A DNA stretch of 64,000 bases from an uncultured Pelagibacteraceae bacterium (GTDB lineage Bacteria; Pseudomonadota; Alphaproteobacteria; Pelagibacterales; Pelagibacteraceae). Within the stretch, counting starts at the first letter, position 1. Each line of letters begins with the position of its first letter. The stretch spans positions 62,001 to 126,000 of the forward strand of contig CACHML010000001.1 of NCBI GenBank assembly GCA_902580945.1, read 5' to 3'. The notes under the pieces were generated by a model. The model was not told where the DNA came from and did no database searches. It saw only the letters and a list, made by a program, of their open reading frames with translations. Made by a program: the position numbers and the translations under genes. This document shows, one piece after another, positions 1 to 64,000 of this stretch.

Positions 1-306
1 TCTATGATACCTTTACTAGCATGGATTGCTAAAAATGCACCTTCGAACCTAAAAGCTACTTTTTTTGCAGTTTTTGCGTCTTTTACAAATTTAGCATTAT
101 CAGCAAGTGCTTTAGGAACAAAATACTTAAATGAAATTTATACAATTACTCGTGAAGTCAAAGATAAAGTGACTAATGCAATATTGACTACTGCTGATTA
201 CTCAGAATTGGGAATATTATTAATAACTGTAACATTGCTGACTTTAATTTTACCAATTTTGTTCGTATTTATTATTCAAAAAACAAGATTTAAAACTTTA
301 GAATAG
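1..306 (+). CDS. C-terminal fragment of BT1-type (folate/biopterin-like) membrane transporter
   Basis: The reading frame is open from base 1, so the gene begins upstream and only its last ~100 codons are present. The fragment has a hydrophobic stretch with the pattern LLAWIAKNAPSNLKATFFAV followed by ASFTNLALSASALG, which resembles the last transmembrane helices of BT1/MFS folate-biopterin transporters. A strongly hydrophobic helix (about residues 70-93) and a short basic tail end it. The ATG at base 4 is internal rather than a true start. The gene converges on the sox-type operon with only three bases between stop codons. The substrate cannot be told from this fragment, and another MFS family is possible. 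Confidence 0.5.
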   Translation, partial: SMIPLLAWIAKNAPSNLKATFFAVFASFTNLALSASALGTKYLNEIYTITREVKDKVTNAILTTADYSELGILLITVTLLTLILPILFVFIIQKTRFKTLE

Positions 307-309
307 TTT

Positions 310-897
310 CTAAATACATTTATAGCCATATTCCAGTGAAGCATCAGTTATTGAGTGGTACATAGATTCCCCAAAACTACGAAGTGAAAAAATTCTAGCT
401 TTTTCAGGATTATCTTCAACCATATCAACTAAAAAAGATATTCCGTTATATGATGAGTTGATGCACATATTTTTACTAAATATATTGAAATTAAACGGAC
501 AACCTTTTTTTAAAACCTCTTTAACATTAGGTCCTTCTATTTCTATAATTGCTTTTGAGTGTGATAGATCTGTAACAGCAAAGTCGCTATCATTAAAATT
601 TTTCAAAATTTCACTAAAAAGTTCTTTTTTTTTGGAAACAACAAGCCAATTGTTTGGTGAATTCCACAATATTCTTAAATTTTCATTTGCGACAACTTTT
701 TGTGCTTCATTAAAAAATTGCAAATTATTAAGTTTTATATCATTTATTTTAATTGAAGAATTTTTGTACTGAACTATTTGAACAATTAATAAATTTTTTA
801 ACTCAGAAATTTTCAATAATTCATTTTCAGTTTTATTTTCAAAATTTCCATAAGAGCCCTCTGAATGAATGTTCTGCAAAGGTGATAACATCGTCAT
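310..897 (-). CDS. soxG: Sarcosine oxidase gamma subunit (or N-methylglutamate dehydrogenase subunit D)
   Basis: Gamma subunit of a heterotetrameric amine oxidase/dehydrogenase, 195 aa, within the usual size for SoxG. It is recognised mainly from position as the last gene of a B-D-A-G operon and from a GcvT-like fold pattern (the segment DLSHSKAIIEIEGPNVKEVL resembles the folate-binding domain of aminomethyltransferases). Its ATG overlaps the stop codon of the alpha subunit gene (ATGA overlap), so the genes are translationally coupled. In sarcosine oxidase, gamma is a scaffold without its own cofactor. MgdD of N-methylglutamate dehydrogenase is homologous and cannot be told apart here. Confidence 0.85.
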   Translation of the reverse strand: MTMLSPLQNIHSEGSYGNFENKTENELLKISELKNLLIVQIVQYKNSSIKINDIKLNNLQFFNEAQKVVANENLRILWNSPNNWLVVSKKKELFSEILKNFNDSDFAVTDLSHSKAIIEIEGPNVKEVLKKGCPFNFNIFSKNMCINSSYNGISFLVDMVEDNPEKARIFSLRSFGESMYHSITDASLEYGYKCI

Positions 898-3890
898 GAT
901 CTAACTCTCTTTCCTTCAGGATCTACATAATGAGAAGAGACAATCTCTACAGGTATCGTTTTATTTTTTAAAGGTGACATAGCAAAGAGTTTTTGTCCTA
1001 TCATATTTTTACCATCTTTAATTATTGCTAAAGAAAATGGGTTATCATATTCAACACTCCAACATGAGGCCGAAACATGACCTAATTTTGGGTTAGGTAA
1101 TTTTGCTTTTGGATCTTTTACTATGTAAGATCCCTCAGGTATACTTGTAGTTTTATCAATTGGAACTACGCCAACTAATTTTTCTCTATCCGTAGATGTA
1201 AAGGCAGATCTGTTTAAAGATCTTTTGCCTATAAAATCTTTTTTCTTACTAACTAGCCCTTCTAAAGATGCATCGTAAGGGATTGTTCTTCCATCTAATT
1301 CAGATCCTGCAACATGGCCCATTTCTATTCTTAAAGTTGATAAAGCTTCAGTTCCATATGGTTGTATTTGAAATTCTTTTCCAACTTCCATGATTTTTTC
1401 CCACATGAAATATCCGTTATCAGATTCAACGTTAATCTCATATGCTAACTCACCAGAAAACGAAATTCTGTAAATTTTTGCAGGAACTCCAAATAAATCA
1501 GCCTCTTTATAACCCATAAATGGCAAACCTTCGTTTGAAACATCTAAATTAGGGAATAATTTCATTAATAATTTTCTAGAATTAGGTCCTGCGATTGCTG
1601 CGCCTGCCCATTGCTCTGTGGTTGATACAACGTTTACATTTAATTCTGGCCACACTAGTTGTAAATAATATTCTAAATGAGATAGAACATTTGCTGCTTG
1701 AGCTGTTGTAGTTGTCATGTGATAATGATTTTCGGAAATCCTTGTTGTTGTTCCATCATCCATTACAATTCCATCTTCTCTTAACATTACACCGTATCTT
1801 GCTTTACCTACTGGAAGTTTAAGCCAAGCGTTAGTATAAACTCTATTTAAAAATTCTGCTGCATCTGGTCCTTTAACATCTATTTTACCTAATGTTGTAA
1901 CATCACATACGCCTACATTTTGTCTTACATTCTTTGCCTCTCTTTTTGATGCTTCAAATAACCCTTCATTTCCTTGCTTGTAATATCTTGGTCTTAACCA
2001 AACCCCTGCATCAACAAAAACTGCATTATTTTTTTCATGCCATGAGTGCATTGGTGATTTCCTTGTTGGTTTAGAATGCTTACCAACTTCTCTTCCTACA
2101 ATTGCTCCAATTGAAACTGGAGTATAAGGAGGTCTAAAAGTCGTATGTCCTACTTGTGGAACAACTTTATTCTCAATATCAGAAACTAATTGTAATCCAT
2201 TTAAATTACTCGTTTTTCCTTGGTCGGTAGCCATACCAAGTGTTGTATATCTTTTCACATGCTCGATAGACCTGAAACCTTCTCTTAAAGCTAGCTCAAT
2301 ATCAGAAACCGCTACGTCATTTTGAAAATCTAAAAACCTTTTATAAGATTTACCTTTTGGTAAAGGAACACACCAAAATTTGTCATGATCCGTTGATTTT
2401 TTTTCTACTACTGTCGGTACTGAAACTTTATTATTTTTTTCAGTTATTTTATTTGAAACATCAAAACCTTTATCAAAAGCATCTTTAATAGTTTCCTCCA
2501 ATGTAAATATTCCATTTGCTGACCCAATTGTATTTTCTTTTTGTTTAGATTTATCTGGTACAAATGCATCAATTTTTTCGTTAAATTTAGATTTGTTTCC
2601 TGACTGTGATGCTAAATGAATAGATGGTGTCCAAAAACCTGATACACAGATACAATCACATTCAATATTTTCTATGTTAAATAATTCTTTTTTATCGTCA
2701 GATATTTTAGCAATATCTGCTGATTTAACTTTTTTATAGCCTTTTGCAGCAACAACTACATAGGAGAACCTAATTTCAATATTTAAATTTTTTGCCTCAG
2801 TTATAATATCTGAAGAAGGATTACTTCTTGTATCCAATATGATTGGATTTACTCCATTTTTTTTAAATTCAATTGCAGTTTCATAACCACTATCATTGTT
2901 TGTGAAAATTAAAGGTTTTTTTCCAACTAATACGCCGTAAACTTTCATATACTCTTTAGCAGCTGACGATAACATAACGCCAGGAGTATCATTATTTCCA
3001 AAAACTAAAGGTCTTTCAATTGAACCTGATGAAATCAATACTTCATTTGCTCTTATGTACCACAAACGTTGTTTAGGTAGATATTTTTGAGTTTTTGGCA
3101 AGTGATCACTAATACGCTCTGACATTACTAACATATTGTGATCATAGTAACCAAAAACTTGCGATCTATTTTTTACTGTAACATTAGGCATGGACTTAAG
3201 TTCTGCTATAATTTTTTCTGTCCACTCAACACCTGTTTGGTTTCCGATATTTACATCACTTGTTAATAAACTGCCTCCAAATCTTGGTTTATCCTCAGCC
3301 AATATTACTCGGGCTCCGTTCTTAGCAGCGGCATAAGCACTTGCTAAACCTGAAGGCCCAGATCCTGTTATTAATAAATCACAATACTCATATTTATGCT
3401 CATATCTTTCTTTATCATGTTTGATAGAGGCTTCTCCAAATCCAGCCGCCATTCGAATAAAAGGTTCATATATTTTATACCAAAAGCTAGGAGGCCACAT
3501 AAATGTTTTGTAATAGAAACCAGCTGGAAAAAACATTTTTAAGAAATTGTTTATCGCACCAATGTCAAAATTTACACTAGGCCAACAATTAACACTCTTA
3601 ACCTCTAGCCCTTCAAAAATTTCTTGTTCTGTTGCTCTTATATTTGGATCTCTCTCATTATTTCTATCTAACTGTAGAATTGCATAGGGCTCATCAACGC
3701 CAACTCCAAAAAAACCCCTAGGTCTGTGATATTTAAAACTTCTACCTACTAAATGAACTCCATTTGCAATTAAGGCAGATGCGATAGTATCTCCCTCGAA
3801 ACCAAAATATTTTTTGCCATTAAATTTAAACGAGATTTTTTTTTCTCTATTTACCATTCCAACGTTATCTAATCTAAAATCCTGGGACAT
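894..3890 (-). CDS. soxA: Sarcosine oxidase alpha subunit (or N-methylglutamate dehydrogenase subunit C)
   Basis: Large 998-aa subunit with three parts. An N-terminal small domain (about residues 10-110) contains the motif FKYHRPRGFFGVGVDEP. A FAD/NAD Rossmann domain begins near residue 172 with ITGSGPSGLASAYAAAKNGA and continues through RANEVLISSGSIERPL. A C-terminal aminomethyltransferase-like THF domain (about 610-998) contains GVCDVTTLGKIDVKGPDAAEF. In the family, alpha binds NAD and THF and converts the formaldehyde-level carbon to 5,10-methylene-THF. The start overlaps the delta stop by one base (TAATG). Length and architecture are typical. The adjacent fhs fits a THF-linked C1 route, and MgdC is the main alternative. 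Confidence 0.92.
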   Translation of the reverse strand: MSQDFRLDNVGMVNREKKISFKFNGKKYFGFEGDTIASALIANGVHLVGRSFKYHRPRGFFGVGVDEPYAILQLDRNNERDPNIRATEQEIFEGLEVKSVNCWPSVNFDIGAINNFLKMFFPAGFYYKTFMWPPSFWYKIYEPFIRMAAGFGEASIKHDKERYEHKYEYCDLLITGSGPSGLASAYAAAKNGARVILAEDKPRFGGSLLTSDVNIGNQTGVEWTEKIIAELKSMPNVTVKNRSQVFGYYDHNMLVMSERISDHLPKTQKYLPKQRLWYIRANEVLISSGSIERPLVFGNNDTPGVMLSSAAKEYMKVYGVLVGKKPLIFTNNDSGYETAIEFKKNGVNPIILDTRSNPSSDIITEAKNLNIEIRFSYVVVAAKGYKKVKSADIAKISDDKKELFNIENIECDCICVSGFWTPSIHLASQSGNKSKFNEKIDAFVPDKSKQKENTIGSANGIFTLEETIKDAFDKGFDVSNKITEKNNKVSVPTVVEKKSTDHDKFWCVPLPKGKSYKRFLDFQNDVAVSDIELALREGFRSIEHVKRYTTLGMATDQGKTSNLNGLQLVSDIENKVVPQVGHTTFRPPYTPVSIGAIVGREVGKHSKPTRKSPMHSWHEKNNAVFVDAGVWLRPRYYKQGNEGLFEASKREAKNVRQNVGVCDVTTLGKIDVKGPDAAEFLNRVYTNAWLKLPVGKARYGVMLREDGIVMDDGTTTRISENHYHMTTTTAQAANVLSHLEYYLQLVWPELNVNVVSTTEQWAGAAIAGPNSRKLLMKLFPNLDVSNEGLPFMGYKEADLFGVPAKIYRISFSGELAYEINVESDNGYFMWEKIMEVGKEFQIQPYGTEALSTLRIEMGHVAGSELDGRTIPYDASLEGLVSKKKDFIGKRSLNRSAFTSTDREKLVGVVPIDKTTSIPEGSYIVKDPKAKLPNPKLGHVSASCWSVEYDNPFSLAIIKDGKNMIGQKLFAMSPLKNKTIPVEIVSSHYVDPEGKRVRS

Positions 3891-4159
3891 TATTCTATTG
3901 CTTCGTTTGCTTTATAAGTTTTAAAAATTTCGTGAGTTGATGTATCTCTTTCAACTTTAATCCATTGTCTACATCCAGAAATATGATGCCATAATTCTAA
4001 ATGTTTTCCTCTTGGACTTTTTCTTAAGTATACAAAATTATCCCACTCTTGATCGCTTATTTCTTTATTAAGTTCAGGACGCTTTACTGTTGCATCTCCG
4101 CCATAAGCAAATTCATTCTGAGATCTAAGTCCACAATGTGGACAGTTGATATATAACAT
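3890..4159 (-). CDS. soxD: Sarcosine oxidase delta subunit (or N-methylglutamate dehydrogenase subunit B)
   Basis: Small zinc-binding subunit of 89 aa. The family's four zinc ligands are visible at the expected places: Cys6 and Cys9 (INCPHCG) and His59 and Cys63 (HHISGCRQW). It sits between the beta and alpha genes with no spacer on one side and a one-base stop/start overlap on the other, the standard soxBDAG order. It is required for assembly of the heterotetramer. The paralogous MgdB has the same order and size, so the substrate (sarcosine or N-methylglutamate) is undecided from this gene. Confidence 0.9.
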   Translation of the reverse strand: MLYINCPHCGLRSQNEFAYGGDATVKRPELNKEISDQEWDNFVYLRKSPRGKHLELWHHISGCRQWIKVERDTSTHEIFKTYKANEAIE

Positions 4160-5416
4160 TTATGATATCCAGGTTTTAGTTCCTAGGCCTTTTTCATCAA
4201 TTAAATTTCCAGTGCTAAATCTGTTGAGGCTGTAACCGGCATTTAAATCATGAACTCTGTCTTGAGCAATTGTATGTGCAAAAGTCCATCCGGAAGCTGG
4301 AGTTGCTTTAAATCCACCATAGCACCAACCACAATTTAAATATAATCCGTTAATATGTGTTTTATCTATAATTGGCGAACCATCCATGGACATATCCATT
4401 ATTCCACCCCAAGTTCTTAACATTTTTAATTTGCTAAGAAATGGAAACATCGCAATCCCTTCTGTTAAAACATGTTGAAGAGTAGGTAAGTTTCCTCTTT
4501 GAGAATAACTATTATATCCATCCAAGTCTCCACCCATAACCATTTCCCCTTTATCTGATTGGCTACAATAAAAATGTCCTGCACCAAATGTAACAACATG
4601 ATCAAGCAAAGGTTTAATAGGCTCTGAAACACATGCTTGAAGCAAATGAGTTTCAATTGGTAAAGTCATATTTAACATTTCTGCCAAAATATTTGTACTT
4701 CCTGCAACACATAAACCAACTTTCTTTGCTTTAATATCTCCTTTAGAAGTTCTTACTCCAAGAATTTTTCCATTTGAGACATCAAATCCCGTAACTTCAC
4801 AATTTTGAATTATATCAACACCCATGGAGTCTGCTTGTCTCGCATAACCCCAGGCAACAGCATCGTGTCTTGCTGTTCCAGCGCTTGGTTGCATCAAGCC
4901 TCCAAAAATTGGAAACCTTACATTGTCAGAAAAGTCTGCCATTGGAATTAACTTTTGAACTTCTTCTCTATTTAACAAAACCGCATCAATGCCGTTCAAA
5001 CGCATCGAATTTCCCCTTCTTGAATAGGCATTCATTTGTGCATCTGAGTGGGCAAGATTAATTATTCCTCTTGGGGAAAACATTACATTGTAATTTAAAT
5101 CTTGGCTCATCTTTCTCCAAAGATCCATACCAAATTCACTAAACAAACCATTCTCATCATGCATGTAATTAGACCTAATAATTGTAGTATTCCTTCCAAC
5201 GTTTCCTCCACCTATCCAACCTTTTTCAATGATAGCAACATTTGTAATGTTGTGTTCTTTTGCTAAGTAATATGCGGTTGCTAATCCATGGCCTCCCCCA
5301 CCAATGATAATTACATCGTATTCTTTTTTAGGTGTTGGGTCTTTCCATGCAACTTCCCAATTTTGATGATCTGAGAATGCATTTTTTATAAGACTAAAAA
5401 CTGAGTATTTTTGCAT
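4160..5416 (-). CDS. soxB: Sarcosine oxidase beta subunit (or N-methylglutamate dehydrogenase subunit A)
   Basis: First gene of the operon, 418 aa, a DadA-type flavoprotein. The N-terminal FAD-binding motif DVIIIGGGGHGLATAYYLAK starts near residue 35, after a short leader typical of SoxB. Near the C-terminus are NGLYLNCGWCYGGFKATPAS and a substrate-domain segment GGIMDMSMDGSPIIDKT. In the family, beta carries the covalent flavin and the amine-oxidising site. The divergent neighbour is fhs, 128 bp away, so the two transcription units probably share a control region. The methylamine genes later in the window lack an adjacent mgdABCD, so this operon could supply that activity. Confidence 0.92.
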   Translation of the reverse strand: MQKYSVFSLIKNAFSDHQNWEVAWKDPTPKKEYDVIIIGGGGHGLATAYYLAKEHNITNVAIIEKGWIGGGNVGRNTTIIRSNYMHDENGLFSEFGMDLWRKMSQDLNYNVMFSPRGIINLAHSDAQMNAYSRRGNSMRLNGIDAVLLNREEVQKLIPMADFSDNVRFPIFGGLMQPSAGTARHDAVAWGYARQADSMGVDIIQNCEVTGFDVSNGKILGVRTSKGDIKAKKVGLCVAGSTNILAEMLNMTLPIETHLLQACVSEPIKPLLDHVVTFGAGHFYCSQSDKGEMVMGGDLDGYNSYSQRGNLPTLQHVLTEGIAMFPFLSKLKMLRTWGGIMDMSMDGSPIIDKTHINGLYLNCGWCYGGFKATPASGWTFAHTIAQDRVHDLNAGYSLNRFSTGNLIDEKGLGTKTWIS

Positions 5417-5544
5417 TGTATAATTTTATCTAATTAAACTTAAATTTTTTCTTATTTTTTATATATATATTTTTTAGATGTTTAAAATCCTATTAAAAAA
5501 GTATAGAAATTTTGCACACTAATTTATTATAGGTTTTAAACCAA
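5417..5544. promoter_or_regulatory. Divergent control region between the sox-type operon and fhs
   Basis: A 128-bp, extremely AT-rich intergenic stretch separates the start of the minus-strand soxB-type gene from the plus-strand fhs gene, so it must hold promoters for both. It contains a long T-rich block followed by an alternating TA run (about 5459-5474). I could not find a clear -35/-10 pair at good spacing in either direction and see no riboswitch-like structure. The Shine-Dalgarno match for fhs is weak. Confidence 0.5.
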
Positions 5545-7221
5545 ATGTCAAAAACGGATATCCAAATTGCAAGAGAAGCAAATATGAAACCAATTCAAGA
5601 GATTTTGGATGGAGTTGGTGTTCCTGATAAGGCTGAGGCATATAGTCCAATAAGTAGATACATAGCTAAGATCAAACTCGAATATCTTGAAAAATTTAAA
5701 AATAAAAAAGACGGAAAATTAATATTAGTTACAGCAATTACTCCTACTCCAGCTGGAGAAGGAAAAACAACTACTTCAGTGGGATTGTCAGATGGATTAA
5801 ATAAAATAGGTAAAAAATCTATTGTTTGTTTAAGAGAGCCAAGTTTAGGTCCTTCATTTGGAATGAAAGGTGGTGCGGCTGGTGGTGGTTATGCACAAGT
5901 CGTTCCTATGGAACAAATAAATCTTCATTTCACAGGTGACTTTCATGCAATCACTTCTGCTCACAATCTTTTATCTGCTTTAATAGATAACCACATATAT
6001 TGGGGTAATAAATTAAATATTGATGTAAGAAGAATAGTTTGGAAAAGAGTACTTGATATGAACGATCGAGCGCTAAGGTCTATCAATATTAATCTTGGTG
6101 GTGTTGCAAATGGTTTCCCTAGAGAAGATGGTTTTGATATTACAGTAGCATCTGAAATCATGGCGATCTTTTGTTTATCTAATGATTTACATGATCTTGA
6201 AAATAGAATTGGAAATATAACTGTTGCTTACACAAGAGATAAAAAACCAATTTATGCAAAAGATTTAAATGCACATGGTCCAATGACTGTTTTGCTAAAA
6301 GACGCAATTAGACCGAATGTAACTCAAACTTTGGAAAATAATCCTGCAATAATCCATGGAGGTCCTTTCGCTAATATTGCGCATGGTTGTAATTCTGTAT
6401 TAGCAACTAAGACAGCATTAAAACTATCAGACTATGTTGTTACTGAAGCAGGATTTGGTGCCGATCTAGGTGCTGAAAAATTCTTAGATATTAAATGTAG
6501 AAAATCAGGATTAAAACCAAGTTGTGTGGTGATTGTAGCAACAATAAGAGCTTTAAAAATGCACGGTGGTGTTAATAAAGATGAACTTAAAAATGAAAAT
6601 ATAGATGCTGTAAAAAAAGGATTGGTGAATTTAGAAAGACATATTGAAAATATTCAAAAATTTGGCTTGCCTGTTACAGTAGCTATTAATCACTTTGTTT
6701 TGGATACAGACAAAGAGGTCGATGAAGTTATAAAATTTTGTCAACAAAAAGGTGTAACAGCATCAATATCTAAACATTGGGAAAAAGGTGGAGAAGGAGC
6801 AGTAGATTTAGCAAACAATGTTGTTGAACTGTGTGAAAAAGGAAGTGACTTCAAATTTTTATACGATGATAAAATATCATTATTTAAAAAAATTGAGACG
6901 ATTGCTAAGGAATTGTATAGAGCAAGTGAAGTTGTAGCGGATACTAAAATAAGAGAACAATTAAAAAATTTTGAAGAGACAGGTTACCAATCCTTACCAA
7001 TTTGTATCGCAAAGACACAATATAGTTTTTCTACAGACCCTAATTTAAAAGGCGCACCATCTGGACATGTCCTACCAATAAGAGAAGTAAGGTTATCATC
7101 AGGAGCAGAATTTATAGTAGTTGTTTGCGGTGCAATAATGACGATGCCTGGGCTACCAAAGGTGCCAGCTGCAGATAAAATAAAAATTAATGATAAAGGT
7201 GAAACAGAAGGTTTATTTTAA
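5545..7221 (+). CDS. fhs: Formate--tetrahydrofolate ligase
   Basis: ATP-dependent ligase joining formate to THF, giving 10-formyl-THF; in C1-oxidising bacteria it can run in reverse to make ATP and formate. Length 558 aa matches the family. The P-loop-like nucleotide motif [19 protein letters not shown] lies near residues 67-85, followed by the two hallmark segments [20 protein letters not shown] and [17 protein letters not shown]. The C-terminus has [11 protein letters not shown]-like family residues (here [14 protein letters not shown]). It is divergent from the sox-type operon, which produces methylene-THF. Its 3' end overlaps the convergent amidotransferase gene by 9 bp. Confidence 0.97.
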
Positions 7222-7998
7222 AAGATAATTTAACCAATTTTCAAGTTCTCGCATTCTAAGATCTTTATTTGATTTTTTATTTTCCTCCGCAATCATAGCT
7301 ACATGATTGTTTATCTCCTGCTCATCAACAAAAGCTTTGTTATTTAAGAGACGATCTTTTCTAAAATGAATAAGACTTATCATTTTATCATAAGTAATTT
7401 CTGGGTGATATTGAATTCCCCAAATATCACTTACTCCAGATTTGAAATTGACCCCCATAACTTTATTTATAGGATTTGAGGCCAACAAGATTGAATTTTT
7501 AGGTAATTTTACAACTTCATCAAAATTGAATGCTGGTGTGTTAAAAGTTTCACTTTTATTTTTATAAATTGGATGTTGTAATCCATTACTGTTGATTTCA
7601 ATATCATGAGCTATTCCTCTATGAGATCCAGTCATACATCTTTTTACTTGTCCTCCAGCAACAGTAGCCGCTACTTGAAGACCCCAACAAATTGCTAGTA
7701 TTTTATTTATTTTATTTTGACATGACCTCATAAATTCTATTTGTCTTCTTATTTCTACTGTATCATTATATATATTTAGACTACTTCCTCCCCAGATCAT
7801 TCCATCAAATTTTTCTAAACTTTTTGCTACTTCTGAAATATTTTTATCAGATGAAGGATTAACTACATCAATTTCTAAATCATTTGTGAAATAACTAATA
7901 CTATCTTTTAGACTTTCAGTGTGAGTTTTTATTCCACCTTTAGTAAAACTTTGATTCTCCTCTTTAAGATTACCTTCAACTATTAATATCTTTTTCAT
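7213..7998 (-). CDS. Class I glutamine amidotransferase-like protein
   Basis: 261 aa with the class I GATase fold. A likely catalytic triad is Cys104 in [11 protein letters not shown], with His198 and Glu200 in [11 protein letters not shown]. The region around residues 66-72 (GMIWGGSS) matches the oxyanion/turn region of GMP-synthase-type amidotransferases. It has no synthetase domain, so it is a stand-alone hydrolase or amidotransferase, possibly acting on a gamma-glutamyl compound as PuuD does. It is the last gene of the alcohol dehydrogenase/sugar-transport operon and is coupled to the dehydrogenase by an ATGA overlap. The true substrate is unknown. Confidence 0.8.
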
Positions 7999-9158
7999 TT
8001 AAATAATTCTCCAGAGATGCTATTTTTGTAAATTATTTTCATATCAGAAATTGTCAATGTTTTGGGATTAGATGCAGTTGACGGGTCATTCAAAGCCATT
8101 TCAGAGAGTTCATCTAAATCGAGTTTATTTATATCAATCACATCTGATAATTTATGAGGAATTTCTAATTCTTTTCTTAAATCTAGTATCCACTCTAAGA
8201 AAGAATTAAAACTTTTCGATAAATTAAGATAATCACAAATAGAAATAATTCTCTCTTCTATAGTTTCTCTATTGAAAGTTAATACATATGGCATGAATAT
8301 TGCGTTAGATAATCCATGATGAATATTGAACTTAGCATTTAATGGATGACTTAGTGAATGAATGGCACCAAGACCTTTCTGAAAAGCTGTTGAACCCATA
8401 CTGGCAGCAGCTAATAAATCAGATCTTGCATCTAGATCATTACCATTATGTACTGCATTTAATAAAGATTTCTTTATTAATCTCATTCCTTCAATTGCAA
8501 TACCATCTGCCATGGGATGAAAGCCTGGTGCACAAAACGCCTCTAAATTATGTGCTAGTGCATCCATGCCTGTCGCTCCTGTTAAACGTGGAGAAAGATC
8601 TTTTGTTAAAATTGGGTCTAAAATAACTATTGATGGTAAAAATTTTGGATGGAAAATTATTTTTTTAATTCCAGTTTCTTTATTTATTATCGCAGAAGCT
8701 CTCCCTGTTTCTGAACCCGTTCCTGCTGTGGTTGGAATAGCAATTATAGGGGGTATATTTTCATTGTTTGCTCTTTTCCAATAATCTCCAATATCCTCAA
8801 AGTCCCATATAGGTCTTGTTTGCACAGACATAAATGCAATTGCTTTTCCCACATCAAGTCCGCTTCCGCCTCCAAAAGCAATTACTCCATCGCAATTATT
8901 TTTCTTAAATTCTTTAACACCTTCTTCAACATTCTCACCAAAAGGATTTCCTGAAAAATCAGAGAAGACTGCTATATTATGAATTCTATTTTTAATTTTT
9001 GAAACTACTTCTTTAACCATTGGTAAGTTTATTAAGTCCTTATCCGTCACAAATAAAGGATTGTGAATATTTAAATTTGAACAGGCCAAATAAAGATCTT
9101 TTATTCTATCTTTCCCAACCCAAATAGTAGTGGGATAATTCCAATTATAATTGCTCAT
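7995..9158 (-). CDS. Iron-containing alcohol dehydrogenase
   Basis: Group III (Fe-type) NAD(P)-dependent alcohol dehydrogenase, 387 aa from the ATG at 9158. A TTG four codons upstream would give 391 aa, but ATG is the likelier start. NAD-binding GGGSG is at residues 96-100. Metal ligands at the family spacing are Asp199 and His203 (in GMDALAHNLEAF), His267 (GAIHSLSHPL) and His281 (NIHHGLSNA). In SAR11 such enzymes have been proposed to oxidise methanol; that is family knowledge, not shown here. Its operon with a glycosidase and sugar transporter suggests a polyol, glycerol-type or aldehyde substrate instead. Confidence 0.9.
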   Translation of the reverse strand: MSNYNWNYPTTIWVGKDRIKDLYLACSNLNIHNPLFVTDKDLINLPMVKEVVSKIKNRIHNIAVFSDFSGNPFGENVEEGVKEFKKNNCDGVIAFGGGSGLDVGKAIAFMSVQTRPIWDFEDIGDYWKRANNENIPPIIAIPTTAGTGSETGRASAIINKETGIKKIIFHPKFLPSIVILDPILTKDLSPRLTGATGMDALAHNLEAFCAPGFHPMADGIAIEGMRLIKKSLLNAVHNGNDLDARSDLLAAASMGSTAFQKGLGAIHSLSHPLNAKFNIHHGLSNAIFMPYVLTFNRETIEERIISICDYLNLSKSFNSFLEWILDLRKELEIPHKLSDVIDINKLDLDELSEMALNDPSTASNPKTLTISDMKIIYKNSISGELFK

Positions 9159-10416
9159 ATTTATTTTCAAAAATTAAATCTAAAAATAAGGAAGCAGTCC
9201 ATGAAAAATTAGTTGCACCGAATCCTTTCCCGGTTTTGCAACTAAAGTATTCATTAAAACCTTTTTGCTTTACAAGATCTATTGTTTTCTTTTTGATTTG
9301 ATTTGCAAATTTAATATCTTTATTCTTTAGTCCTTGATAGATAATCCAGTTACAGTTTATCCATACTGGGCCTCTCCAATATCTTTTTTCTTCAAATTTT
9401 CGATGATCTGATTTTATACTTGAAAAAAAATATTTTTCTTTACTGCTATGTTTTTTTAGGTTTTTGATAATATTGTTATTTAATTTTTTATCTTTTAAAT
9501 CAGCAAATAAAATAAAATAATGTGTGATAGATGGAATAGTTATTTTTTTTTTGTTTTTCAAATCAAGATTAAAAAAACTATTATTTTTTTTATTATATAG
9601 TTTAATAATTTTTTTTTCAGATCTTGAAATGTACTTTTCTATTTCATTACTTTTCAAATCATACATTTTTAATAGTTTAACAAGATCTTTATTTGCCCTC
9701 AAAAATATTGAATTAAATCCAACATCTACAACGTTAAATAATGAAGCTTTGAAAAGTTTGTTTGGATTATAATTGTTTTTTTTCAAGTGATTTTTGATTG
9801 TTACATATCTATCATAATCTATATCTAGAGGTCGGTATTCAGGTTTAACCACTTTGTTATCACCTCTTTTATATTTCAAATTTTTTGGAATTTTTACTTT
9901 ACTCATTGAATAATCCCATAGAGGTGAATTATCATATCCACTCTCCCATGGGTGTAAAATTGAGACTAATCCTGAATTATTTGGGTCTCTAAATTTAATG
10001 AACCATTTGTGATATTTTAAAACACCTATTATAATTTTTTTAAATTCAGCTTTTTCTTTTCTAATTTTATATTTATCTAAAATTAACTTAATTATTATTG
10101 CAAGAATGGGAGGTTGGGTTATTCCAGACGAATGAATTTTATTTCCACAGGCCCAGACAGAATGGTTTGGATAATAATTAGTATTTAAATCATGAAATAA
10201 GATATGTGGTATCATTCCATCTTTCCATTGACCTCTAATAAGTGTCTTTAATTCATCTAAAGCATATTTAAGTTTAAAATGTGAATAACCTAAAGCTATG
10301 AATCCAGAGTCCCAATTCCATTGGGCGGGATATAACTTATTGTTGGTTGGTAAAGTGTATCCCTTTTTTTTATTACCTAATAAAACTTTTTTAGCTGAAT
10401 TAATAAATTTTTTCAT
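9145..10416 (-). CDS. GH63-like glycoside hydrolase (mannosyl-/glucosylglycerate hydrolase-like)
   Basis: 423-aa soluble protein without signal peptide. Features of the (alpha/alpha)6-barrel GH63/MGH1-like family are clear: WNWDSGFIALGYSH near the N-terminus, WKDGMIPHILFH, HPWESGYDNSPLWDY near residue 155 (its Asp is a candidate general acid), KRYWRGPVWINCNWI near residue 345, and GATNFSWTASLFLDL at the end. Length fits bacterial mannosylglycerate or glucosylglycerate hydrolases better than the much larger eukaryotic GH63 enzymes. It is coupled to the upstream permease gene (one-base TAATG overlap), so it probably hydrolyses the imported glycoside in the cytoplasm. Trehalose or another alpha-glucoside remains possible. 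The sequence is lysine/asparagine rich. Confidence 0.75.
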   Translation of the reverse strand: MKKFINSAKKVLLGNKKKGYTLPTNNKLYPAQWNWDSGFIALGYSHFKLKYALDELKTLIRGQWKDGMIPHILFHDLNTNYYPNHSVWACGNKIHSSGITQPPILAIIIKLILDKYKIRKEKAEFKKIIIGVLKYHKWFIKFRDPNNSGLVSILHPWESGYDNSPLWDYSMSKVKIPKNLKYKRGDNKVVKPEYRPLDIDYDRYVTIKNHLKKNNYNPNKLFKASLFNVVDVGFNSIFLRANKDLVKLLKMYDLKSNEIEKYISRSEKKIIKLYNKKNNSFFNLDLKNKKKITIPSITHYFILFADLKDKKLNNNIIKNLKKHSSKEKYFFSSIKSDHRKFEEKRYWRGPVWINCNWIIYQGLKNKDIKFANQIKKKTIDLVKQKGFNEYFSCKTGKGFGATNFSWTASLFLDLIFENKYEQL

Positions 10417-11609
10417 TAACCCTTTACACTTCCAGCAGTTAGTCCACTTACTAAATATTTTTCAAAATAAACAAAAATAAATAAAACTGGAATAGTGACA
10501 ACAACTGATCCTGCCATTAAATATTGTCTAGGAGTTTCTGCATCACCACTCAAATATTGTATAGCTCTTGATAAAGTGAATGAATTTGGATTATCAAGAA
10601 ACATTAAAGAGAACAAGAATTCATTCCAAGCAATCATAAATACATAAAGAGCAACTGAAGAAATAGCAGGAATACTCAATGGCAAGATAATTTTTATAAT
10701 AATTCCAAACCAGTTTAATTTATCCATAATAGCAGCCTCCTCTAATTCTTTAGGTATACTTTTGAAATATCCTTGAAGCATATATATTGCAACTGGCAAA
10801 GTAGTTGCTGTATATACTATTAAAAGTCCTCCTACATTATTTCTTAACCCTAGTTGACTAAATACGGTATACAAGGGTATTACCAAAACTATAGCAGGAA
10901 ACATATAAATAATTAATATTGAAGTAGACAAAAAGTTTTTTCCAAAAAAATTTAGTCTTGCAACTGCGTATGCTGCAGGAATAGCAAATATTAAAGTAAC
11001 TATAACTGTTCCAACTGATACAAATGTACTGATAAGTATATATCTCCCAAATTTGTAAGTATCAAATATTACAAAGTAAGATTTAAATAGTTCTTTAATA
11101 TCCTGTGCAAAATTAATACTAAAATCCAAAGGATTTATAAGCAGTGCAGCTTGTGTTTTAAAGCTAGTAACTATCATCATGTAAAATGGAAATAAAATTA
11201 CAAAAGAAAATAATACAATTCCAAAAAGAGTTAAAAATTCAAATACAACTGTTTGAGATGAATGATCGAGTTTTAAATTTTTTTGATTATATTTATCAAT
11301 TTTAAAAGAGTAAAAGATTAAAATCCCAAAGATGCCAATATTGTACCAAATAGGCATCAATTGAAGTAAATATCCATCAACAAAAGTAAATAAAATTGCA
11401 AATATTATTGACTTTATAGCTTTATGAATCTTGTCACCAATAATCAGATTTATTAGAGATATTCCAATTCCTAGAGTTAGGATAATTGCAAAATTAAAAT
11501 TTTGCAGATCTATTCCTTGTAATGTTGATAAAACTTTCCAGATTGAGACTAGGGAAAATAAAAAAATAGATGAAATTAAACAATATAATATTTGACTTTT
11601 AATTTTCAT
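10416..11609 (-). CDS. Sugar ABC transporter permease, MalG/CUT1 type, with N-terminal extension
   Basis: Inner-membrane permease, 397 aa. The C-terminal ~270 residues are a normal MalG-type domain, with the EAA loop LEEAAIMDKLNWFGIIIKII and the terminal ARAIQYLSGDA region. The first ~120 residues form about four additional hydrophobic helices not found in standard 280-aa MalG proteins. The start overlaps the MalF-type gene by 11 bp. It should pair with that permease and the binding protein upstream. No ATPase gene is present in this operon, so a shared MalK-like subunit must be encoded elsewhere. Confidence 0.88.
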   Translation of the reverse strand: MKIKSQILYCLISSIFLFSLVSIWKVLSTLQGIDLQNFNFAIILTLGIGISLINLIIGDKIHKAIKSIIFAILFTFVDGYLLQLMPIWYNIGIFGILIFYSFKIDKYNQKNLKLDHSSQTVVFEFLTLFGIVLFSFVILFPFYMMIVTSFKTQAALLINPLDFSINFAQDIKELFKSYFVIFDTYKFGRYILISTFVSVGTVIVTLIFAIPAAYAVARLNFFGKNFLSTSILIIYMFPAIVLVIPLYTVFSQLGLRNNVGGLLIVYTATTLPVAIYMLQGYFKSIPKELEEAAIMDKLNWFGIIIKIILPLSIPAISSVALYVFMIAWNEFLFSLMFLDNPNSFTLSRAIQYLSGDAETPRQYLMAGSVVVTIPVLFIFVYFEKYLVSGLTAGSVKG

Positions 11610-12858
11610 CAGCTCGCCTTCCTAATAGTCTAAAATAAATAAACATAAATATTAAGAGAAGCAAAACTATAACTATTGATACAGCAGATCCCATTCCAAT
11701 ATCAGATATTGTAAAACCTTGCTCGTAAACATTAATTGGCAATGTTCTAGTACCTGACGCTCCTCCAGTGAGTAAGAAAATATCTTCAAATTTATTAAAA
11801 TTCCAAATAAATCTTATCATAAACAAAATTGATATTACTGCCATAATCTGAGGCAGTGTTATGCTGATAAATTTTTGAATCGGTCCAGCTCCATCGACAT
11901 CTGCCGCCTCATATAATTCTTTTGGAACAGCCTGTAGTCGAGCAAGTATAAATAAAAAGGCTAATGGAAAGTATCGCCAAATTTCAAAAATAATGACAGT
12001 TGTTAAAGCTAGTCTAAGCTTTAAATCAAAACCAAAAAAATTTATAGTTAAATATTGTTGACCTAATAAATTTAGAGGTTCCTGAATAACTTGAAAATTT
12101 AACAATAGATTGTTTAATGTTCCACTGTAAGGATCCAATAATAGTTCCCAGGTATATGCTAATGCTACAACAGGTCCTACATATGGAAAAAGAAGAATAC
12201 TTCTCATAAATGTTCTTCCAAAAAATTTTTGGTTTACGAGCTGAGCTGCTAAAATTCCAAATACTATTGATCCTACTGTACCAAAAAAAGTATAATAAAA
12301 AGTTGTAGACAGTAAATCAAAAAATTCATTTTGAAAAAAAACTTTTTTAAAATTTTTTAATGTAAAATTTGTATTTAAAAGAATATTATCTGATTTACCT
12401 GATAATTTTGGTTTGATTGATTTAATTTCTTTTTTATCTATTTTCTTCCCTGAATTGTTTACAAGTATTATTTGAAAATTCTCTTTATACTTAGCTTTCC
12501 AATTTCCAAAGTTACAATAAATTGTATTTGACTTCAGCTGACATCTTTCGTCTAAATTTAGAGGTTCAAAATCTTTTGGAATTTTATCTTGAAATTTTAC
12601 ATCTCTTATATCCAATATTAATGAACTGTTTCTTAATTTATAAATAATCTTTATTTCATCAGGTCTATCTTTTAATGATTTAACTATTTTTTTTGCTCTA
12701 GGCTCTGGAATTCTTATGTCTTTTAAACCTACTTCTTTAAAACTTATCCAAACATTAGCAAATATGGGAAAAAGTATAATTGAAAAAACAAGGAAAACTG
12801 CAGGTAACAATAAAATGTATGCAGTTCTTTTTTCTATTTTTGAAAGTTTATCACTCAT
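11599..12858 (-). CDS. Sugar ABC transporter permease, MalF/CUT1 type, with periplasmic insertion
   Basis: 419-aa inner-membrane permease. TM1 is near residues 12-36 (AYILLLPAVFLVFSIILFPI). It is followed by a hydrophilic region of about 130 residues, containing a possible disulfide pair (RCQLKSNTIYC), before the remaining TM helices begin near residue 185. This layout resembles the large periplasmic P2 loop of E. coli MalF, although placed after TM1. The EAA loop reads ELYEAADVDGAGPIQKFISI, the usual ATPase contact. It is encoded directly downstream of the binding protein, behind an intercistronic hairpin at 12863-12890. Confidence 0.88.
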   Translation of the reverse strand: MSDKLSKIEKRTAYILLLPAVFLVFSIILFPIFANVWISFKEVGLKDIRIPEPRAKKIVKSLKDRPDEIKIIYKLRNSSLILDIRDVKFQDKIPKDFEPLNLDERCQLKSNTIYCNFGNWKAKYKENFQIILVNNSGKKIDKKEIKSIKPKLSGKSDNILLNTNFTLKNFKKVFFQNEFFDLLSTTFYYTFFGTVGSIVFGILAAQLVNQKFFGRTFMRSILLFPYVGPVVALAYTWELLLDPYSGTLNNLLLNFQVIQEPLNLLGQQYLTINFFGFDLKLRLALTTVIIFEIWRYFPLAFLFILARLQAVPKELYEAADVDGAGPIQKFISITLPQIMAVISILFMIRFIWNFNKFEDIFLLTGGASGTRTLPINVYEQGFTISDIGMGSAVSIVIVLLLLIFMFIYFRLLGRRADEN

Positions 12859-12862
12859 AATA

Positions 12863-12890
12863 AAAGCGGATAATACACATTATCCGCTTT
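12863..12890 (-). terminator. Intercistronic hairpin after the sugar-binding protein gene
   Basis: A perfect 12-bp inverted repeat (AAAGCGGATAAT and its complement, positions 12863-12874 and 12879-12890) encloses a 4-nt loop. It lies between the stop of the binding-protein gene (12912) and the start of the permease gene (12858). On the minus strand it is followed by a short TTTTATT tract. It may act as a partial terminator or a 3' stabiliser that keeps binding-protein mRNA more abundant than permease mRNA. Confidence 0.75.
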
Positions 12891-12911
12891 CATTAAAATT
12901 TATTTAATAAT

Positions 12912-14240
12912 CTAGAATTGAGACAGTTTCTGATTGATCATATCTACTGCTTGATCAATGTCAATTTGTCCATCAACGTATAGTCTAGTTATTCTATTAA
13001 TAAACTTGTTATTAATAATTTTGGATGCTCTTGAAAGTTCACCTTCTTTAACACCCCATCTATTAGCTTTATCTAGTCCAGCTACAATGTTGTTTATAAC
13101 ATCTTCAGAGTATAAATCTGATAAAGGTGCTTTTCTGTCAACTCCAACAGGTAATTTGCTCCAAGCTTTTGTAAATGCTGCTGGATCACTTGCATTTCCT
13201 CTTCTTACAGGAAATTTACCTTCTGGAGCAATAGAAAGAGTTTGTGTATAACCTTCATCCATTGAGTATTTAACAAATGCACTTGCCTCCTCAGTATCAG
13301 CATCAGCTGTAATACCAAAATATCTTATATCAGCCCATGCAGCACCTTTTTTATTATTAGGACCGCTAAAGTTAGTGATAAAACCTGTTTTAGAAGCTAG
13401 CTCACTAGAAGTTGGATCATCATTTATTGTTGGAGGTGCAGAATCTCTTAAACCTGCAAGCTCATCCATTATAAATGGTGACCAAATTATCATTGGAGTT
13501 TTTCCAGCAAAGTACAATTCTCTAGATTGCTTCCAATATAATTCTCCTGGAGGACTAGCATTTGCAATAACTTTATAAAATTCTAAAGCCGCCTTTAGTT
13601 TTTTACCTTGCTTTCTTACTGCTCCTTTTTTAACAACATTAACCCCATTAGCTAAAAGAACATGTTCTAAAACTTGGCTCATGAAGTTTTCATCAGTTTT
13701 TGTAGCTGCAACAAAACCAAACATTCCATCCCCAGAAAGTGCTTCTACTGCTTTAGTTATATTTTCATAGCTTGTTGGAGGTGCAAGACCTGCTTTTTCA
13801 AATAAGTCTTTTCTATAGACTACCATTTGAGTCCACCCATCGACTGGTACTGCTGCTATTTTAGATCCACTTTTTGCCATGTTTAATGCGCCTGGTGCAA
13901 AAGTTTTTTTTCCAAGATCTTTAACAACTGCATTATTAGCATCTACATCTAATATTCCAGCTTCAGCCCAAGGTAAAACGTATTGCAAAGTATGATATAT
14001 TACATCTGGAAGATCACCAGCTGCAGCTGCGGCTGTTGCTCTTGTTCCTAAATCTTTTTCTTCTACAGGAATAACTTCAACCTTGATGCCAGTTTTAGCC
14101 TCAAAATCCTTAGCCATTGCTTCTTGTTTTGCCATTCTAGCTGGTTGAACTTCTGTAGTCCAAAAAGTGATGTCTGCAAAACTAATATTTGTAACAAAAA
14201 ATATTAGAGTACAGACAGTTATTACTATTTTTTTAACCAT
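12912..14240 (-). CDS. Extracellular sugar-binding protein of ABC transporter (family 1)
   Basis: 442-aa periplasmic solute-binding protein of the MalE/UgpB type. The N-terminal signal peptide (KKIVITVCTLIFFVTNISFA, about residues 3-22) precedes DITFWTTEVQPARMAKQEAM. The mature protein has the family's GIKVEVIPVEEKDLGTRATA pattern and DVIYHTLQYVLPWAEAG, with several tryptophans that could line a sugar site. A strong GAGGGG ribosome-binding site precedes the ATG. It heads an operon with two permeases, a GH63-like hydrolase, an alcohol dehydrogenase and an amidotransferase. The ligand is unknown; a glycosylated osmolyte is my inference from the hydrolase. Confidence 0.9.
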   Translation of the reverse strand: MVKKIVITVCTLIFFVTNISFADITFWTTEVQPARMAKQEAMAKDFEAKTGIKVEVIPVEEKDLGTRATAAAAAGDLPDVIYHTLQYVLPWAEAGILDVDANNAVVKDLGKKTFAPGALNMAKSGSKIAAVPVDGWTQMVVYRKDLFEKAGLAPPTSYENITKAVEALSGDGMFGFVAATKTDENFMSQVLEHVLLANGVNVVKKGAVRKQGKKLKAALEFYKVIANASPPGELYWKQSRELYFAGKTPMIIWSPFIMDELAGLRDSAPPTINDDPTSSELASKTGFITNFSGPNNKKGAAWADIRYFGITADADTEEASAFVKYSMDEGYTQTLSIAPEGKFPVRRGNASDPAAFTKAWSKLPVGVDRKAPLSDLYSEDVINNIVAGLDKANRWGVKEGELSRASKIINNKFINRITRLYVDGQIDIDQAVDMINQKLSQF

Positions 14241-14352
14241 TGATTTCCCCTCTTTTCGTTGATTAATAAATCAAATGTATCAGCGAGAGAAATGAATGAC
14301 AATAGGTATAAAAAGTCTTTGTAGCTCAAAAAGTCAGCAAATTTAATATTTT

Positions 14353-15309
14353 TTAAATCACGAATTTTTTATTTTTTAGAATTGCTCTAATCATTTGAAA
14401 CATTAAAGGAATTGTCTTTGAATTAAATTTTTTTAAAATATAAGGTGCAATTTCTCTCACAAGTTGTTCACCTTCTACAGTATCATTTGCCATGAACTTT
14501 TTTTTAGCCCTTTGAAAAGTAAAACCTTGTCCTAAATAGTTTCCCATTTTACTATTTCTTCCACCTGCAGCACTTACATACAAGTCTCCAACACCTGCTA
14601 AACTTAAAACTGTATCTTCTTTTCCTTTTAATCGTTTAGTTATGTATTTCATTTCTGACAATGATTTTTGGAACAAACTTGAAGATTTATTCAAACTCAT
14701 ACCAGAACCAATTATCATAGAATAAATATTTTTTATTGCAGAACATATTTCAACACCAACCACGTCTTTAGAATATTCAATCAAATAGTATTTTGTTGAA
14801 ATCATTTTTCCTAACAATTTTGCAATCTCAATATTTTTGTTAGCGATGATCACACTTGTTTGGCATTTTCTAGCTAATTCTTTAGCTAAACATGGTCCTT
14901 TCAAAACTGATAAATTTAATTTAGGGAAACTTTTTAAAAGAGTTTGTGAAATGGTTATAATATTTTTATTTTGTTTCTCATATTTAAGACCTTTTGTGAG
15001 TACTAAAATTGGAGATTTTACTTTAAATTTTTTCAATTCTTTAGCTATAAAATCGATACCAGTTAAGCTTAATGCTACAACAATAAGATCATATTTTTCA
15101 TAAAATAATTCATTGGAATATTTTTTAAATTTTAGTTTTTTCGGAAGATTTATTTTTAAAGCTGAATGAAATTTATTTTTGGATGATAAATTTTTAATAA
15201 ATCTTTGACTGTATGGTTCTGTTATAAATACTTTGTGATTATTATCTATACATGGAACAGAAAAGGCTGAGCCCATGGCACCACCTCCAATAATAAGAAT
15301 TTTTTTCAT
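14353..15309 (-). CDS. gpsA: Glycerol-3-phosphate dehydrogenase [NAD(P)+]
   Basis: Cytosolic enzyme interconverting dihydroxyacetone phosphate and sn-glycerol 3-phosphate; 318 aa, near family size. The N-terminal Rossmann motif is IIGGGAMGSAFSVP. Family blocks follow: LKGPCLAKELARKCQTSV, the substrate-lysine segment SAIKNIYSMIIGSGMS near residue 190, and LAGVGDLYVSAAGGRNSKMG. It is divergent from tmm, and glpK lies just beyond tmm on the same strand, so the two glycerol-phosphate genes bracket tmm. It could be the only gpsA or an extra copy tied to glycerol catabolism; that cannot be decided from the window. Confidence 0.88.
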   Translation of the reverse strand: MKKILIIGGGAMGSAFSVPCIDNNHKVFITEPYSQRFIKNLSSKNKFHSALKINLPKKLKFKKYSNELFYEKYDLIVVALSLTGIDFIAKELKKFKVKSPILVLTKGLKYEKQNKNIITISQTLLKSFPKLNLSVLKGPCLAKELARKCQTSVIIANKNIEIAKLLGKMISTKYYLIEYSKDVVGVEICSAIKNIYSMIIGSGMSLNKSSSLFQKSLSEMKYITKRLKGKEDTVLSLAGVGDLYVSAAGGRNSKMGNYLGQGFTFQRAKKKFMANDTVEGEQLVREIAPYILKKFNSKTIPLMFQMIRAILKNKKFVI

Positions 15310-15421
15310 AAATAAATTAACTAAATTTAACTATTTATTATTAACAAGTAATTTTAAAGAAAAAATAGTTTTATTTTTTTGATTTTATTAATAAAATAAC
15401 TTTTAAAATTATACAGTTTAT

Positions 15422-16750
15422 ATGAACAAAATAGCGATAATTGGCGCGGGGCCTTGTGGTCTATCGATGTTAAGAGCTTTCGAACATGCTGAGAAAAATG
15501 GAGAAAAAGTTCCAGAAATTGTATGTTTTGAAAAACAGGATGATTGGGGAGGATTATGGAACTACAGTTGGAGAACTGGTTCTGATCAATATGGTGACCC
15601 TGTCCCCAATAGTATGTATAGATATTTATGGTCAAATGGACCAAAAGAATGTTTAGAGTTTGCAGATTATTCATTTGATGAGCATTTTGGAAAACCCATT
15701 CCATCATTTCCACCAAGAGAAGTATTATACAACTATATAATTGGTAGAGTTAGCAAAGGAAACATTAAAAGCAAAATAAAATTTAGCACAAGTGTAAAGA
15801 GTGTAAATTATAATTCGGATAAATTTGAAGTTAGCTATCAAGATAAAACTAATAATAAAATATTACACGACAAATTTGATTACGTTGTTGTTTCAACTGG
15901 ACATTTTTCAGTTCCATTCATACCTGAATACAAAGGTATGAGTTCTTTTCCTGGAAGAATAATGCATTCTCATGATTTTAGAGATGCTGAAGAATTTAGA
16001 GATAAAAATGTTATAGTTCTTGGAAGTAGTTATTCAGCTGAAGATGTTGCACTACAATGTAATAAATATGGAGCTAAAAGTGTAACTATTGGTTATAGAC
16101 ACAACCCTATGGGTTTTAAATGGCCGTCAGGTATGAAAGAAGTTTATTATTTAGATAGATTAGAGGGTAGCAAAGCAATTTTCAAAGATGGTACAGAACA
16201 AGAAGCGGACGTAATTATATTATGCACAGGATACCTGCATCATTTTCCTTTTTTAAATGAAAAACTGAGTTTAAAAACTCATAATAGATTATATCCACCA
16301 AAATTATACAAAGGAGTTGTGTGGCAAGATAATCATAAGCTAATGTACCTAGGTATGCAGGATCAATTTCATACTTTTAATATGTTTGATTGCCAAGCAT
16401 GGTTTGCGAGAGATGTGATAATGAATAAAATTAAAATTCCAAATGATAGTGAAATAGAAAAAGACATTGCTAAATGGGTTTCTATGGAAGAAAAATTAGA
16501 AAACCCAGATCAAATGATAGATTTTCAAACTGAATATACTAAAGAACTTCACGAAATGTCAGATTATCCAAAAATTGATTTTGAATTAATAAGAAAACAT
16601 TTCAAGGATTGGGAACATCATAAAATGGATGATATTTCTACTTACAGAAATAAATCTTTTTCATCACCTGTAACTGGATCCATTGCCCCTATTCACCATA
16701 CCCCTTGGGCATCTGCGATGGATGATTCTATGGATACGTTTTTAAAATAA
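15422..16750 (+). CDS. tmm: Trimethylamine monooxygenase
   Basis: Flavin-containing monooxygenase oxidising trimethylamine to TMAO with NADPH and O2; 442 aa, the length typical of bacterial Tmm. FAD motif GAGPCG is at residues 8-13. The FMO signature FxGxxxHxxxF reads FPGRIMHSHDF at residues 176-186. The NADPH motif GSSYSAED is near residue 200. WGGLWNYSW and DPVPNSMYRYLWSNGPKE are characteristic of marine Tmm. It is divergent from gpsA and converges on glpK with 8 bp between them. The TMAO transporter and tdm lie just downstream, which supports the substrate call. Confidence 0.93.
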   Translation: MNKIAIIGAGPCGLSMLRAFEHAEKNGEKVPEIVCFEKQDDWGGLWNYSWRTGSDQYGDPVPNSMYRYLWSNGPKECLEFADYSFDEHFGKPIPSFPPREVLYNYIIGRVSKGNIKSKIKFSTSVKSVNYNSDKFEVSYQDKTNNKILHDKFDYVVVSTGHFSVPFIPEYKGMSSFPGRIMHSHDFRDAEEFRDKNVIVLGSSYSAEDVALQCNKYGAKSVTIGYRHNPMGFKWPSGMKEVYYLDRLEGSKAIFKDGTEQEADVIILCTGYLHHFPFLNEKLSLKTHNRLYPPKLYKGVVWQDNHKLMYLGMQDQFHTFNMFDCQAWFARDVIMNKIKIPNDSEIEKDIAKWVSMEEKLENPDQMIDFQTEYTKELHEMSDYPKIDFELIRKHFKDWEHHKMDDISTYRNKSFSSPVTGSIAPIHHTPWASAMDDSMDTFLK

Positions 16751-16758
16751 TAAATTTC

Positions 16759-18237
16759 CTATAATAAAGTTTTTTTGACGGATAACTTCCACCCATTCAA
16801 CAATTTGTTTCTAACAATATTACCTAATTTAGGTTTGAAAATTTTATCTTTTTTCCATGTTCTCTTTATTTGATCTAATGATTTAAATACACCAATTTGG
16901 TATCCGGCAAATAATGCAACCCCCAGAGCTGTAGTTTCCAAAACTTTGGGTCTCTCTGTTTTAACATTAATAATATTTGCTAAAAATTGAGAAAACCAAT
17001 TATTTTTAACCATTCCGCCATCAATTTTAATTTTATTAGGCTTCAAACCATCTTTCCTCATTGCATTAAAAAGATCATAACTTTGATATGCTACAGACTC
17101 TATGACTGCTCTCACTAAAATTTTCCAATCACTGTCTCTCGTTAAACCTGTAATTGTTCCTCTTGCATCAGGTCTCCAATATGGGGCACCCATCCCACTA
17201 AAAGCTGGCACTACATAGACACCTTCATTATTTTTTTTTGATTTAGCAATTTGTTCAGTATCGTAAGCATTATTTATTAACTTTAACTTATCTGTTAACC
17301 ATTGAACACCTGCCCCAGCAATAAAAATAGAGCCTTCGAGAGCAAAAGTATTTTTTCCATTTAATCTATAACAAATAGTAGTTAATAATTTATTCTTTGA
17401 AAAAATTTTTTTAGATCCTGTATTCATTATTGCAAAAGCTCCTGTTCCATAAGTACTTTTTATTGAGCCTTTTTCAAAACAAGATTGACCAACAGCTGCA
17501 GCCTGTTGATCACCTAAAACTGCAGATATAGGAATTTCATATCCAACTATTTTTTTATTTGTTGTTCCAAAATTATCTGCTGAATTTTTTACATCCGGTA
17601 GAATACCTTTTGGGATATTTAGTTTTTTTAAAATTTCATTATCCCACTTGTTATTATTTATATTAAATAACATTGTCCTACTTGCATTTGTTGCATCAGT
17701 TAAATGATGCTTTCCATTAGTTAACTTCCAAATTAAATAAGTGTCTACTGTTCCAAAAAGTAAATTATTGGATTTCAAAAGTTTCTTTGAAATTTTTACA
17801 TTTTCTAAAATCCATTTTATTTTCGTAGCTGAAAAATATGGATCGATAAATAGTCCAGTTTTTTTTCTAAAAATATTTTCATATTTTTTTTTCTTTAGTT
17901 TTTCACAATATTCTTGTGTTCTTCTATCTTGCCAAACAATGGCATTATAAACTGCTTTGCCAGTTTTTTTATTCCAAAGGATGGTAGTTTCTCTTTGATT
18001 TGTAATTCCAATACTTAATATTTTACCTTTTAAAGTTGAAGCTTTTTTAATTACAATTCTTAAAGCTTTAATAGTTGAAGACCAAATTTCGTTTGGATTA
18101 TGTTCAACCCATCCATTTTTTGGAAAATATTGAGTAAATTCGAATTGAGATGTGAATTTAATATCACCTTGTAAATCAAATAAAATTGCTCTTGAAGATG
18201 TCGTACCTTGATCAATAGCGACAAGAAACTTTTTCAC
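16759..18237 (-). CDS. glpK: Glycerol kinase
   Basis: FGGY-family kinase phosphorylating glycerol to glycerol 3-phosphate; 492 aa, normal length. The phosphate-binding motif AIDQGTTSSRAILFD is at the N-terminus. ITNQRETTILWNKKTGKAVY, AIVWQDRRTQ and the C-terminal KIDGGMVKNNWFSQFLANI are diagnostic blocks. The start is GTG (18235-18237), five bases after the permease stop, and no ATG precedes the catalytic motif. It is the apparent distal gene of the tmo-type transporter operon. Together with gpsA it would route glycerol to central metabolism. It is unusually lysine rich like its neighbours. Confidence 0.94.
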   Translation of the reverse strand: MKKFLVAIDQGTTSSRAILFDLQGDIKFTSQFEFTQYFPKNGWVEHNPNEIWSSTIKALRIVIKKASTLKGKILSIGITNQRETTILWNKKTGKAVYNAIVWQDRRTQEYCEKLKKKKYENIFRKKTGLFIDPYFSATKIKWILENVKISKKLLKSNNLLFGTVDTYLIWKLTNGKHHLTDATNASRTMLFNINNNKWDNEILKKLNIPKGILPDVKNSADNFGTTNKKIVGYEIPISAVLGDQQAAAVGQSCFEKGSIKSTYGTGAFAIMNTGSKKIFSKNKLLTTICYRLNGKNTFALEGSIFIAGAGVQWLTDKLKLINNAYDTEQIAKSKKNNEGVYVVPAFSGMGAPYWRPDARGTITGLTRDSDWKILVRAVIESVAYQSYDLFNAMRKDGLKPNKIKIDGGMVKNNWFSQFLANIINVKTERPKVLETTALGVALFAGYQIGVFKSLDQIKRTWKKDKIFKPKLGNIVRNKLLNGWKLSVKKTLL

Positions 18238-18241
18238 AAGC

Positions 18242-20395
18242 TTAATCTATACCCAAATGTTTTTTTCTTTTATCAACCCAAGTTCTTATTAAATTGTCAA
18301 AAATTAAACCTATGAAAGCAACACATATTCCTAGTGTTAATCCAATTCCTGCACCTTTTTTGTCTGACAAAGCTTTTAAAATATATTGTCCTAAATCTTC
18401 CGTACCAATAAATGCCCCTATAATCACCATAAATAGAGCAAAAACTATAGTTTGATTTAGTCCTAACATCATATGTGGGAATGCTAAAGGAAACTCTATC
18501 TTAAATAATCTTTGAAATTTTGTTACCCCAGACATTGTTGCAGCATCATGTAAGCCAGACGGGACACTTCTAAGTCCTTCTATTGTATATCTCGTTGCAG
18601 GTATAGTTGCATAAACTATTACTGCTATAAGAACAGAAGTATCAGTTATACCAAATAGCATCATTACAGGAATTAAATATACAAATGATGGAAAGGTTTG
18701 GAAAATATCGCATACGTTTAACATAAATTTTGTAGAGTGTTTATTTTGAAAACATAAAGTTCCAACTGTAAATCCAATAATACAAGACACAATCACACCA
18801 AATGTTGCCATATAAGTTGTGACTAAAGCTCTATCCCACCAAGGACTTAATGCTATAAATAAAGTCAAACCACAAACTACTAAAGCTGATCTTGTGCCAC
18901 CAATCAAATATCCTGCTCCAACTACCAACACTATTGTAGCTATCGCTGGCATTCTTAAATATAAAGCTCTCATTGGCTGAAGTACTTCAACAATCAACCA
19001 CGTATTAAATGCTTTTATGTAAACAAAAAATGTATCAAATATCCAGTCGACTCCTTTGTTCCAAAAATCAGCAGTTGATATCCCTTTATTATGTGGAACT
19101 TCAAATAAATAATTATATCCACCTTTAAAATAAATAGATCCAAAATACGCTAACGCAATTCCTAAAATCATTATTAGTCCAAAAAATAATGAGTTTTTAT
19201 TCCTTTGGAAAAAATTTAGATTCCCAAAATAATCAACTTGTTTATTTGCCCAGGCTAAGGACATTTTATCCAATAGAATTGCAATCAAACTTATACAAAG
19301 TCCTGCTTCTAAAGCTAATCCAATGTTTAATTGATTTAATGCTAACAATAAATTAAAACCTAGACCTTTTGCTCCAATAAAAGCGGAGATAACAGCCATA
19401 GAAAAACAAACCATTATAACTTGGTTAACTCCGATCAAAATATCTCTTCTTGCTGTTGGAATTAAAACTTTGAACATTAGTTGCCAATTATTACATCCAC
19501 TCATTCTACCAGCTTCAATAACCTCTGGTGGAACAGCTCTTAAGCCTAATAAGGTCAATAGTATCATAGGAGGTACAGCTACAATCATTGTTATAATTAC
19601 TGCTGCATGATCCCCAACACCAAAAAGGACAAGAGCAGGAACTAACACAGCATACTGAGGCATTGTTTGCATGACTAAAAGTATTGGGTATAAAGCTTTT
19701 TCAACTCTTTTACTCTTAAAGGCAGCAACACCAAGACTTAATCCAAATATAAATGATAGAGGTGCTGCAACTAAAATAAAAGATAATGTCTGCATTGATG
19801 GTTTCCACTGACCAAAAATAGAAATATAAGTCATTGCTAAACCTGCAAAAATAGCCAACCCTCTACCACCTAATTTATAAGCAAGTATTGCTGAACCTGC
19901 AGCAACAATAGTCCACGGTAGGCCAGGTAATTCTGCCCAAGGATTAGCATCAATCCAATCCCAACTTGTAAATGCTACGATAGTTTCAAGCCCACCAAGT
20001 AAAATCTCTCTAATTAATTCTATTAAAAAAGTCATAAAGGCAGTTAAGTTTCTTGTAATTTGTAAAACTAAAGGTCTAGTTTTATATTCTTGAGTATCTT
20101 CGTTCCAAAACTCCATTGGCATCCAATCATTCATTAAGAAAAATAATGAATCATTTATCCAAATTGGTAACCAACCAAGTAAAGGAGGCAGTCTCCAAAA
20201 AACATCAAAAGCGTAATACCTCACTTCTTTTCCTAAAAAAACAAAGGTGCTTTGATTTGGGTCTTTTACAAATTCAGCTTGCCCTCTAATAAATTTGTAA
20301 GTTTCAGGTACATCAATTGCAAAACATAAAGCAAAAAATACTATTAATAAAAATATCCACTGAAACAATTTTGGGTATTTTTTAAATAATTCCAT
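18242..20395 (-). CDS. tmoW: TMAO/glycine betaine ABC transporter permease, fused double domain
   Basis: 717-aa inner-membrane protein containing two ProW-type permease domains in tandem. The first (about residues 200-385) has the EAA-like loop PPEVIEAGRMSGCNNWQLMF. The second (about 500-700) has PSGLHDAATMSGVTKFQRLF. N-terminal (about 15-200) and linker regions add further helices. Ordinary ProW is ~350 aa and forms a homodimer, so this is a covalent dimer. The position beside tmm, tdm and a TMAO-type binding protein suggests TMAO as substrate, but glycine betaine or choline is possible. It is separated by 3 bp from the ATPase gene. Confidence 0.85.
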   Translation of the reverse strand: MELFKKYPKLFQWIFLLIVFFALCFAIDVPETYKFIRGQAEFVKDPNQSTFVFLGKEVRYYAFDVFWRLPPLLGWLPIWINDSLFFLMNDWMPMEFWNEDTQEYKTRPLVLQITRNLTAFMTFLIELIREILLGGLETIVAFTSWDWIDANPWAELPGLPWTIVAAGSAILAYKLGGRGLAIFAGLAMTYISIFGQWKPSMQTLSFILVAAPLSFIFGLSLGVAAFKSKRVEKALYPILLVMQTMPQYAVLVPALVLFGVGDHAAVIITMIVAVPPMILLTLLGLRAVPPEVIEAGRMSGCNNWQLMFKVLIPTARRDILIGVNQVIMVCFSMAVISAFIGAKGLGFNLLLALNQLNIGLALEAGLCISLIAILLDKMSLAWANKQVDYFGNLNFFQRNKNSLFFGLIMILGIALAYFGSIYFKGGYNYLFEVPHNKGISTADFWNKGVDWIFDTFFVYIKAFNTWLIVEVLQPMRALYLRMPAIATIVLVVGAGYLIGGTRSALVVCGLTLFIALSPWWDRALVTTYMATFGVIVSCIIGFTVGTLCFQNKHSTKFMLNVCDIFQTFPSFVYLIPVMMLFGITDTSVLIAVIVYATIPATRYTIEGLRSVPSGLHDAATMSGVTKFQRLFKIEFPLAFPHMMLGLNQTIVFALFMVIIGAFIGTEDLGQYILKALSDKKGAGIGLTLGICVAFIGLIFDNLIRTWVDKRKKHLGID

Positions 20396-20398
20396 AAA

Positions 20399-21430
20399 TT
20401 AATTATTATTTTTTCTTCCTCCAAAAACTGTATTAATTATTTTTGTTGGATTAATAGATCCTACAATATTGTTGTTATTATCTATTACAGCTACAGTCTT
20501 TTCTTGAGTTAATATTTTTTCTGCCACATTTTCAATTATTTCGTCTTTTGAAACTTTTAAATCACCTATTTGTTCTGTAGTTGTAGTGTCCATTACATCT
20601 TCAATTAATAAAACTTTTTCTCTTGGAACTTCCTCAGTAAATTTTCTTACATATTCTGTTGCAGGGTTTAAAACTATATTTGCAGGAGTATCTAATTGTT
20701 CAATTATCCCATCTTTCATAATTGCAATACGATCAGCAAGTTTTAGAGCTTCGTCAAAATCATGAGTAATGAACATAATTGTTTTTTGAAGCTTTTCTTG
20801 AAGTCTTAAAAATTCATCCTGCATCTCTTTTCGGATTAATGGGTCTAGCGCTGAAAAAGGTTCATCTAAAAACCAAATATCTGGCTCAACTGCTAATGAT
20901 CTTGCAATACCTACTCTTTGTTGTTGTCCTCCTGATAATTCTCGCGGAAAGTAGTTTTCTCTTCCATCAAGACCAACTAATTTGACCATATCCATTGCTT
21001 TATTGATACTCTGCTCAGTGTTAATACCCTTAATTTGAAGAGGAAAAGCTATATTTTCAACAACTGTTTTATGGGGAAGAAGCGCAAAACTTTGAAAAAC
21101 CATTCCCATCTTATTTCTTCTAAGATCTATCAATTCTTTATTATTTAAATTTAATAGGTCTTGACCTTCAATGAAGATTTTTCCACCTGTTGCATCTGTT
21201 AATCTTGAGATACATCTTAACAATGTAGACTTACCCGATCCTGAAAGTCCCATTACGACCAACATTTCTCCTTTAGATACCTCAAAAGAAGCATTATTAA
21301 CCCCAACTATGCATCCATTTTCTTGAAAAGTTTTTGCGTCTACATTGCCATTTGCTTCCTTAAGCATAGTTTCAGCGTTTTCGCCAAATATCTTATAAAC
21401 AGATTCACACTTAATTACTGGTTCAGACAT
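20399..21430 (-). CDS. tmoV: TMAO/glycine betaine ABC transporter ATP-binding protein
   Basis: 343-aa ProV/OpuA-type ATPase. Walker A is GLSGSGKST near residue 61; the signature ELSGGQQQRVGIA and Walker B DIWFLDEPFSALDP follow. The C-terminal ~100 residues form a CBS-like region (LLIEDVMDTTTT and KTVAVIDNNNNIVG), the family's osmotic-sensing or regulatory part, here short. It is transcribed just ahead of the fused permease gene. Three unrelated small genes separate it from the binding-protein gene on the same strand. Confidence 0.88.
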   Translation of the reverse strand: MSEPVIKCESVYKIFGENAETMLKEANGNVDAKTFQENGCIVGVNNASFEVSKGEMLVVMGLSGSGKSTLLRCISRLTDATGGKIFIEGQDLLNLNNKELIDLRRNKMGMVFQSFALLPHKTVVENIAFPLQIKGINTEQSINKAMDMVKLVGLDGRENYFPRELSGGQQQRVGIARSLAVEPDIWFLDEPFSALDPLIRKEMQDEFLRLQEKLQKTIMFITHDFDEALKLADRIAIMKDGIIEQLDTPANIVLNPATEYVRKFTEEVPREKVLLIEDVMDTTTTEQIGDLKVSKDEIIENVAEKILTQEKTVAVIDNNNNIVGSINPTKIINTVFGGRKNNN

Positions 21431-21495
21431 AAAATATAATAAAGTTATACGAAATTGAGATAAAATAAAATCTCTTTAATTTGTTAAATTTCCTC

Positions 21496-22041
21496 CTAAA
21501 AATTTTTAATAAAATAAACTCTTGTATCAATCCCTGTACTTAAAAAACTTAATGCTTCTCCGCTTACAGAAATAGTTTCATCTACACCAACATTATTTCC
21601 ACTAACTACAAAACCAGCAAAGCACTTATTTTTTTCTTTATCCCATTTAACAAAAGTTTCATCAATCTTGTTACCATTGATAGTATAAATTTCGTGTGCT
21701 CTAAAGTTTAAAAAATTTGCTCCCATAATTGCACGTTGAGGAATAAGTTTTGTTGCTTTGCAAACCGCCTCATATAATTCATCTGATAATTTAAAATGAT
21801 CTGTACCATCAAAAGAAACTAAAATTCCTGATGGAAGACTTGAGATTAATTTATTTAATTTTCTCTCTTGAGCAATTCTTTCTTCTTCTATTTTCATTTT
21901 AGCAACCAACTCGTCACCTTCACCAAACATTTTATTTAATATAAAAAAAGTTATAAATATAATAACTATAATTCCTATTAGGCCACCAAACTGTTTGATA
22001 GGTTCTGGTAATTCCTTAAAATTACTCTTGTAGTTTTCCAT
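21496..22041 (-). CDS. Uncharacterised single-pass membrane protein
   Basis: 181 aa from the ATG at 22041, chosen because a GGA ribosome-binding element sits about 6 bases upstream and the longer 200-aa frame would overlap the MORN gene by 77 bp instead of 20. One TM helix follows a short N-terminus (FGGLIGIIVIIFITFFIL). Next is a charged, possibly coiled-coil stretch (MKIEEERIAQERKLNKLI), then a soluble domain of ~120 residues with no motif I recognise. No function is assigned. It lies between the MORN protein and the transporter ATPase. Confidence 0.65.
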   Translation of the reverse strand: MENYKSNFKELPEPIKQFGGLIGIIVIIFITFFILNKMFGEGDELVAKMKIEEERIAQERKLNKLISSLPSGILVSFDGTDHFKLSDELYEAVCKATKLIPQRAIMGANFLNFRAHEIYTINGNKIDETFVKWDKEKNKCFAGFVVSGNNVGVDETISVSGEALSFLSTGIDTRVYFIKNF

Positions 22042-22399
22042 TTTTCCAAATACCAGTTTTTTGTTTTCCATCAGACCAAGTAAAAGTTCCTTTACCATTC
22101 ATAAATCCCTTGGACCATTCCCCCTTGTAAGTTGAGCCATCGGGAAAAAATAAAGTTCCAATACCGCTCCATTCACTATTTTTAAATTCGCCTTTGTAAA
22201 TATATCCGTTAGGCCAGGTTTCTACTCCTTGACCATGTTTTTTGGTTGCAACCCACTCGCCTTCATAGGTTGTTTTGTCTGTGTAAATCCATTTACCATA
22301 TCCATTTTCACAGTTTCCTTCTTTACAACCCGTGCTTCTTGCCTGGGCAATTGATGTTGCTAAAAGGTAAAAAAGGATGCAAAATAATACTCTTTTCAT
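22022..22399 (-). CDS. Secreted MORN-repeat protein
   Basis: 125 aa with an N-terminal signal peptide (KRVLFCILFYLLATSIAQA, about residues 2-20) followed by about four MORN repeats of ~23 residues, such as TYEGEWVATKKHGQGVETW, IYKGEFKNSEWSGIGTLFF and TYKGEWSKGFMNGKGTFTW. MORN repeats form curled beta-hairpin arrays. Bacterial exported examples have no settled role. Two cysteines close to the mature N-terminus (GCKEGNC) might form a disulfide. It overlaps the downstream membrane-protein gene. Nothing links it clearly to TMAO transport besides its place. Confidence 0.8.
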   Translation of the reverse strand: MKRVLFCILFYLLATSIAQARSTGCKEGNCENGYGKWIYTDKTTYEGEWVATKKHGQGVETWPNGYIYKGEFKNSEWSGIGTLFFPDGSTYKGEWSKGFMNGKGTFTWSDGKQKTGIWKNGKLQE

Positions 22400-22433
22400 A
22401 ATTTCATTTTACACATAATTTATAAAAAAAAAA

Positions 22434-22895
22434 TTAGGCATTTTTTGTTATATTTTTACAATAATAAATAGTTATATATTTTTCTGAATTTTCGCTGTTA
22501 ATGTTCTTGGTTATTTCGTGAATTAATTCTCCGGTTTTTCTAGTAATTATCGCAGACTCAGAATAACTTTTTTCTTTATTAAATGCTTTAAATAAAACCA
22601 CATCTTTATTAACTATTTTCACATCAAAATTTGAGTTTTGTGAGAAAAAATCAGACAAGCCATTTACCATCAAAGTGCTTGGTTGATTAGTATATAATTT
22701 TAAAGAATTTAAATTCTGTTCATCAACTTCTTCCGCTAAAAAGGTTTTGTAATTATATTCAGAGTTTTTTATTATTTTTTTTTCTAATTTACAGTTAAAT
22801 TCCAAATTAAGATCTTCATTTATATTAATATTTTTTGCTAAAACATTACTCAGAGGAATAAAGCTAAAAAATATAAAATAAAATAATTTGATCAT
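22434..22895 (-). CDS. Uncharacterised exported protein
   Basis: 153 aa, starting at the ATG at 22895 (an in-frame GTG lies one codon upstream). The first ~20 residues form a signal peptide (IKLFYFIFFSFIPLSNVLA). The mature part is lysine/asparagine rich with two cysteines, Cys36-like in LEFNCKLEKK and one near the C-terminus in YYCKN, which could pair. I recognise no domain. It begins about 20 bases beyond the terminator that ends the binding-protein transcript, so it probably has a separate promoter. Confidence 0.6.
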   Translation of the reverse strand: MIKLFYFIFFSFIPLSNVLAKNININEDLNLEFNCKLEKKIIKNSEYNYKTFLAEEVDEQNLNSLKLYTNQPSTLMVNGLSDFFSQNSNFDVKIVNKDVVLFKAFNKEKSYSESAIITRKTGELIHEITKNINSENSEKYITIYYCKNITKNA

Positions 22896-22916
22896 CACAC
22901 ATTAGTTTGTTAAAAA

Positions 22917-22947
22917 AAATCTCCCCCAACACAGTTGGGAGAGATTT
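22917..22947 (-). terminator. Rho-independent terminator of the TMAO/betaine binding-protein gene
   Basis: A 14-bp inverted repeat with one mismatch (22917-22930 against 22934-22947; core CCCAAC/GTTGGG, 3-nt loop) lies 20 bases past the binding-protein stop. On the minus strand it is followed directly by a T-run (complement of the A-run at 22912-22919). This is a textbook intrinsic terminator and indicates that the binding protein is transcribed alone. Confidence 0.88.
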
Positions 22948-22967
22948 AATTTTTTAGTTTTTAAAGC

Positions 22968-23915
22968 TTATTTTGTGAAAGCTTGCCAAACACTCTTGTT
23001 ATCAGCTAACCATTTTTTAGCTGCATCTTCATGAGTCATCTTGTCAACGTCAACTAAAGCTGCCATTGCACCAATTTGACTTGTAGAGAAAGAAAGTTTT
23101 TGAAACGCCTTAGCTGCTGCAGGATGAGTTTTTGGAAAATCTTCATGCGCTGCTTTTTTCAAATATCCATCTGGAGAACCACATTTTCCATCTCCACCAT
23201 CTTCTGGTCTACAACCAGCTGTGTATGGAGGAAAGTCGATGAAAGTAAAACCAGCACCATCTGTAAAGTTTGGTGTCCAGTTAAATATGATAGTTCCTCT
23301 TCCTTCTTTTTTAGCTGCTGCTAATTCTGCCCATAATGCATCTGCACTACCAGCAAATTTAACCCACCATAGATCTCCTAAACCAAGAGCATCAACTCTT
23401 TGTGGTATTAAATCTCCATGCCAAGTTTGTGGTCCTTCCAACATTCTTCCTTTTCCATCTGGAGAGTCAGGTGTTGTAAAGTTTTTTGCACAATCTGGAT
23501 TTTTTAATGCAGTCCAATCAGGTAGACCTGGGCATAAGCCTTTTTCTACAACCCAGTTTGGATAACCCATATCTTCAAGAGTTCGTGCTTCGTGATCACC
23601 CATATCGATTAAACCACCTTTATCTAAAGCAGTTGTGAATGATTTACCAAAAGCAGATTCCCACACTTCGTGAGATATAGTTACGTCTCCAATTCTAATT
23701 GACTCGTATACTGCCTGTGAGTCAGCATTTACATATTTTACATTGTTACCCATGCTTTCAAATATTCCACCAATAACATATGCCATAACAATTTGGCTTG
23801 ACCAGTTATGAGTTGGGATAACAATCGGTTTTTTACTATCCGCTGCGTTCGAAATTCCTGCAAAACTTACAAGAGAAATCACTAAAGCTGATAGTAGAGA
23901 TATTATTTTTCTCAT
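22968..23915 (-). CDS. tmoX: TMAO/glycine betaine ABC transporter substrate-binding protein
   Basis: 315-aa periplasmic binding protein of the ProX/OpuAC type. Signal peptide about residues 1-24 (LLSALVISLVSFAGISNAA). The mature protein starts KKPIVIPTHNWSSQIVMAY and contains several tryptophans (HEVWESAFGK, GPQTWHGD, LWWVKFAGSADALW) suited to an aromatic cage for a quaternary amine. Four internal cysteines occur (GLCPGL, PDCAK, AGCRPE, GKCGS). Divergence from tdm and nearness of tmm favour TMAO as ligand, as in TmoX, although glycine betaine remains possible. It has its own good promoter and terminator and a GGGG ribosome site. Confidence 0.87.
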   Translation of the reverse strand: MRKIISLLSALVISLVSFAGISNAADSKKPIVIPTHNWSSQIVMAYVIGGIFESMGNNVKYVNADSQAVYESIRIGDVTISHEVWESAFGKSFTTALDKGGLIDMGDHEARTLEDMGYPNWVVEKGLCPGLPDWTALKNPDCAKNFTTPDSPDGKGRMLEGPQTWHGDLIPQRVDALGLGDLWWVKFAGSADALWAELAAAKKEGRGTIIFNWTPNFTDGAGFTFIDFPPYTAGCRPEDGGDGKCGSPDGYLKKAAHEDFPKTHPAAAKAFQKLSFSTSQIGAMAALVDVDKMTHEDAAKKWLADNKSVWQAFTK

Positions 23916-23946
23916 TATTTCCCCTTTCCTTAATATTAAGAACTAA

Positions 23947-23975
23947 ATTATCTTCTCTATTAAAGAGACAGTCAA
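23947..23975 (-). promoter_or_regulatory. Sigma70-type promoter of tmoX
   Basis: On the minus strand TTGACT (-35, 23970-23975) and GATAAT (-10, 23947-23952) are separated by exactly 17 bp. Each differs from consensus at one base. It lies about 32 bp upstream of the tmoX ATG and on the tmoX side of the palindrome at 23990-24024. By eye it is the clearest promoter in the window. Confidence 0.75.
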
Positions 23976-23989
23976 CAAGCAAAATAGAT

Positions 23990-24024
23990 ACAAATGTATA
24001 TATAAAATTTATATATAAATTTGT
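23990..24024. promoter_or_regulatory. 35-bp palindrome between tmoX and tdm (candidate operator)
   Basis: Two 17-bp arms (23990-24006 and 24008-24024) are inverted copies with a single mismatch around one central base. The outer arms read ACAAAT and ATTTGT; the inner part is TATATATAAA/TTTATATATA. It lies 15 bp upstream of the tmoX -35 box and 38 bp upstream of the tdm ATG, so a dimeric regulator bound here could control both genes. AT-richness raises the chance of accidental palindromes, but the outer ACAAAT arms make this one unusual. Confidence 0.55.
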
Positions 24025-24062
24025 TGATACTTTAATATAGTTTGGGCATATTTAAATTATAT

Positions 24063-26402
24063 ATGCAAACTAGTTTAGCAATAAAAGAACCTGGTTTAAA
24101 TGTACTACCACCTGGAGTTGAAAGATATATTGTAAATGCAGGTGGAATTACTGGAATTCAAATTTTTCCTGATGACGAAATTCAAATAATTAATAATGAA
24201 GGAAATCAAATTTGCGAAATCAATTCTTTCGATAAAAACGGAAACTCAGAATTAGGTCTTTTAAATTTAAAAGAAAATAAAAATTCTTCTGAAATAAAAA
24301 AAATACTTTTTAAAAAAGAAGAAAGTTCTATGCAGGCTTTGCTTCAACTAAACAAAAGAAATTTAAAAATTGAAAAAGCTAAGTCAGCAATATTATTTGA
24401 TAAAAATACTAAAGCTGGTGAAAAAATAAATTTAAAATCTAAAGATAAATGTTATTGCATATTTGCAGCGCCTGCAGATGACATGCTTGTTCATGATCAA
24501 AATCCACCATCAGATTTAACAATAATAATAAAAAGAGCTAAAATTAAAAATAATGATAAAGAATTTTCATTAATACCAGATCCAATTTATGATCCAGATC
24601 ATGAAGTAAATATTGATAGAAAAACTGCAACTGGCTATCAAGTCAAAGCTGGTGATTACATTCAAATTATAACACCAACAGGAAGACAGTGTTCGGACTT
24701 TGTTGCTTATGATACAGCTAAATTAGAAAAAGGTTTGGAGAGAGGTCTTGATTGGCAAACAACTAGAACTTTTATGGGTCGTACTTTTCCTGGTCCAGGG
24801 CTATATTCAAAATTTTATGACACTGATCATGAACCTTTAATAGAAGTGATAAGAGATACTGTTGGTATACATGATACATTCAACTTAGCCTGTACTTCAA
24901 AATATTATGAAGACTCAGGATATTTTGGCCATGCAAATTGTTCTGATAATTTAAATGACTCTATGGAAAAATATGGTGTAGAGAAAAAAAAAGGTTGGCA
25001 GGCGATAAATCTTTTTTTTAATACATCTGCTGGCGGTCTAAATTCAGTAACCTCTGACGAGTCATATGCAAGACCAGGTGATTATGTAATTTTTAAAGCA
25101 CTTAAAGATTTAACCTGTGGTACAACAGCTTGTCCTAGTGATATTGATAGCTGTAATGGATGGAACCCTACTGATATTTTTGTTAGAACTTATGAAAAAA
25201 GTAAAGAATTTACAAAATCTTATGGATTTAGAATGAAAACTGACTCAGAAAATAAACTTACAAGGAACACAGGGTTTTACGAAAGAACTTCTAAACTAAC
25301 TAGAAACTTTGTTGATGCTAGAGGTTTTTGGTTACCAAATGATTATACAAAACATGGGGTTATTAACGAATATAATGCTTGTAGAGAAAAAGCTGTTTTA
25401 ATTGATTTATCTTCTTTAAGAAAGTTTGAAATTCTTGGTCCTGATGCTGAAGAATTAATGAATTACACTTTAACTCGAAATGTTAAAAAACTTTCAGTAG
25501 GCCAAATTGTTTATTCAGCAATGTGCTATGAAAATGGGACCATGTTTGATGATGGCACTTTATTAAAACTTAGTGATCATGGTTTTAGATGGGTTTGTGG
25601 AGATGAGTATGGTGGGGAATGGCTTAAAGAACAGGCAAAAAAGAAAAATTATAAAGTTCATATAAAAAATTCTACAGACCAAATAAATAACCTATCTTTG
25701 CAAGGACCAAAAAGTAGAAAAATTTTAGAAAAAATAATTTTTACACCTCCTACTCAGCCCTCTATATCTGAATTGGAATGGTTTAGATTTAGTATTTGTA
25801 GATTAGAAGAATTAAATGGAATTCCATTAATTGTTTCAAGGACTGGTTATACTGGTGAACTTGGTTTTGAAATTTGGTGTCACCCAAGCGATGCACCAAC
25901 TGTTTGGGATAAAGTAATGGAAGCAGGTAAAGACGAAGGTTTGATACCTGCTGGTTTTGCTGCTTTAGATCTTTTAAGAATTGAAGCTGGTTTAATATTA
26001 TTTGGTAATGAATTTGACGGACGACAAGATCCCTTTGAAGCAGGGATCGGTTTTTCTGTACCATTAAAATCTAAAACGGAAGATTTTATAGGAAGAGAAA
26101 ACCTAATTAAAAGAAAAGAAAACCCTCAAAAAAAATTAGTTGGGTTAGAATTGATTGGTAAAGAACAAGCAAACCATGGAGACTGTGTACATATTGGAAG
26201 ATCTCAAGTTGGAGTAATTACAAGTGGGTGCATTTCACCAACACTAAATAAAAATATTGCCTTATGCAGAATAGATGTAGGTCATTCAGAAATAGGAAAT
26301 GAAGTTGAAATTGGAAAAATAGATGGTCATCAAAAAAGAATTCCAGCTAAAATTGTAGGATTTCCTCATTACGATCCTAAGAAAACTAAAGTTAGATCTT
26401 AA
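24063..26402 (+). CDS. tdm: Trimethylamine-N-oxide demethylase
   Basis: Converts TMAO to dimethylamine and formaldehyde. I chose the ATG at 24063 (779 aa) over a TTG at 24042. The N-terminal half is a DUF1989-type domain (about residues 140-380), with a cysteine/histidine-rich region (CTSKYYEDSGYFGHANC near 275 and CGTTACPSDIDSC near 352) consistent with a metal site. The C-terminal half (about 420-779) is a GcvT-like THF-binding domain with GPDAEELMNYTLTRN, TGYTGELGFEIW and RIEAGLILFGNEFDG. This two-domain layout is specific to Tdm. It is divergent from tmoX across a palindrome, and its stop overlaps the next gene by one base (TAATG). Confidence 0.92.
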   Translation: MQTSLAIKEPGLNVLPPGVERYIVNAGGITGIQIFPDDEIQIINNEGNQICEINSFDKNGNSELGLLNLKENKNSSEIKKILFKKEESSMQALLQLNKRNLKIEKAKSAILFDKNTKAGEKINLKSKDKCYCIFAAPADDMLVHDQNPPSDLTIIIKRAKIKNNDKEFSLIPDPIYDPDHEVNIDRKTATGYQVKAGDYIQIITPTGRQCSDFVAYDTAKLEKGLERGLDWQTTRTFMGRTFPGPGLYSKFYDTDHEPLIEVIRDTVGIHDTFNLACTSKYYEDSGYFGHANCSDNLNDSMEKYGVEKKKGWQAINLFFNTSAGGLNSVTSDESYARPGDYVIFKALKDLTCGTTACPSDIDSCNGWNPTDIFVRTYEKSKEFTKSYGFRMKTDSENKLTRNTGFYERTSKLTRNFVDARGFWLPNDYTKHGVINEYNACREKAVLIDLSSLRKFEILGPDAEELMNYTLTRNVKKLSVGQIVYSAMCYENGTMFDDGTLLKLSDHGFRWVCGDEYGGEWLKEQAKKKNYKVHIKNSTDQINNLSLQGPKSRKILEKIIFTPPTQPSISELEWFRFSICRLEELNGIPLIVSRTGYTGELGFEIWCHPSDAPTVWDKVMEAGKDEGLIPAGFAALDLLRIEAGLILFGNEFDGRQDPFEAGIGFSVPLKSKTEDFIGRENLIKRKENPQKKLVGLELIGKEQANHGDCVHIGRSQVGVITSGCISPTLNKNIALCRIDVGHSEIGNEVEIGKIDGHQKRIPAKIVGFPHYDPKKTKVRS

Positions 26403-26752
26403 TGCCTAAATCAACAAAAGATCTATTAGAATTTTGGGAAGATCAAATGAAGCTTTCTCATACTTCTAGTAACTACTTTTTTAGAAAATCACCTTCACAC
26501 TATCATATGATGCTGCTTGTAATGTCTGCATTTAAATTAAAACAAAATTTATCTGTCGAAGAATTAAAAACAAAATTATTTAAAACTTCACGACCAAAAT
26601 CTGCTTTAATTATTAATGAAGCGTGTGAAAAAGGGTTTTTTTATTTAGAGAAAACTTCAGAGGACCAAAGGAAAAAATATATCAAACCAAGCGCCTCATT
26701 TATTGAGGAATTTAACGATTATTTGTCCACTCTTAAAAATTTAAGTTTTTAA
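26402..26752 (+). CDS. Small winged-helix-like protein, candidate regulator
   Basis: 116 aa, translationally coupled to tdm (TAATG overlap). The middle (about residues 37-75) looks like a helix-turn-helix: LKQNLSVEELKTKLFKTSRP then SALIINEACEKGFFYLEKTS. It is followed by a MarR-like wing/dimer segment DQRKKYIKPSASFIEEFNDY, where family members have D-x-R-x3-hydrophobic-x-P-S/T. This suggests a small MarR-type DNA-binding protein, possibly controlling tdm/tmoX through the nearby palindrome. The assignment rests on pattern only; no characterised homologue is recalled with certainty. Confidence 0.55.
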   Translation: MPKSTKDLLEFWEDQMKLSHTSSNYFFRKSPSHYHMMLLVMSAFKLKQNLSVEELKTKLFKTSRPKSALIINEACEKGFFYLEKTSEDQRKKYIKPSASFIEEFNDYLSTLKNLSF

Positions 26753-26849
26753 TAGTTTGTTAATTTAAGGTTGTATAATTTTTTATTTCTAAATTTTATA
26801 TATAAAAAAAATTATATATTTAACCTTTTCCAAAAAATAATGTTTCGTT

Positions 26850-28175
26850 ATGTCATTACCGACAAAAGCTAAAGTAGTAATAGTTGGTGGAGGAATTCAC
26901 GGACTAAGTACTGCTTGGAAATTATCTGAAACATATAAAAATCCTAACGACGTTGTTGTGCTCGAGAAAAAAGATACTGCTTCTGGAGCAAGTGGAATTG
27001 CTTGTGGTGTTGTGAGAAATAATTACTTCCAACCTGCAATGAGAGAATTGATGGCCCATTCTGTGAGTATATGGGAAAGTGATGCGAAAGCTTTTAAATA
27101 TAATCCAGTTGGTTACATGCAGATTTCACCAGAAGTTATGCATAAAGATGTAGCTAGTATTTATGAACAACAAAAAGCAATAGGTTATGAATCTGTATTC
27201 GTTGAAGGTGAAAAAGATTGCATGAAATACATGAAAGGTATTTTTGATGATTGGCAAGCAAAAGGTATTACCTCTGTATTGCATGAAAAAAAAGGTGGTT
27301 ATGCTTTCAATAAAGACTCAATTAAAGCTCTTGAGAAAAAAGCAAATTCAAACGGTGTCAATGTACATAAAGGTGTAAAAGTTACTGGTTTTAAAAGAGG
27401 TAGTAACAGTAATGCAATTACGGGTGTTGTAACAGACCAAGGTACAATAGATTGCGATCAAGTAGTAATAGGTGCGGGTCCCTGGGTAAGAGACTTTTGG
27501 AATATGTTAGAACTACCAAAGACTACCGAAATAAAAGGTAAAGATGGAAAGATGCATGAAGTGGATATGTGGAAGTACTGGTTTTTACAAGAAGGAGTTT
27601 TAGGTGTTGATGCCGATTATTTAAAAACAAACGATGGTAAACCTCCTCCAGTAATTCATGTGGATACAGATGCACCTCTTTATTCAGATATGAATGGAAA
27701 ATTAATAACTGATGAACTTTGGGGAATATACTACAAACCTGATATAGAGGGATTGGGTGTGCAAGGAGGTACGTCACCTTATGTAGTACAAAAACATTTT
27801 GATCAAGTTAATGTTGATCCTTATGGAATTGAGTCACCTGAATTTCAAACAACAGATAAGTTTTCAGATATGTGGACAGCAGCATTAGCACATATTCAAA
27901 AAAGATTTGTTGGAAAATCAAACCTGTATAGAAAAGGACCATCTGGTGGCCTTGGATGTTTAACTCCTGACTCATTTCCAATTTTTGACAGATTTTTTGA
28001 AAATGTTTACATGATTGCTGATGCCAATCATGGATATAAAATGTTAGGTGTTGGTCATTTAGTTGCGCAGGAAGTTTTAGGGAAAGAAAGCGAATTATTG
28101 AAACCTTTTAGATTCAATCGATACGCGAAAGGAGAACTTCATCCAACGTCTAATAGTCCGTTTCCATGGAGTTAA
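26850..28175 (+). CDS. FAD-dependent amine oxidoreductase (DadA/SoxB-like), substrate unknown
   Basis: 441-aa flavoprotein. The FAD motif VVIVGGGIHGLSTAWKL has its glycines at residues 13-18; KDTASGASGIACGVVRNNYF and the C-terminal YMIADANHGYKMLGVGHLVA match the D-amino-acid/sarcosine oxidase beta superfamily. An extra segment (about 225-340, including DMWKYWFLQEGVLG) is not found in SoxB. It lies after tdm and 66 bp before a glutamine-synthetase-III gene, so a methylated amine or N-alkyl amino acid is the likely substrate. No delta, alpha or gamma partner gene is adjacent, so it appears to act alone. Confidence 0.8.
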   Translation: MSLPTKAKVVIVGGGIHGLSTAWKLSETYKNPNDVVVLEKKDTASGASGIACGVVRNNYFQPAMRELMAHSVSIWESDAKAFKYNPVGYMQISPEVMHKDVASIYEQQKAIGYESVFVEGEKDCMKYMKGIFDDWQAKGITSVLHEKKGGYAFNKDSIKALEKKANSNGVNVHKGVKVTGFKRGSNSNAITGVVTDQGTIDCDQVVIGAGPWVRDFWNMLELPKTTEIKGKDGKMHEVDMWKYWFLQEGVLGVDADYLKTNDGKPPPVIHVDTDAPLYSDMNGKLITDELWGIYYKPDIEGLGVQGGTSPYVVQKHFDQVNVDPYGIESPEFQTTDKFSDMWTAALAHIQKRFVGKSNLYRKGPSGGLGCLTPDSFPIFDRFFENVYMIADANHGYKMLGVGHLVAQEVLGKESELLKPFRFNRYAKGELHPTSNSPFPWS

Positions 28176-28241
28176 TTTATCTGAGTAGACAGATGTTTTA
28201 TTTTCAGTTAACTTTTTGGACTAAAAATTCTTAGGGGGAAT

Positions 28242-29711
28242 ATGACTGATCTAGAAAAACATGTAAATCAACCAGGCAGAGCAAAGTTAGTAAAAAAAGT
28301 TAGAGAAAAAATTAATGAATTAGGAATAACTTATATTTATTATCAATTTATTTCAGTAACAGGTAGAGTTGTAGGAAAAGGGATACCCGCTGATCACTGG
28401 GAAAGAACCGCAGAAAAAGGCTTTCAATTAGTTTATGGAGCAACAGCAAATTTATTTTTAGACAGGCACAACAATTACATTGGTTATGGACCTGAAGCAA
28501 TGGAACTAGTTGGAATTCCAGATCCAGAAACATTTGTTCAATTACCTTGGGATAAAAGAGTTGGAAGAGTATTTGTTACATGTTTTAGAAATAGAGAAGA
28601 GAGAAAAAATCCAGGAGGTCATTTAACTTCTGATTGCAGAGGAAATTTAAGAATTTTCATGGACGAATTTAAAAAGAAGCATGGTTTAGAATTAAGAGTT
28701 GGAACAGAGCCTGAAATGATGTGGTTAACCAAAAATGAAGATGGCACACCAACAGGAAAAGGTTTTTCAAAACCATTTTGTTATCATATAGATCAATTTG
28801 AATCATTAAGACCTGTATTTATGAAAGTAATTGAATATTCAAAGGCAATGGGTCTAGACATGATACAAGGAGATCATGAGGATGCTCCAGGACAATTAGA
28901 GCTTAATTGGACATACGATAATGTCTTGAGAAACGCTGATAGATTATCAACATATAGACAAATATGTGCTCAAGTTGCTAGAGAGCACAATCTAATAGCT
29001 TGTTTTATGACAAAACCATTTATGGGTGTATCTGCTAGCGGTTGCCATACAAACATGTCTTTATGGAAAGGTGGAAAAGTTTCAGTTAACAAGTTAGGAA
29101 ACAAAAAGCTTCCAGGTGTTGAGGAAGTCTTCAGTTATGTTTCAGGTGGAACTAATACATTTATGCCTGATACAAAAGATATGCAGTTGCCAGGAAAAAT
29201 TGGTCTACAATCAATTGCTGGTATTATGAAACACTTGCCTGCTTTAACAGCTCTTGGATCATCAACTGTAAATTCTTACAGAAGATTATGGGATCAAGGA
29301 TTTTGGGCTCCAGTTTATGCAGACTGGGGATATCAAAATAGAACATGTGGGTTAAGAGTTTCTGCTCCAGGAAGATTTGAATATAGATCAGTTGACTCAA
29401 TGCATAATCCTTATTTGCTTGGTGCGGCTTTACTCAAAGCATGTGATGAAGGTATTACAAAAAAAATGAAACCAGCAAAACCAGAATCTAGAAACATCTA
29501 TGAAGCTCAAAAAGCTGGTAAGGATGTAAAAAAATTACCTTTAAGTCTAGGAGAAGCTCTTGATAGACTTGCTGAGGATGAAGTGATCAAATCTGCAATG
29601 CCAGATGAAATGTATAAAGTCTTTCACTGGTATAAAAATGATGAGTGGGAAAGATTTCTTGGTGCAACAACTCAATGGGATCTTGATACTTATCTGGATT
29701 GTTTACCATAA
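28242..29711 (+). CDS. Divergent glutamine synthetase type III / gamma-glutamylamide synthetase-like
   Basis: 489 aa, longer than GmaS/GlnT (~440). Conserved ligase parts are present: VGTEPEMMWLTK (metal site), QGDHEDAPGQLELNW, SASGCHTNMSLWKGG, STVNSYRRLWDQGFWAP and APGRFEYRSVDSMHNPYLL. The canonical GmaS (38242-39567) shares the same blocks but has DHEDANGQFEMNW. The C-terminal ~60 residues (KAGKDVKKLPLSLGEALDRL and FLGATTQWDLDTYLDCLP) are extra. It probably ligates glutamate to ammonia or an amine, and heads mgs-like set 1. A strong AGGGGG ribosome site precedes the ATG. Confidence 0.82.
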   Translation: MTDLEKHVNQPGRAKLVKKVREKINELGITYIYYQFISVTGRVVGKGIPADHWERTAEKGFQLVYGATANLFLDRHNNYIGYGPEAMELVGIPDPETFVQLPWDKRVGRVFVTCFRNREERKNPGGHLTSDCRGNLRIFMDEFKKKHGLELRVGTEPEMMWLTKNEDGTPTGKGFSKPFCYHIDQFESLRPVFMKVIEYSKAMGLDMIQGDHEDAPGQLELNWTYDNVLRNADRLSTYRQICAQVAREHNLIACFMTKPFMGVSASGCHTNMSLWKGGKVSVNKLGNKKLPGVEEVFSYVSGGTNTFMPDTKDMQLPGKIGLQSIAGIMKHLPALTALGSSTVNSYRRLWDQGFWAPVYADWGYQNRTCGLRVSAPGRFEYRSVDSMHNPYLLGAALLKACDEGITKKMKPAKPESRNIYEAQKAGKDVKKLPLSLGEALDRLAEDEVIKSAMPDEMYKVFHWYKNDEWERFLGATTQWDLDTYLDCLP

Positions 29712-29735
29712 GGAAAAATTATAGGAGATAAAACA

Positions 29736-30680
29736 ATGTGCGGAATTGCTGGACTAATTCATAGAGGAAAATCTTCAAACGTTGGCCAAGAACTTCAAGG
29801 AATGCTTCAAGCATTAAAGCATAGAGGCGAAGACTCTACTGGTTATGCTCTTTATGGGGATACAGACGGTCAAAACTTTATTATGAGATTTAAGGTTGGT
29901 GAAAATGTTGGTGAAGGCAGTTCTTCGGTAATGGAAGATGTATCAGTTTACGATGAAAGAAAAAAAATTGTTGATAGTTATATTTCTCAAATGGGAGCAA
30001 AGATTGTTAAAGAAGAAAGAACACTACCCTATTCTCTAAGATATGAGATAGACTATGACAAAGGAGATTTGCTTGAATTTTCTCAGAAAATAGAGAGTAT
30101 TCCTGGAGTTGAAATCCTTTCAATGGGAAAATCTCTGGAAGTTATTAAAGATTTAGGTAATGCAAAAGCTGTTTGTGATAGATACAATTTAGGTGATCTT
30201 GTTGGTACTCACGCAATTGGACATGCTAGAATGGCAACAGAGTCTGGTGTAGACATTAAATCTGCCCACCCATTTTGGGGCTACCCTTTCAGTGATGTTT
30301 CGGTCGTACACAATGGTCAATTAACTAATTATTGGAATAATAGAAGAATTTTAGAAAACAAAGGAATGAGATTTATGTCAGAATGTGACTCTGAATTGAT
30401 AGCAGTCTACTTAGCAGAAAAAATGAGAAATGGAGCTACACTTGAAGAAGGTATGAAAGATAGTTTATCTGGACTTGATGGAGTATTCACTTACTTTGTT
30501 GCAACAAAAAATTCACTTGGAATGGCTAAAGACACTATGGCAGCAAAACCATTAGTTTTATATGAGTCAGATGATTTAGTTGCGATGGGATCAGAAGAAA
30601 TAGCAATCAGATCTGTTCTTCCACAAGAAATAGATACTTATGATCCATTTGATGGAGAGGTTAAAGTATGGCAAATTTAA
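29736..30680 (+). CDS. Class II glutamine amidotransferase, MgsA/GlxB-like (set 1)
   Basis: 314 aa Ntn-type amidotransferase. Cys2 (MCGIAGLIHRG) becomes the N-terminal nucleophile; ALKHRGEDSTGYALYG, GTHAIGHARMATESG and SVVHNGQLTNYWNNRR are the PurF/GltB-type glutaminase motifs. It corresponds to the glutaminase domain of glutamate synthase, split off as MgsA in N-methylglutamate synthase. The insertion at about residues 60-140 is shared with set 2. A GGAG ribosome site precedes it. The next gene starts inside its end (13-bp overlap), so these subunits are made together. Confidence 0.87.
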   Translation: MCGIAGLIHRGKSSNVGQELQGMLQALKHRGEDSTGYALYGDTDGQNFIMRFKVGENVGEGSSSVMEDVSVYDERKKIVDSYISQMGAKIVKEERTLPYSLRYEIDYDKGDLLEFSQKIESIPGVEILSMGKSLEVIKDLGNAKAVCDRYNLGDLVGTHAIGHARMATESGVDIKSAHPFWGYPFSDVSVVHNGQLTNYWNNRRILENKGMRFMSECDSELIAVYLAEKMRNGATLEEGMKDSLSGLDGVFTYFVATKNSLGMAKDTMAAKPLVLYESDDLVAMGSEEIAIRSVLPQEIDTYDPFDGEVKVWQI

Positions 30681-31522
30681 AAACAACTGAGAAAAAAACA
30701 AAAGCTCAATCAATGGGACTTCATACTGAAGTTCTTACAGGAAAAACACAACAAAAGTTTTTTAATCCAGATGAAGCAGAAAACTTTTATTATTGGGGAA
30801 CATACGATGTAGATTTTAATAAAAGAACTGAGCTTGATGTAAATGATATGGATTGCAAAGAAGCAAATAAAAAAATTGATGAATTGATGAGTCAGGGTTA
30901 TGGAACAATTGTAATAAAAAATCCTCAAGGAAAACATAGTCTAGGTGTTGGAATTTTAAATAAATTAAACTTAATTTTTGAAGGAAGTTTAGGTTATTTT
31001 GGAGTTGGCTCTATAGATGGTCCTACGGTAAGAGTTAATGGAAGAGTTGGATGGTCATGTGCAGAAAATATGATGGCTGGAAAAGTTGTAATAGAAAAAA
31101 ATGCAGGATCGTGTTTTGGGGCAGCAGTAAGAGGTGGAGATTTAATTTGCAAAGGAAGTGTTGGTGCAAGAACAGGCATTGACCAAAAAGGTGGCACAAT
31201 AATAATTGGTGGTGATGCTGGCGCTTTTACTGGATTTATGATGCAAAGAGGAAGAATAGTAGTCTTAGGTAATGTAGGTATAAACCTTGGAGACTCTATG
31301 TATGATGGAACAATCTATGTTGGGGGGAAAATTGGATCATATGGAAGTGATGCGATTGAGTCACCTATGACAAAAAGTGATATAGATTGGTTGAAAAGAA
31401 AACTTAAGGTTGCTGAAATTGGCGAAAATTTTGATGTTTCTAAAATGACTAAAGTCGTTGCGGGTAAAAAACTTTGGAATTATGACGCGTTAGAACCAAC
31501 TGAAAAAAAAGGAGCTATATAA
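30668..31522 (+). CDS. GXGXG-domain subunit, MgsB/GlxC-like (set 1)
   Basis: 284 aa, corresponding to the C-terminal GXGXG beta-helix domain of glutamate synthase. Repeated glycine-rich turns are visible: VRVNGRVGWSCAENMMAGKV, GSCFGAAVRGGDLICKGSVG, IIIGGDAGAFTGFMMQRGRI and LGNVGINLGDSMYDGTIYVG. An N-terminal extension of ~60 residues is absent from the set 2 copy. It should form a complex with the flanking amidotransferase and FMN subunits. It overlaps both neighbours (13 bp and one base). Confidence 0.87.
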   Translation: MANLKTTEKKTKAQSMGLHTEVLTGKTQQKFFNPDEAENFYYWGTYDVDFNKRTELDVNDMDCKEANKKIDELMSQGYGTIVIKNPQGKHSLGVGILNKLNLIFEGSLGYFGVGSIDGPTVRVNGRVGWSCAENMMAGKVVIEKNAGSCFGAAVRGGDLICKGSVGARTGIDQKGGTIIIGGDAGAFTGFMMQRGRIVVLGNVGINLGDSMYDGTIYVGGKIGSYGSDAIESPMTKSDIDWLKRKLKVAEIGENFDVSKMTKVVAGKKLWNYDALEPTEKKGAI

Positions 31523-32916
31523 TGGCAAAAAAGAAAAATGGAAAAACAAATGGTCATTCTAATGGCAATGGTCAAAGTGAATTTTCAAAAAGAAATAAAA
31601 GTTTATTAGGTTATAATTCAATATTTACTCCAGAAGTAATAGACGACATACATATAAAAGCGCAACTAGGTAGATACAGAATGCGTGGTATGGCGCTAAT
31701 GAAAAAAATTCCTACATTTGATGATCTAGTATTTTTGCCTGGTACACTTACAAGATTTGTAATCGAAGGTTATAGAGAAAAATGTGAAACTAAAACTGTT
31801 ATAGGACCAAGATGTGAAAATCCAGTTGAACTTGATATTCCAGTTTACATTACTGGAATGAGTTTTGGAGCTTTATCTTATGAAGCTAAGACTGCATTAG
31901 CTAGAGGTGCTACGATGGCAGGAAGTGCAACATGTTCTGGTGAAGGAGGAATGATTCCAGATGAAAGAAGATATTCTGAAAAATGGTATTACCAATGTAT
32001 TCAATCAAGATATGGTTTTAATCCACATCATGCACAACTCGCAGATGGAATAGAAGTCTTTATTGGACAAGGTCAAAAAGTTGGAATGGGTGGTCACTTA
32101 ATGGGTCAAAAAGTTACTGACCAAGTAGCAGAAATGAGATCATTACCTGCTGGTATAGACCAAAGGTCTCCTGCTAGACACCCTGATTGGTTAGGTCCGG
32201 ACGATTTAGCATTAAAAGTTCAAGAACTAAGAGAACTAACAAAAAATAAAGTTCCAATTCAATTAAAACTTGGAGCAGCAAAAGTTTATGATGATGTTCG
32301 TATGGCAGCAAAATGTGATCCCGACTCAATTTACCTAGATGGTATGGAAGGATCGACAGGTGCGGGTCCTCACATAGCAGCAGCAAACACAGGAATTCCT
32401 GGGATAGCCGCTATTAGAGAAGCACGAAGAGCAATCGATGATGTTGGCAAAACTGGAAAAGTAACACTGATATACGCAGGTGGTGTAAGAGATGGTGCTG
32501 ACATGGCTAAAGCGCTTGCTCTAGGTGCAGATGCAATTGCTATAGGAACTGGAGCAATGATAGCATTAAATTGTAATAAAGAAATTCCTGAGTCAAATTT
32601 TGAGAAAGAGATGGGAGTTCCAGCAGGTCACTGTTATCACTGCCACACAGGTCGTTGTCCAGTTGGTGTTGCAACACAGGATCCTAAACTTAGAAAAAGA
32701 TTAAATCCTGATGATGCAGCTTTGAGAGTTTATAATTACCTACATACAATGACTTTAGAAGCTCAATTATTAGCAAGAGCATGTGGTAAAACTAATATTC
32801 ATTCATTAGAACCTGAGGATTTAGCAGCTTTAACAATGGAAGCTTCTGCATTAGCAAAAGTACCACTTTCTGGAACAAATCATACTGTTGGAGTTGATGA
32901 TTTTCATAAAATTTAA
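31522..32916 (+). CDS. FMN-binding glutamate synthase-like subunit, MgsC/GlxD-like (set 1)
   Basis: 464 aa TIM-barrel FMN domain like the synthase domain of GltB. Motifs: ITGMSFGALSYEAKTALARG, CSGEGGMIPDE, IEVFIGQGQKVGMGGHLMGQ, DGMEGSTGAGPHI and YAGGVRDGADMAKALALGAD. The cysteine cluster CYHCHTGRCPVGVATQ near residue 370 keeps three cysteines placed like the [3Fe-4S] ligands of glutamate synthase. A low-complexity N-terminus (KKKNGKTNGHSNGNGQSE) precedes the fold. The product is uncertain: N-methylglutamate synthase or a related N-substituted glutamate synthase. Confidence 0.87.
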   Translation: MAKKKNGKTNGHSNGNGQSEFSKRNKSLLGYNSIFTPEVIDDIHIKAQLGRYRMRGMALMKKIPTFDDLVFLPGTLTRFVIEGYREKCETKTVIGPRCENPVELDIPVYITGMSFGALSYEAKTALARGATMAGSATCSGEGGMIPDERRYSEKWYYQCIQSRYGFNPHHAQLADGIEVFIGQGQKVGMGGHLMGQKVTDQVAEMRSLPAGIDQRSPARHPDWLGPDDLALKVQELRELTKNKVPIQLKLGAAKVYDDVRMAAKCDPDSIYLDGMEGSTGAGPHIAAANTGIPGIAAIREARRAIDDVGKTGKVTLIYAGGVRDGADMAKALALGADAIAIGTGAMIALNCNKEIPESNFEKEMGVPAGHCYHCHTGRCPVGVATQDPKLRKRLNPDDAALRVYNYLHTMTLEAQLLARACGKTNIHSLEPEDLAALTMEASALAKVPLSGTNHTVGVDDFHKI

Positions 32917-32918
32917 TT

Positions 32919-33323
32919 ATGCCTAAAAAGAAAAACAAAAAAGCAAAAAAAGAAACTAAAGGTCAATTAGGTAAGAAAAAAGAGACTGCTAGAGAAAAAA
33001 TGATAGGTCAAACTATTGGCTATCGTTATGATGTTAACCTGCTTCCAGACTATTCAAGAATTACACCATTCTTAAAAAAATACATAGAAGCAATGGGATG
33101 GGATGATTTAAATTGGTTAGAAGATGTTCACATGGGATATGAAGAAGATAGACCTGCAGTTTTTGACAGAAATGCTAATGGGTGGGTTACAATTCCAAAG
33201 AAGATTAAACTTCCAAATAATCAACAAGATAGAGATATGATTGCCAGAGAATTGTTAGTAAAATTCCAAATGTCTCCAAATCATCCACTAGTAGATCTTA
33301 AGAAAGCTTACAGAAAATTCTAG
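32919..33323 (+). CDS. Conserved-looking basic protein of unknown function in mgs-like set 1
   Basis: 134 aa, starting two bases after the FMN-subunit stop, so part of the same operon. The first ~35 residues are almost entirely lysine/charged (KKKNKKAKKETKGQLGKKKE). The rest is a compact domain with several tryptophans and acidic residues (YIEAMGWDDLNWLEDVHMGY, NANGWVTIPKKIKLP). I recognise no domain. Set 2 has no counterpart, so it may be a specific subunit or regulator of the set 1 synthase. Confidence 0.7.
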   Translation: MPKKKNKKAKKETKGQLGKKKETAREKMIGQTIGYRYDVNLLPDYSRITPFLKKYIEAMGWDDLNWLEDVHMGYEEDRPAVFDRNANGWVTIPKKIKLPNNQQDRDMIARELLVKFQMSPNHPLVDLKKAYRKF

Positions 33324-33457
33324 AATCACTGAAAATTTATATATACCAGAGGTTGTTCTCTGCAAAATAAACAACATTTATCAAATATAATTTAAGATTG
33401 ATCATGTTGTTCCATTTATTAATATTTATTTAATTTGTTTAAACAATTGGAGGTTAA
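33324..33457 (+). promoter_or_regulatory. Leader/promoter region of the ammonium transporter gene
   Basis: A 134-bp gap ahead of amt, the largest in this plus-strand array. It contains an 8-bp inverted repeat (AACAACAT at 33370-33377 and ATGTTGTT at 33404-33411, 26-base spacer), an AATATAATT element at about 33384-33392 that could be a -10 box, and a strong GGAGG ribosome site at 33449-33453. No clear -35 box was found. The repeat could be an operator or a leader stem for nitrogen control. Confidence 0.4.
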
Positions 33458-34861
33458 ATGACTGACGAACTAGGTGCATTGACAACCATATTTACAGAAT
33501 TTTACTATTGGATAACAGTAGTACTTATGTTTCTGATCCACGTAGGATTCTGTATGTATGAAGTTGGAGCATCGCGTTACAAACACCACCAACATACACT
33601 AATGAAAAATACAATGCTGATACCTTTGGTAACAGTAACTTGGTTTTTGTTTGGTTGGTGGATTTATTGGGCTTTTCCAAATGGCCCAGGTCTTGCAACA
33701 TCTATAATTCCAGATATTGGTGATGGACTAATAACTGGAGGAGATTATGGTGGAAATACTTTAGCAAGTCCAACAAGTGAATATATGGCTATAACATTAA
33801 ATGATCGTCTTATGGGTGTCTTTTGGGCAGCTTTCCTTTTATTCTCTTGGACAGCCGCATCGATAGTATCTGGTGCAGTTATTGAGAGAATTACAACTTT
33901 TGCATTTGGAATTCTTGCAATTGCAATCGGATCTGTATTTTGGAGTATAGATGCTGCATGGGGATGGCACTTTGATGGATGGATGTTAAAAATACTTGGA
34001 TATCATGATGCATATGCATCGGGGGTAATTCATGCTGTAGCAGGAGGATTTGCTTTAGGTGTGCTTGCTGTATTAGGTCCAAGAATTGGAAAATTTTCAT
34101 CAAGTGGTGAACCAAGAAATATAGGACCAAGAAATCCTTGGTTAGTAACTGTAGGATTATTTTTAATTTATACAGGTTTTTGGGGTTTTTACGCAGCTTG
34201 TAATGTTCCAATTTATGACCTTGGACCAGAATATGGTATGGAGGGCGTAACTTTCTTTACTGCCACAAATATCTATCTAACCCCAACGACATTGGGTGGT
34301 ATCACTATGAACTTTTTAATGTCATTATCTGGAGGATTATTAGCAGGATATGTAATATCGAAAGGTGACCCTTTCTGGACTTACTCTAGTGGACTAGCTG
34401 GAATAATATGTGCTTCAGCAGGTAACGACCTATATCATCCTATTCAATCTTTAATTATAGGAATGATAGGTGTTGTTATTGCTTACAAAATGCATTACTG
34501 GGTTGAACGAAGGTTCAAAATTGATGATGCTGTTGGTGCTGTAGCTGTACATGGTTATGCTGGATTTGCAGGACTTGTAATTTGTGGTTTTGTTCTTAAT
34601 GGTTATCCATCATCAGGCTATGATGTTGGTGCTATGTGGGATGGAACTAATTACGCTGCAATAAATCCTTTAGGAATGTTTATTGGTGCGATAATCATGT
34701 TCTTTGTTCTAGGAATGATACCAGGTTACATAATTGCTAAAGTGTTAAATGGAATGGGCAAACTTAGAATCCCTAGGGAGGTTGAGTTGGCTGGTTTAGA
34801 CTACCAAATAATGGAGGAGGCAAAAGAAGATGAAAAAACTGTTGCTTCTTCAACTAGTTAA
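33458..34861 (+). CDS. amt: Ammonium (methylammonium) transporter, Amt family
   Basis: 467 aa with about 11 TM helices. The two pore histidines of the family are visible in SGVIHAVAGGFALG (near residue 193) and VAVHGYAGFAGLVICG (near residue 366), and the substrate-site aspartate in GYHDAYASGVIH. The sequence is divergent from enteric AmtB, including the N-terminal half (FWWIYWAFPNGPG-like segment). It stands between two mgs-like modules, so methylammonium or another small ammonium compound is as plausible as ammonia. No glnK/PII gene accompanies it; instead a tiny membrane protein gene follows. Confidence 0.88.
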   Translation: MTDELGALTTIFTEFYYWITVVLMFLIHVGFCMYEVGASRYKHHQHTLMKNTMLIPLVTVTWFLFGWWIYWAFPNGPGLATSIIPDIGDGLITGGDYGGNTLASPTSEYMAITLNDRLMGVFWAAFLLFSWTAASIVSGAVIERITTFAFGILAIAIGSVFWSIDAAWGWHFDGWMLKILGYHDAYASGVIHAVAGGFALGVLAVLGPRIGKFSSSGEPRNIGPRNPWLVTVGLFLIYTGFWGFYAACNVPIYDLGPEYGMEGVTFFTATNIYLTPTTLGGITMNFLMSLSGGLLAGYVISKGDPFWTYSSGLAGIICASAGNDLYHPIQSLIIGMIGVVIAYKMHYWVERRFKIDDAVGAVAVHGYAGFAGLVICGFVLNGYPSSGYDVGAMWDGTNYAAINPLGMFIGAIIMFFVLGMIPGYIIAKVLNGMGKLRIPREVELAGLDYQIMEEAKEDEKTVASSTS

Positions 34862-34872
34862 AGGAGGAAAAT

Positions 34873-35106
34873 ATGGCTACAGTGAGTAATTGGATAGAAC
34901 ATTTAACCGCTGCAAGCAATGCAGATGGAGTAGCAGGACCAATTTTTCCAGGTGCCGGATCTGAAGGTATCTTAGTTATAATACTAGTTATAATTTGGAT
35001 TGGTTGGACAGTTATAAGTTCTAGGCAAGAAAGCGATAAACTAGAAAAACTTGCTAGAAGAAGGCCTAGTTCTAATGCTTGGAAAAGCAATATAACTGAT
35101 GGTTAA
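34873..35106 (+). CDS. Small single-TM protein downstream of amt
   Basis: 77 aa with a very strong AAGGAGG ribosome site. One TM helix lies at about residues 36-54 (GILVIILVIIWIGWTVIS). A charged tail follows (SRQESDKLEKLARRRPSS). It is 11 bases after the amt stop, so cotranscribed. It could be a small accessory or regulatory subunit of the transporter. The strong ribosome site and tight coupling support a real gene; no family is recognised. Confidence 0.7.
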   Translation: MATVSNWIEHLTAASNADGVAGPIFPGAGSEGILVIILVIIWIGWTVISSRQESDKLEKLARRRPSSNAWKSNITDG

Positions 35107-35117
35107 ATAAATCTTGA

Positions 35118-35146
35118 TAAGGGCGCATTATATTTATGCGCCCTTA
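35118..35146 (+). terminator. Strong GC-rich hairpin after the amt unit
   Basis: Perfect 11-bp inverted repeat (TAAGGGCGCAT, 35118-35128, and its complement, 35136-35146) with a 7-nt loop, 11 bases after the small-protein stop. It is the most GC-rich stem in the window. No U-run follows; instead the ATG of a 52-codon ORF occurs 7 bases later, so the stem could also restrict that ORF's translation. Confidence 0.7.
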
Positions 35147-35153
35147 AATAATC

Positions 35154-35312
35154 ATGGAAGAAAAAGATAAAGAAAATCAAATAAATAAAACACCTAGTAA
35201 AATGTCAAGAATAGCATGGCCAAAAGCTAAGTATGGTGTCTATGCCGCAATCATTATTATTGTTATAATCAATGTGCTTTACTATAAAGACCAATTATTA
35301 TCACTACTTTAA
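35154..35312 (+). CDS. Very small single-TM protein (52 aa) ahead of mgsA
   Basis: A short ORF of 52 codons plus stop fills most of the space between the amt hairpin and mgsA. The first ~26 residues are hydrophilic and basic (MEEKDKENQINKTPSKMSRI). A single TM helix follows (YGVYAAIIIIVIINVLFY), then a short tail. The next gene starts 9 bases later. The TM-like composition and exact fit to the gap argue for a real gene, but there is no clear Shine-Dalgarno, so confidence is moderate. Confidence 0.5.
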   Translation: MEEKDKENQINKTPSKMSRIAWPKAKYGVYAAIIIIVIINVLYYKDQLLSLL

Positions 35313-35321
35313 AATTTTTTT

Positions 35322-36200
35322 ATGTGTGGCATTGTTGGTATTTATTTAAAATCAAAAAAATTTGAAAAATCCTTAGGTGGAATGCTCTCTAAAATGTTAG
35401 TCAGTATGGAGTCTAGGGGTCCAGACAGTGCAGGTTTTGCTATATACAACAAAGATAAAAATAAAATATACAAGTACTCAATTTGTTTAAATGAAATGAG
35501 TTTTGAAAGATTTAGAAAAGAAATTAAAAAAAAAATTAAATTAACTAAATTAGATAAAAATTCAGACCACGTAATTTTAAAATCTACTGAAAAACCGAGT
35601 AAAATTGTGCCTATTTTAGAGGATTTTAAGGAAATATCATTAGTAGGTTACGGAAAATCTATCGAAATTTTTAAACAAGTTGGCAAACCAAGCAATGTTG
35701 TCAAAAAATTTGATCTCAATAAATTTTCGGGCTCTCACGCTATAGGTCATACAAGAATGGCTACTGAAAGTGCAATTACTACAGATGGATCTCACCCCTA
35801 CTCTACAGGAGAAGACGAATGTTTAGTTCATAATGGTTCATTATCTAATCATAATAATTTAAGAAGAAAGTTAAAAAAGAATGGATCAAAATTTAATTCA
35901 GATAATGATACAGAAGTTGCAGCCGGCTATATTTCAAATAGTTTGAAAGATAGAAATTTAAAACAAACATTAAAAAAAGGTTTGAGTGACCTTGATGGGT
36001 TTTATACTTTTATTGCAGGAACACATAGTGGTTTTGCTATCCTTAGAGATGAGATAGCCTGTAAGCCAGCAGTTATTGCTGAAACAAAGGACTATGTAGC
36101 AATTTCCTCAGAATTTCAAGCAATGGCACATTTGCCAAATGTTAATAGTGCAAAAATTTTTGAACCAGAACCAGGCGTCGTTTATTCTTGGGGTAAATAA
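35322..36200 (+). CDS. mgsA: N-methylglutamate synthase subunit A (glutamine amidotransferase class II)
   Basis: 292 aa. Cys2 nucleophile in MCGIVGIYLKS; glutaminase motifs SMESRGPDSAGFAIYN, GSHAIGHTRMATESAITTDG and CLVHNGSLSNHNNLRRKL. Homologous to the set 1 copy at 29736 but ~20 residues shorter. The order mgsA-mgsB-mgsC-gmaS is that of characterised gamma-glutamylmethylamide pathway clusters, which supports the name. The enzyme moves methylamine nitrogen from gamma-glutamylmethylamide to form N-methylglutamate. The stop overlaps mgsB by one base. Confidence 0.85.
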   Translation: MCGIVGIYLKSKKFEKSLGGMLSKMLVSMESRGPDSAGFAIYNKDKNKIYKYSICLNEMSFERFRKEIKKKIKLTKLDKNSDHVILKSTEKPSKIVPILEDFKEISLVGYGKSIEIFKQVGKPSNVVKKFDLNKFSGSHAIGHTRMATESAITTDGSHPYSTGEDECLVHNGSLSNHNNLRRKLKKNGSKFNSDNDTEVAAGYISNSLKDRNLKQTLKKGLSDLDGFYTFIAGTHSGFAILRDEIACKPAVIAETKDYVAISSEFQAMAHLPNVNSAKIFEPEPGVVYSWGK

Positions 36201-36880
36201 TGTTACTTGATTTAAAAAAATTAAAATTAAGATCTGTAAATGAAAAATTACAAAATATTGATAGAAAAAAAAATAAAAGAGACTTTGTTATTTCAAATCC
36301 AGAGGGTAACCATGCTGTTTGCGCAGGTTTAACAGATAACATAGATGTAACTATAAAAGGACATGTTGGATATTATTGTGCTGGGATGAATCAGAATGCA
36401 AATATAACAGTTGAGGGAAATGTGGGAACAGGAGTAGCAGAAAATATGATGTCAGGCAATGTTCATGTAAAGGGAAATGCATCACAATCAGCAGGCGCAA
36501 CCGCACATGGTGGAACATTAATAATCGATGGTGATACTAGTTCAAGATGTGGAATTTCAATGAAAGGTATAGATATAATAGTTAAAGGATCTGTAGGTCA
36601 CATGTCAGCATTTATGGCTCAGTCTGGAAACCTTGTTGTTTTTGGTGATGCAGGCGAAGCTTTAGGTGATAGCTTGTATGAAACAAATATATATGTAAAA
36701 GGAAAAGTAAAATCTTTAGGAGCAGATTGTGAAGAAAAAAAAATGAATAAACAACACAAAATAAAATTAAAAGAACTTTTAAAAAAAGCTGGGTCAAACA
36801 TTAAACCAGAGCAATTTAAAAGATATGGCTCAGCAAGAAAGTTATATAATTTTAATATTGATAATGTATCTAACTATTAA
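36200..36880 (+). CDS. mgsB: N-methylglutamate synthase subunit B (GXGXG domain)
   Basis: 226 aa; a beta-helix GXGXG subunit with AENMMSGNVHVKGNASQSAG, ATAHGGTLIIDGDTSSRCG and FMAQSGNLVVFGDAGEALGD. It lacks the ~60-residue N-terminal extension of the set 1 paralogue. It lies between mgsA (one-base overlap) and mgsC (2-bp gap). Scaffold/channel function is inferred from glutamate synthase. Confidence 0.85.
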   Translation: MLLDLKKLKLRSVNEKLQNIDRKKNKRDFVISNPEGNHAVCAGLTDNIDVTIKGHVGYYCAGMNQNANITVEGNVGTGVAENMMSGNVHVKGNASQSAGATAHGGTLIIDGDTSSRCGISMKGIDIIVKGSVGHMSAFMAQSGNLVVFGDAGEALGDSLYETNIYVKGKVKSLGADCEEKKMNKQHKIKLKELLKKAGSNIKPEQFKRYGSARKLYNFNIDNVSNY

Positions 36881-36882
36881 TT

Positions 36883-38202
36883 ATGAAAAATAAAACTCAC
36901 CCACGTCAATCTTGGACTTTTGATGAATACACTAATTCAGAGATTAGAAGAGCAGCTGAAACAGGAATTTATGATATCCGAGGCGGAGGCTCAAAAAGAA
37001 AACTTCCACATTTTGATGATTTGTTATTCTTAGGTGCTTCAATGTCTAGATATCCTTTAGAAGGATATAGAGAAAAATGTACTACAAATGTAAAATTAGG
37101 AACTAAATACGCCAAAAAACCTTTGGAACTTGATATCCCAATTACAATTGCGGGAATGAGCTTTGGCGCTTTGTCAGGTCCAGCTAAAGAGGCATTGGGT
37201 AGAGGAGCAAGTGAAGCTGGCACATCTACAACTACCGGAGATGGAGGAATGACACCAGAAGAAAGAGGTCAATCTAAAAATTTAGTTTATCAACTTTTAC
37301 CTTCAAGATATGGAATGAATCCAAATGACTTGAGGAAAGCAGATGCAATTGAGGTAGTGATAGGCCAAGGGGCAAAACCAGGTGGTGGTGGAATGTTACT
37401 AGGACAAAAAATAGATGATCGTGTTGCAGAGATGAGAACTTTGCCAAAAGGAATTGACCAAAGATCTGCGTGTCGTCATCCCGATTGGACAGGCCCAGAT
37501 GATCTAAAAATAAAAATTCTAGAATTAAGAGAAATTACTAAATGGAAAGTTCCAATATTTATAAAAATTGCAGGTGCTAGACCTTATTATGATACTGCTT
37601 TAGCTGTTAAAGCAGGTGCAGATGTTGTTGTACTAGATGGTATGCAAGGTGGTACAGCAGCTACTCAAGAAGTATTTATTGAAAATGTCGGACAACCAAC
37701 TTTAGCCTGTATAAGACCTGCTGTAGATGCATTGCAAGATTTAAATTCACATCGAGAAGTCCAGCTTATTATTTCAGGTGGAATTAGGAACGGTGCAGAT
37801 GTTGCAAAAGCTCTTGCTTTAGGTGCAGATGCGGTATCAATTGGAAGTGCAGCAATGATTGCAATTGGTGATAATGATCCTAAGTGGGAAAAAGAATATG
37901 AAAAACTTGGAACTAAAGCTGGAGCATATGATGATTGGCATGAAGGTAACGACCCTGCAGGAATTTCAACTCAAAATCCAAAATTAATGAAAAGACTAGA
38001 TCCAAAAAAAGCAGGTAGAAAACTTTCAAATTATTTAAAAGTAATGTCTCTTGAAGCACAAACAATAGCTCGAGCCTGTGGAAAAAATAGTCTTCATAAT
38101 TTAGAGCCAGAAGATTTATGTGCATTAACTGTTGAGGCTGCGGCGATGGCCAGAGTTCCTTTAGCTGGAACTAACTGGATACCAGGTATTGAAAAGAAAT
38201 AG
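36883..38202 (+). CDS. mgsC: N-methylglutamate synthase subunit C (FMN glutamate synthase-like domain)
   Basis: 439 aa FMN TIM barrel: IAGMSFGALSGPAKEALGRG, TTGDGGMTPEE, IEVVIGQGAKPGGGGMLLGQ, DGMQGGTAATQE and ISGGIRNGADVAKALALGAD. At the place where glutamate synthases and the set 1 paralogue have a three-cysteine [3Fe-4S] motif, this protein has AYDDWHEGNDPAGISTQ with no cysteine, so it cannot carry that cluster. Position directly before gmaS supports MgsC. It is ~25 residues shorter than the set 1 copy because it lacks the low-complexity N-terminus. Confidence 0.85.
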   Translation: MKNKTHPRQSWTFDEYTNSEIRRAAETGIYDIRGGGSKRKLPHFDDLLFLGASMSRYPLEGYREKCTTNVKLGTKYAKKPLELDIPITIAGMSFGALSGPAKEALGRGASEAGTSTTTGDGGMTPEERGQSKNLVYQLLPSRYGMNPNDLRKADAIEVVIGQGAKPGGGGMLLGQKIDDRVAEMRTLPKGIDQRSACRHPDWTGPDDLKIKILELREITKWKVPIFIKIAGARPYYDTALAVKAGADVVVLDGMQGGTAATQEVFIENVGQPTLACIRPAVDALQDLNSHREVQLIISGGIRNGADVAKALALGADAVSIGSAAMIAIGDNDPKWEKEYEKLGTKAGAYDDWHEGNDPAGISTQNPKLMKRLDPKKAGRKLSNYLKVMSLEAQTIARACGKNSLHNLEPEDLCALTVEAAAMARVPLAGTNWIPGIEKK

Positions 38203-38241
38203 TTATTGATACTTATAAAATAATTCGTAGTATATTTATGA

Positions 38242-39567
38242 ATGCCTAAAAATTTATCAAATATTGCTAAATCAAAAAAAATTAAATATTTTTTAATAAG
38301 TTTTGTAGATTTATTCGGTGTATTAAGATCAAAATTGGTACCAGCACGTGCAATAAAAGAAATGCAAAAAACTGGTGCAGGTTTTGCAGGATTTGCAGCA
38401 TGGCTTGATATGTCTCCTGCAGACCCTGATATGTTTGCCATTCCAGATCCAAATAGTTTAATTCAATTACCATGGAATAAAGAAGTTGGATGGCTTGCCT
38501 CTGACTTGTGGATGGATGGTAAACCTGTGGATGCATCTCCTAGAGTAATGTTAAAAAACCAGATAAAAACACTATCTAATGAAGGATATTCAATGAAGTC
38601 TGGAGTTGAATGTGAATATTTTCTTATTTCACCTGATGGTACATCAATTGCTGATCCAAGAGATACACAATCCAAACCTTGTTATGACCAGTCATCTCTA
38701 ATGAGACAGTATGATTTAATCAAAGAAATATGTGACTGCATGATTGAAATGGGATGGAACCCATATCAAAACGATCATGAGGACGCGAATGGACAATTTG
38801 AGATGAATTGGGATTATACCGACTGCTTAGCTACAGCAGATAGACATACATTTTTCAAATTTATGGTTAAGACATTAGCTGAAAAACATGGTCTCAGAGC
38901 TACATTTATGCCTAAACCTTTTGAAAAACTTACAGGGAACGGATGTCATGCTCATATTTCGCTTTGGAAAAAGAAAAAAAATATATTTTTAGATAAAAAT
39001 GATAAGTTGGGTCTAAGCAAATTGGCATATAATTTTTTAGGTGGCATAATTAAAAATGCAGGTTCTTTGTCAGCATTTTTCAATCCAACATTAAATAGTT
39101 ACAGACGAATAAATGCACCACCAACAACTTCTGGGGCGACTTGGTCTCCTAGTAGTATTTCTTATACGGGAAACAATAGAACTCACATGATAAGAGTTCC
39201 TGACCCAGGAAGATTTGAACTAAGACTAATGGATGGCTCAGCAAATCCATATTTATTACAGGCGGGGGTTTTGGCTGCAGGTATAGACGGTATCAGAAAA
39301 AAAATAAATCCAGGCAAACCATTATTTTGTAATATGTATACAGATCATAAAAAATATCCAAATTTAAAAAAATTGCCGAATACCTTAGAAGATTCACTTA
39401 ATTTGTTAAATTCAAATACCGTCTTAAAAAATGCTTTTGGAAAAAATGTTTTAAATAGTTATTTAAAATTAAAAAATTCTGAAATTGAAAGTTTTAAATT
39501 AAAAGAAAATTTTGATAAACTTAAACCTATTACAAAATGGGAAAGATCTAATACCTTAGATTGTTAA
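38242..39567 (+). CDS. gmaS: Gamma-glutamylmethylamide synthetase (glutamine synthetase type III)
   Basis: 441 aa, the usual length of GmaS/GlnT. It ligates methylamine to glutamate with ATP to give gamma-glutamylmethylamide. Characteristic blocks: FLISFVDLFGVLRSKLVPA, GAGFAGFAAWLDMSPADPDM, SGVECEYFLISPDG, NDHEDANGQFEMNWDYTDC, LTGNGCHAHISLWKK and PDPGRFELRLMDGSANPYLL. Its place after mgsABC is canonical. The type III GS family also contains true glutamate-ammonia ligases (GlnT), so activity with ammonia is the main alternative. Confidence 0.85.
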   Translation: MPKNLSNIAKSKKIKYFLISFVDLFGVLRSKLVPARAIKEMQKTGAGFAGFAAWLDMSPADPDMFAIPDPNSLIQLPWNKEVGWLASDLWMDGKPVDASPRVMLKNQIKTLSNEGYSMKSGVECEYFLISPDGTSIADPRDTQSKPCYDQSSLMRQYDLIKEICDCMIEMGWNPYQNDHEDANGQFEMNWDYTDCLATADRHTFFKFMVKTLAEKHGLRATFMPKPFEKLTGNGCHAHISLWKKKKNIFLDKNDKLGLSKLAYNFLGGIIKNAGSLSAFFNPTLNSYRRINAPPTTSGATWSPSSISYTGNNRTHMIRVPDPGRFELRLMDGSANPYLLQAGVLAAGIDGIRKKINPGKPLFCNMYTDHKKYPNLKKLPNTLEDSLNLLNSNTVLKNAFGKNVLNSYLKLKNSEIESFKLKENFDKLKPITKWERSNTLDC

Positions 39568-39570
39568 AGT

Positions 39571-40719
39571 ATGTCTATCGACTATAGACATATTAAAAAA
39601 TATTCTTCATTTATCAAAAATAAAAATTACTCATTTAGTAGAGAAAAAATATTAAATGTATTAGACAAAAATACTATTGATAAAGCGTATAATACAATAT
39701 CCAATTGGGAAACATATAAACCTACTCCTCTTCTTAATTTAAAAAAACTTTCAAAAAATCTAGGACTTAAAAATATTTTTTACAAAGATGAATCAAAAAG
39801 GTTTGGCCTCAAATCATTTAAAGCTCTTGGTGGAGCTTATGCTGTAGAGCAAGTTTCTGCTGGAAACAAAAATGTAGTTGTATCGACTGCAACCGCAGGA
39901 AATCACGGCAAATCAGTTGCATGGGGAGCAAAAAGATTAGGAATTGCATGCAAGATCTTCATAAGTGAATTTGTTAGCGATACACGTGCTGACGAAATGA
40001 GAAAACTTGGGGCTGATGTAGTTCAAGTTAAAGGAAACTATGAGAACTCTTTAAATGAGTGCATTAAACAATCCGAAAAAAATGGTTGGGAAATTGTTCA
40101 AGATGTGGCCTGGGATAATTATCTGACAGTCCCTAAACTAACTATGGCTGGATATTCAGTAATGATTGAGGAAATATCAAAACAAACTAATCAATATATT
40201 ACGCACATTTTTTTACAAGCGGGTGTTGGAGGTATGGCATCTGGAGTAATAGCAGGTGTTGCGAGATATTTTAAAAGAATTCCTAAAATTATTGTTATTG
40301 AGCCAGAAAACGCAGATTGTGTATTGAAAAGTATTGATGTTGGCAAACTAACAAAAGTTGAAATTGAAAAAGAAAGTATCATGGGCGGAATGTCTTGTGG
40401 AGAAGTATCATTGGTCCCATGGCAAATTCTTAAGAATTCAGTAAATAATTGTCTAAGTATTCCTGATGATGACATTCCGTTATCAGTTGCAATGTTGGCT
40501 AAAGGATACTTTGGAGATGACAAAATTATTGCGGGTGAATGTTCAGCACCTGCTGTAATAAGTCTAAACGTAAGTTGCAATAATGGTGAAATTAAAAAGG
40601 ATCTTGAATTAGATATGAATGCGAATGTTTTATTGATTGGATGTGAAGGTGATACTGATATAAAATTATATAACAAACTTCTTTCCAAAGGATCAGAAAA
40701 GTTATCAAATGTCCAATAA
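39571..40719 (+). CDS. PLP-dependent ammonia-lyase, diaminopropionate ammonia-lyase/threonine dehydratase-like
   Basis: 382 aa fold-type II PLP enzyme. The PLP lysine motif is KRFGLKSFKALGGAYAV near residue 80. The glycine-rich phosphate loop is LQAGVGGMASGVIAGV near residue 215, and STATAGNHGKSVAWGAKRLG precedes it. These match 2,3-diaminopropionate ammonia-lyase (DpaL) more than ordinary threonine deaminase. It starts three bases after gmaS, so it belongs to the methylamine operon, and overlaps the photolyase gene by 11 bp. It would release ammonia and pyruvate from an amino acid; the actual substrate is unknown. Confidence 0.78.
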   Translation: MSIDYRHIKKYSSFIKNKNYSFSREKILNVLDKNTIDKAYNTISNWETYKPTPLLNLKKLSKNLGLKNIFYKDESKRFGLKSFKALGGAYAVEQVSAGNKNVVVSTATAGNHGKSVAWGAKRLGIACKIFISEFVSDTRADEMRKLGADVVQVKGNYENSLNECIKQSEKNGWEIVQDVAWDNYLTVPKLTMAGYSVMIEEISKQTNQYITHIFLQAGVGGMASGVIAGVARYFKRIPKIIVIEPENADCVLKSIDVGKLTKVEIEKESIMGGMSCGEVSLVPWQILKNSVNNCLSIPDDDIPLSVAMLAKGYFGDDKIIAGECSAPAVISLNVSCNNGEIKKDLELDMNANVLLIGCEGDTDIKLYNKLLSKGSEKLSNVQ

Positions 40720-42133
40720 GGCTCTTGTTTGGTTAAGAGATGATTTTCGCATAAACAATAATGATGCATTAACTTATGCTACAAATAATCATGACCTTGT
40801 AACTGCAGTTTTTATTTTTAATAATAATGTTTTTGATAATAAAAGAGAGGCACAAAAATGGTGGCTAAGTAAATCTCTTGAAAGTTTTAGATCTGATTTA
40901 AAAAAATTTAATATTGGATTAGAAATAATTAAAGATGATGAAATTAATTTTTTTTCTAAATTAAAATCCAATAATAAAATTTCTATTTATTGGAATAAAG
41001 TTTATGAACCTACTGAATTAGATAAAGATAAAAAAATTGGAAAAGATTTAATTGATAAAAAAATTGATTTTAAATTTTTTAAAGGGAATGTGCTGAATGA
41101 ATATAATAAAATTACTAAAAATGATGGAACACCTTTTAAAGTTTATAGTCCTTTTTGGAGAAATGCAGAACAATATTATTTAGAGAGACTTCCAGATAAA
41201 ATAAACAAGGTAAAAAAATGTAAAAAAATAGAAGTGCTCTTTAAAAAACAAATAAAGCCTGAAGAGATTTTACCTAAGTCAAAATGGTATATGAAGTTTG
41301 AGAAGTATTGGATACCTTCAGAAAGTAAAGCTCAAGAATATTTAGATAACTTTGTAAATAAAAACATATTAAATTATGGTGTAAATCGTGACTTTCCATC
41401 TATTAATGGAACATCAAAACTTTCTCCATATATTAGAAATGGACAGATTAATGTTGGCGATATCTGGGAGAAATGTAAAAAATTAAAGTCTAAAAATGTA
41501 AGTGTAAAAAAATATACTAATGAGATTGGTTGGAGAGAGTTTTCACATAGTCTTATTAATTACTTTCCAGAAATGCTAAAGGGAAATTTAAGAAAAGAAT
41601 TTGATAATTTCCCATGGGTTAATAATGCTAAATTTTTAAATGCATGGAAAAAAGGAATGACAGGCTATCCAATTGTTGATGCTGGAATGAGAGAATTATA
41701 TGAAACTGGCTGGATGCATAACAGAATTAGAATGGTTGTTGGCTCTTTTTTAGTTAAACATTTAAGAATTAATTGGAAAGAAGGAGAAAAACATTTCAGA
41801 AATTATCTACTAGATTTTAATGAAGCAAATAATGTTGCGCAATGGCAATGGGTAGCAGGATGTGGTGCTGATGCTGCTCCATATTTTAGAATTTTTAACC
41901 CTATTTTACAGGGTGAAAAATTTGATAAACAAGGAGAATATGTAAAAAAATGGGTTCCTGAACTAAATAAAGTACCTACAAAATTTATTCATAAGCCCTG
42001 GGAAATGGAAAGAAAATATCAAGAAGCATTAAATACTATCATAGGCTCCGATTACCCTATGCCAATTGTTATTCATGAAAAAGCTAGGGCTGAAGCTTTG
42101 AGTGCTTTTCAATCAATTAAGAAAAAAAATTAG
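40709..42133 (+). CDS. phrB: Deoxyribodipyrimidine photolyase (cryptochrome/photolyase family)
   Basis: 474 aa light-dependent DNA repair enzyme. The N-terminal antenna domain begins ALVWLRDDFRINNNDAL. The FAD domain has EIGWREFSHSLINYFPEM, GMTGYPIVDAGMRELYETGW, MHNRIRMVVGSFLVKHL and NNVAQWQWVAGCGADAAPYF, all strongly conserved in class I CPD photolyases. It is useful to a surface-ocean organism. It overlaps the upstream lyase gene by 11 bp and the convergent YjbQ gene by 4 bp. Confidence 0.93.
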   Translation: MSNKALVWLRDDFRINNNDALTYATNNHDLVTAVFIFNNNVFDNKREAQKWWLSKSLESFRSDLKKFNIGLEIIKDDEINFFSKLKSNNKISIYWNKVYEPTELDKDKKIGKDLIDKKIDFKFFKGNVLNEYNKITKNDGTPFKVYSPFWRNAEQYYLERLPDKINKVKKCKKIEVLFKKQIKPEEILPKSKWYMKFEKYWIPSESKAQEYLDNFVNKNILNYGVNRDFPSINGTSKLSPYIRNGQINVGDIWEKCKKLKSKNVSVKKYTNEIGWREFSHSLINYFPEMLKGNLRKEFDNFPWVNNAKFLNAWKKGMTGYPIVDAGMRELYETGWMHNRIRMVVGSFLVKHLRINWKEGEKHFRNYLLDFNEANNVAQWQWVAGCGADAAPYFRIFNPILQGEKFDKQGEYVKKWVPELNKVPTKFIHKPWEMERKYQEALNTIIGSDYPMPIVIHEKARAEALSAFQSIKKKN

Positions 42134-42549
42134 TCTCCAATAAAATGATGAATTACAGTTCTTGTTGTTGCCTCTAACCTGTGTTCGAACAAATATATAC
42201 CTTGCCAAGTTCCTAGAAGTAATTCGCTATCTTTTATACTTAAGGAGATTTGATTATTGGTTAATGCAGATTTAATGTGGGCTGGCATATCATCTTTTCC
42301 TTCATTAGTATGGACATACAACTTGTTGTCCATGGGTGCCAATTTATCAAAAAAATTAATTAAATCTTTTTGTACATCTGGGTCAGCATTTTCTTGGATA
42401 ATTAGTGATGCACTAGTGTGTTGGATGCTGAGATTAATAATTCCATTTTTAAAGTTATTGTTATTAATCCATTTTATTGTTTCATCAGTAAACTCATACA
42501 GTTTTTGACCATTTGTATTAATTTCTAGATTGTAGAATTCTTGTTTCAT
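42130..42549 (-). CDS. YjbQ/UPF0047 family protein
   Basis: 139 aa, the full family length. Hallmarks are IQHTSASLIIQENADPDV near residue 45, the NEGKDDMPAHIKSALTN block and LLLGTWQGIYLFEHR near the C-terminus. The conserved His and Glu residues suggest a metal site. Family members have weak thiamine-phosphate synthase-like activity in complementation tests; the physiological role is unsettled. It is 3 bp downstream of the ZapE-like gene. Confidence 0.88.
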   Translation of the reverse strand: MKQEFYNLEINTNGQKLYEFTDETIKWINNNNFKNGIINLSIQHTSASLIIQENADPDVQKDLINFFDKLAPMDNKLYVHTNEGKDDMPAHIKSALTNNQISLSIKDSELLLGTWQGIYLFEHRLEATTRTVIHHFIGD

Positions 42550-42552
42550 ACA

Positions 42553-43605
42553 TTAATTAAAGTTTTGTGATGTTAGTTCATACAATCGACTAACTGTTCT
42601 TTTGAAAGGCTTTTTCATGCTATTAACAGACTCGAGTGAATTTAATTCAACTTCTGATTTGATCATCAATGGTATTTTTTTTTCATAAATAATATCGATA
42701 AAAGTAATAAACCTTTGTTGCTGGTTAGAATTACTCTCATTAAAGTTAGGTAGATTTTCAATAAAAATAAAGTTGCTTTCACTCGCAATTTTAATGTAAT
42801 CCTCGGATCCAAGATTTCTATTACAGATTTCGTCAAAAGAAACCTTAAGGACTCCTTCATGAAAGTTTTCAAATACTAATTTGCGCCCCTTCACATCTAA
42901 TGTCTTAGTGGTTTGTTTTTTATTCTTAGTAGCTTTTCTAAAAGATTTATTAAACTTAAAATTAGATGAATTATCTATAGGTGACAAAAATCGACTTAAA
43001 TTTGAATTTTTTGTAGCTCTATAGTCTTCCTCAATATGAAGTTCTAATTCAGAGCAATTGTTTTTTAAAATATTTAAAAAAGGGATGAATTGATCTCTTT
43101 GTAATCCGTTTTTATATAAATCTTTAATATTTGTATTTGAAGAAAAAATAACTTTTATATTTTCATTAAATATTTTTTCAAATAATTTACCTAAGATCAT
43201 AGCATCAACAATATTTGTTACTTGAAATTCATCAAAATATAATATTTTTGTTTTGTCGCTTAAATTTTTAACAAATTTTTCTAACCCATTGTCATTTCCT
43301 TTCTTTTTATTTTCAAATACAAAATCATGAAATTTAATCATAAACTCATTAAAGTGTAATCTTGATTTTTTTTCTTTTAAACTTTCAAAAAAAAAATTTA
43401 AAATCATAGTTTTACCTACACCTACATCTCCAACTAAATAAAAGCCTAATTTTTTTTTTTTATCTTTGAATAATTTTTTAATAAATGACTGATTGAAGTT
43501 AAGATTGTAATATTCGCTTAATTTTTGGACAATTTCGATTTGATTTTCGTTTATCTCTAAGTCTTTATCTTTGCAGTGTTTAAGATAAGATTTTTTCAAA
43601 CTCAT
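42553..43605 (-). CDS. zapE: ZapE/AFG1-like ATPase
   Basis: 350 aa AAA-type ATPase, linked in other bacteria to cell division under stress. Walker A is GDVGVGKTMILNFFFE near residue 58. Walker B ILYFDEFQVTNIVDAMIL is near residue 120, a very typical AFG1/ZapE motif. IFSSNTNIKDLYKNGLQRDQ and SRLYELTSQNF are further family blocks. Size and motifs are normal. It has a 4-bp ATGA overlap with the downstream cupin-like gene. Confidence 0.88.
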   Translation of the reverse strand: MSLKKSYLKHCKDKDLEINENQIEIVQKLSEYYNLNFNQSFIKKLFKDKKKKLGFYLVGDVGVGKTMILNFFFESLKEKKSRLHFNEFMIKFHDFVFENKKKGNDNGLEKFVKNLSDKTKILYFDEFQVTNIVDAMILGKLFEKIFNENIKVIFSSNTNIKDLYKNGLQRDQFIPFLNILKNNCSELELHIEEDYRATKNSNLSRFLSPIDNSSNFKFNKSFRKATKNKKQTTKTLDVKGRKLVFENFHEGVLKVSFDEICNRNLGSEDYIKIASESNFIFIENLPNFNESNSNQQQRFITFIDIIYEKKIPLMIKSEVELNSLESVNSMKKPFKRTVSRLYELTSQNFN

Positions 43606-44030
43606 TTTTTTGTTTTAAAATCTATTCCATATTCCGATCTTGGTCCTTTTCTCAATCCATATGGGCCTGCTAAAAAAATAGTCATTGGTTTAGTTCCTGG
43701 CTCTAAGTCTACTCTGTGAAAATTATTAGCAGATCTAAATCCGATATATCCTGGTGCTCGCCACACTTTTCCTGTTTTTAATGTTTCCCAATATCCTCCT
43801 CTTAAAATGATTGTGATGTAAGGAAATAAATGATTATGGACACCATCTCCATGATCATCGTCTAACATTTCATGGATTAGTATGTTAAATGGAAACCATT
43901 TTGGTCTATGTCTGAATAAGACATAATACCTATTCATCCAAGGTTTTGCTTTTTCAAACTCTGGATGTGATGGACCTCGGTCAAATACTACTTTTTTTCT
44001 ACCAAGTTTTTCTAAAATCTTTAAAAACAT
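43602..44030 (-). CDS. Cupin-like protein of unknown function
   Basis: 142 aa. A cupin-like core is visible: LIHEMLDDDHGDGVHNHLFP, then a glycine turn ILRGGYWETLKTGKVWRAPG and a second histidine motif FRSANNFHRVDLEPG. Histidines and acidic residues could bind a metal ion. Pattern resembles small dioxygenase or isomerase cupins, but no substrate can be proposed. It lies between bamB and zapE, overlapping the former by one base. Confidence 0.65.
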   Translation of the reverse strand: MFLKILEKLGRKKVVFDRGPSHPEFEKAKPWMNRYYVLFRHRPKWFPFNILIHEMLDDDHGDGVHNHLFPYITIILRGGYWETLKTGKVWRAPGYIGFRSANNFHRVDLEPGTKPMTIFLAGPYGLRKGPRSEYGIDFKTKK

Positions 44031-45301
44031 TAGTTTGTTCTAGCTATTGCATTGTCTTTTATAAAATACATGTTGTTGTTAAATACATAGGGTCTTGAAA
44101 TTTTTGATCCGTGTATTTTTGTAATTTTTTCTTGTAAGCCGGTTACTGAATTAATTGTTAATAATCGTCCATTATTTAATGAGACAAATATCTTGTATTT
44201 TCCATGTACAAATCCTGTTGGTTTTATATGCCTTCTATTTTTAAAATTTGTCAGGATGTCTGTAATTCTTAAAATATTGCCAGTTCTATCATCTATTACA
44301 AATAGGTATCCTTCTAAAGAAACCGTAAAGATTAAACTTTCGATTATAGTTGGTCTTAAACTCGAATTTATCGATTGAGTCCATTTAATTATTCCTGTTC
44401 TTGCATCTATTGCAAAAAACTCATTTTTGTTGTTTGAAAAATAAATTGTATTGTTTTCAAAAACTAAGTCTGAATTTTCTAAGCTAAATGCGTCTTGATA
44501 TATTAAACTACTTTGTGTTGGTGTTTGCCAAACTAAACTTCCATTATTTACATCAAGGGCTGTTACATCTCCTAAATTATTTATAAAAAAAACAATTTCA
44601 TCCTTTAAAATTATTGAGAGTTTTTTTTGTGATTTTATAAAAGAATTGTCTGTTTTAAAATTCCATAATTCCTTTCCATCCTTAGTGGATATGGCTCTAA
44701 TAATATTATCGAAATCTATTGTTAAAAATTTATCTTTATATACTTTGATATCAGAATTAAAAGATGACGAACTATATTTTGACCAAACAACTCTTCCATC
44801 ATTTAAATCAATTGAATACATTTTTGACAAATTATCATTTACAATCAAATTTTTGCCAGCTTGAGCAAAATATAAAATAGGATTAAGTTTCTTTTCTTTC
44901 TTATTATAATTATTAATCTCCCATATTTTCTTAAGATCTTCGCTTAACTTGATAACCGAACCTTTTCCATTGAAAAAAATAACATTTTTGTTTTCTGTAA
45001 AAAATAATTCAGGCTGATTTGAATCAAATTTTTTAATTTTGTTTATTTTGTATGTTAAAAATTTATCAAAATTAGAATCAAAATTAATATTTCCATTACT
45101 ATTACTGTTATTTTTTTGAAAAGGTTTTATTTTAAAAGTATTTAACTTTTTAATCTTTAATTGTTGATTAAATTCTTTTTCAATGGGCTCATTTTTTTTA
45201 AAAATATTTATTAATTTATCATTATCTACTGCGTCCTTTTTTGAAAAACTACAATTTGATAAAAATATTAAAATAATTATATACTTAATAGCTTTATTCA
45301 C
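44030..45301 (-). CDS. bamB: Outer membrane protein assembly factor BamB-like lipoprotein
   Basis: 423 aa. The GTG start gives a lipoprotein signal, with the lipobox LSNC and Cys17 as the lipidation site. The mature part contains repeated PQQ-like beta-propeller blades with tryptophan motifs: NDGRVVWSKYSSS, KDGKELWNFKTDN, NNGSLVWQTPTQS and RTGIIKWTQSINS. BamB assists BamA in inserting beta-barrels in the outer membrane. The partner upstream is a YfgM-like protein, the same order as in E. coli. It overlaps that gene by 8 bp. Confidence 0.85.
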   Translation of the reverse strand: MNKAIKYIIILIFLSNCSFSKKDAVDNDKLINIFKKNEPIEKEFNQQLKIKKLNTFKIKPFQKNNSNSNGNINFDSNFDKFLTYKINKIKKFDSNQPELFFTENKNVIFFNGKGSVIKLSEDLKKIWEINNYNKKEKKLNPILYFAQAGKNLIVNDNLSKMYSIDLNDGRVVWSKYSSSSFNSDIKVYKDKFLTIDFDNIIRAISTKDGKELWNFKTDNSFIKSQKKLSIILKDEIVFFINNLGDVTALDVNNGSLVWQTPTQSSLIYQDAFSLENSDLVFENNTIYFSNNKNEFFAIDARTGIIKWTQSINSSLRPTIIESLIFTVSLEGYLFVIDDRTGNILRITDILTNFKNRRHIKPTGFVHGKYKIFVSLNNGRLLTINSVTGLQEKITKIHGSKISRPYVFNNNMYFIKDNAIARTN

Positions 45302-45938
45302 TGAAATCTGATCGTAACCTTTTTTGGACTTCTAATTTAACTTTTGGACTAACATTTTCCATTTCTACAATTTGATTAAAGAATTCTTTTGATTTCTGTT
45401 TTTGGTTTTTTGATAAATAAAACTCAGCCATAAGATATAATGCTTGTGGTTTCCAAAGACTGTCTGATTTTATTACTGGGTTAAGTATATTTAACAATTC
45501 ATTTTCTTTTGCAAAGTCTGAATTAAATAGACCTTTTTTGTATATGGTTAAGTTTTTAATTTCTTTCTCAAGAGACACATCATTTATAAGAAGATCAAAA
45601 TATGAATTTATTTCATCACTAGACGTTATTAAATCATTATCTAATAAGAAAAAGAAAGCTAATGGAGAATAGGTTTTGTCTTTAGCATTTATGATTTCTA
45701 TCAATTTATTATTTATATTATCTTTTTTGCCCGCCTCAAAATTTGTAACAATTGAATTGAATTTATTTGCTAACTTTTCTTTACTGCTAGACTTGAACTC
45801 TTGATAACCAAAAAAACTGATCAAAATTAAAACAATTAATATTAACAAAGTTATTAATTGTTTTCTTTTTGATATTAAAAAGTTTTTTAATTTTTCAACT
45901 CTTGTATTTGTATTAATAATTTCTATTTCTTCATCCAT
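45294..45938 (-). CDS. YfgM-like tetratricopeptide membrane protein
   Basis: 214 aa. One TM helix near residues 30-48 (QLITLLILIVLILISFFGY) follows a charged cytoplasmic N-terminus. The rest is helical with TPR-like segments (PQALYLMAEFYLSKNQKQKS). Such proteins contact the Sec translocon and periplasmic chaperones in enteric bacteria. The pairing with bamB is conserved widely, which supports the name. It is coupled to acnA by an 8-bp overlap. Confidence 0.75.
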   Translation of the reverse strand: MDEEIEIINTNTRVEKLKNFLISKRKQLITLLILIVLILISFFGYQEFKSSSKEKLANKFNSIVTNFEAGKKDNINNKLIEIINAKDKTYSPLAFFFLLDNDLITSSDEINSYFDLLINDVSLEKEIKNLTIYKKGLFNSDFAKENELLNILNPVIKSDSLWKPQALYLMAEFYLSKNQKQKSKEFFNQIVEMENVSPKVKLEVQKRLRSDFSE

Positions 45939-48606
45939 TAATCATATTCCTTAGAACATATTGTAGAATACCACCGTTCTTGTAGTATTCTAATTCATTT
46001 TTAGTGTCTATTCTGCATAACATTTTAATTTTTTTAATGTCCCCAGTTGTATATTTAATTTCAACTTCTAAATAATCGCCAGGATTAATTCCTTTCTCAA
46101 GACCTAATACTGAAATTAATTCTGACCCTTTTAGGTTTAAATTCTTTCTATTCATATTTTCTACAAACTGCAAAGGTAAAACTCCCATGCCTATAAGATT
46201 AGATCTGTGTATTCTTTCAAAGCTTTCTGCAATTACAGCTTTTACACCTAATAGTTTTGTTCCCTTTGCTGCCCAATCTCTTGAGGAACCAGTTCCATAT
46301 TCTTTTCCACCAAATACTACTAAATCAGTTTCTCTTTTTTTGTATTCAACAACAGCATCATAAATAGGCATTACTTTTTCTTCAGGATATAGTTTAGTGA
46401 AACCTCCCTCTGTACCTGGGGCCATTTCATTTTTAATTCTAATATTAGCAAATGTACCTCTCATCATTACTTCATGATTTCCTCTTCTTGCACCATAGGA
46501 ATTATAATCCTTAGGCAAAATTTGATGCTTCATGAAATAATTTCCTGTTGGGCTTTCTTTTTGAATACTTCCAGCCGGAGATATATGGTCTGTTGTTACC
46601 ATATCCCCTAAAATTAGTAACGGTCTTGCATCTTTTATTTCCTTAAAGCCCTCTGGTTCATCTGGTAAATTTTCAAAGAATGGTGGTTTTTTTACATAAG
46701 TAGAATTTTCTTCCCAATTATATATACTTCCTTTGTCCACTTTAATTTTTTGCCATTGCTCTGGTCCCTCAGAGACATTTGAATATCTGTTCACAAACAT
46801 TTCTGGGTTTAAAGATTGTTTAAGAGTATCCTCAATCTCTTTATTAGAAGGCCAAATGTCTTTTAAGTAAACATCTTGTCCTTTGTTATCTTTACCTAAT
46901 GGATCTTTATACAAATCCATTCTCATAGATCCTGCAATTGCATAGGCTACTACAAGAGGAGGTGAAGCTAAATAGTTTGCTTTTACTAAAGGAGAGATCC
47001 TTCCTTCAAAGTTTCTATTTCCAGACAAAACTGAGACTGCGTATAAATTATTTTCTTTAACAGCATCAGTTATGTTATCTGGTAAAGGTCCAGAGTTACC
47101 AATACATGTGGTGCAACCATAACCAACTAAATTAAAACCTAATTCGTCTAAGTATTTACTTAAACCAGCTTTATCTAAATAGTCAGTAACAACTTGTGAT
47201 CCAGGTGCTAATGATGTTTTAACCCATGGTTTTACTGTTAAACCTTTTTCAATTGCATTTTTGGCTAACAATCCTGCACCAATTAATACATTTGGATTGG
47301 AGGTGTTCGTGCATGATGTAATAGCTGCGATTAATATATCTCCATCTTTTATCTCAAAATCTGTGTCTTTAATTTTTGCTATTGTTGGCTCAGTTTTTTT
47401 ACAAACATCTTCAAAAACTTTTATAAAATTTTTTGATGCTTCTGTTAAAAGAACTTTATCTTGAGGTCTTTTTGGTCCAGAAATAGTTGGAACTACTGAA
47501 GACATATCTAGAGATAAAGTATCAGTGAAAACAAGATCATCACTTGCCCATAAATTTTGTTCTTTTGCATATTGTTCTACAATCTGTATATTTTCTTTAG
47601 ATCTACCAGAAAATTCTAGGTATTTTAAAGTTTCCTCATCTATTGGAAAGAAACCACATGTTGCTCCATATTCAGGTGCCATGTTCGCAATAGTTGCTCT
47701 ATCTGCTAGTGTTAAATTTTTAAGTCCTTCACCATAAAATTCTACAAATTTTCCAACAACACCCTTATCTCTTAACATTTTTACGACTGTTAACACAAGG
47801 TCAGTCGCAGTTGTACCTTCAGGAAGTTTATTTTTCATTTCAAATCCGATGACCTCCGGTATCAACATAGATATTGGTTGACCTAGCATCCCTGCTTCTG
47901 CTTCAATTCCTCCTACTCCCCAACCAAGAACTGATAAACCATTAACCATTGTCGTATGACTATCAGTTCCAACTAGTGTATCAGGAAATAAGTATTCTTT
48001 TTCTTCAAACCTTTCATTCCACACTACTTTTGATAAGTATTCTAAATTTACTTGGTGACAAATTCCAGTTCCAGGTGGAACAATTCTAAAATTATCAAAC
48101 GCTTGCTGCCCCCACTTTAAAAAAGAGTATCTTTCAAAGTTTCTATCAAATTCGATATCAACATTTTCTTTTAATGAATTCTTTGTAGCAAATTTATCCA
48201 CTTGAACAGAATGGTCAATTACAAGATCAACTGAAGAAAGAGGATTAATTTTATTTGGATCCTTATTTTTTTCTTTGACTGTATCTCGCATTGCAGCAAG
48301 GTCAGCAACAGCTGGTATACCGGTATAGTCTTGTAAAAGAACTCTTGCAGGTCTATATGCAATTTCGGTTTTTGATTTTTTCGTATTTAACCAATCTTTT
48401 ATTGATAATATTTGTTGTTTATTTACAGTAATATTGTCCTCATATCTTAGAAGATTCTCGAGTAAAACTTTAATTGATTTTGGTAACTTGTTAATGCCTT
48501 CTAAGCCATTTTTTTCAGCTTCTTTTAAAGAATAAATAGAATAATTTTTCCCATTTATATTAAGTTCTTTTAATGAATTGAACGAATTTTGATTTCCAGG
48601 CTTCAT
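45931..48606 (-). CDS. acnA: Aconitate hydratase A
   Basis: 891 aa TCA-cycle enzyme interconverting citrate and isocitrate. The [4Fe-4S] cysteines are visible in AAITSCTNTSNPNVLIGAG and GYGCTTCIGNSGPLPDN. DTLVGTDSHTTMVNGLSVLG and the C-terminal swivel-domain block GGKEYGTGSSRDWAAKGTKL are diagnostic of AcnA/IRP-type aconitase. Length is normal. It is part of a compact minus-strand run with a LysE-type exporter upstream and yfgM/bamB downstream. Confidence 0.97.
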   Translation of the reverse strand: MKPGNQNSFNSLKELNINGKNYSIYSLKEAEKNGLEGINKLPKSIKVLLENLLRYEDNITVNKQQILSIKDWLNTKKSKTEIAYRPARVLLQDYTGIPAVADLAAMRDTVKEKNKDPNKINPLSSVDLVIDHSVQVDKFATKNSLKENVDIEFDRNFERYSFLKWGQQAFDNFRIVPPGTGICHQVNLEYLSKVVWNERFEEKEYLFPDTLVGTDSHTTMVNGLSVLGWGVGGIEAEAGMLGQPISMLIPEVIGFEMKNKLPEGTTATDLVLTVVKMLRDKGVVGKFVEFYGEGLKNLTLADRATIANMAPEYGATCGFFPIDEETLKYLEFSGRSKENIQIVEQYAKEQNLWASDDLVFTDTLSLDMSSVVPTISGPKRPQDKVLLTEASKNFIKVFEDVCKKTEPTIAKIKDTDFEIKDGDILIAAITSCTNTSNPNVLIGAGLLAKNAIEKGLTVKPWVKTSLAPGSQVVTDYLDKAGLSKYLDELGFNLVGYGCTTCIGNSGPLPDNITDAVKENNLYAVSVLSGNRNFEGRISPLVKANYLASPPLVVAYAIAGSMRMDLYKDPLGKDNKGQDVYLKDIWPSNKEIEDTLKQSLNPEMFVNRYSNVSEGPEQWQKIKVDKGSIYNWEENSTYVKKPPFFENLPDEPEGFKEIKDARPLLILGDMVTTDHISPAGSIQKESPTGNYFMKHQILPKDYNSYGARRGNHEVMMRGTFANIRIKNEMAPGTEGGFTKLYPEEKVMPIYDAVVEYKKRETDLVVFGGKEYGTGSSRDWAAKGTKLLGVKAVIAESFERIHRSNLIGMGVLPLQFVENMNRKNLNLKGSELISVLGLEKGINPGDYLEVEIKYTTGDIKKIKMLCRIDTKNELEYYKNGGILQYVLRNMING

Positions 48607-48610
48607 AATA

Positions 48611-49201
48611 CTAGTAATAAAAAGTTGCTATACAGCTTAGTAAGAGTGCCGACATAACATAATTAAACCATTTAATAAATTTCTCATTTGTCGCGAATTT
48701 CCTCATAAATTTTCCAATTATTGTCCAAAAAATAATACTAATAACTGCAAATATGAAAGCAATACCTAATAACCAAATTGAATAAGAAATGAAATTACTA
48801 CCTGATTCTACGTATGTTGATACTGCAATAATTGCAACTATAACACCTTTTGGATTTAAAAATTGATAAAGAAAAGTTTCCATAAAATTTACTGGTCTTA
48901 ATTTTTCATTTTCATCTGAAGATTTCGAGAATGATATCTTGTATGACAAATATATTAAAAATACTGTGCCAGTAAAAATTAAACCCTTTTGAATTATAGG
49001 ATAAAGCTTAAAAATATTTATTAAGCCAAAATTTATAACTGCCAACATGAATGTAAAACCAAAAATCACACCTAACATCAAAGGAATTGTTTTTTTAAAT
49101 CCATGATTAAATCCTGAATGTGACGCTACAATATTATTTGGTCCAGGCGAACAGCTTGTCACAAACATAAATAAACAAAGAGACAGCAATTCAGGATGCA
49201 T
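48611..49201 (-). CDS. LysE/RhtB family amino-acid exporter
   Basis: 196 aa with about six TM helices. The N-terminal family motif is CSPGPNNIVASHSGFNHGFK near residues 17-36, followed by PLMLGVIFGFTFMLAVINFG. FLNPKGVIVAIIAVSTYVESG is the second conserved block. Exports amino acids or related small solutes. Substrate cannot be assigned. It lies 2 bp downstream of a tRNA-binding-domain gene. Confidence 0.87.
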   Translation of the reverse strand: MHPELLSLCLFMFVTSCSPGPNNIVASHSGFNHGFKKTIPLMLGVIFGFTFMLAVINFGLINIFKLYPIIQKGLIFTGTVFLIYLSYKISFSKSSDENEKLRPVNFMETFLYQFLNPKGVIVAIIAVSTYVESGSNFISYSIWLLGIAFIFAVISIIFWTIIGKFMRKFATNEKFIKWFNYVMSALLLSCIATFYY

Positions 49202-49203
49202 TA

Positions 49204-49545
49204 CTATGCTACAGGCAAACCATTTTCAACTTTTTGAGATGGGTGAACAAGCACAACTTTTCCTTCATTATCAATAGAGCCAAGAATTAAAACTTGAGAA
49301 ACAATACCTGCTATATTTTTTTCAGGAAAATTACAAACCCCTATAACTTGTTTTCCGACTAGGTTTTCTTCATTGTAATAATGAGTTATCTGTGCAGATG
49401 ATTGTTTAACCCCTATTTCTTTTCCAAAATCTACTTCAACAACTAGTGACGGTTTTCTAGCTTTTTCATTTTTTTTTACTGATATTACTGTTCCTACCCT
49501 AATGTCCACTTTGTCATATATATCGTATGTTATTTGTTCTTTCAT
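49204..49545 (-). CDS. csaA: tRNA-binding domain protein, CsaA-like
   Basis: 113 aa, a stand-alone OB-fold like the C-terminal domain of MetRS and CsaA. The motif KVDIRVGTVISVKKNEKARK starts near residue 12. GVKQSSAQITHYYNEENLVG and QVIGVCNFPEKNIAGIVSQV are strongly typical. CsaA has been described as a tRNA-binding or secretion chaperone protein. It is divergent from the argE-like gene with only 25 bp between starts, so promoters must overlap the 5' ends. Confidence 0.85.
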   Translation of the reverse strand: MKEQITYDIYDKVDIRVGTVISVKKNEKARKPSLVVEVDFGKEIGVKQSSAQITHYYNEENLVGKQVIGVCNFPEKNIAGIVSQVLILGSIDNEGKVVLVHPSQKVENGLPVA

Positions 49546-49570
49546 AAATTTAATATATAATTAAAAACCA

Positions 49571-50758
49571 ATGAGTACAGGAAATAATTTAGAAGATATA
49601 TATAGTAATTCGATAAGAATTCTCAAAGATTTAATTGCATTTAAAACAGTATCTGGTGTAGATAATAACCAACTTATAGATTATTGTGATGATATATTAA
49701 GTTCTTTAGGAGCTAGTTCTTTTAAAACTTATGATGAGGAAAAAAAAAGAGTAAATCTTTTCTCAACTTTAAAAGCAAAAAAAAATAGTAATAAAAAACC
49801 AATCATTTTATCCGGACACACAGATGTTGTTCCAGTTTCAAAAGGTTGGGCAACAGACCCTTTTGATGCAACAATCAAGGAAGATAAATTATTTGGCAGA
49901 GGATCGTGTGATATGAAAGGTTTTATTGCATGTGCATTAGCATACGCACCAATTTTCTCTTCATCAAATTTAGATAGAGATATTCATTTTTCATTCACTT
50001 TCGACGAAGAAACGGCATGTAAAGGTGCACCAATTTTGATAACAGAGCTTAAAAAAAGAGGTATTAAAGATTGTATTTGTATTGTTGGTGAACCAACAAA
50101 TATGAAAATTATTGATGCACATAAAGGATGCTATGAATATACAACCTATTTTGAAGGTCTTGCTGGACATAGTTCGGAACCAGACAAAGGTGTAAGTGCA
50201 GTTGAATTTGCTGCAAGATATGTCAATAAACTTCTAGAATTAAAAGAGAAATTGAAAGAAAGAGAATTAAAAGACTCTATCTTTGATCCTCCATATTCAA
50301 CTTTGCAAGTTGGTGGAATATTTGGTGGAATTGCTCATAATGTAATTGCTGACAAATGTCATGTAAATTGGGAAACAAGACCTGTTGTGAAAGAAGATGG
50401 AATTTTTTTAAATGATCAAATAGATAAATTTACTAACGAAACTCTTTTGCCTGAAATGAAAAAAATATATCCAAAATCAAGTATAAAAAAAGATATTATT
50501 GGTGAAATTACTGGCTTTGATAGAATTTCAAATTCTGAGGCATGCGAATTTGTATCTAGCATAACTGGGGATAATTCGAGAGAGGTAGTCTCTTTTGGAA
50601 CCGAAGCAGGGTTATTTCAAGAAATAGGAATAAGTACAGTTGTGTGTGGTCCAGGATCAATTAAGCAAGCGCATAAGATTGATGAGTTTATAAAACTTTC
50701 TGAAATAAAAAAATGTATTAGTTTTTTAGATGGTGTAAAAAATAAGTCTTTGAATTAA
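49571..50758 (+). CDS. argE: Acetylornithine deacetylase-like M20 peptidase
   Basis: 395 aa. Metal-site motifs of M20 enzymes: SGHTDVVPVSKGWATDPFDA near residue 80, GRGSCDMKGFIACALAYAP (bridging Asp) and SFTFDEETACKGAPIL (catalytic Glu). SFGTEAGLFQEIGISTVVCG is the C-terminal ArgE-type block. It probably releases ornithine from N-acetylornithine in arginine synthesis, although M20 enzymes act on many N-acyl amino acids. It converges on the aldehyde dehydrogenase gene with a 4-bp overlap. Confidence 0.82.
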   Translation: MSTGNNLEDIYSNSIRILKDLIAFKTVSGVDNNQLIDYCDDILSSLGASSFKTYDEEKKRVNLFSTLKAKKNSNKKPIILSGHTDVVPVSKGWATDPFDATIKEDKLFGRGSCDMKGFIACALAYAPIFSSSNLDRDIHFSFTFDEETACKGAPILITELKKRGIKDCICIVGEPTNMKIIDAHKGCYEYTTYFEGLAGHSSEPDKGVSAVEFAARYVNKLLELKEKLKERELKDSIFDPPYSTLQVGGIFGGIAHNVIADKCHVNWETRPVVKEDGIFLNDQIDKFTNETLLPEMKKIYPKSSIKKDIIGEITGFDRISNSEACEFVSSITGDNSREVVSFGTEAGLFQEIGISTVVCGPGSIKQAHKIDEFIKLSEIKKCISFLDGVKNKSLN

Positions 50759-52188
50759 TTCCAACCACCAACAGATTTAACTTCTAAAAATTCAAGCAGA
50801 CCTTCTTTTCCAGCCTCTCTTCCAATCCCTGAATGTTTAAATCCCCCAAACGGTGCATCAACTGCAATACCTGCCCCATTAACATCTACCATTCCAGATC
50901 TAAGTTTTCTCGCAACCCTTTGTACTTTATCATTATCTTGAGTTTGAATATAATTTGTTAAACCATAATCAGTATCATTTGCAATCTGGATAGCTTCTTC
51001 CTCAGTTTCAAATGGAATTACAGATAAAACTGGACCAAAAATTTCGGTTCTTGCAATTTCCATGTCATTATTAACATCTGCAAATACTGTAGGTTTTACA
51101 TAATAACCATCTTTTAATCCTTCAGGTTTTCCTGGGCCGCCAGCAATTAATTTTGCTCCTTCGTCTATTCCCTTTTGGATTAAACCTTGAATTTTATTAA
51201 ATTGTAAATCTGAAATTACAGGACCTATATGCTCTCCTTCTTTATTTGGATCATCTACTTTAAATTCACTTGCATACTTTTTTAGCCTTTCAATAGCATC
51301 GTCATAAATTGGTTTTTCAACTAACATTCTTGTAGGTGCATTACAGGATTGCCCAGAATTTCTAAAACATCTAAAAGCACCTCTCTCGATAGCTTCTGTA
51401 TCAGCATCTTTAAATATGATATTTGCACCTTTTCCCCCTAACTCTAAACTTACTCTTTTAAAATCTTTGGCTGCATTTTGTGAAATTAATGCTCCCGCTC
51501 TTGTAGAGCCAGTAAATGAAATCATATTTACATCAGGGTGGCTTGTTAATGCATCACCGGTAGTTGCACCGTCTCCATTTACTAAATTAAATACACCTTT
51601 TGGAAACTTTGCTTCATCAATTAATTCCGCAATAATCATTGCAGATAATGGTGCTAACTCTGAAGGTTTTAAAATCATAGTACAGCCAGATGCTAAAGCA
51701 GGAATAACTTTTAAAGTAACTTGATTTATAGGCCAGTTCCAAGGAGTAATTAATGCACAAACACCCTTTGGTTCATATATTAGTCTTTGATTTTTAGCAT
51801 GTTCTCCAAGTGGTTTTTCAAACTCAAACTCTTTTAAATAACGAATAAATGATTTTGTATGACTAGCGCCAGTTCCTGTTTGAAGTTTTGAGGCAAAATC
51901 TTTTGGCGCACCCATTTCTTGAATAATTGCCTCAGTAATATCGTTCCATCTTTTTTTATAAAGCACATAAAAGTTTTCCAATAATTCAATTCTCTCTTGT
52001 TTTGAAGAATATCCCCAGGTTTTAAAAGCCTCCTTAGATGCTAATACTGCATCATTAATATCCTCTTTGCCTCCTAAAGAAATTACTGCACAACTTTTTT
52101 CAGTTGCAGGATTAATTACTTGGATATCTTTTTGATTTTTTGGTGCAACCCATGAACCGTTAATATAAAAATTTTTCTTTTCAATCAT
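50755..52188 (-). CDS. NAD(P)-dependent aldehyde dehydrogenase
   Basis: 477 aa. PWNWPINQVTLKVIPALASG carries the oxyanion Asn; SFTGSTRAGALISQNAAKDF is the nucleotide loop; the general-base Glu is in SLELGGKGANIIFKDAD; the catalytic Cys is in CFRNSGQSCNAPTRML. The C-terminus has APFGGFKHSGIGREAGKEGL. It is 20 bp downstream of an agmatinase-like gene, which suggests an aminoaldehyde such as gamma-guanidino- or gamma-aminobutyraldehyde, but this is context inference; betaine aldehyde is another option. Confidence 0.88.
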   Translation of the reverse strand: MIEKKNFYINGSWVAPKNQKDIQVINPATEKSCAVISLGGKEDINDAVLASKEAFKTWGYSSKQERIELLENFYVLYKKRWNDITEAIIQEMGAPKDFASKLQTGTGASHTKSFIRYLKEFEFEKPLGEHAKNQRLIYEPKGVCALITPWNWPINQVTLKVIPALASGCTMILKPSELAPLSAMIIAELIDEAKFPKGVFNLVNGDGATTGDALTSHPDVNMISFTGSTRAGALISQNAAKDFKRVSLELGGKGANIIFKDADTEAIERGAFRCFRNSGQSCNAPTRMLVEKPIYDDAIERLKKYASEFKVDDPNKEGEHIGPVISDLQFNKIQGLIQKGIDEGAKLIAGGPGKPEGLKDGYYVKPTVFADVNNDMEIARTEIFGPVLSVIPFETEEEAIQIANDTDYGLTNYIQTQDNDKVQRVARKLRSGMVDVNGAGIAVDAPFGGFKHSGIGREAGKEGLLEFLEVKSVGGWN

Positions 52189-52208
52189 GCGCGCAAATTA
52201 TCCTTTAT

Positions 52209-53165
52209 TTATGATTTTGCAAATAAATTTGTCAATTCATAAATAATCGTAGCAGCTGCAAGAGAAGTAACTTCGGCGTGATCATATGCTGGTGCAACTT
52301 CTACAACATCTGCGGAAATTAGATTTAAACCTGACAATCCCCTTAAAACATTTACCATTTCTCTTGTTGTCATACCTGCAATTTCAGGTGTTCCTGTCCC
52401 TGGAGCAAATGCAGGATCCAATACGTCTATATCTATAGATAAATACAAAGCATTATCTCCAACTCTTTTTTTTATTCTTTCTGCAATTTTATCTGTTCCT
52501 TCTGTTTGAAATTCATCACAATGAATTATTTTAAAACCAAAACTCTCATCATTCTTTATGTCATCTCTGCTATATAGTGGCCCTCGTATCCCAACATGCA
52601 TGGAAGCATCATCTAAAAATAAATTTTCCTCACGTGCTCTTCTAAAAGGAGTTCCATGAGTATATGGCGCTCCAAAATAAGTGTCCCAAGTATCCAAATG
52701 TGCATCAAAATGAACCAAAGACACTGGTCCTTTGTTTTTTTTATTTACTGCTCTGAGTAAAGGAACTGCTATCGTGTGATCTCCACCAAGACTTATAATT
52801 CCTCCTACTTTATTTAATAAATTTGTTGCACCTACCTCAATTTGTTTAATAGCCTCATCAATATTAAATGGATTACAAGCAATATCACCTGCGTCTGCAA
52901 CTTGTTGCACTTTGAAAGGTTCAACATCATAACTTGGATGGTAATTAGTTCTTAAGTGTCTTGAGGCCTGTCGAATACTCTGTGGGCCAAACCTTGCACC
53001 AGGTCTATAACTTGTTCCTGAATCAAATGGAACTCCCACTATCGCTACGTCACAACTTTCCACATCTCTTAATTCAGGTAATCTAGCAAACGTCGATGGT
53101 CCTGCGTATCTGGGTACTTTTGTTCCACTTACTGGTTGGATTGGTTTTTTATTTTTATCTTTCAA
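52209..53165 (-). CDS. speB: Agmatinase/ureohydrolase family enzyme
   Basis: 318 aa. Binuclear manganese motifs: GGDHTIAVPLLRAV, VHFDAHLDTWDTYF and SIDIDVLDPAFAPGTGTPEI. The TTG start (53163-53165) overlaps the upstream small gene and no in-frame ATG precedes the conserved part. It hydrolyses agmatine or another guanidino compound to urea and an amine. The neighbouring aldehyde dehydrogenase may finish that pathway. Guanidinobutyrase or guanidinopropionase activity cannot be ruled out. Confidence 0.87.
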   Translation of the reverse strand: MKDKNKKPIQPVSGTKVPRYAGPSTFARLPELRDVESCDVAIVGVPFDSGTSYRPGARFGPQSIRQASRHLRTNYHPSYDVEPFKVQQVADAGDIACNPFNIDEAIKQIEVGATNLLNKVGGIISLGGDHTIAVPLLRAVNKKNKGPVSLVHFDAHLDTWDTYFGAPYTHGTPFRRAREENLFLDDASMHVGIRGPLYSRDDIKNDESFGFKIIHCDEFQTEGTDKIAERIKKRVGDNALYLSIDIDVLDPAFAPGTGTPEIAGMTTREMVNVLRGLSGLNLISADVVEVAPAYDHAEVTSLAAATIIYELTNLFAKS

Positions 53166-53383
53166 TTTTTCGAGCTATTTCTATGAATAAATTCAGCTGC
53201 TTTTTTAAAATCATTGATATTTTTTTGATACATAGAAAGCTCTTTATTCGAATTTGAGGAAAATAGAATTATTATTAAAGCAATTATAATAGCTGCAGCA
53301 TAATAAAATGGCATTTTTTTCTTCCAAGATATTAAAATCTTTTCAGCGTTATCTACTTGTTTTTTTGTTGGTCTATTTGCCAT
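53162..53383 (-). CDS. Small single-TM protein of unknown function
   Basis: 73 aa, between the FadN-like gene (4-bp gap) and speB (4-bp overlap). N-terminus hydrophilic (NRPTKKQVDNAEKILISWKK), one TM helix at about residues 26-43 (FYYAAAIIIALIIILF), then a charged tail. Tight packing and a conventional ATG support a real gene. No family is recognised. Confidence 0.6.
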   Translation of the reverse strand: MANRPTKKQVDNAEKILISWKKKMPFYYAAAIIIALIIILFSSNSNKELSMYQKNINDFKKAAEFIHRNSSKN

Positions 53384-53387
53384 AATG

Positions 53388-55610
53388 CTAGTTTACCAAA
53401 GGTTTACCAGTTTTCAATGTATGTTTAATTCTATCTTGAGTTTTTTCTGTCTCTATTAGCTTCATAAAAGCATCTAATTCTAATTTGTATAGATCATCCT
53501 CTGATAAAGTATGTTCCAAAGTAGTATCTCCACCACTCAAAACTTTTGCTAATTCTTTTCCAACTTCCATTCCATGATCAAGTATAATTTTATCATTATA
53601 TAATTTCTCTAACATTTGTATCATTTTTCCATAAACTTTTTTTCCAGAAAGATTAAACGAGCACTCATTTGGTGGGATAAAATTTGAATTATTGTGAATA
53701 ATATTTTTGGAAACCGATAATAAACTATTTCTACTCATTATTTTTTTATCCTCAGGTCTTAAGTATTTTAATGGCTCAGCTTCAATCGGAGAAGTTGCAG
53801 TTTTTGCGTAACCAATAATATCAAATACTTTAAGAGGTGCATAATCAGGATCATTTTTTGCTTCTTCAGTTTGAGACCACCTATACAACATTTCCTTACA
53901 TCCACCACCAGCTGGGATTAATCCAACCATTGTTTCTACTAGACCTACAACAATATTTGTATGAGAAGCTACAAAATTACTTTGACATAAAACTTCAAAA
54001 CCACCACCTAATGCTAAACCAGATGGAGCTGACACAACAGGAAATTTCGAATACTTTAAATGTTTACAGGTTTCTTGGAAATATTTAACAAACTTCTCGA
54101 TAGACTTAAAATCACCTTTATCAGCAAAATTCATTGTATAAGATAAGTTTACTCCAGCAGAAAACTGCATTGCCTCATTTATAATTATAAGGGGTTTATC
54201 AGTTGCATTTTTTAAACTATCCATTGAGTCATAATCTAATGCATTAGCTTTTGTGGTAAATTCAACTATGTTAAAGTCATTAAATCTATAGATTTCAGCT
54301 GAATTGTTTTTATCTAATTTGATTGCTCTCGGCTTAATTTTTCCAAGGGTTTCTAGATCAGTATATTGTTGTCTTTCTCCATAAAAATTTTCATCCTTAC
54401 TTTTCGATAAATCCTCAAGAAACTTGTTATTTTCAAAAGCATCTATTCTCTCAAAGAAATTTTTTACTCCAATTTCTTTCAGCATTTCAAAAGGTCCTTT
54501 AGACCAGTTAAAACCTAGTCTCATTGCTTCATCGATATCATTAAATTTGTCAGTTATCCCTGGAACCAATGAAGATGCATATTTAATAATTTTTGAGATT
54601 ACAGACCAGGCATATTCTCCATATTTATCTTTTCTTTTGATTAAGTTCACAATATCCATCTTTTCTGATCCTAGATTAAATTTTTGTGATATTGAATATT
54701 CACCAGTTTCTAAATTGATACCTTCGAGAACTTTTTTACCATCAGTTTTATTCATTCTATAAAATCCACCTTTTCCTTTTCTTCCTGTGTAACCAGTTTC
54801 GATAAGTTTTTTTACAAGTGGTATTTCTTTAGCAACAACTTGAAAATCATCTGTCTCGGGAAGTTCGTTTATAAAACTTTTTAAAACATCGGCCATTAAA
54901 TCAATTCCAATCAAATCATATAATCCAAAAACGCCTGTTTTTGGTATTCCCATTGGACGACCAAAAACTGCATCTGCTTCTTCAATTGTTAATTTCATTT
55001 TAAATGCTTCTGTCATTGCTACTTGCATGGCATAGACACCAATCCTATTCCCTAAGAAGCCTGGCGTATCGTTGCAAATTAAAGTTCCTTTTCCTAAATT
55101 TTTTTCACAAAAATTTTTAAGTGAATTTATCTGTTCTAAATCATTATTTTCATTTTTCACAATTTCTAATAAATCCATATATCTAACTGGATTGAAAAAG
55201 TGTGTTATACAAAAGTCTTTTTTTTCTTCATTTGAAAGTTTTTCCGCAAGTACTTTGATTGGAATAGAAGATGTATTTGAGGATACAATTGACCCTTTTT
55301 TTCTTTCTTTAAAAATTTTTTCATAAATATTATGTTTGATGTCAATTCTTTCTACAACAGCTTCAACAATCCAGTCAGCCTCACCAACTTCATTAAAGTT
55401 ATCATTTATGTTACCAACATTAATATTATTAATTTTTGATTTATCGATTAATAAAGGAGGTCTTGATTTTAGAATTCTTTCTCTAGCTTTCTCAGATATT
55501 TCTGTTGTTAAATCTAGTAATGTTACTGGAACATTTGCATTACATAGTTGAGCGGCTATCCCGCTTCCCATTGTCCCTGAACCAATTACAACAACTTTAT
55601 TAATTTTCAT
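53388..55610 (-). CDS. 3-hydroxyacyl-CoA dehydrogenase/enoyl-CoA hydratase fusion, FadN-like order
   Basis: 740 aa beta-oxidation enzyme. The N-terminal NAD domain has VIGSGTMGSGIAAQLCNANV, and the hydroxyacyl-CoA dehydrogenase block is SSNTSSIPIKVLAEKL plus CITHFFNPVRYMDLLEIV and GFLGNRIGVYAM. An enoyl-CoA hydratase-like domain follows at about residues 440-640, with VSAPSGLALGGGFEVLCQSN and MVGLIPAGGGCKEMLYR. In E. coli FadB the hydratase comes first; here the order is reversed, as in Bacillus FadN-type proteins. It is the first gene of the speB/aldehyde dehydrogenase strand run. Confidence 0.87.
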   Translation of the reverse strand: MKINKVVVIGSGTMGSGIAAQLCNANVPVTLLDLTTEISEKARERILKSRPPLLIDKSKINNINVGNINDNFNEVGEADWIVEAVVERIDIKHNIYEKIFKERKKGSIVSSNTSSIPIKVLAEKLSNEEKKDFCITHFFNPVRYMDLLEIVKNENNDLEQINSLKNFCEKNLGKGTLICNDTPGFLGNRIGVYAMQVAMTEAFKMKLTIEEADAVFGRPMGIPKTGVFGLYDLIGIDLMADVLKSFINELPETDDFQVVAKEIPLVKKLIETGYTGRKGKGGFYRMNKTDGKKVLEGINLETGEYSISQKFNLGSEKMDIVNLIKRKDKYGEYAWSVISKIIKYASSLVPGITDKFNDIDEAMRLGFNWSKGPFEMLKEIGVKNFFERIDAFENNKFLEDLSKSKDENFYGERQQYTDLETLGKIKPRAIKLDKNNSAEIYRFNDFNIVEFTTKANALDYDSMDSLKNATDKPLIIINEAMQFSAGVNLSYTMNFADKGDFKSIEKFVKYFQETCKHLKYSKFPVVSAPSGLALGGGFEVLCQSNFVASHTNIVVGLVETMVGLIPAGGGCKEMLYRWSQTEEAKNDPDYAPLKVFDIIGYAKTATSPIEAEPLKYLRPEDKKIMSRNSLLSVSKNIIHNNSNFIPPNECSFNLSGKKVYGKMIQMLEKLYNDKIILDHGMEVGKELAKVLSGGDTTLEHTLSEDDLYKLELDAFMKLIETEKTQDRIKHTLKTGKPLVN

Positions 55611-55641
55611 ATTGAGAATAGATGCTTATAGTAAAAAATTT

Positions 55642-55660
55642 CTTTAAGGGCAACTTAAAG
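55642..55660 (-). terminator. Weak intrinsic terminator after bioY
   Basis: A 7-bp stem (CTTTAAG at 55642-55648 and CTTAAAG at 55654-55660) with a 5-nt loop lies 22 bases past the bioY stop. On the minus strand it is followed by AAA and six T residues. It is AT-rich and short, so efficiency is doubtful, but the arrangement is right for an intrinsic terminator. Confidence 0.45.
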
Positions 55661-55682
55661 CAGTTAAATAACTCTTAAAATA

Positions 55683-56246
55683 TTATCTAATAAATTTTGT
55701 AATTGAAGGAATAATTACAACCGCTAGTGCAATTTTAAACAATTCACTCGGTAAAAAAGGATATAAACCACCAGCAAGTGCCTTATCATATCCAATAACT
55801 GAGCCTAAATAGCCCACCCCAACTATAAAAATAATTGAAGTTGCAATCAGTAGTGAAATTAAACTTTTAAAGTATGAGTCGTTAAAATTTCTTTCAGCTA
55901 AAAAACCGATAATCCCCGCTGCGATTGTCATTCCATAAAGATATCCTGCAGTAGGTCCTGTTAAATAAAGTAATCCTCCTCCTTTAGCAAATACTGGCAG
56001 TCCAATAGCTCCCTCGAATAAGTAAAGTAAAAGTGTAAAGAAAGCTAATTTAGAACCATACGTCATTCCAATTATAAATACTGCAAACGTTTGCATAGTC
56101 ATTGGTACTGGCCAGAATGGCACTTGTACTTTTGATGAAAATGCTAAAATTAATGTACCAATCAACATTAAAGAAATATTTTGAAATAAGGCATTTATTC
56201 TATAATCTGAAAGTAAGTTTTTTATTAGTGTAGAATTGTTTTTCAT
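55683..56246 (-). CDS. bioY: Biotin transporter BioY
   Basis: 187 aa substrate-binding membrane subunit (S-component) of an ECF-type biotin importer. The family motif VQVPFWPVPMTMQTFAVFII is near residue 40, followed by LYLFEGAIGLPVFAKGGGLL and GPTAGYLYGMTIAAG. About six TM helices. No bioMN genes are beside it, so it may work alone or with a shared ECF module. Biotin uptake fits a streamlined organism with possible vitamin auxotrophy. Confidence 0.9.
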   Translation of the reverse strand: MKNNSTLIKNLLSDYRINALFQNISLMLIGTLILAFSSKVQVPFWPVPMTMQTFAVFIIGMTYGSKLAFFTLLLYLFEGAIGLPVFAKGGGLLYLTGPTAGYLYGMTIAAGIIGFLAERNFNDSYFKSLISLLIATSIIFIVGVGYLGSVIGYDKALAGGLYPFLPSELFKIALAVVIIPSITKFIR

Positions 56247-56299
56247 ACATTATTATTTAAGCACAAATAAATAAATTTTAAAATAATAAATTTAATCTT

Positions 56300-58324
56300 T
56301 TAAAATTGTTCTTTTTGTAATTCTTTAATAGGTATATGACATCTGATAGCGTTACCACTATCTGTTAATTGCCATGGTGGTATTTCTTTCTTACAAATAT
56401 CTCCAACAATTCTGGAGCATCTGCCTTGAAAACTGCATCCTTTTTCAGGAGGTCTTTCTTCAACAATATCCTCAGCAACTAATTTAGGTTTTATATCTGG
56501 ATCTGGTTCTAAGACAGCACCCAACAAAACTTCTGTATAGGGGTGAGATGGAAACTTATAAACATCATTTGAGGGTCCAACTTCACAAAGCCTTCCTTGA
56601 TAAAGGACTGCTACTCTATCACTAATTGCTCTCACAACTGCTAAATCATGTGACACAAATATGTATGTAGTTCCAAAGTCTTCTTTCAGTTGTTGTAACA
56701 AGTTTAATACAGCAGCTTGCACAGAAACATCTAAAGCAGATGTAACCTCATCGCATAAAATAATATCTGGCTTTGCAGCAAAAGCTCTTGCAACAGCTAC
56801 TCTTTGTTTTTCACCACCAGATAGTTGTCTTGGGTATCTAGATGTATAAAATTCTCCAAGTCTTACTTTTTGAAGTAAATCTATAATATTTTTTTTTAAT
56901 TCTTCACCTTTTAATCCAAAATATAGTTTTAATGGTTGTGCAATAATTTCTTCTACCGTGTGGTTTGGATTCAAAGACTCATCTGGATTTTGAAATATTA
57001 ATTGAATAATTCTTAAATCATTGGGATCTCTTTCTTTCAAATCAGACGATAAATTTCTATTTTCATCAAACCTTATTAAACCATCTTTGGTTCTAAGTAG
57101 TCCGGCAATAGATTTCAGGATTGTTGATTTTCCACTTCCTGACTCTCCTACTAAAGCTATTGTCTCTCCCTTTTTAATATTAATATTAATATCTTTAACT
57201 GTAGGGTTATCATCAGAAATTCTATTGAAAATTTGATCTAAAAGTTTTTGTTTAGCATAACTTATAGATACTTCTGATAAATTTAATATTTCTTTATCTT
57301 GTGATTTATTCTTAATTTTATTAAAAGTTTGACTAGCTTGACTCTCATTCACAAGTTTTTCATAATTAAAACATCTAACACTGGTATTTAAATTTTTTAA
57401 AAATTCTAATTTAGGAGAATTATTTTTACAATTTTCATCTGAAAAGTTACATCTATCAAAAAAACTACAACCACTTTGAATTGTACCCGGTTGAGGTTGA
57501 CTACCAGGCATCGATTCTGGAAGACCAGCTAAAGATAATTTTGGTATAGATTTGAGCAATCCGTGAGTATAAGGATGAATTGGTCTTTTTAGGATATCTC
57601 TTGATGGACCTTCTAAAACTATTTCTCCTGAATACATAACAATAATTCTGTCACTCACTTGAGCAATGGCTCCTAAGTCATGACTTACATAAACCATCGA
57701 TGTTCCAGTATCTTTTGCAATAAAATTTAGAAGTTCCAAAACATGCGCTTGTGTTGTTACATCCAATCCTGTTGTAGGTTCATCTAAAAGAAGTAAATCT
57801 GGTGTTCCAGCTAATGCCATAGCAACAGCAACTCTCTGTTGTTGACCTCCTGAGAGTTCATGAGGATATCTTAAAGCAATCGTCTCTGGTGAAGGAAGTC
57901 TAACTTTATTTAACAACTCAGAAATTTTTTTTTCTCTTTCTTTTTCATCTAAATCTGAGTGCAATTGTAAAGCTTCATCAATTTGATAACCTATTTTTAA
58001 GTTTGGTGTCAATGCTTGGCCTGCATTTTGTGGGATCATTGCTATCTTTCTACCTCTGATTTTTTCTAAATCTTTACTTTTCATTCTTAATAGATTTGAC
58101 GAGTTAAACTGACATTCTCCTCCAATAGTATAAAGTCCATGCTTAACATATCCCATCATTGCTAATGCTAATGTGCTTTTTCCTGAACCAGATTCCCCTA
58201 CTATTCCAACTGTTTCACCCTTTTTGATATTTGTGCTTATATTTTTTAAAATTAAGATTTCTTCGCCTTTTTTACTTCTAAATCCAATAGATAAGTTTTT
58301 TACTTTTTGAATTATATCGGTCAT
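56300..58324 (-). CDS. Dipeptide/oligopeptide-type ABC transporter, fused two-domain ATPase (DppD-DppF)
   Basis: 674 aa with two complete ATPase domains. Domain 1: Walker A GESGSGKSTLALAMMGYV (residue ~40), signature ELSGGQQQRVAVAMALAG, Walker B LLLLDEPTTGLD. Domain 2: Walker A GESGSGKSTILKSIAGLL (~390), signature QLSGGEKQRVAVARAFAA, Walker B IILCDEVTSALD. Each ends with the oligopeptide-permease C-terminal cysteine motif (CSFFDRCNFSDENC and CSFQGRCSRIVGDIC), seen as Fe-S-binding in some relatives. DppD and DppF are separate in most bacteria. It is 2 bp after the permease gene. Confidence 0.9.
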   Translation of the reverse strand: MTDIIQKVKNLSIGFRSKKGEEILILKNISTNIKKGETVGIVGESGSGKSTLALAMMGYVKHGLYTIGGECQFNSSNLLRMKSKDLEKIRGRKIAMIPQNAGQALTPNLKIGYQIDEALQLHSDLDEKEREKKISELLNKVRLPSPETIALRYPHELSGGQQQRVAVAMALAGTPDLLLLDEPTTGLDVTTQAHVLELLNFIAKDTGTSMVYVSHDLGAIAQVSDRIIVMYSGEIVLEGPSRDILKRPIHPYTHGLLKSIPKLSLAGLPESMPGSQPQPGTIQSGCSFFDRCNFSDENCKNNSPKLEFLKNLNTSVRCFNYEKLVNESQASQTFNKIKNKSQDKEILNLSEVSISYAKQKLLDQIFNRISDDNPTVKDININIKKGETIALVGESGSGKSTILKSIAGLLRTKDGLIRFDENRNLSSDLKERDPNDLRIIQLIFQNPDESLNPNHTVEEIIAQPLKLYFGLKGEELKKNIIDLLQKVRLGEFYTSRYPRQLSGGEKQRVAVARAFAAKPDIILCDEVTSALDVSVQAAVLNLLQQLKEDFGTTYIFVSHDLAVVRAISDRVAVLYQGRLCEVGPSNDVYKFPSHPYTEVLLGAVLEPDPDIKPKLVAEDIVEERPPEKGCSFQGRCSRIVGDICKKEIPPWQLTDSGNAIRCHIPIKELQKEQF

Positions 58325-58326
58325 TA

Positions 58327-59220
58327 TTAAACAGGAGCTTTAGTTGATCTATCAATGCCTAAAGCTTTAGCAAAAGCGTCTGCTGTTAAATTAATACCTA
58401 TAATTAAACTACTTAATCCAACAATTGGTGCTATTACTGCCCAATAAGCGAAAGACATAAGCCCTCTTGCATTTGATATCATTAATCCCCAGTCTGGAGT
58501 TGGAGGGCTAACACCAAAACCTAAAAAAGATAAAGAACTAAAACCAAGCAACATCCATGACCATCGCATTGCACCTTCAACTAATATTGCATCTCTTACA
58601 TTAGGAATTATTTCATTCCAAATAATTGAAAAATTACTATGTCCCCTCGCTCTTGCAGAGACTATAAAATCTTTTGCAATAACATCATGTGTTGCTGCTC
58701 TTGCAACTCTCACGATTCCTTTACCATAAAAAAAACCTAAAGCAGGTATCAATACTTCAGTAGATGTACCTAACAAAGATACAATCAATAACATTGCTAA
58801 TATCCACGGAATAGATAAGAATGCATCTACAATTCTCATAACTACATCGTCAATTTTTCCTCCAACCAATCCACAAAATATTCCTAAAAGACCACCCCAC
58901 AGTAATGCTATTAAAGATCCAAAGAAAGTTATTGTAAGAGCCGTTCTTCCTCCCAAAATTGTTCTAGTAAAAACATCTCTTCCAAGATCGTCTGTTCCAA
59001 ACCAATACTCGGCAGAGGGAGCCTGGAGCATTAATGTTGGATCTATAGCTTTAAAATCATGAGGAGCAATATAAGGGCTTATAAATGCAAGAATTATATG
59101 AAAAACTAAAATACTAAGTCCAATAAGTCCAGATGGTCTAGAAGCCATTGTAATGATAATTTCTGATAATTTTGCAAAAGCGCTTTTCTTCTCCTCTTTA
59201 TATATATTATCTAATTTCAT
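58327..59220 (-). CDS. Dipeptide/oligopeptide-type ABC permease, DppC-like
   Basis: 297 aa inner-membrane permease. The leader PSGLIGLSILVFHIILAFIS and APSAEYWFGTDDLGRDVFTR are DppC hallmarks; the EAA region is VIAKDFIVSARARGHSNFSI. It ends GINLTADAFAKALGIDRST. It is encoded 1 bp from the DppB-type gene and cotranscribed with the fused ATPase. Substrate may be peptides, an opine or another cationic solute. Confidence 0.91.
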   Translation of the reverse strand: MKLDNIYKEEKKSAFAKLSEIIITMASRPSGLIGLSILVFHIILAFISPYIAPHDFKAIDPTLMLQAPSAEYWFGTDDLGRDVFTRTILGGRTALTITFFGSLIALLWGGLLGIFCGLVGGKIDDVVMRIVDAFLSIPWILAMLLIVSLLGTSTEVLIPALGFFYGKGIVRVARAATHDVIAKDFIVSARARGHSNFSIIWNEIIPNVRDAILVEGAMRWSWMLLGFSSLSFLGFGVSPPTPDWGLMISNARGLMSFAYWAVIAPIVGLSSLIIGINLTADAFAKALGIDRSTKAPV

Positions 59221-59221
59221 A

Positions 59222-60178
59222 TTATTTTCTTATCTGTAATGTTTTTAATCTAGGATTGAGCATTAGTGTCAATAGATCTGCTAATAAATTTATACTTACA
59301 TAGATAGATGCAAGAATTATAGCTAGTGCTTGAACTGTAGGTAAGTCTCTATTTGATATAGACTCAATAACTAATCTTCCAAGACCAGGATAATTAAACA
59401 CAACTTCTGTTACTACAACTCCACCCAAAAGCCATGCAATAGTTAATGCCACCACATTAATAGCAGGTAATAAAGCGTTTGGTAAAACATGTTTGAAAAC
59501 CATTTTCCAATATGGAACTCCTTTAAGAATTGCCATTTGAACATATTCACTTGCCATTACTTGTATTACACTTGACCTTACCATCCGAGCCATGTGAGCT
59601 GTCATGATCATCGCTATAGCAACAACCGGTAAAATTATATTTGGCAGCAATTCTAGGAAAGATACATCAGTCGGAACTATAACAATACCAGGTAACCACT
59701 CTAACCATATGGCAATTATCAAAATTAATAAAGTAGCACTAATAAATTCTGGAATGGTCATAGCAAATATTGTTACTGTTGATATTGCAACATCCGGCAA
59801 CTTGTCTCTCCAAAGAGCAGTAATAATTCCTAAAATTAAAGCTATTGGAATTCCTATAAAAATCGCAGCTGATGCTAGCACTAGTGAATTTTTAATTCTA
59901 GGTCCTAAAACATCTTTGATTGGCATCTCTCCACTTAAAGAATAACCAAAGTCTCCTTGAATAGCATTTAATGCCCACGATACATATCTCTCATATGCTG
60001 GAACATTTAAACCAAGTCTTCTGTAGCAAGCTTCTAATTGCTCCCCAAAAGCCTGTCTTTCTAAATAGGTTGTACAAGCATCCCCTGGTAAAACTTCTGT
60101 GCCAACAAATGTAATTATAGATACAATGAACAAGGTAATAAAACCTAATAAAATTCTTTTTATAATTAAAAAAATCAT
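59222..60178 (-). CDS. Dipeptide/oligopeptide-type ABC permease, DppB-like
   Basis: 318 aa permease with the N-terminal hydrophobic helix FLIIKRILLGFITLFIVSII and the family arrangement VLPGDACTTYLERQAFGEQL, where most DppB proteins have a PGDP motif. The EAA loop is EYVQMAILKGVPYWKMVFKH; VTEVVFNYPGLGRLVIESIS is the C-terminal signature. It follows the binding-protein gene behind a strong hairpin. Confidence 0.91.
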   Translation of the reverse strand: MIFLIIKRILLGFITLFIVSIITFVGTEVLPGDACTTYLERQAFGEQLEACYRRLGLNVPAYERYVSWALNAIQGDFGYSLSGEMPIKDVLGPRIKNSLVLASAAIFIGIPIALILGIITALWRDKLPDVAISTVTIFAMTIPEFISATLLILIIAIWLEWLPGIVIVPTDVSFLELLPNIILPVVAIAMIMTAHMARMVRSSVIQVMASEYVQMAILKGVPYWKMVFKHVLPNALLPAINVVALTIAWLLGGVVVTEVVFNYPGLGRLVIESISNRDLPTVQALAIILASIYVSINLLADLLTLMLNPRLKTLQIRK

Positions 60179-60220
60179 AAGAATTTTAAATTTTAAATTA
60201 TTTATTTAGAAATGAAAGAG

Positions 60221-60252
60221 GTTTTACAGGCCTACTTAAAGGCCTGTAAAAC
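60221..60252 (-). terminator. Intercistronic hairpin after the dipeptide-type binding-protein gene
   Basis: A perfect 13-bp inverted repeat (GTTTTACAGGCCT at 60221-60233 and complement at 60240-60252, 6-nt loop) lies 8 bases past the binding-protein stop and 42 bases before the permease start. No long U-run follows. It is likely an attenuator or mRNA 3'-end stabiliser for the binding-protein transcript. Confidence 0.75.
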
Positions 60253-60260
60253 AAAAATTA

Positions 60261-61748
60261 TTACTGAACACTTACTGTGTGCCATCTAATAGAAAAATAC
60301 TCAACTTCGTCAAGATTTTTCACTCTAGAAGATGTAACAACAAGTCGAGACACATGGTAAGGAATCATTGTTCCAGACTCTTCCCATAATGTTTTCTGAG
60401 CATTGATGTATGCTGCTTTTCTTTTGCTAAAATTTAACTCACCTCTTGCGTCAGCTAAATTCTTATCAAAAGAAGCACTTTTATAGAATGACTCATTCCA
60501 TTTTGCTTCGCTATGATAAGCCTCATGCAAAATACTATCTGCTGGTCTCTCATTCCAACGCGTCATTGCTACAGCCTTTTTCATCCAAGTTTCATTCCAA
60601 TAACTTTTTGAAGGTGTCATTTGAATATCTGCTCTGATATTAGCTTTAGCAAATTGTTGTTGTAAAACTTCGGCTATAGTTGGCCAAGTTGGTTCTTTTG
60701 TAGATACATGAATTGTGAAATCAATACCATCTGGGTAACCTGCCTCTGCAAGCAATTTTTTTGCTGTAGCTGGTTGTGGTGGACAATTCTTTTTCATTCT
60801 ATATTGATCTGATGGCGCAACAGGAGTATCGCAAGATACAGTTGCTGCTCCAGCCATAACAAGATCAACAAGTTCTTGTCTATCCACAGCTATTCTTACA
60901 GCTTTTCTTACTCTGGGGTCATCAAATGGAGCTACGTCAGTTCTCATTACCATACCTCTCCAGTTTCCTGTAGGTATAACTGAAACGTTAAATTTTGAAT
61001 TACCATCAAATATTTTTTTCTGATTGAATGGAACATATCTATTCATATCTATTTGACCTGTCAGCAAGGCTTGAATTCTAGCTTGACCATCTGGGATAGC
61101 TATTACATGTACCTCAGCGAGTTTCGGTGCCCCTTCCCAATAATCTGGGTTAGCTTTAAGAATTGTAGTTCCTTCAGCATCAAACTTATCAACCATAAAT
61201 GGTCCTGTTCCAATACCTGTTTTCCCAATAGTATCGCCTGATCCATTTGGTATCATTCTTAATCTATAATCAGTTAATAAAAGTGGAAAATCTGCAAATG
61301 ATGTGTTCAACTTTATTTTTACTGTATGTGAGTCAACAACTTCAATGTCTGTTACTGCACTCATACTCTTCTTAGCAGGCGAACCAATTTCAGGATCTTT
61401 AACTCTCATCAAAGAGTATTTTACATCCTCTGCATCAAAATCAGATCCATCATGGAATTTAACACCTTTTCTTAAATTAAAAGTCCATTCTGTTGCATCT
61501 GCGTTACCTGACCAGTCAGTAGCTAACTCAGGAGAAGTAACTCCTTTAAGATCTTTTCTAACAAGACGGTTTTGAGTCATTATTACTACTTGAAATAGTC
61601 TTCCTTTAGTAATCGCATCTAAATTTGTATCTTTTCCAAAACCAAGATCATGAGATAACTTAAAAACCCCACTTGATGCGTTGGCAAATGAAAATGTTAC
61701 AAATAGTGATACCAATGAAATTGATATCAATTTTAAAATGTTTTTCAT
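60261..61748 (-). CDS. ABC transporter substrate-binding protein, family 5 (DppA/OppA-like)
   Basis: 495 aa periplasmic protein. Signal peptide about residues 1-24 (KLISISLVSLFVTFSFANA). The family 5 blocks are LVRKDLKGVTSPELATDWSG, WTFNLRKGVKFHDGSDFDAE and DVKYSLMRVKDPE near residues 58-115, and FDDPRVRKAVRIAVDRQELV near residue 280. An AGAGAGG ribosome site precedes the ATG. It heads the operon with DppB-, DppC- and fused DppDF-like genes. The ligand is probably a peptide or amino-acid derivative; not determinable here. Confidence 0.9.
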   Translation of the reverse strand: MKNILKLISISLVSLFVTFSFANASSGVFKLSHDLGFGKDTNLDAITKGRLFQVVIMTQNRLVRKDLKGVTSPELATDWSGNADATEWTFNLRKGVKFHDGSDFDAEDVKYSLMRVKDPEIGSPAKKSMSAVTDIEVVDSHTVKIKLNTSFADFPLLLTDYRLRMIPNGSGDTIGKTGIGTGPFMVDKFDAEGTTILKANPDYWEGAPKLAEVHVIAIPDGQARIQALLTGQIDMNRYVPFNQKKIFDGNSKFNVSVIPTGNWRGMVMRTDVAPFDDPRVRKAVRIAVDRQELVDLVMAGAATVSCDTPVAPSDQYRMKKNCPPQPATAKKLLAEAGYPDGIDFTIHVSTKEPTWPTIAEVLQQQFAKANIRADIQMTPSKSYWNETWMKKAVAMTRWNERPADSILHEAYHSEAKWNESFYKSASFDKNLADARGELNFSKRKAAYINAQKTLWEESGTMIPYHVSRLVVTSSRVKNLDEVEYFSIRWHTVSVQ

Positions 61749-61864
61749 AATTTCCTCTCTTTAAAAAAACAAAAGGTAACAATTAGATACTTATATAGCA
61801 ACAGTCAAAATGGACATTTTTTATTTATTTTATTGGTGTATTCTGATTATCTACAAAAATAATA

Positions 61865-63082
61865 ATGAATGATTTAATCAATAAATATAGGTTTACTGTA
61901 AAGCCTGTTTGCCTTGAAAATTCTAATTCATTAGAGCTTGCAAGATCAATTCAAGTTCATCCCTTAACTTATCAAGAATTGCCATATGATCCAGAGTATT
62001 CAAATTATGCAGGAAGATTAACTCTTGAAAAATTATCTAATGTCAGTCCTGAAGAAATGTATTGGAAAGCAAGGAGAGAAATTATTCTTAGGCATACTGG
62101 AGAGCATCCATTTGAAATATCAGGACCAGATGCCCTTAAATTTTTACAAAAAATATTTCCAAGAGATATTTCAAAAATCGCTGTTGGAAGATGTTCATAT
62201 CAGTTTGCCTGTTATCATGATGGTGGGATGATTACTGATGGTATACTTTTAAGAATTGATAAAGATAAATATTGGTTTGCACAAGCGGATGGTGACCTAT
62301 TTTCTTGGTATAAAGCACATTCTAAAAATTTAAATGTAGAGATTGGTGATCCAAATGTTTGGGTAAGCCAGGTTCAAGGTCCATTGTCCATGAAACTACT
62401 TGAAAATTTAAGTAATGGTTTTTCAGAGAATGATTGGAAATATTTTGATTGGAAAGAGTTACAAATTTTAGATCAAAGAGTAATAGTAAGTAGAAGTGGT
62501 TTTACTAATGAACTTGGTTGGGAAATTTATTTTAGACCTGAAAATGAAACAGAGAAAATTGGAGATTATATTCTCGAGCAAGGAAAAAAATTAGGTATGA
62601 TATTGGTAGCTACACCAGGATTTAGATGTCGAAGAATTGAAGCTGGACTTTTATCTGCTGGACAAGATTTTTCAAAAAATACCAATCCTTTTTCAGTTGG
62701 ACTTGGAAGATTTATAAATTTTGATAAAGAGAATTTTATTGGAAAAGAGGCACTTATGTCATCAGATAAAAAATGTAAGACTTGGGGAATTCGGATTGTG
62801 TCTGGAACAGCAATTAAAGGAGAGAGTATTAAATTAAATGAAAAAGAAATTGGTAAAATAACTTCTAGCACATGGTCACCATATCAAGTATGTGGTGTAG
62901 GTATAGTACACCTTAACAATAATGAAAATGGACCAGGTGATGTAGTTGAAGTCAAATGTACAGATGGGAAATTACATAAAGGTCAAATCTGCAAATTGCC
63001 AATGTATGATGAACAGGGAGAAATAGTTAGAGGTATAGACAGAAATATCCCAAATGAGCCAAAACCTTGGGTTGGTGTTTAA
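61865..63082 (+). CDS. Aminomethyltransferase (GcvT) family protein, substrate unknown
   Basis: 405 aa THF-dependent demethylase-type protein. TGEHPFEISGPDALKFLQKI (near residue 80), SRSGFTNELGWEIYFRPENE (near 210) and RCRRIEAGLLSAGQDFSKNT (near 258) are GcvT-fold motifs of the folate pocket. It has no glycine-cleavage partners (gcvH/gcvP) nearby and does not start like SAR11 DmdA as I recall it, so it is probably a demethylase for another methylated compound. The C-terminal tail (YDEQGEIVRGIDRNIPNEPK) is unusual for GcvT. It is divergent from the dipeptide-type binding-protein gene. Confidence 0.82.
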   Translation: MNDLINKYRFTVKPVCLENSNSLELARSIQVHPLTYQELPYDPEYSNYAGRLTLEKLSNVSPEEMYWKARREIILRHTGEHPFEISGPDALKFLQKIFPRDISKIAVGRCSYQFACYHDGGMITDGILLRIDKDKYWFAQADGDLFSWYKAHSKNLNVEIGDPNVWVSQVQGPLSMKLLENLSNGFSENDWKYFDWKELQILDQRVIVSRSGFTNELGWEIYFRPENETEKIGDYILEQGKKLGMILVATPGFRCRRIEAGLLSAGQDFSKNTNPFSVGLGRFINFDKENFIGKEALMSSDKKCKTWGIRIVSGTAIKGESIKLNEKEIGKITSSTWSPYQVCGVGIVHLNNNENGPGDVVEVKCTDGKLHKGQICKLPMYDEQGEIVRGIDRNIPNEPKPWVGV

Positions 63083-63107
63083 GCTTAAATTATTAAAAAT
63101 ATAATTA

Positions 63108-63800
63108 GTGAACATAAAAAAAAAAATAATTACTATTGGGGGTGGAGGGTTTACTCATAATCAAGATGATGATCAGGAACAATTCATTTTAGAATGTATT
63201 AACAAAAAAAATTGCTCATTAGGATTTTTGCCAACAGCTAGTAACGATGACTCAAGCAAAACTAAGCTCTTTTATAAAAGATTTGAAATTTCAGGTTTAA
63301 ATGTTTCTCACTTTAATCTTATCTCTAGCGTAAAAGGTTTTGAAAATTGGCTTTCAAATCTTGATGTAGTTTATGTTGGTGGTGGAAATACAAAATTCAT
63401 GCTCAAATTTTGGAAAGAAAATAATTTAACTGGGCTTTTTAAAGAAGTCTACAATTCAGGGACAATTCTATCAGGTATAAGTGCTGGTGCCGCGTGTTGG
63501 TTTGATTGCTTTCTAACGGACTCAGATGGACCTGGATTTAAATCTATGAATGGCATTGGATTGTTATCTGGAAGTTTTACACCACATTATTCAGACTCAA
63601 AAAGAGCGGAAAAATATAGAGAAAATATTAAAAACAAAACTTTGCCTGATGGTATTGCTGTTGATGATGGTGTTGCAGTACTTTTTATTGACGGAAAACC
63701 AACAGAGGTTTATTCTTCTAGAAAAGGTCATAATGCTTATTTTGTTAATCAAAATAAACAATTTAACTTAAAAGAATACATTAAAATGAACAATGAGTGA
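63108..63800 (+). CDS. Peptidase S51 (peptidase E-like) family protein
   Basis: 230 aa, GTG start at 63108. The nucleophile-elbow motif GTILSGISAGAACWF near residue 125 carries the likely catalytic Ser. VYVGGGNTKFMLKFWKENN (near 90) and FTPHYSDSKRAEKYRENI (His) are family positions. S51 members cleave Asp-X dipeptides or cyanophycin. It is 25 bp downstream of the GcvT-like gene and overlaps the next gene by 8 bp. Fits use of small peptides imported nearby, though that is inference. Confidence 0.8.
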   Translation: MNIKKKIITIGGGGFTHNQDDDQEQFILECINKKNCSLGFLPTASNDDSSKTKLFYKRFEISGLNVSHFNLISSVKGFENWLSNLDVVYVGGGNTKFMLKFWKENNLTGLFKEVYNSGTILSGISAGAACWFDCFLTDSDGPGFKSMNGIGLLSGSFTPHYSDSKRAEKYRENIKNKTLPDGIAVDDGVAVLFIDGKPTEVYSSRKGHNAYFVNQNKQFNLKEYIKMNNE

Positions 63801-64000
63801 TAATATTTTACCAAGTCAAAAAATCTTTAGCATAAAAGATGCGAGAGAACTATCACGTAAACGTCTTCCCAAACTAGTTTTTGATTTTATTGATGGTGCA
63901 TCTGGAGATGAGAAACTTGCCGAAATCAACAGTATAGCTCTAGACCAAATTAGATTAGAGCCCAAAGTTTTAAGAAATGTTGAAAAAAGATCTCTTAAAA
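63793..64000 (+). CDS. N-terminal part of FMN-dependent alpha-hydroxy-acid dehydrogenase (LldD-like), partial
   Basis: The frame opens with an ATG overlapping the peptidase stop by 8 bp and runs off the window after 69 codons. The start region SIKDARELSRKRLPKLVFDF and the following IDGASGDEKLAEINS and LDQIRLEPKVLRNVE match the N-terminus of L-lactate/glycolate oxidase-type FMN enzymes (LldD, GlcO). The FMN barrel itself lies beyond the window. L-lactate, glycolate or another 2-hydroxy acid is the likely substrate. Confidence 0.78.
   Translation, partial: MSDNILPSQKIFSIKDARELSRKRLPKLVFDFIDGASGDEKLAEINSIALDQIRLEPKVLRNVEKRSLK

Follow-up and report, generated by a model that had tools for sequence, protein, structure and literature searches.

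Which amine is handled by the glutamine-synthetase-type module that lies between a FAD oxidoreductase gene and an ammonium-transporter-family gene in SAR11 (Pelagibacteraceae)? In the window, the 64,000-nt stretch analysed here from SAR11, a group that includes some of the most abundant bacteria of the ocean, this six-gene cluster probably breaks down dimethylamine (DMA) after attaching it to glutamate, as judged from sequence. The cluster and the genes around it (24042–39567) are encoded on the plus strand. The FAD amino-acid oxidoreductase (DAO family; 26850–28175; PF01266, 119.5 bits; SAR11_1304 of HTCC1062) is followed by set 1, which consists of GS1, a 489-aa GmaS-like synthetase (28242–29711; PF00120; SAR11_1305, annotated glnT); A1, a 314-aa class II glutamine amidotransferase (GATase) subunit with Cys2 (29736–30680; PF13522 and PF13537); B1, a 284-aa GXGXG subunit with an N-terminal extension (30668–31522; PF01493); C1, a 464-aa FMN glutamate-synthase-domain subunit with three conserved cysteines (31522–32916; PF01645, 301 bits); and p134, a 134-aa orphan small protein (32919–33323; SAR11_1309). 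The next gene encodes a divergent ammonium-transporter-family (Amt) protein (33458–34861; PF00909; SAR11_1310), which scores 178 bits against TIGR00836, under the cut-off of 343, and possibly imports methylated ammonium.

Set 1 sits just downstream of the gene for Tdm, the TMAO demethylase and a source of DMA (24042–26402; DUF1989 plus GcvT; PF09347, PF01571, and PF08669), which scores 1102.8 bits against the NCBIfam equivalog NF053776 (cut-off 1100). Between Tdm and the FAD enzyme lies a 116-aa ORF (26402–26752) that matches no profile in Pfam or NCBIfam and is present in 42 of 60 SAR11 set-1 loci. Both Tdm and this ORF were overlooked in the original prediction, which did not single out DMA as the likely amine. 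Further upstream, a TmoXVW-like ABC transporter (18242–23915) and a Tmm-like monooxygenase (15422–16750) are named from ORF reading. SoxB-, SoxA-, and SoxG-like ORFs on the minus strand (310–5416), named by ORF content, are candidates for MgdABCD, the N-methylglutamate dehydrogenase; a SoxD shorter than 120 aa would fall below the ORF listing here. The SoxBDAG/Mgd operon class has been described in HTCC1062 (PMC3160333). An Rfam search of 22000–41000 gives no match.

Set 2 begins 2.0 kb past set 1 and comprises MgsA (292 aa, 35322–36200), MgsB (226 aa, 36200–36880), and MgsC (439 aa, 36883–38202), a canonical N-methylglutamate synthase, and the 441-aa GmaS (38242–39567), the gamma-glutamylmethylamide synthetase for monomethylamine (MMA). 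GmaS scores 624.3 bits against TIGR03105 (cut-off 469.6) and has RhGmaS (7cql) as its closest solved chain; the MgsC groups with Paracoccus aminophilus MgsC in the tree. The original prediction had described two paralogous modules about 2 kb apart, one in the canonical order mgsA-mgsB-mgsC-gmaS with a 441-aa synthetase, the other with a longer, divergent synthetase placed first, an added 134-aa gene, and a FAD oxidoreductase upstream. The gene positions and this architecture stand. Identities between the sets are 29% for GS1/GmaS, 29% for A1/A2, 38% for B1/B2, and 51% for C1/C2, and in the trees the two sets fall in separate clades, which rules out that set 1 is a recent duplicate of set 2.

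As a module, set 1 is both old and conserved. The order Tdm-FAD-GS1-A1-B1-C1-p134-Amt is conserved across SAR11: at the 60 loci with a full GS1, Tdm is found in 55, and the FAD enzyme, C1, p134, and Amt in 59 each. C1 has orthologues at 77–94% identity in Alpha-, Beta-, and Gammaproteobacteria, in SAR324, and in bins labelled as other phyla. A canonical set-2 MgsC was not found in 34 of the 47 set-1 SAR11 genomes examined. The earlier view of set 1 as the odd, second module is thus to be reversed: SAR11 has set 1 as its core module and canonical MgsABC as an accessory one.

GS1 scores 295.2 bits against TIGR03105 (GmaS/type III glutamate–ammonia ligase), under the cut-off, and forms a clade of its own in the GS-family tree. 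The amine pocket of GmaS, with RhGmaS as reference (PMC7948447), is kept in GS1, namely K30', Y147, Q175, D177, E179, E186, N188, and the flap Trp. The corresponding residues Y181, Q209, D211, E213, E220, N222, and W355 are invariant in 156/156 aligned sequences, and K46 is present in 154, the remaining two being gapped. Beside the pocket, GS1 has two fixed differences, Ile at GmaS Y174 and Pro at GmaS N182. We propose that GS1 is a putative DMA:glutamate ligase.

One alternative is that set 1 handles another amine (ethanolamine, taurine, or other alkylamines) or assimilates ammonia. This is very unlikely. In its favour, the closest GS relatives found on plasmids, in Ruegeria and Paracoccus (52–53% identity), adjoin genes for cytochrome P450 or for aldehyde dehydrogenase and type 1 GATase, and there the substrates are likely amines other than DMA; in addition, 11 of 38 alphaproteobacterial genomes with set 1 lack Tdm, and the Amt-family gene is next to set 1 in SAR11. 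However, substrates of this kind leave unexplained the linkage to Tdm and the exclusion pattern described below. As for ammonia, GS1 carries Trp where ammonia-using GS has the flap Glu. The Asp50 of ammonia-using GS is probably lost as well, but the alignments differ: three MAFFT alignments place Val of GS1 and Ala of GmaS in the Asp50 column, and a HMMER alignment instead puts GS1 D74 there (of 156 rows, 122 have Asp and 33 have Asn). An ammonia-only set 1 synthetase, which would have spoken against the original prediction, is therefore argued against by these residues. Moreover, a separate full-length GltB (a GltB-type match in an open frame of 1521 aa) is present in the source genome and in most SAR11 genomes compared. 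With the GmaS pocket and Trp flap in GS1 and GltB elsewhere in the genome, we discard ammonia assimilation by set 1 as a GS–GOGAT pair with Amt.

A1, B1, and C1 represent all three subunit types of MgsABC (class II GATase, GXGXG, and FMN Glu_synthase domain). Of 164 extracted A1 sequences, 150 carry the motif MCGI near the start. B1 exceeds B2 by 58 aa, and the alignment of the two starts at residue 81 of B1 and residue 29 of B2, indicating that the N-terminal extension, put at 60 residues in the original prediction, is real and spans about 52 residues. The low-complexity N-terminus of C1 is likewise confirmed. By tree, C1 is not orthologous to known MgsC: the C1 clade (support 99/97) lies outside the MgsC clade (100/99), to which P. 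aminophilus MgsC belongs, with long branches flagged by the tool beside both clades. Of 179 aligned rows, 178 have cysteines 371, 374, and 379 of C1, and one is gapped. These Fe-S cysteines are absent from the set-2 MgsC of the window and from P. aminophilus MgsC. As a marker that separates C1 from MgsC they were dropped, being present in five set-2 MgsC (L053, L076, L097, L147, and L171).

The p134 gene is present in 76/76 and 32/32 loci with room downstream of C1, and its product is a probable extra subunit of the A1-B1-C1 complex. Pfam and NCBIfam searches assign p134 to no family, and in a fold search of its model (pLDDT 78) against the PDB the best match is at chance level (E 2.1). No plasmid record matches p134, and all plasmid matches to C1 are below 60% identity; therefore, plasmids supply no copy of the module that is named and annotated.

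The FAD enzyme has sarcosine oxidases as its closest solved relatives, together with proline dehydrogenase, dimethylglycine (DMG) oxidase, and DMG dehydrogenase. It falls below the cut-offs of all 25 NCBIfam families listed (soxB, soxA_mon, and others), the best being TIGR01373 (74.7 bits, cut-off 529). In the Sox family, an R-x-x-Y motif and a Lys are said to bind the substrate carboxylate (PMC12582975). In the FAD enzyme, R56 and K397 are invariant in 127/127 sequences, and Y59 in 34/34. Because these carboxylate anchors are kept, an N-methyl amino acid is a more fitting substrate for the enzyme than free DMA, and we propose that it is a putative N,N-dimethylglutamate demethylase. Together with the fixed differences beside the GS1 pocket and the separate GS1 clade, this sarcosine-oxidase-type neighbour supports the predicted parallel route of glutamylation, transfer, and oxidation, which would act on an amine other than methylamine.

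Alternatively, the FAD enzyme might demethylate free DMA to MMA, which GS1 and A1-B1-C1 would then process. The adjoining Tdm gene is compatible with this order of steps, as is the presence of the FAD enzyme in 33 of the 38 set-1 Alphaproteobacteria (it is missing from five). So are three congeneric genomes (G463, G368, and G244) that carry Tdm, the FAD enzyme, and set 1 and have no GmaS over the cut-off; GS1 could therefore be the MMA ligase there. We consider such a role distinctly unlikely, given the amino-acid-oxidase anchors R56, Y59, and K397 and given that, of the 50 fold matches listed, the named ones act on amino acids.

The distribution of the genes bears on which amine is used. Among 197 Pelagibacteraceae genomes, GS1 is present in 66, Tdm in 62, both in 60, and only one of the two in eight; a contig end does not account for four of these eight. 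Among 385 Alphaproteobacteria, set 1 is present in 38, Tdm in 34, and both in 27 (Fisher 2e-26, with related genomes not being independent). The DMA monooxygenase DmmDABC (HODM, alpha subunit PF11927) shows the opposite relation. No HODM match is found in the 197 Pelagibacteraceae, the source genome (G000) included, and no match over 100 bits in the 38 set-1 Alphaproteobacteria, two of which (G226 and G530) have weak HODM-like matches of 51 and 59 bits. The 34 Tdm genomes divide into 27 with set 1, five with HODM at full score (>100 bits), none with both, and two with neither; the chance of zero overlap is 7.5e-5 by genome and 0.0016 by family. Over all 385 genomes, the non-overlap of set 1 and HODM is weaker (P 0.006), and an association of Tdm with HODM is absent (P 0.58). 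G528 carries Tdm and lacks both set 1 and HODM, and G453 carries Tdm with just a weak HODM-like match and no set 1. The seven Tdm genomes without C1 also all lack GS1, the best identity being 43% over a short match and 33% for the best full-length-like match. G354 has the FAD enzyme and Tdm without set 1, which counts against a DMA module, as do the five set-1 genomes that lack the FAD enzyme and the 11 that lack Tdm. Because of the Tdm linkage and the mutual exclusion with the DMA monooxygenase, DMA is the most likely amine, and we regard it with good confidence as the substrate of set 1.

The same genomes speak to another reading, that set 1 is a second MMA route in which GS1 is another GmaS, A1-B1-C1 another N-methylglutamate synthase, and the FAD enzyme a monomeric N-methylglutamate oxidase. 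The pocket residues common to GS1 and GmaS are in line with this. So is G423, in which GmaS replaces GS1 ahead of A1-B1-C1-p134 and GS1 and the FAD enzyme are both absent from the genome; this genome also counts in favour of the DMA reading. In the 34 of 47 SAR11 genomes mentioned above, set 1 is the sole NMGS-like complex found, and GmaS is present in 56 of 60 SAR11 set-1 loci; therefore, the complex probably also serves MMA there. However, a GmaS beside GS1 in those 56 loci, and in 30 of the 38 set-1 Alphaproteobacteria, would make GS1 an odd isozyme for streamlined genomes. G152, which lacks Tdm and set 1 apart from a degenerate piece of GS1 interrupted by five stops, retains MgsABC-GmaS and the FAD enzyme, so the MMA genes were kept without set 1. 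As a second MMA route would also leave the Tdm linkage and the monooxygenase exclusion unexplained, we consider it unlikely.

The FAD enzyme and set 1 are thus rather likely to be a DMA-degrading module that stands in for DmmABC, with the amine processed indirectly while bound to glutamate. In the proposed route, DMA would be converted through gamma-glutamyl-dimethylamide, N,N-dimethylglutamate, and N-methylglutamate to glutamate. GS1 would join DMA and glutamate, with ATP, to gamma-glutamyl-dimethylamide. A1-B1-C1-p134, acting like N-methylglutamate synthase or GOGAT, would free the amine from the amide and couple it reductively to 2-oxoglutarate, yielding N,N-dimethylglutamate. The sarcosine-oxidase-like FAD enzyme would then take one methyl off to give N-methylglutamate, and the SoxBDAG/Mgd enzyme the second to give glutamate; both methyls would enter the tetrahydrofolate pathway. 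Each of these intermediates is, on balance, slightly favoured, and we infer the electron donor and the role of p134. We know of no precedent for a GOGAT-like complex that cleaves a tertiary amide and couples a secondary amine reductively. In the open-licence papers searched, no DMA route via dimethylglutamate, glutamyl-dimethylamide, or GS/GOGAT is described.

The module resembles the N-methylglutamate pathway (GmaS-MgsABC-MgdABCD) in having a GS-family ligase, a complex of GATase, GXGXG, and FMN subunits, and flavin-dependent N-demethylation that frees C1 units. It differs in the separate clades of GS1 and C1, in the addition of p134 and a monomeric FAD demethylase, and in its tie to Tdm as the DMA source. 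DmmDABC shares the proposed position after Tdm and likewise yields a substrate for the N-methylglutamate route, but the set-1 module has no heme oxygenase. C1 has the FMN domain and Cys-rich stretch of GOGAT (GltB), whereas the set-1 domains are split across three genes and the full GltB is encoded elsewhere. The FAD enzyme has the fold and carboxylate anchors of the sarcosine oxidase/dimethylglycine oxidase family, but its identity is at most 20% in the structural alignments listed and it has no folate-binding domain.

HTCC1062 grows with TMAO as sole nitrogen source, yet dmmDABC is absent (PMC8918994). Lidbury et al. 2017 (PMC5520151) reported that all SAR11 representatives, like multiple other marine bacteria, lack dmmDABC, and proposed a metabolic bottleneck at which DMA accumulates and escapes to the air as an aerosol precursor. 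We lean towards the view that set 1 and the FAD enzyme form an undescribed, widespread secondary-amine pathway in which DMA is demethylated as N,N-dimethylglutamate without a monooxygenase, that SAR11, SAR324, and many uncultured marine Gamma- and Alphaproteobacteria use it as their principal means of DMA breakdown, and that p134 is a new, structurally unclassified subunit. If set 1 is a DMA route, many such organisms may not face this bottleneck, and counting dmm genes in metagenomes would underestimate how much DMA is consumed. A secondary-amine branch would be added to the glutamate-bound methylamine pathway, explaining how bacteria without dmmDABC complete the breakdown of TMAO and TMA, and set 1 would supply the step missing from the described SAR11 TMAO/trimethylamine pathway.

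All genes named in the original prediction are found where it placed them, in a source genome (31 contigs, 1.23 Mb) that is SAR11 (Pelagibacteraceae) by gene content and relatives. The block order is Tdm, p116, FAD enzyme, GS1, A1, B1, C1, p134, Amt, set 2 and GmaS. Set 1 comprises a GmaS-like synthetase (GS1), the GATase, GXGXG and FMN subunits A1, B1 and C1, and a 134-aa protein (p134); set 2 is the canonical MgsABC (A2, B2, C2), which with GmaS forms the monomethylamine (MMA) route. Tdm, upstream of set 1, matches the NF053776 equivalog with 1102.8 bits (cut-off 1100). Tdm converts TMAO to dimethylamine (DMA). The space between Tdm and set 1 is occupied by p116 and the FAD enzyme, a DAO-family oxidoreductase.

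The original prediction treated set 1 as an odd second module, but the counts reverse this: set 1 is standard in SAR11 and canonical set 2 is accessory. The window genes were mapped to 60 loci from other SAR11 genomes that contain a complete GS1; some of these loci are cut by contig ends. A1 and B1 are present in 60/60, FAD enzyme, C1, p134 and Amt in 59/60 each, GmaS in 56/60, Tdm in 55/60, and A2, B2 and C2 in only 11/60 each. In accordance, a whole-genome search of 50 selected genomes, comprising G152, G017, G051 and 47 of the 66 that carry set 1, does not find set-2 MgsC in 34 of these 47, which include incomplete genomes. Set-2 MgsC (at least 73% identity) is present in 14 of the 50, 13 of these with set 1. 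Most of the 50, including the source genome, also have GltB matches in long open reading frames, usually of ~1500 aa. SAR11 set-2 MgsC splits into two separate clades in the tree, which suggests at least two gains.

p116 (26402-26752), a 116-aa ORF without a family, is present in 42/60 SAR11 loci and is possibly a small regulator; in most loci lacking it, the FAD gene directly follows Tdm. The Amt-family gene (33458-34861) is divergent (TIGR00836, 178 bits versus a cut-off of 343), and its product may carry methylated ammonium. A diaminopropionate ammonia-lyase-like gene (39571-40719) adjoins the 3' end of gmaS and is found in 36/60 SAR11 set-1 loci, some of which are too short to show it.

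In genome G026, the p134 match ends at 1245728 (stop codon excluded) and the Amt match begins at 1245857. These coordinates fit the HTCC1062 table entry that places 1245732-1245856 between SAR11_1309 and SAR11_1310 (amt) (PMC2704228), which makes G026 HTCC1062 itself or nearly identical to it. Thus, set 1 corresponds to SAR11_1305-1309 and the FAD enzyme to SAR11_1304. SAR11_1305 is listed as glnT (PMC5069961, table), and SAR11_0818 is given as another HTCC1062 amtB (PMC2704228). In Sun et al. 2011, SAR11_1304 is predicted as a sarcosine oxidase of the monomeric type that possibly acts on unknown substrates, and SAR11_1313-1315 are proposed as N-methylglutamate synthase (PMC3160333). Lidbury et al. 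2017 report dmmDABC, the DMA monooxygenase genes, in no SAR11 representative and describe DMA oxidation by SAR11 as without evidence (PMC5520151). According to PMC8918994, HTCC1062 grows weakly when TMAO is the only source of nitrogen, and a DmmDABC 'isoenzyme' is assumed there. PF11927 (HODM), the family of the alpha subunit of this monooxygenase, is found in none of 197 Pelagibacteraceae genomes.

In these 197 genomes, GS1 (at least 82% identity, partial matches included) occurs in 66, Tdm (>400 bits) in 62 and both in 60. A contig end lies beside the module in four of the eight discordant genomes (G088, G188, G121 and G049); contig ends do not account for G025, G038, G050 and G126 (completeness 65-78%). 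An even sample of 385 alphaproteobacterial genomes contains C1 orthologues (at least 77% identity) in 38, Tdm in 34 and strong HODM matches (>100 bits) in 46, with 3 more at 51-59 bits. The 34 Tdm genomes carry set 1 (27), strong HODM (5) or neither (2: G453, with a weak HODM match, and G528), and never both. Given the margins, this zero overlap has P = 7.5e-5 by genome and 0.0016 by family (13 versus 4 of 18 families), and P = 0.006 over all 385 genomes, all probabilities being approximate owing to relatedness. GS1 is found in 0/7 Tdm genomes without C1. Tdm and HODM are not associated across the 385 genomes (P = 0.58), because many HODM-family genomes lack Tdm. In G446, the HODM gene clusters with Tdm, Tmm, GmaS, MgsABC, Amt and GcvT genes; this cluster is of the same kind, with the monooxygenase in the place of set 1.

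The amine pocket of GmaS is described as Y147, Q175, D177, E179, E186, N188, K30' and flap Trp300, and that of ammonia-using GS as having Asp50' and a flap Glu instead (PMC7948447). GS1, which forms a clade separate from GmaS, keeps all the GmaS residues: seven are invariant (156/156), and the Lys is present in 154/156, the other two rows being gapped. GS1 differs from GmaS in a fixed Ile at Y174 (Tyr in 74/74 GmaS sequences), a fixed Pro at N182 and a shorter flap. Val occupies the Asp50' column in three MAFFT alignments that include the genome's GlnA; a HMMER alignment instead places D74 there (Asp in 122/156 rows, Asn in 33/156), which weakens the argument from a loss of Asp50' in GS1. The tabulated Km of GmaS is 16.07 x 10^3 for DMA versus 8.72 x 10^3 for ammonium chloride, presumably in micromolar (PMC7948447); therefore, the GmaS fold accepts DMA, poorly. 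The nearest plasmid relatives of GS1, from Paracoccus sp. TOH (L035) and Ruegeria sp. SCSIO 43209 (L036), have as neighbours an additional GS-like protein of high divergence (435-439 aa) and genes for a type 1 GATase, an aldehyde dehydrogenase and a P450 or flavoprotein; such pairs of GS-like proteins may belong to a different amine pathway.

The closest solved relatives of the FAD enzyme, by sequence and fold (model pLDDT 89), are sarcosine oxidases, together with proline dehydrogenase, dimethylglycine oxidase and dimethylglycine dehydrogenase. Its R56-x-x-Y59 motif and K397 are invariant (R and K in 127/127, Y in 34/34), their equivalence to the substrate-carboxylate anchors of the sarcosine oxidase family being judged from alignment to an oxidase beta subunit and from spacing. 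Such anchors would suit an N-methyl amino acid as substrate and disfavour direct DMA oxidation.

A1 starts with Cys2 near the N-terminus in 150/164 sequences, and three cysteines close to the GltB Fe-S region are conserved in C1. Five set-2 MgsC sequences share these cysteines, which therefore do not tell C1 from MgsC. In the tree, the C1 clade (99/97), which covers all sampled phyla, is distinct from the MgsC clade (100/99). GATase-GXGXG-FMN clusters with neither C1 nor typical MgsC also exist, on long branches (L270 of G197, L273 of G506) or with only a 41-42% match to C1 (L160, L191). p134 has no family match and no fold match above chance level.

In G423 (98% complete), GmaS replaces GS1 ahead of A1-B1-C1-p134, and neither GS1 nor the FAD enzyme is found anywhere in the genome, as expected if the complex can work with GmaS on MMA and if the FAD enzyme and GS1 belong together. 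In the SAR11 genome G152, Tdm and set 1 are not found, except for a degraded trace of GS1 within the 429 bases that separate the FAD and MgsA genes (L108, 13077-13504). MgsABC-GmaS is intact, so set 1 was lost with the methylamine genes kept; the FAD enzyme is also retained, for which the proposed model gives no account. Tdm, FAD enzyme and set 1 occur in three congeneric genomes (G463, G368 and G244; 81-86% complete) in which no GmaS match exceeds the cut-off, a combination compatible with a pathway via N,N-dimethylglutamate.

The module is not confined to SAR11. In 36 further Alphaproteobacteria, GS1 accompanies C1 in 34/35 loci with room upstream and p134 does so in 32/32 with room downstream; the 19 loci with 7.5 kb on both sides have Tdm, Tmm or TmoX (trimethylamine/TMAO genes) in 9 and the FAD enzyme in 16. 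A public-genome scan gives at least 590 stretches encoding a C1 relative. The best 80 of these (83-94% identity to an alphaproteobacterial C1) are labelled Alpha-, Beta-, Gamma- and Deltaproteobacteria, SAR324, Acidobacteria, Gemmatimonadota and Latescibacterota, although metagenome-bin labels may err. Among these 80, GS1 is present in 61/63 loci with upstream room, p134 in 76/76 with downstream room, and Tdm, Tmm or TmoX, and likewise the FAD enzyme, in 22/36 long loci. The recurring neighbours formate-tetrahydrofolate ligase, SoxBA and Amt fit a release of one-carbon units. GntR/FCD regulators are encoded by 5/10 tested neighbouring ORFs.

Set 1 and the FAD enzyme would thus follow the working logic of the glutamate-bound methylamine pathway, carrying one methyl more, along a chain of intermediates that we infer. 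The A1-B1-C1 complex probably also handles the gamma-glutamylmethylamide made by GmaS in most SAR11, because no other such complex is found in most of them. Linkage, exclusion and the conserved amine pocket are the main grounds for concluding that set 1, together with the FAD enzyme, most likely carries out the DMA step in SAR11 and in many further bacteria that lack DmmABC.
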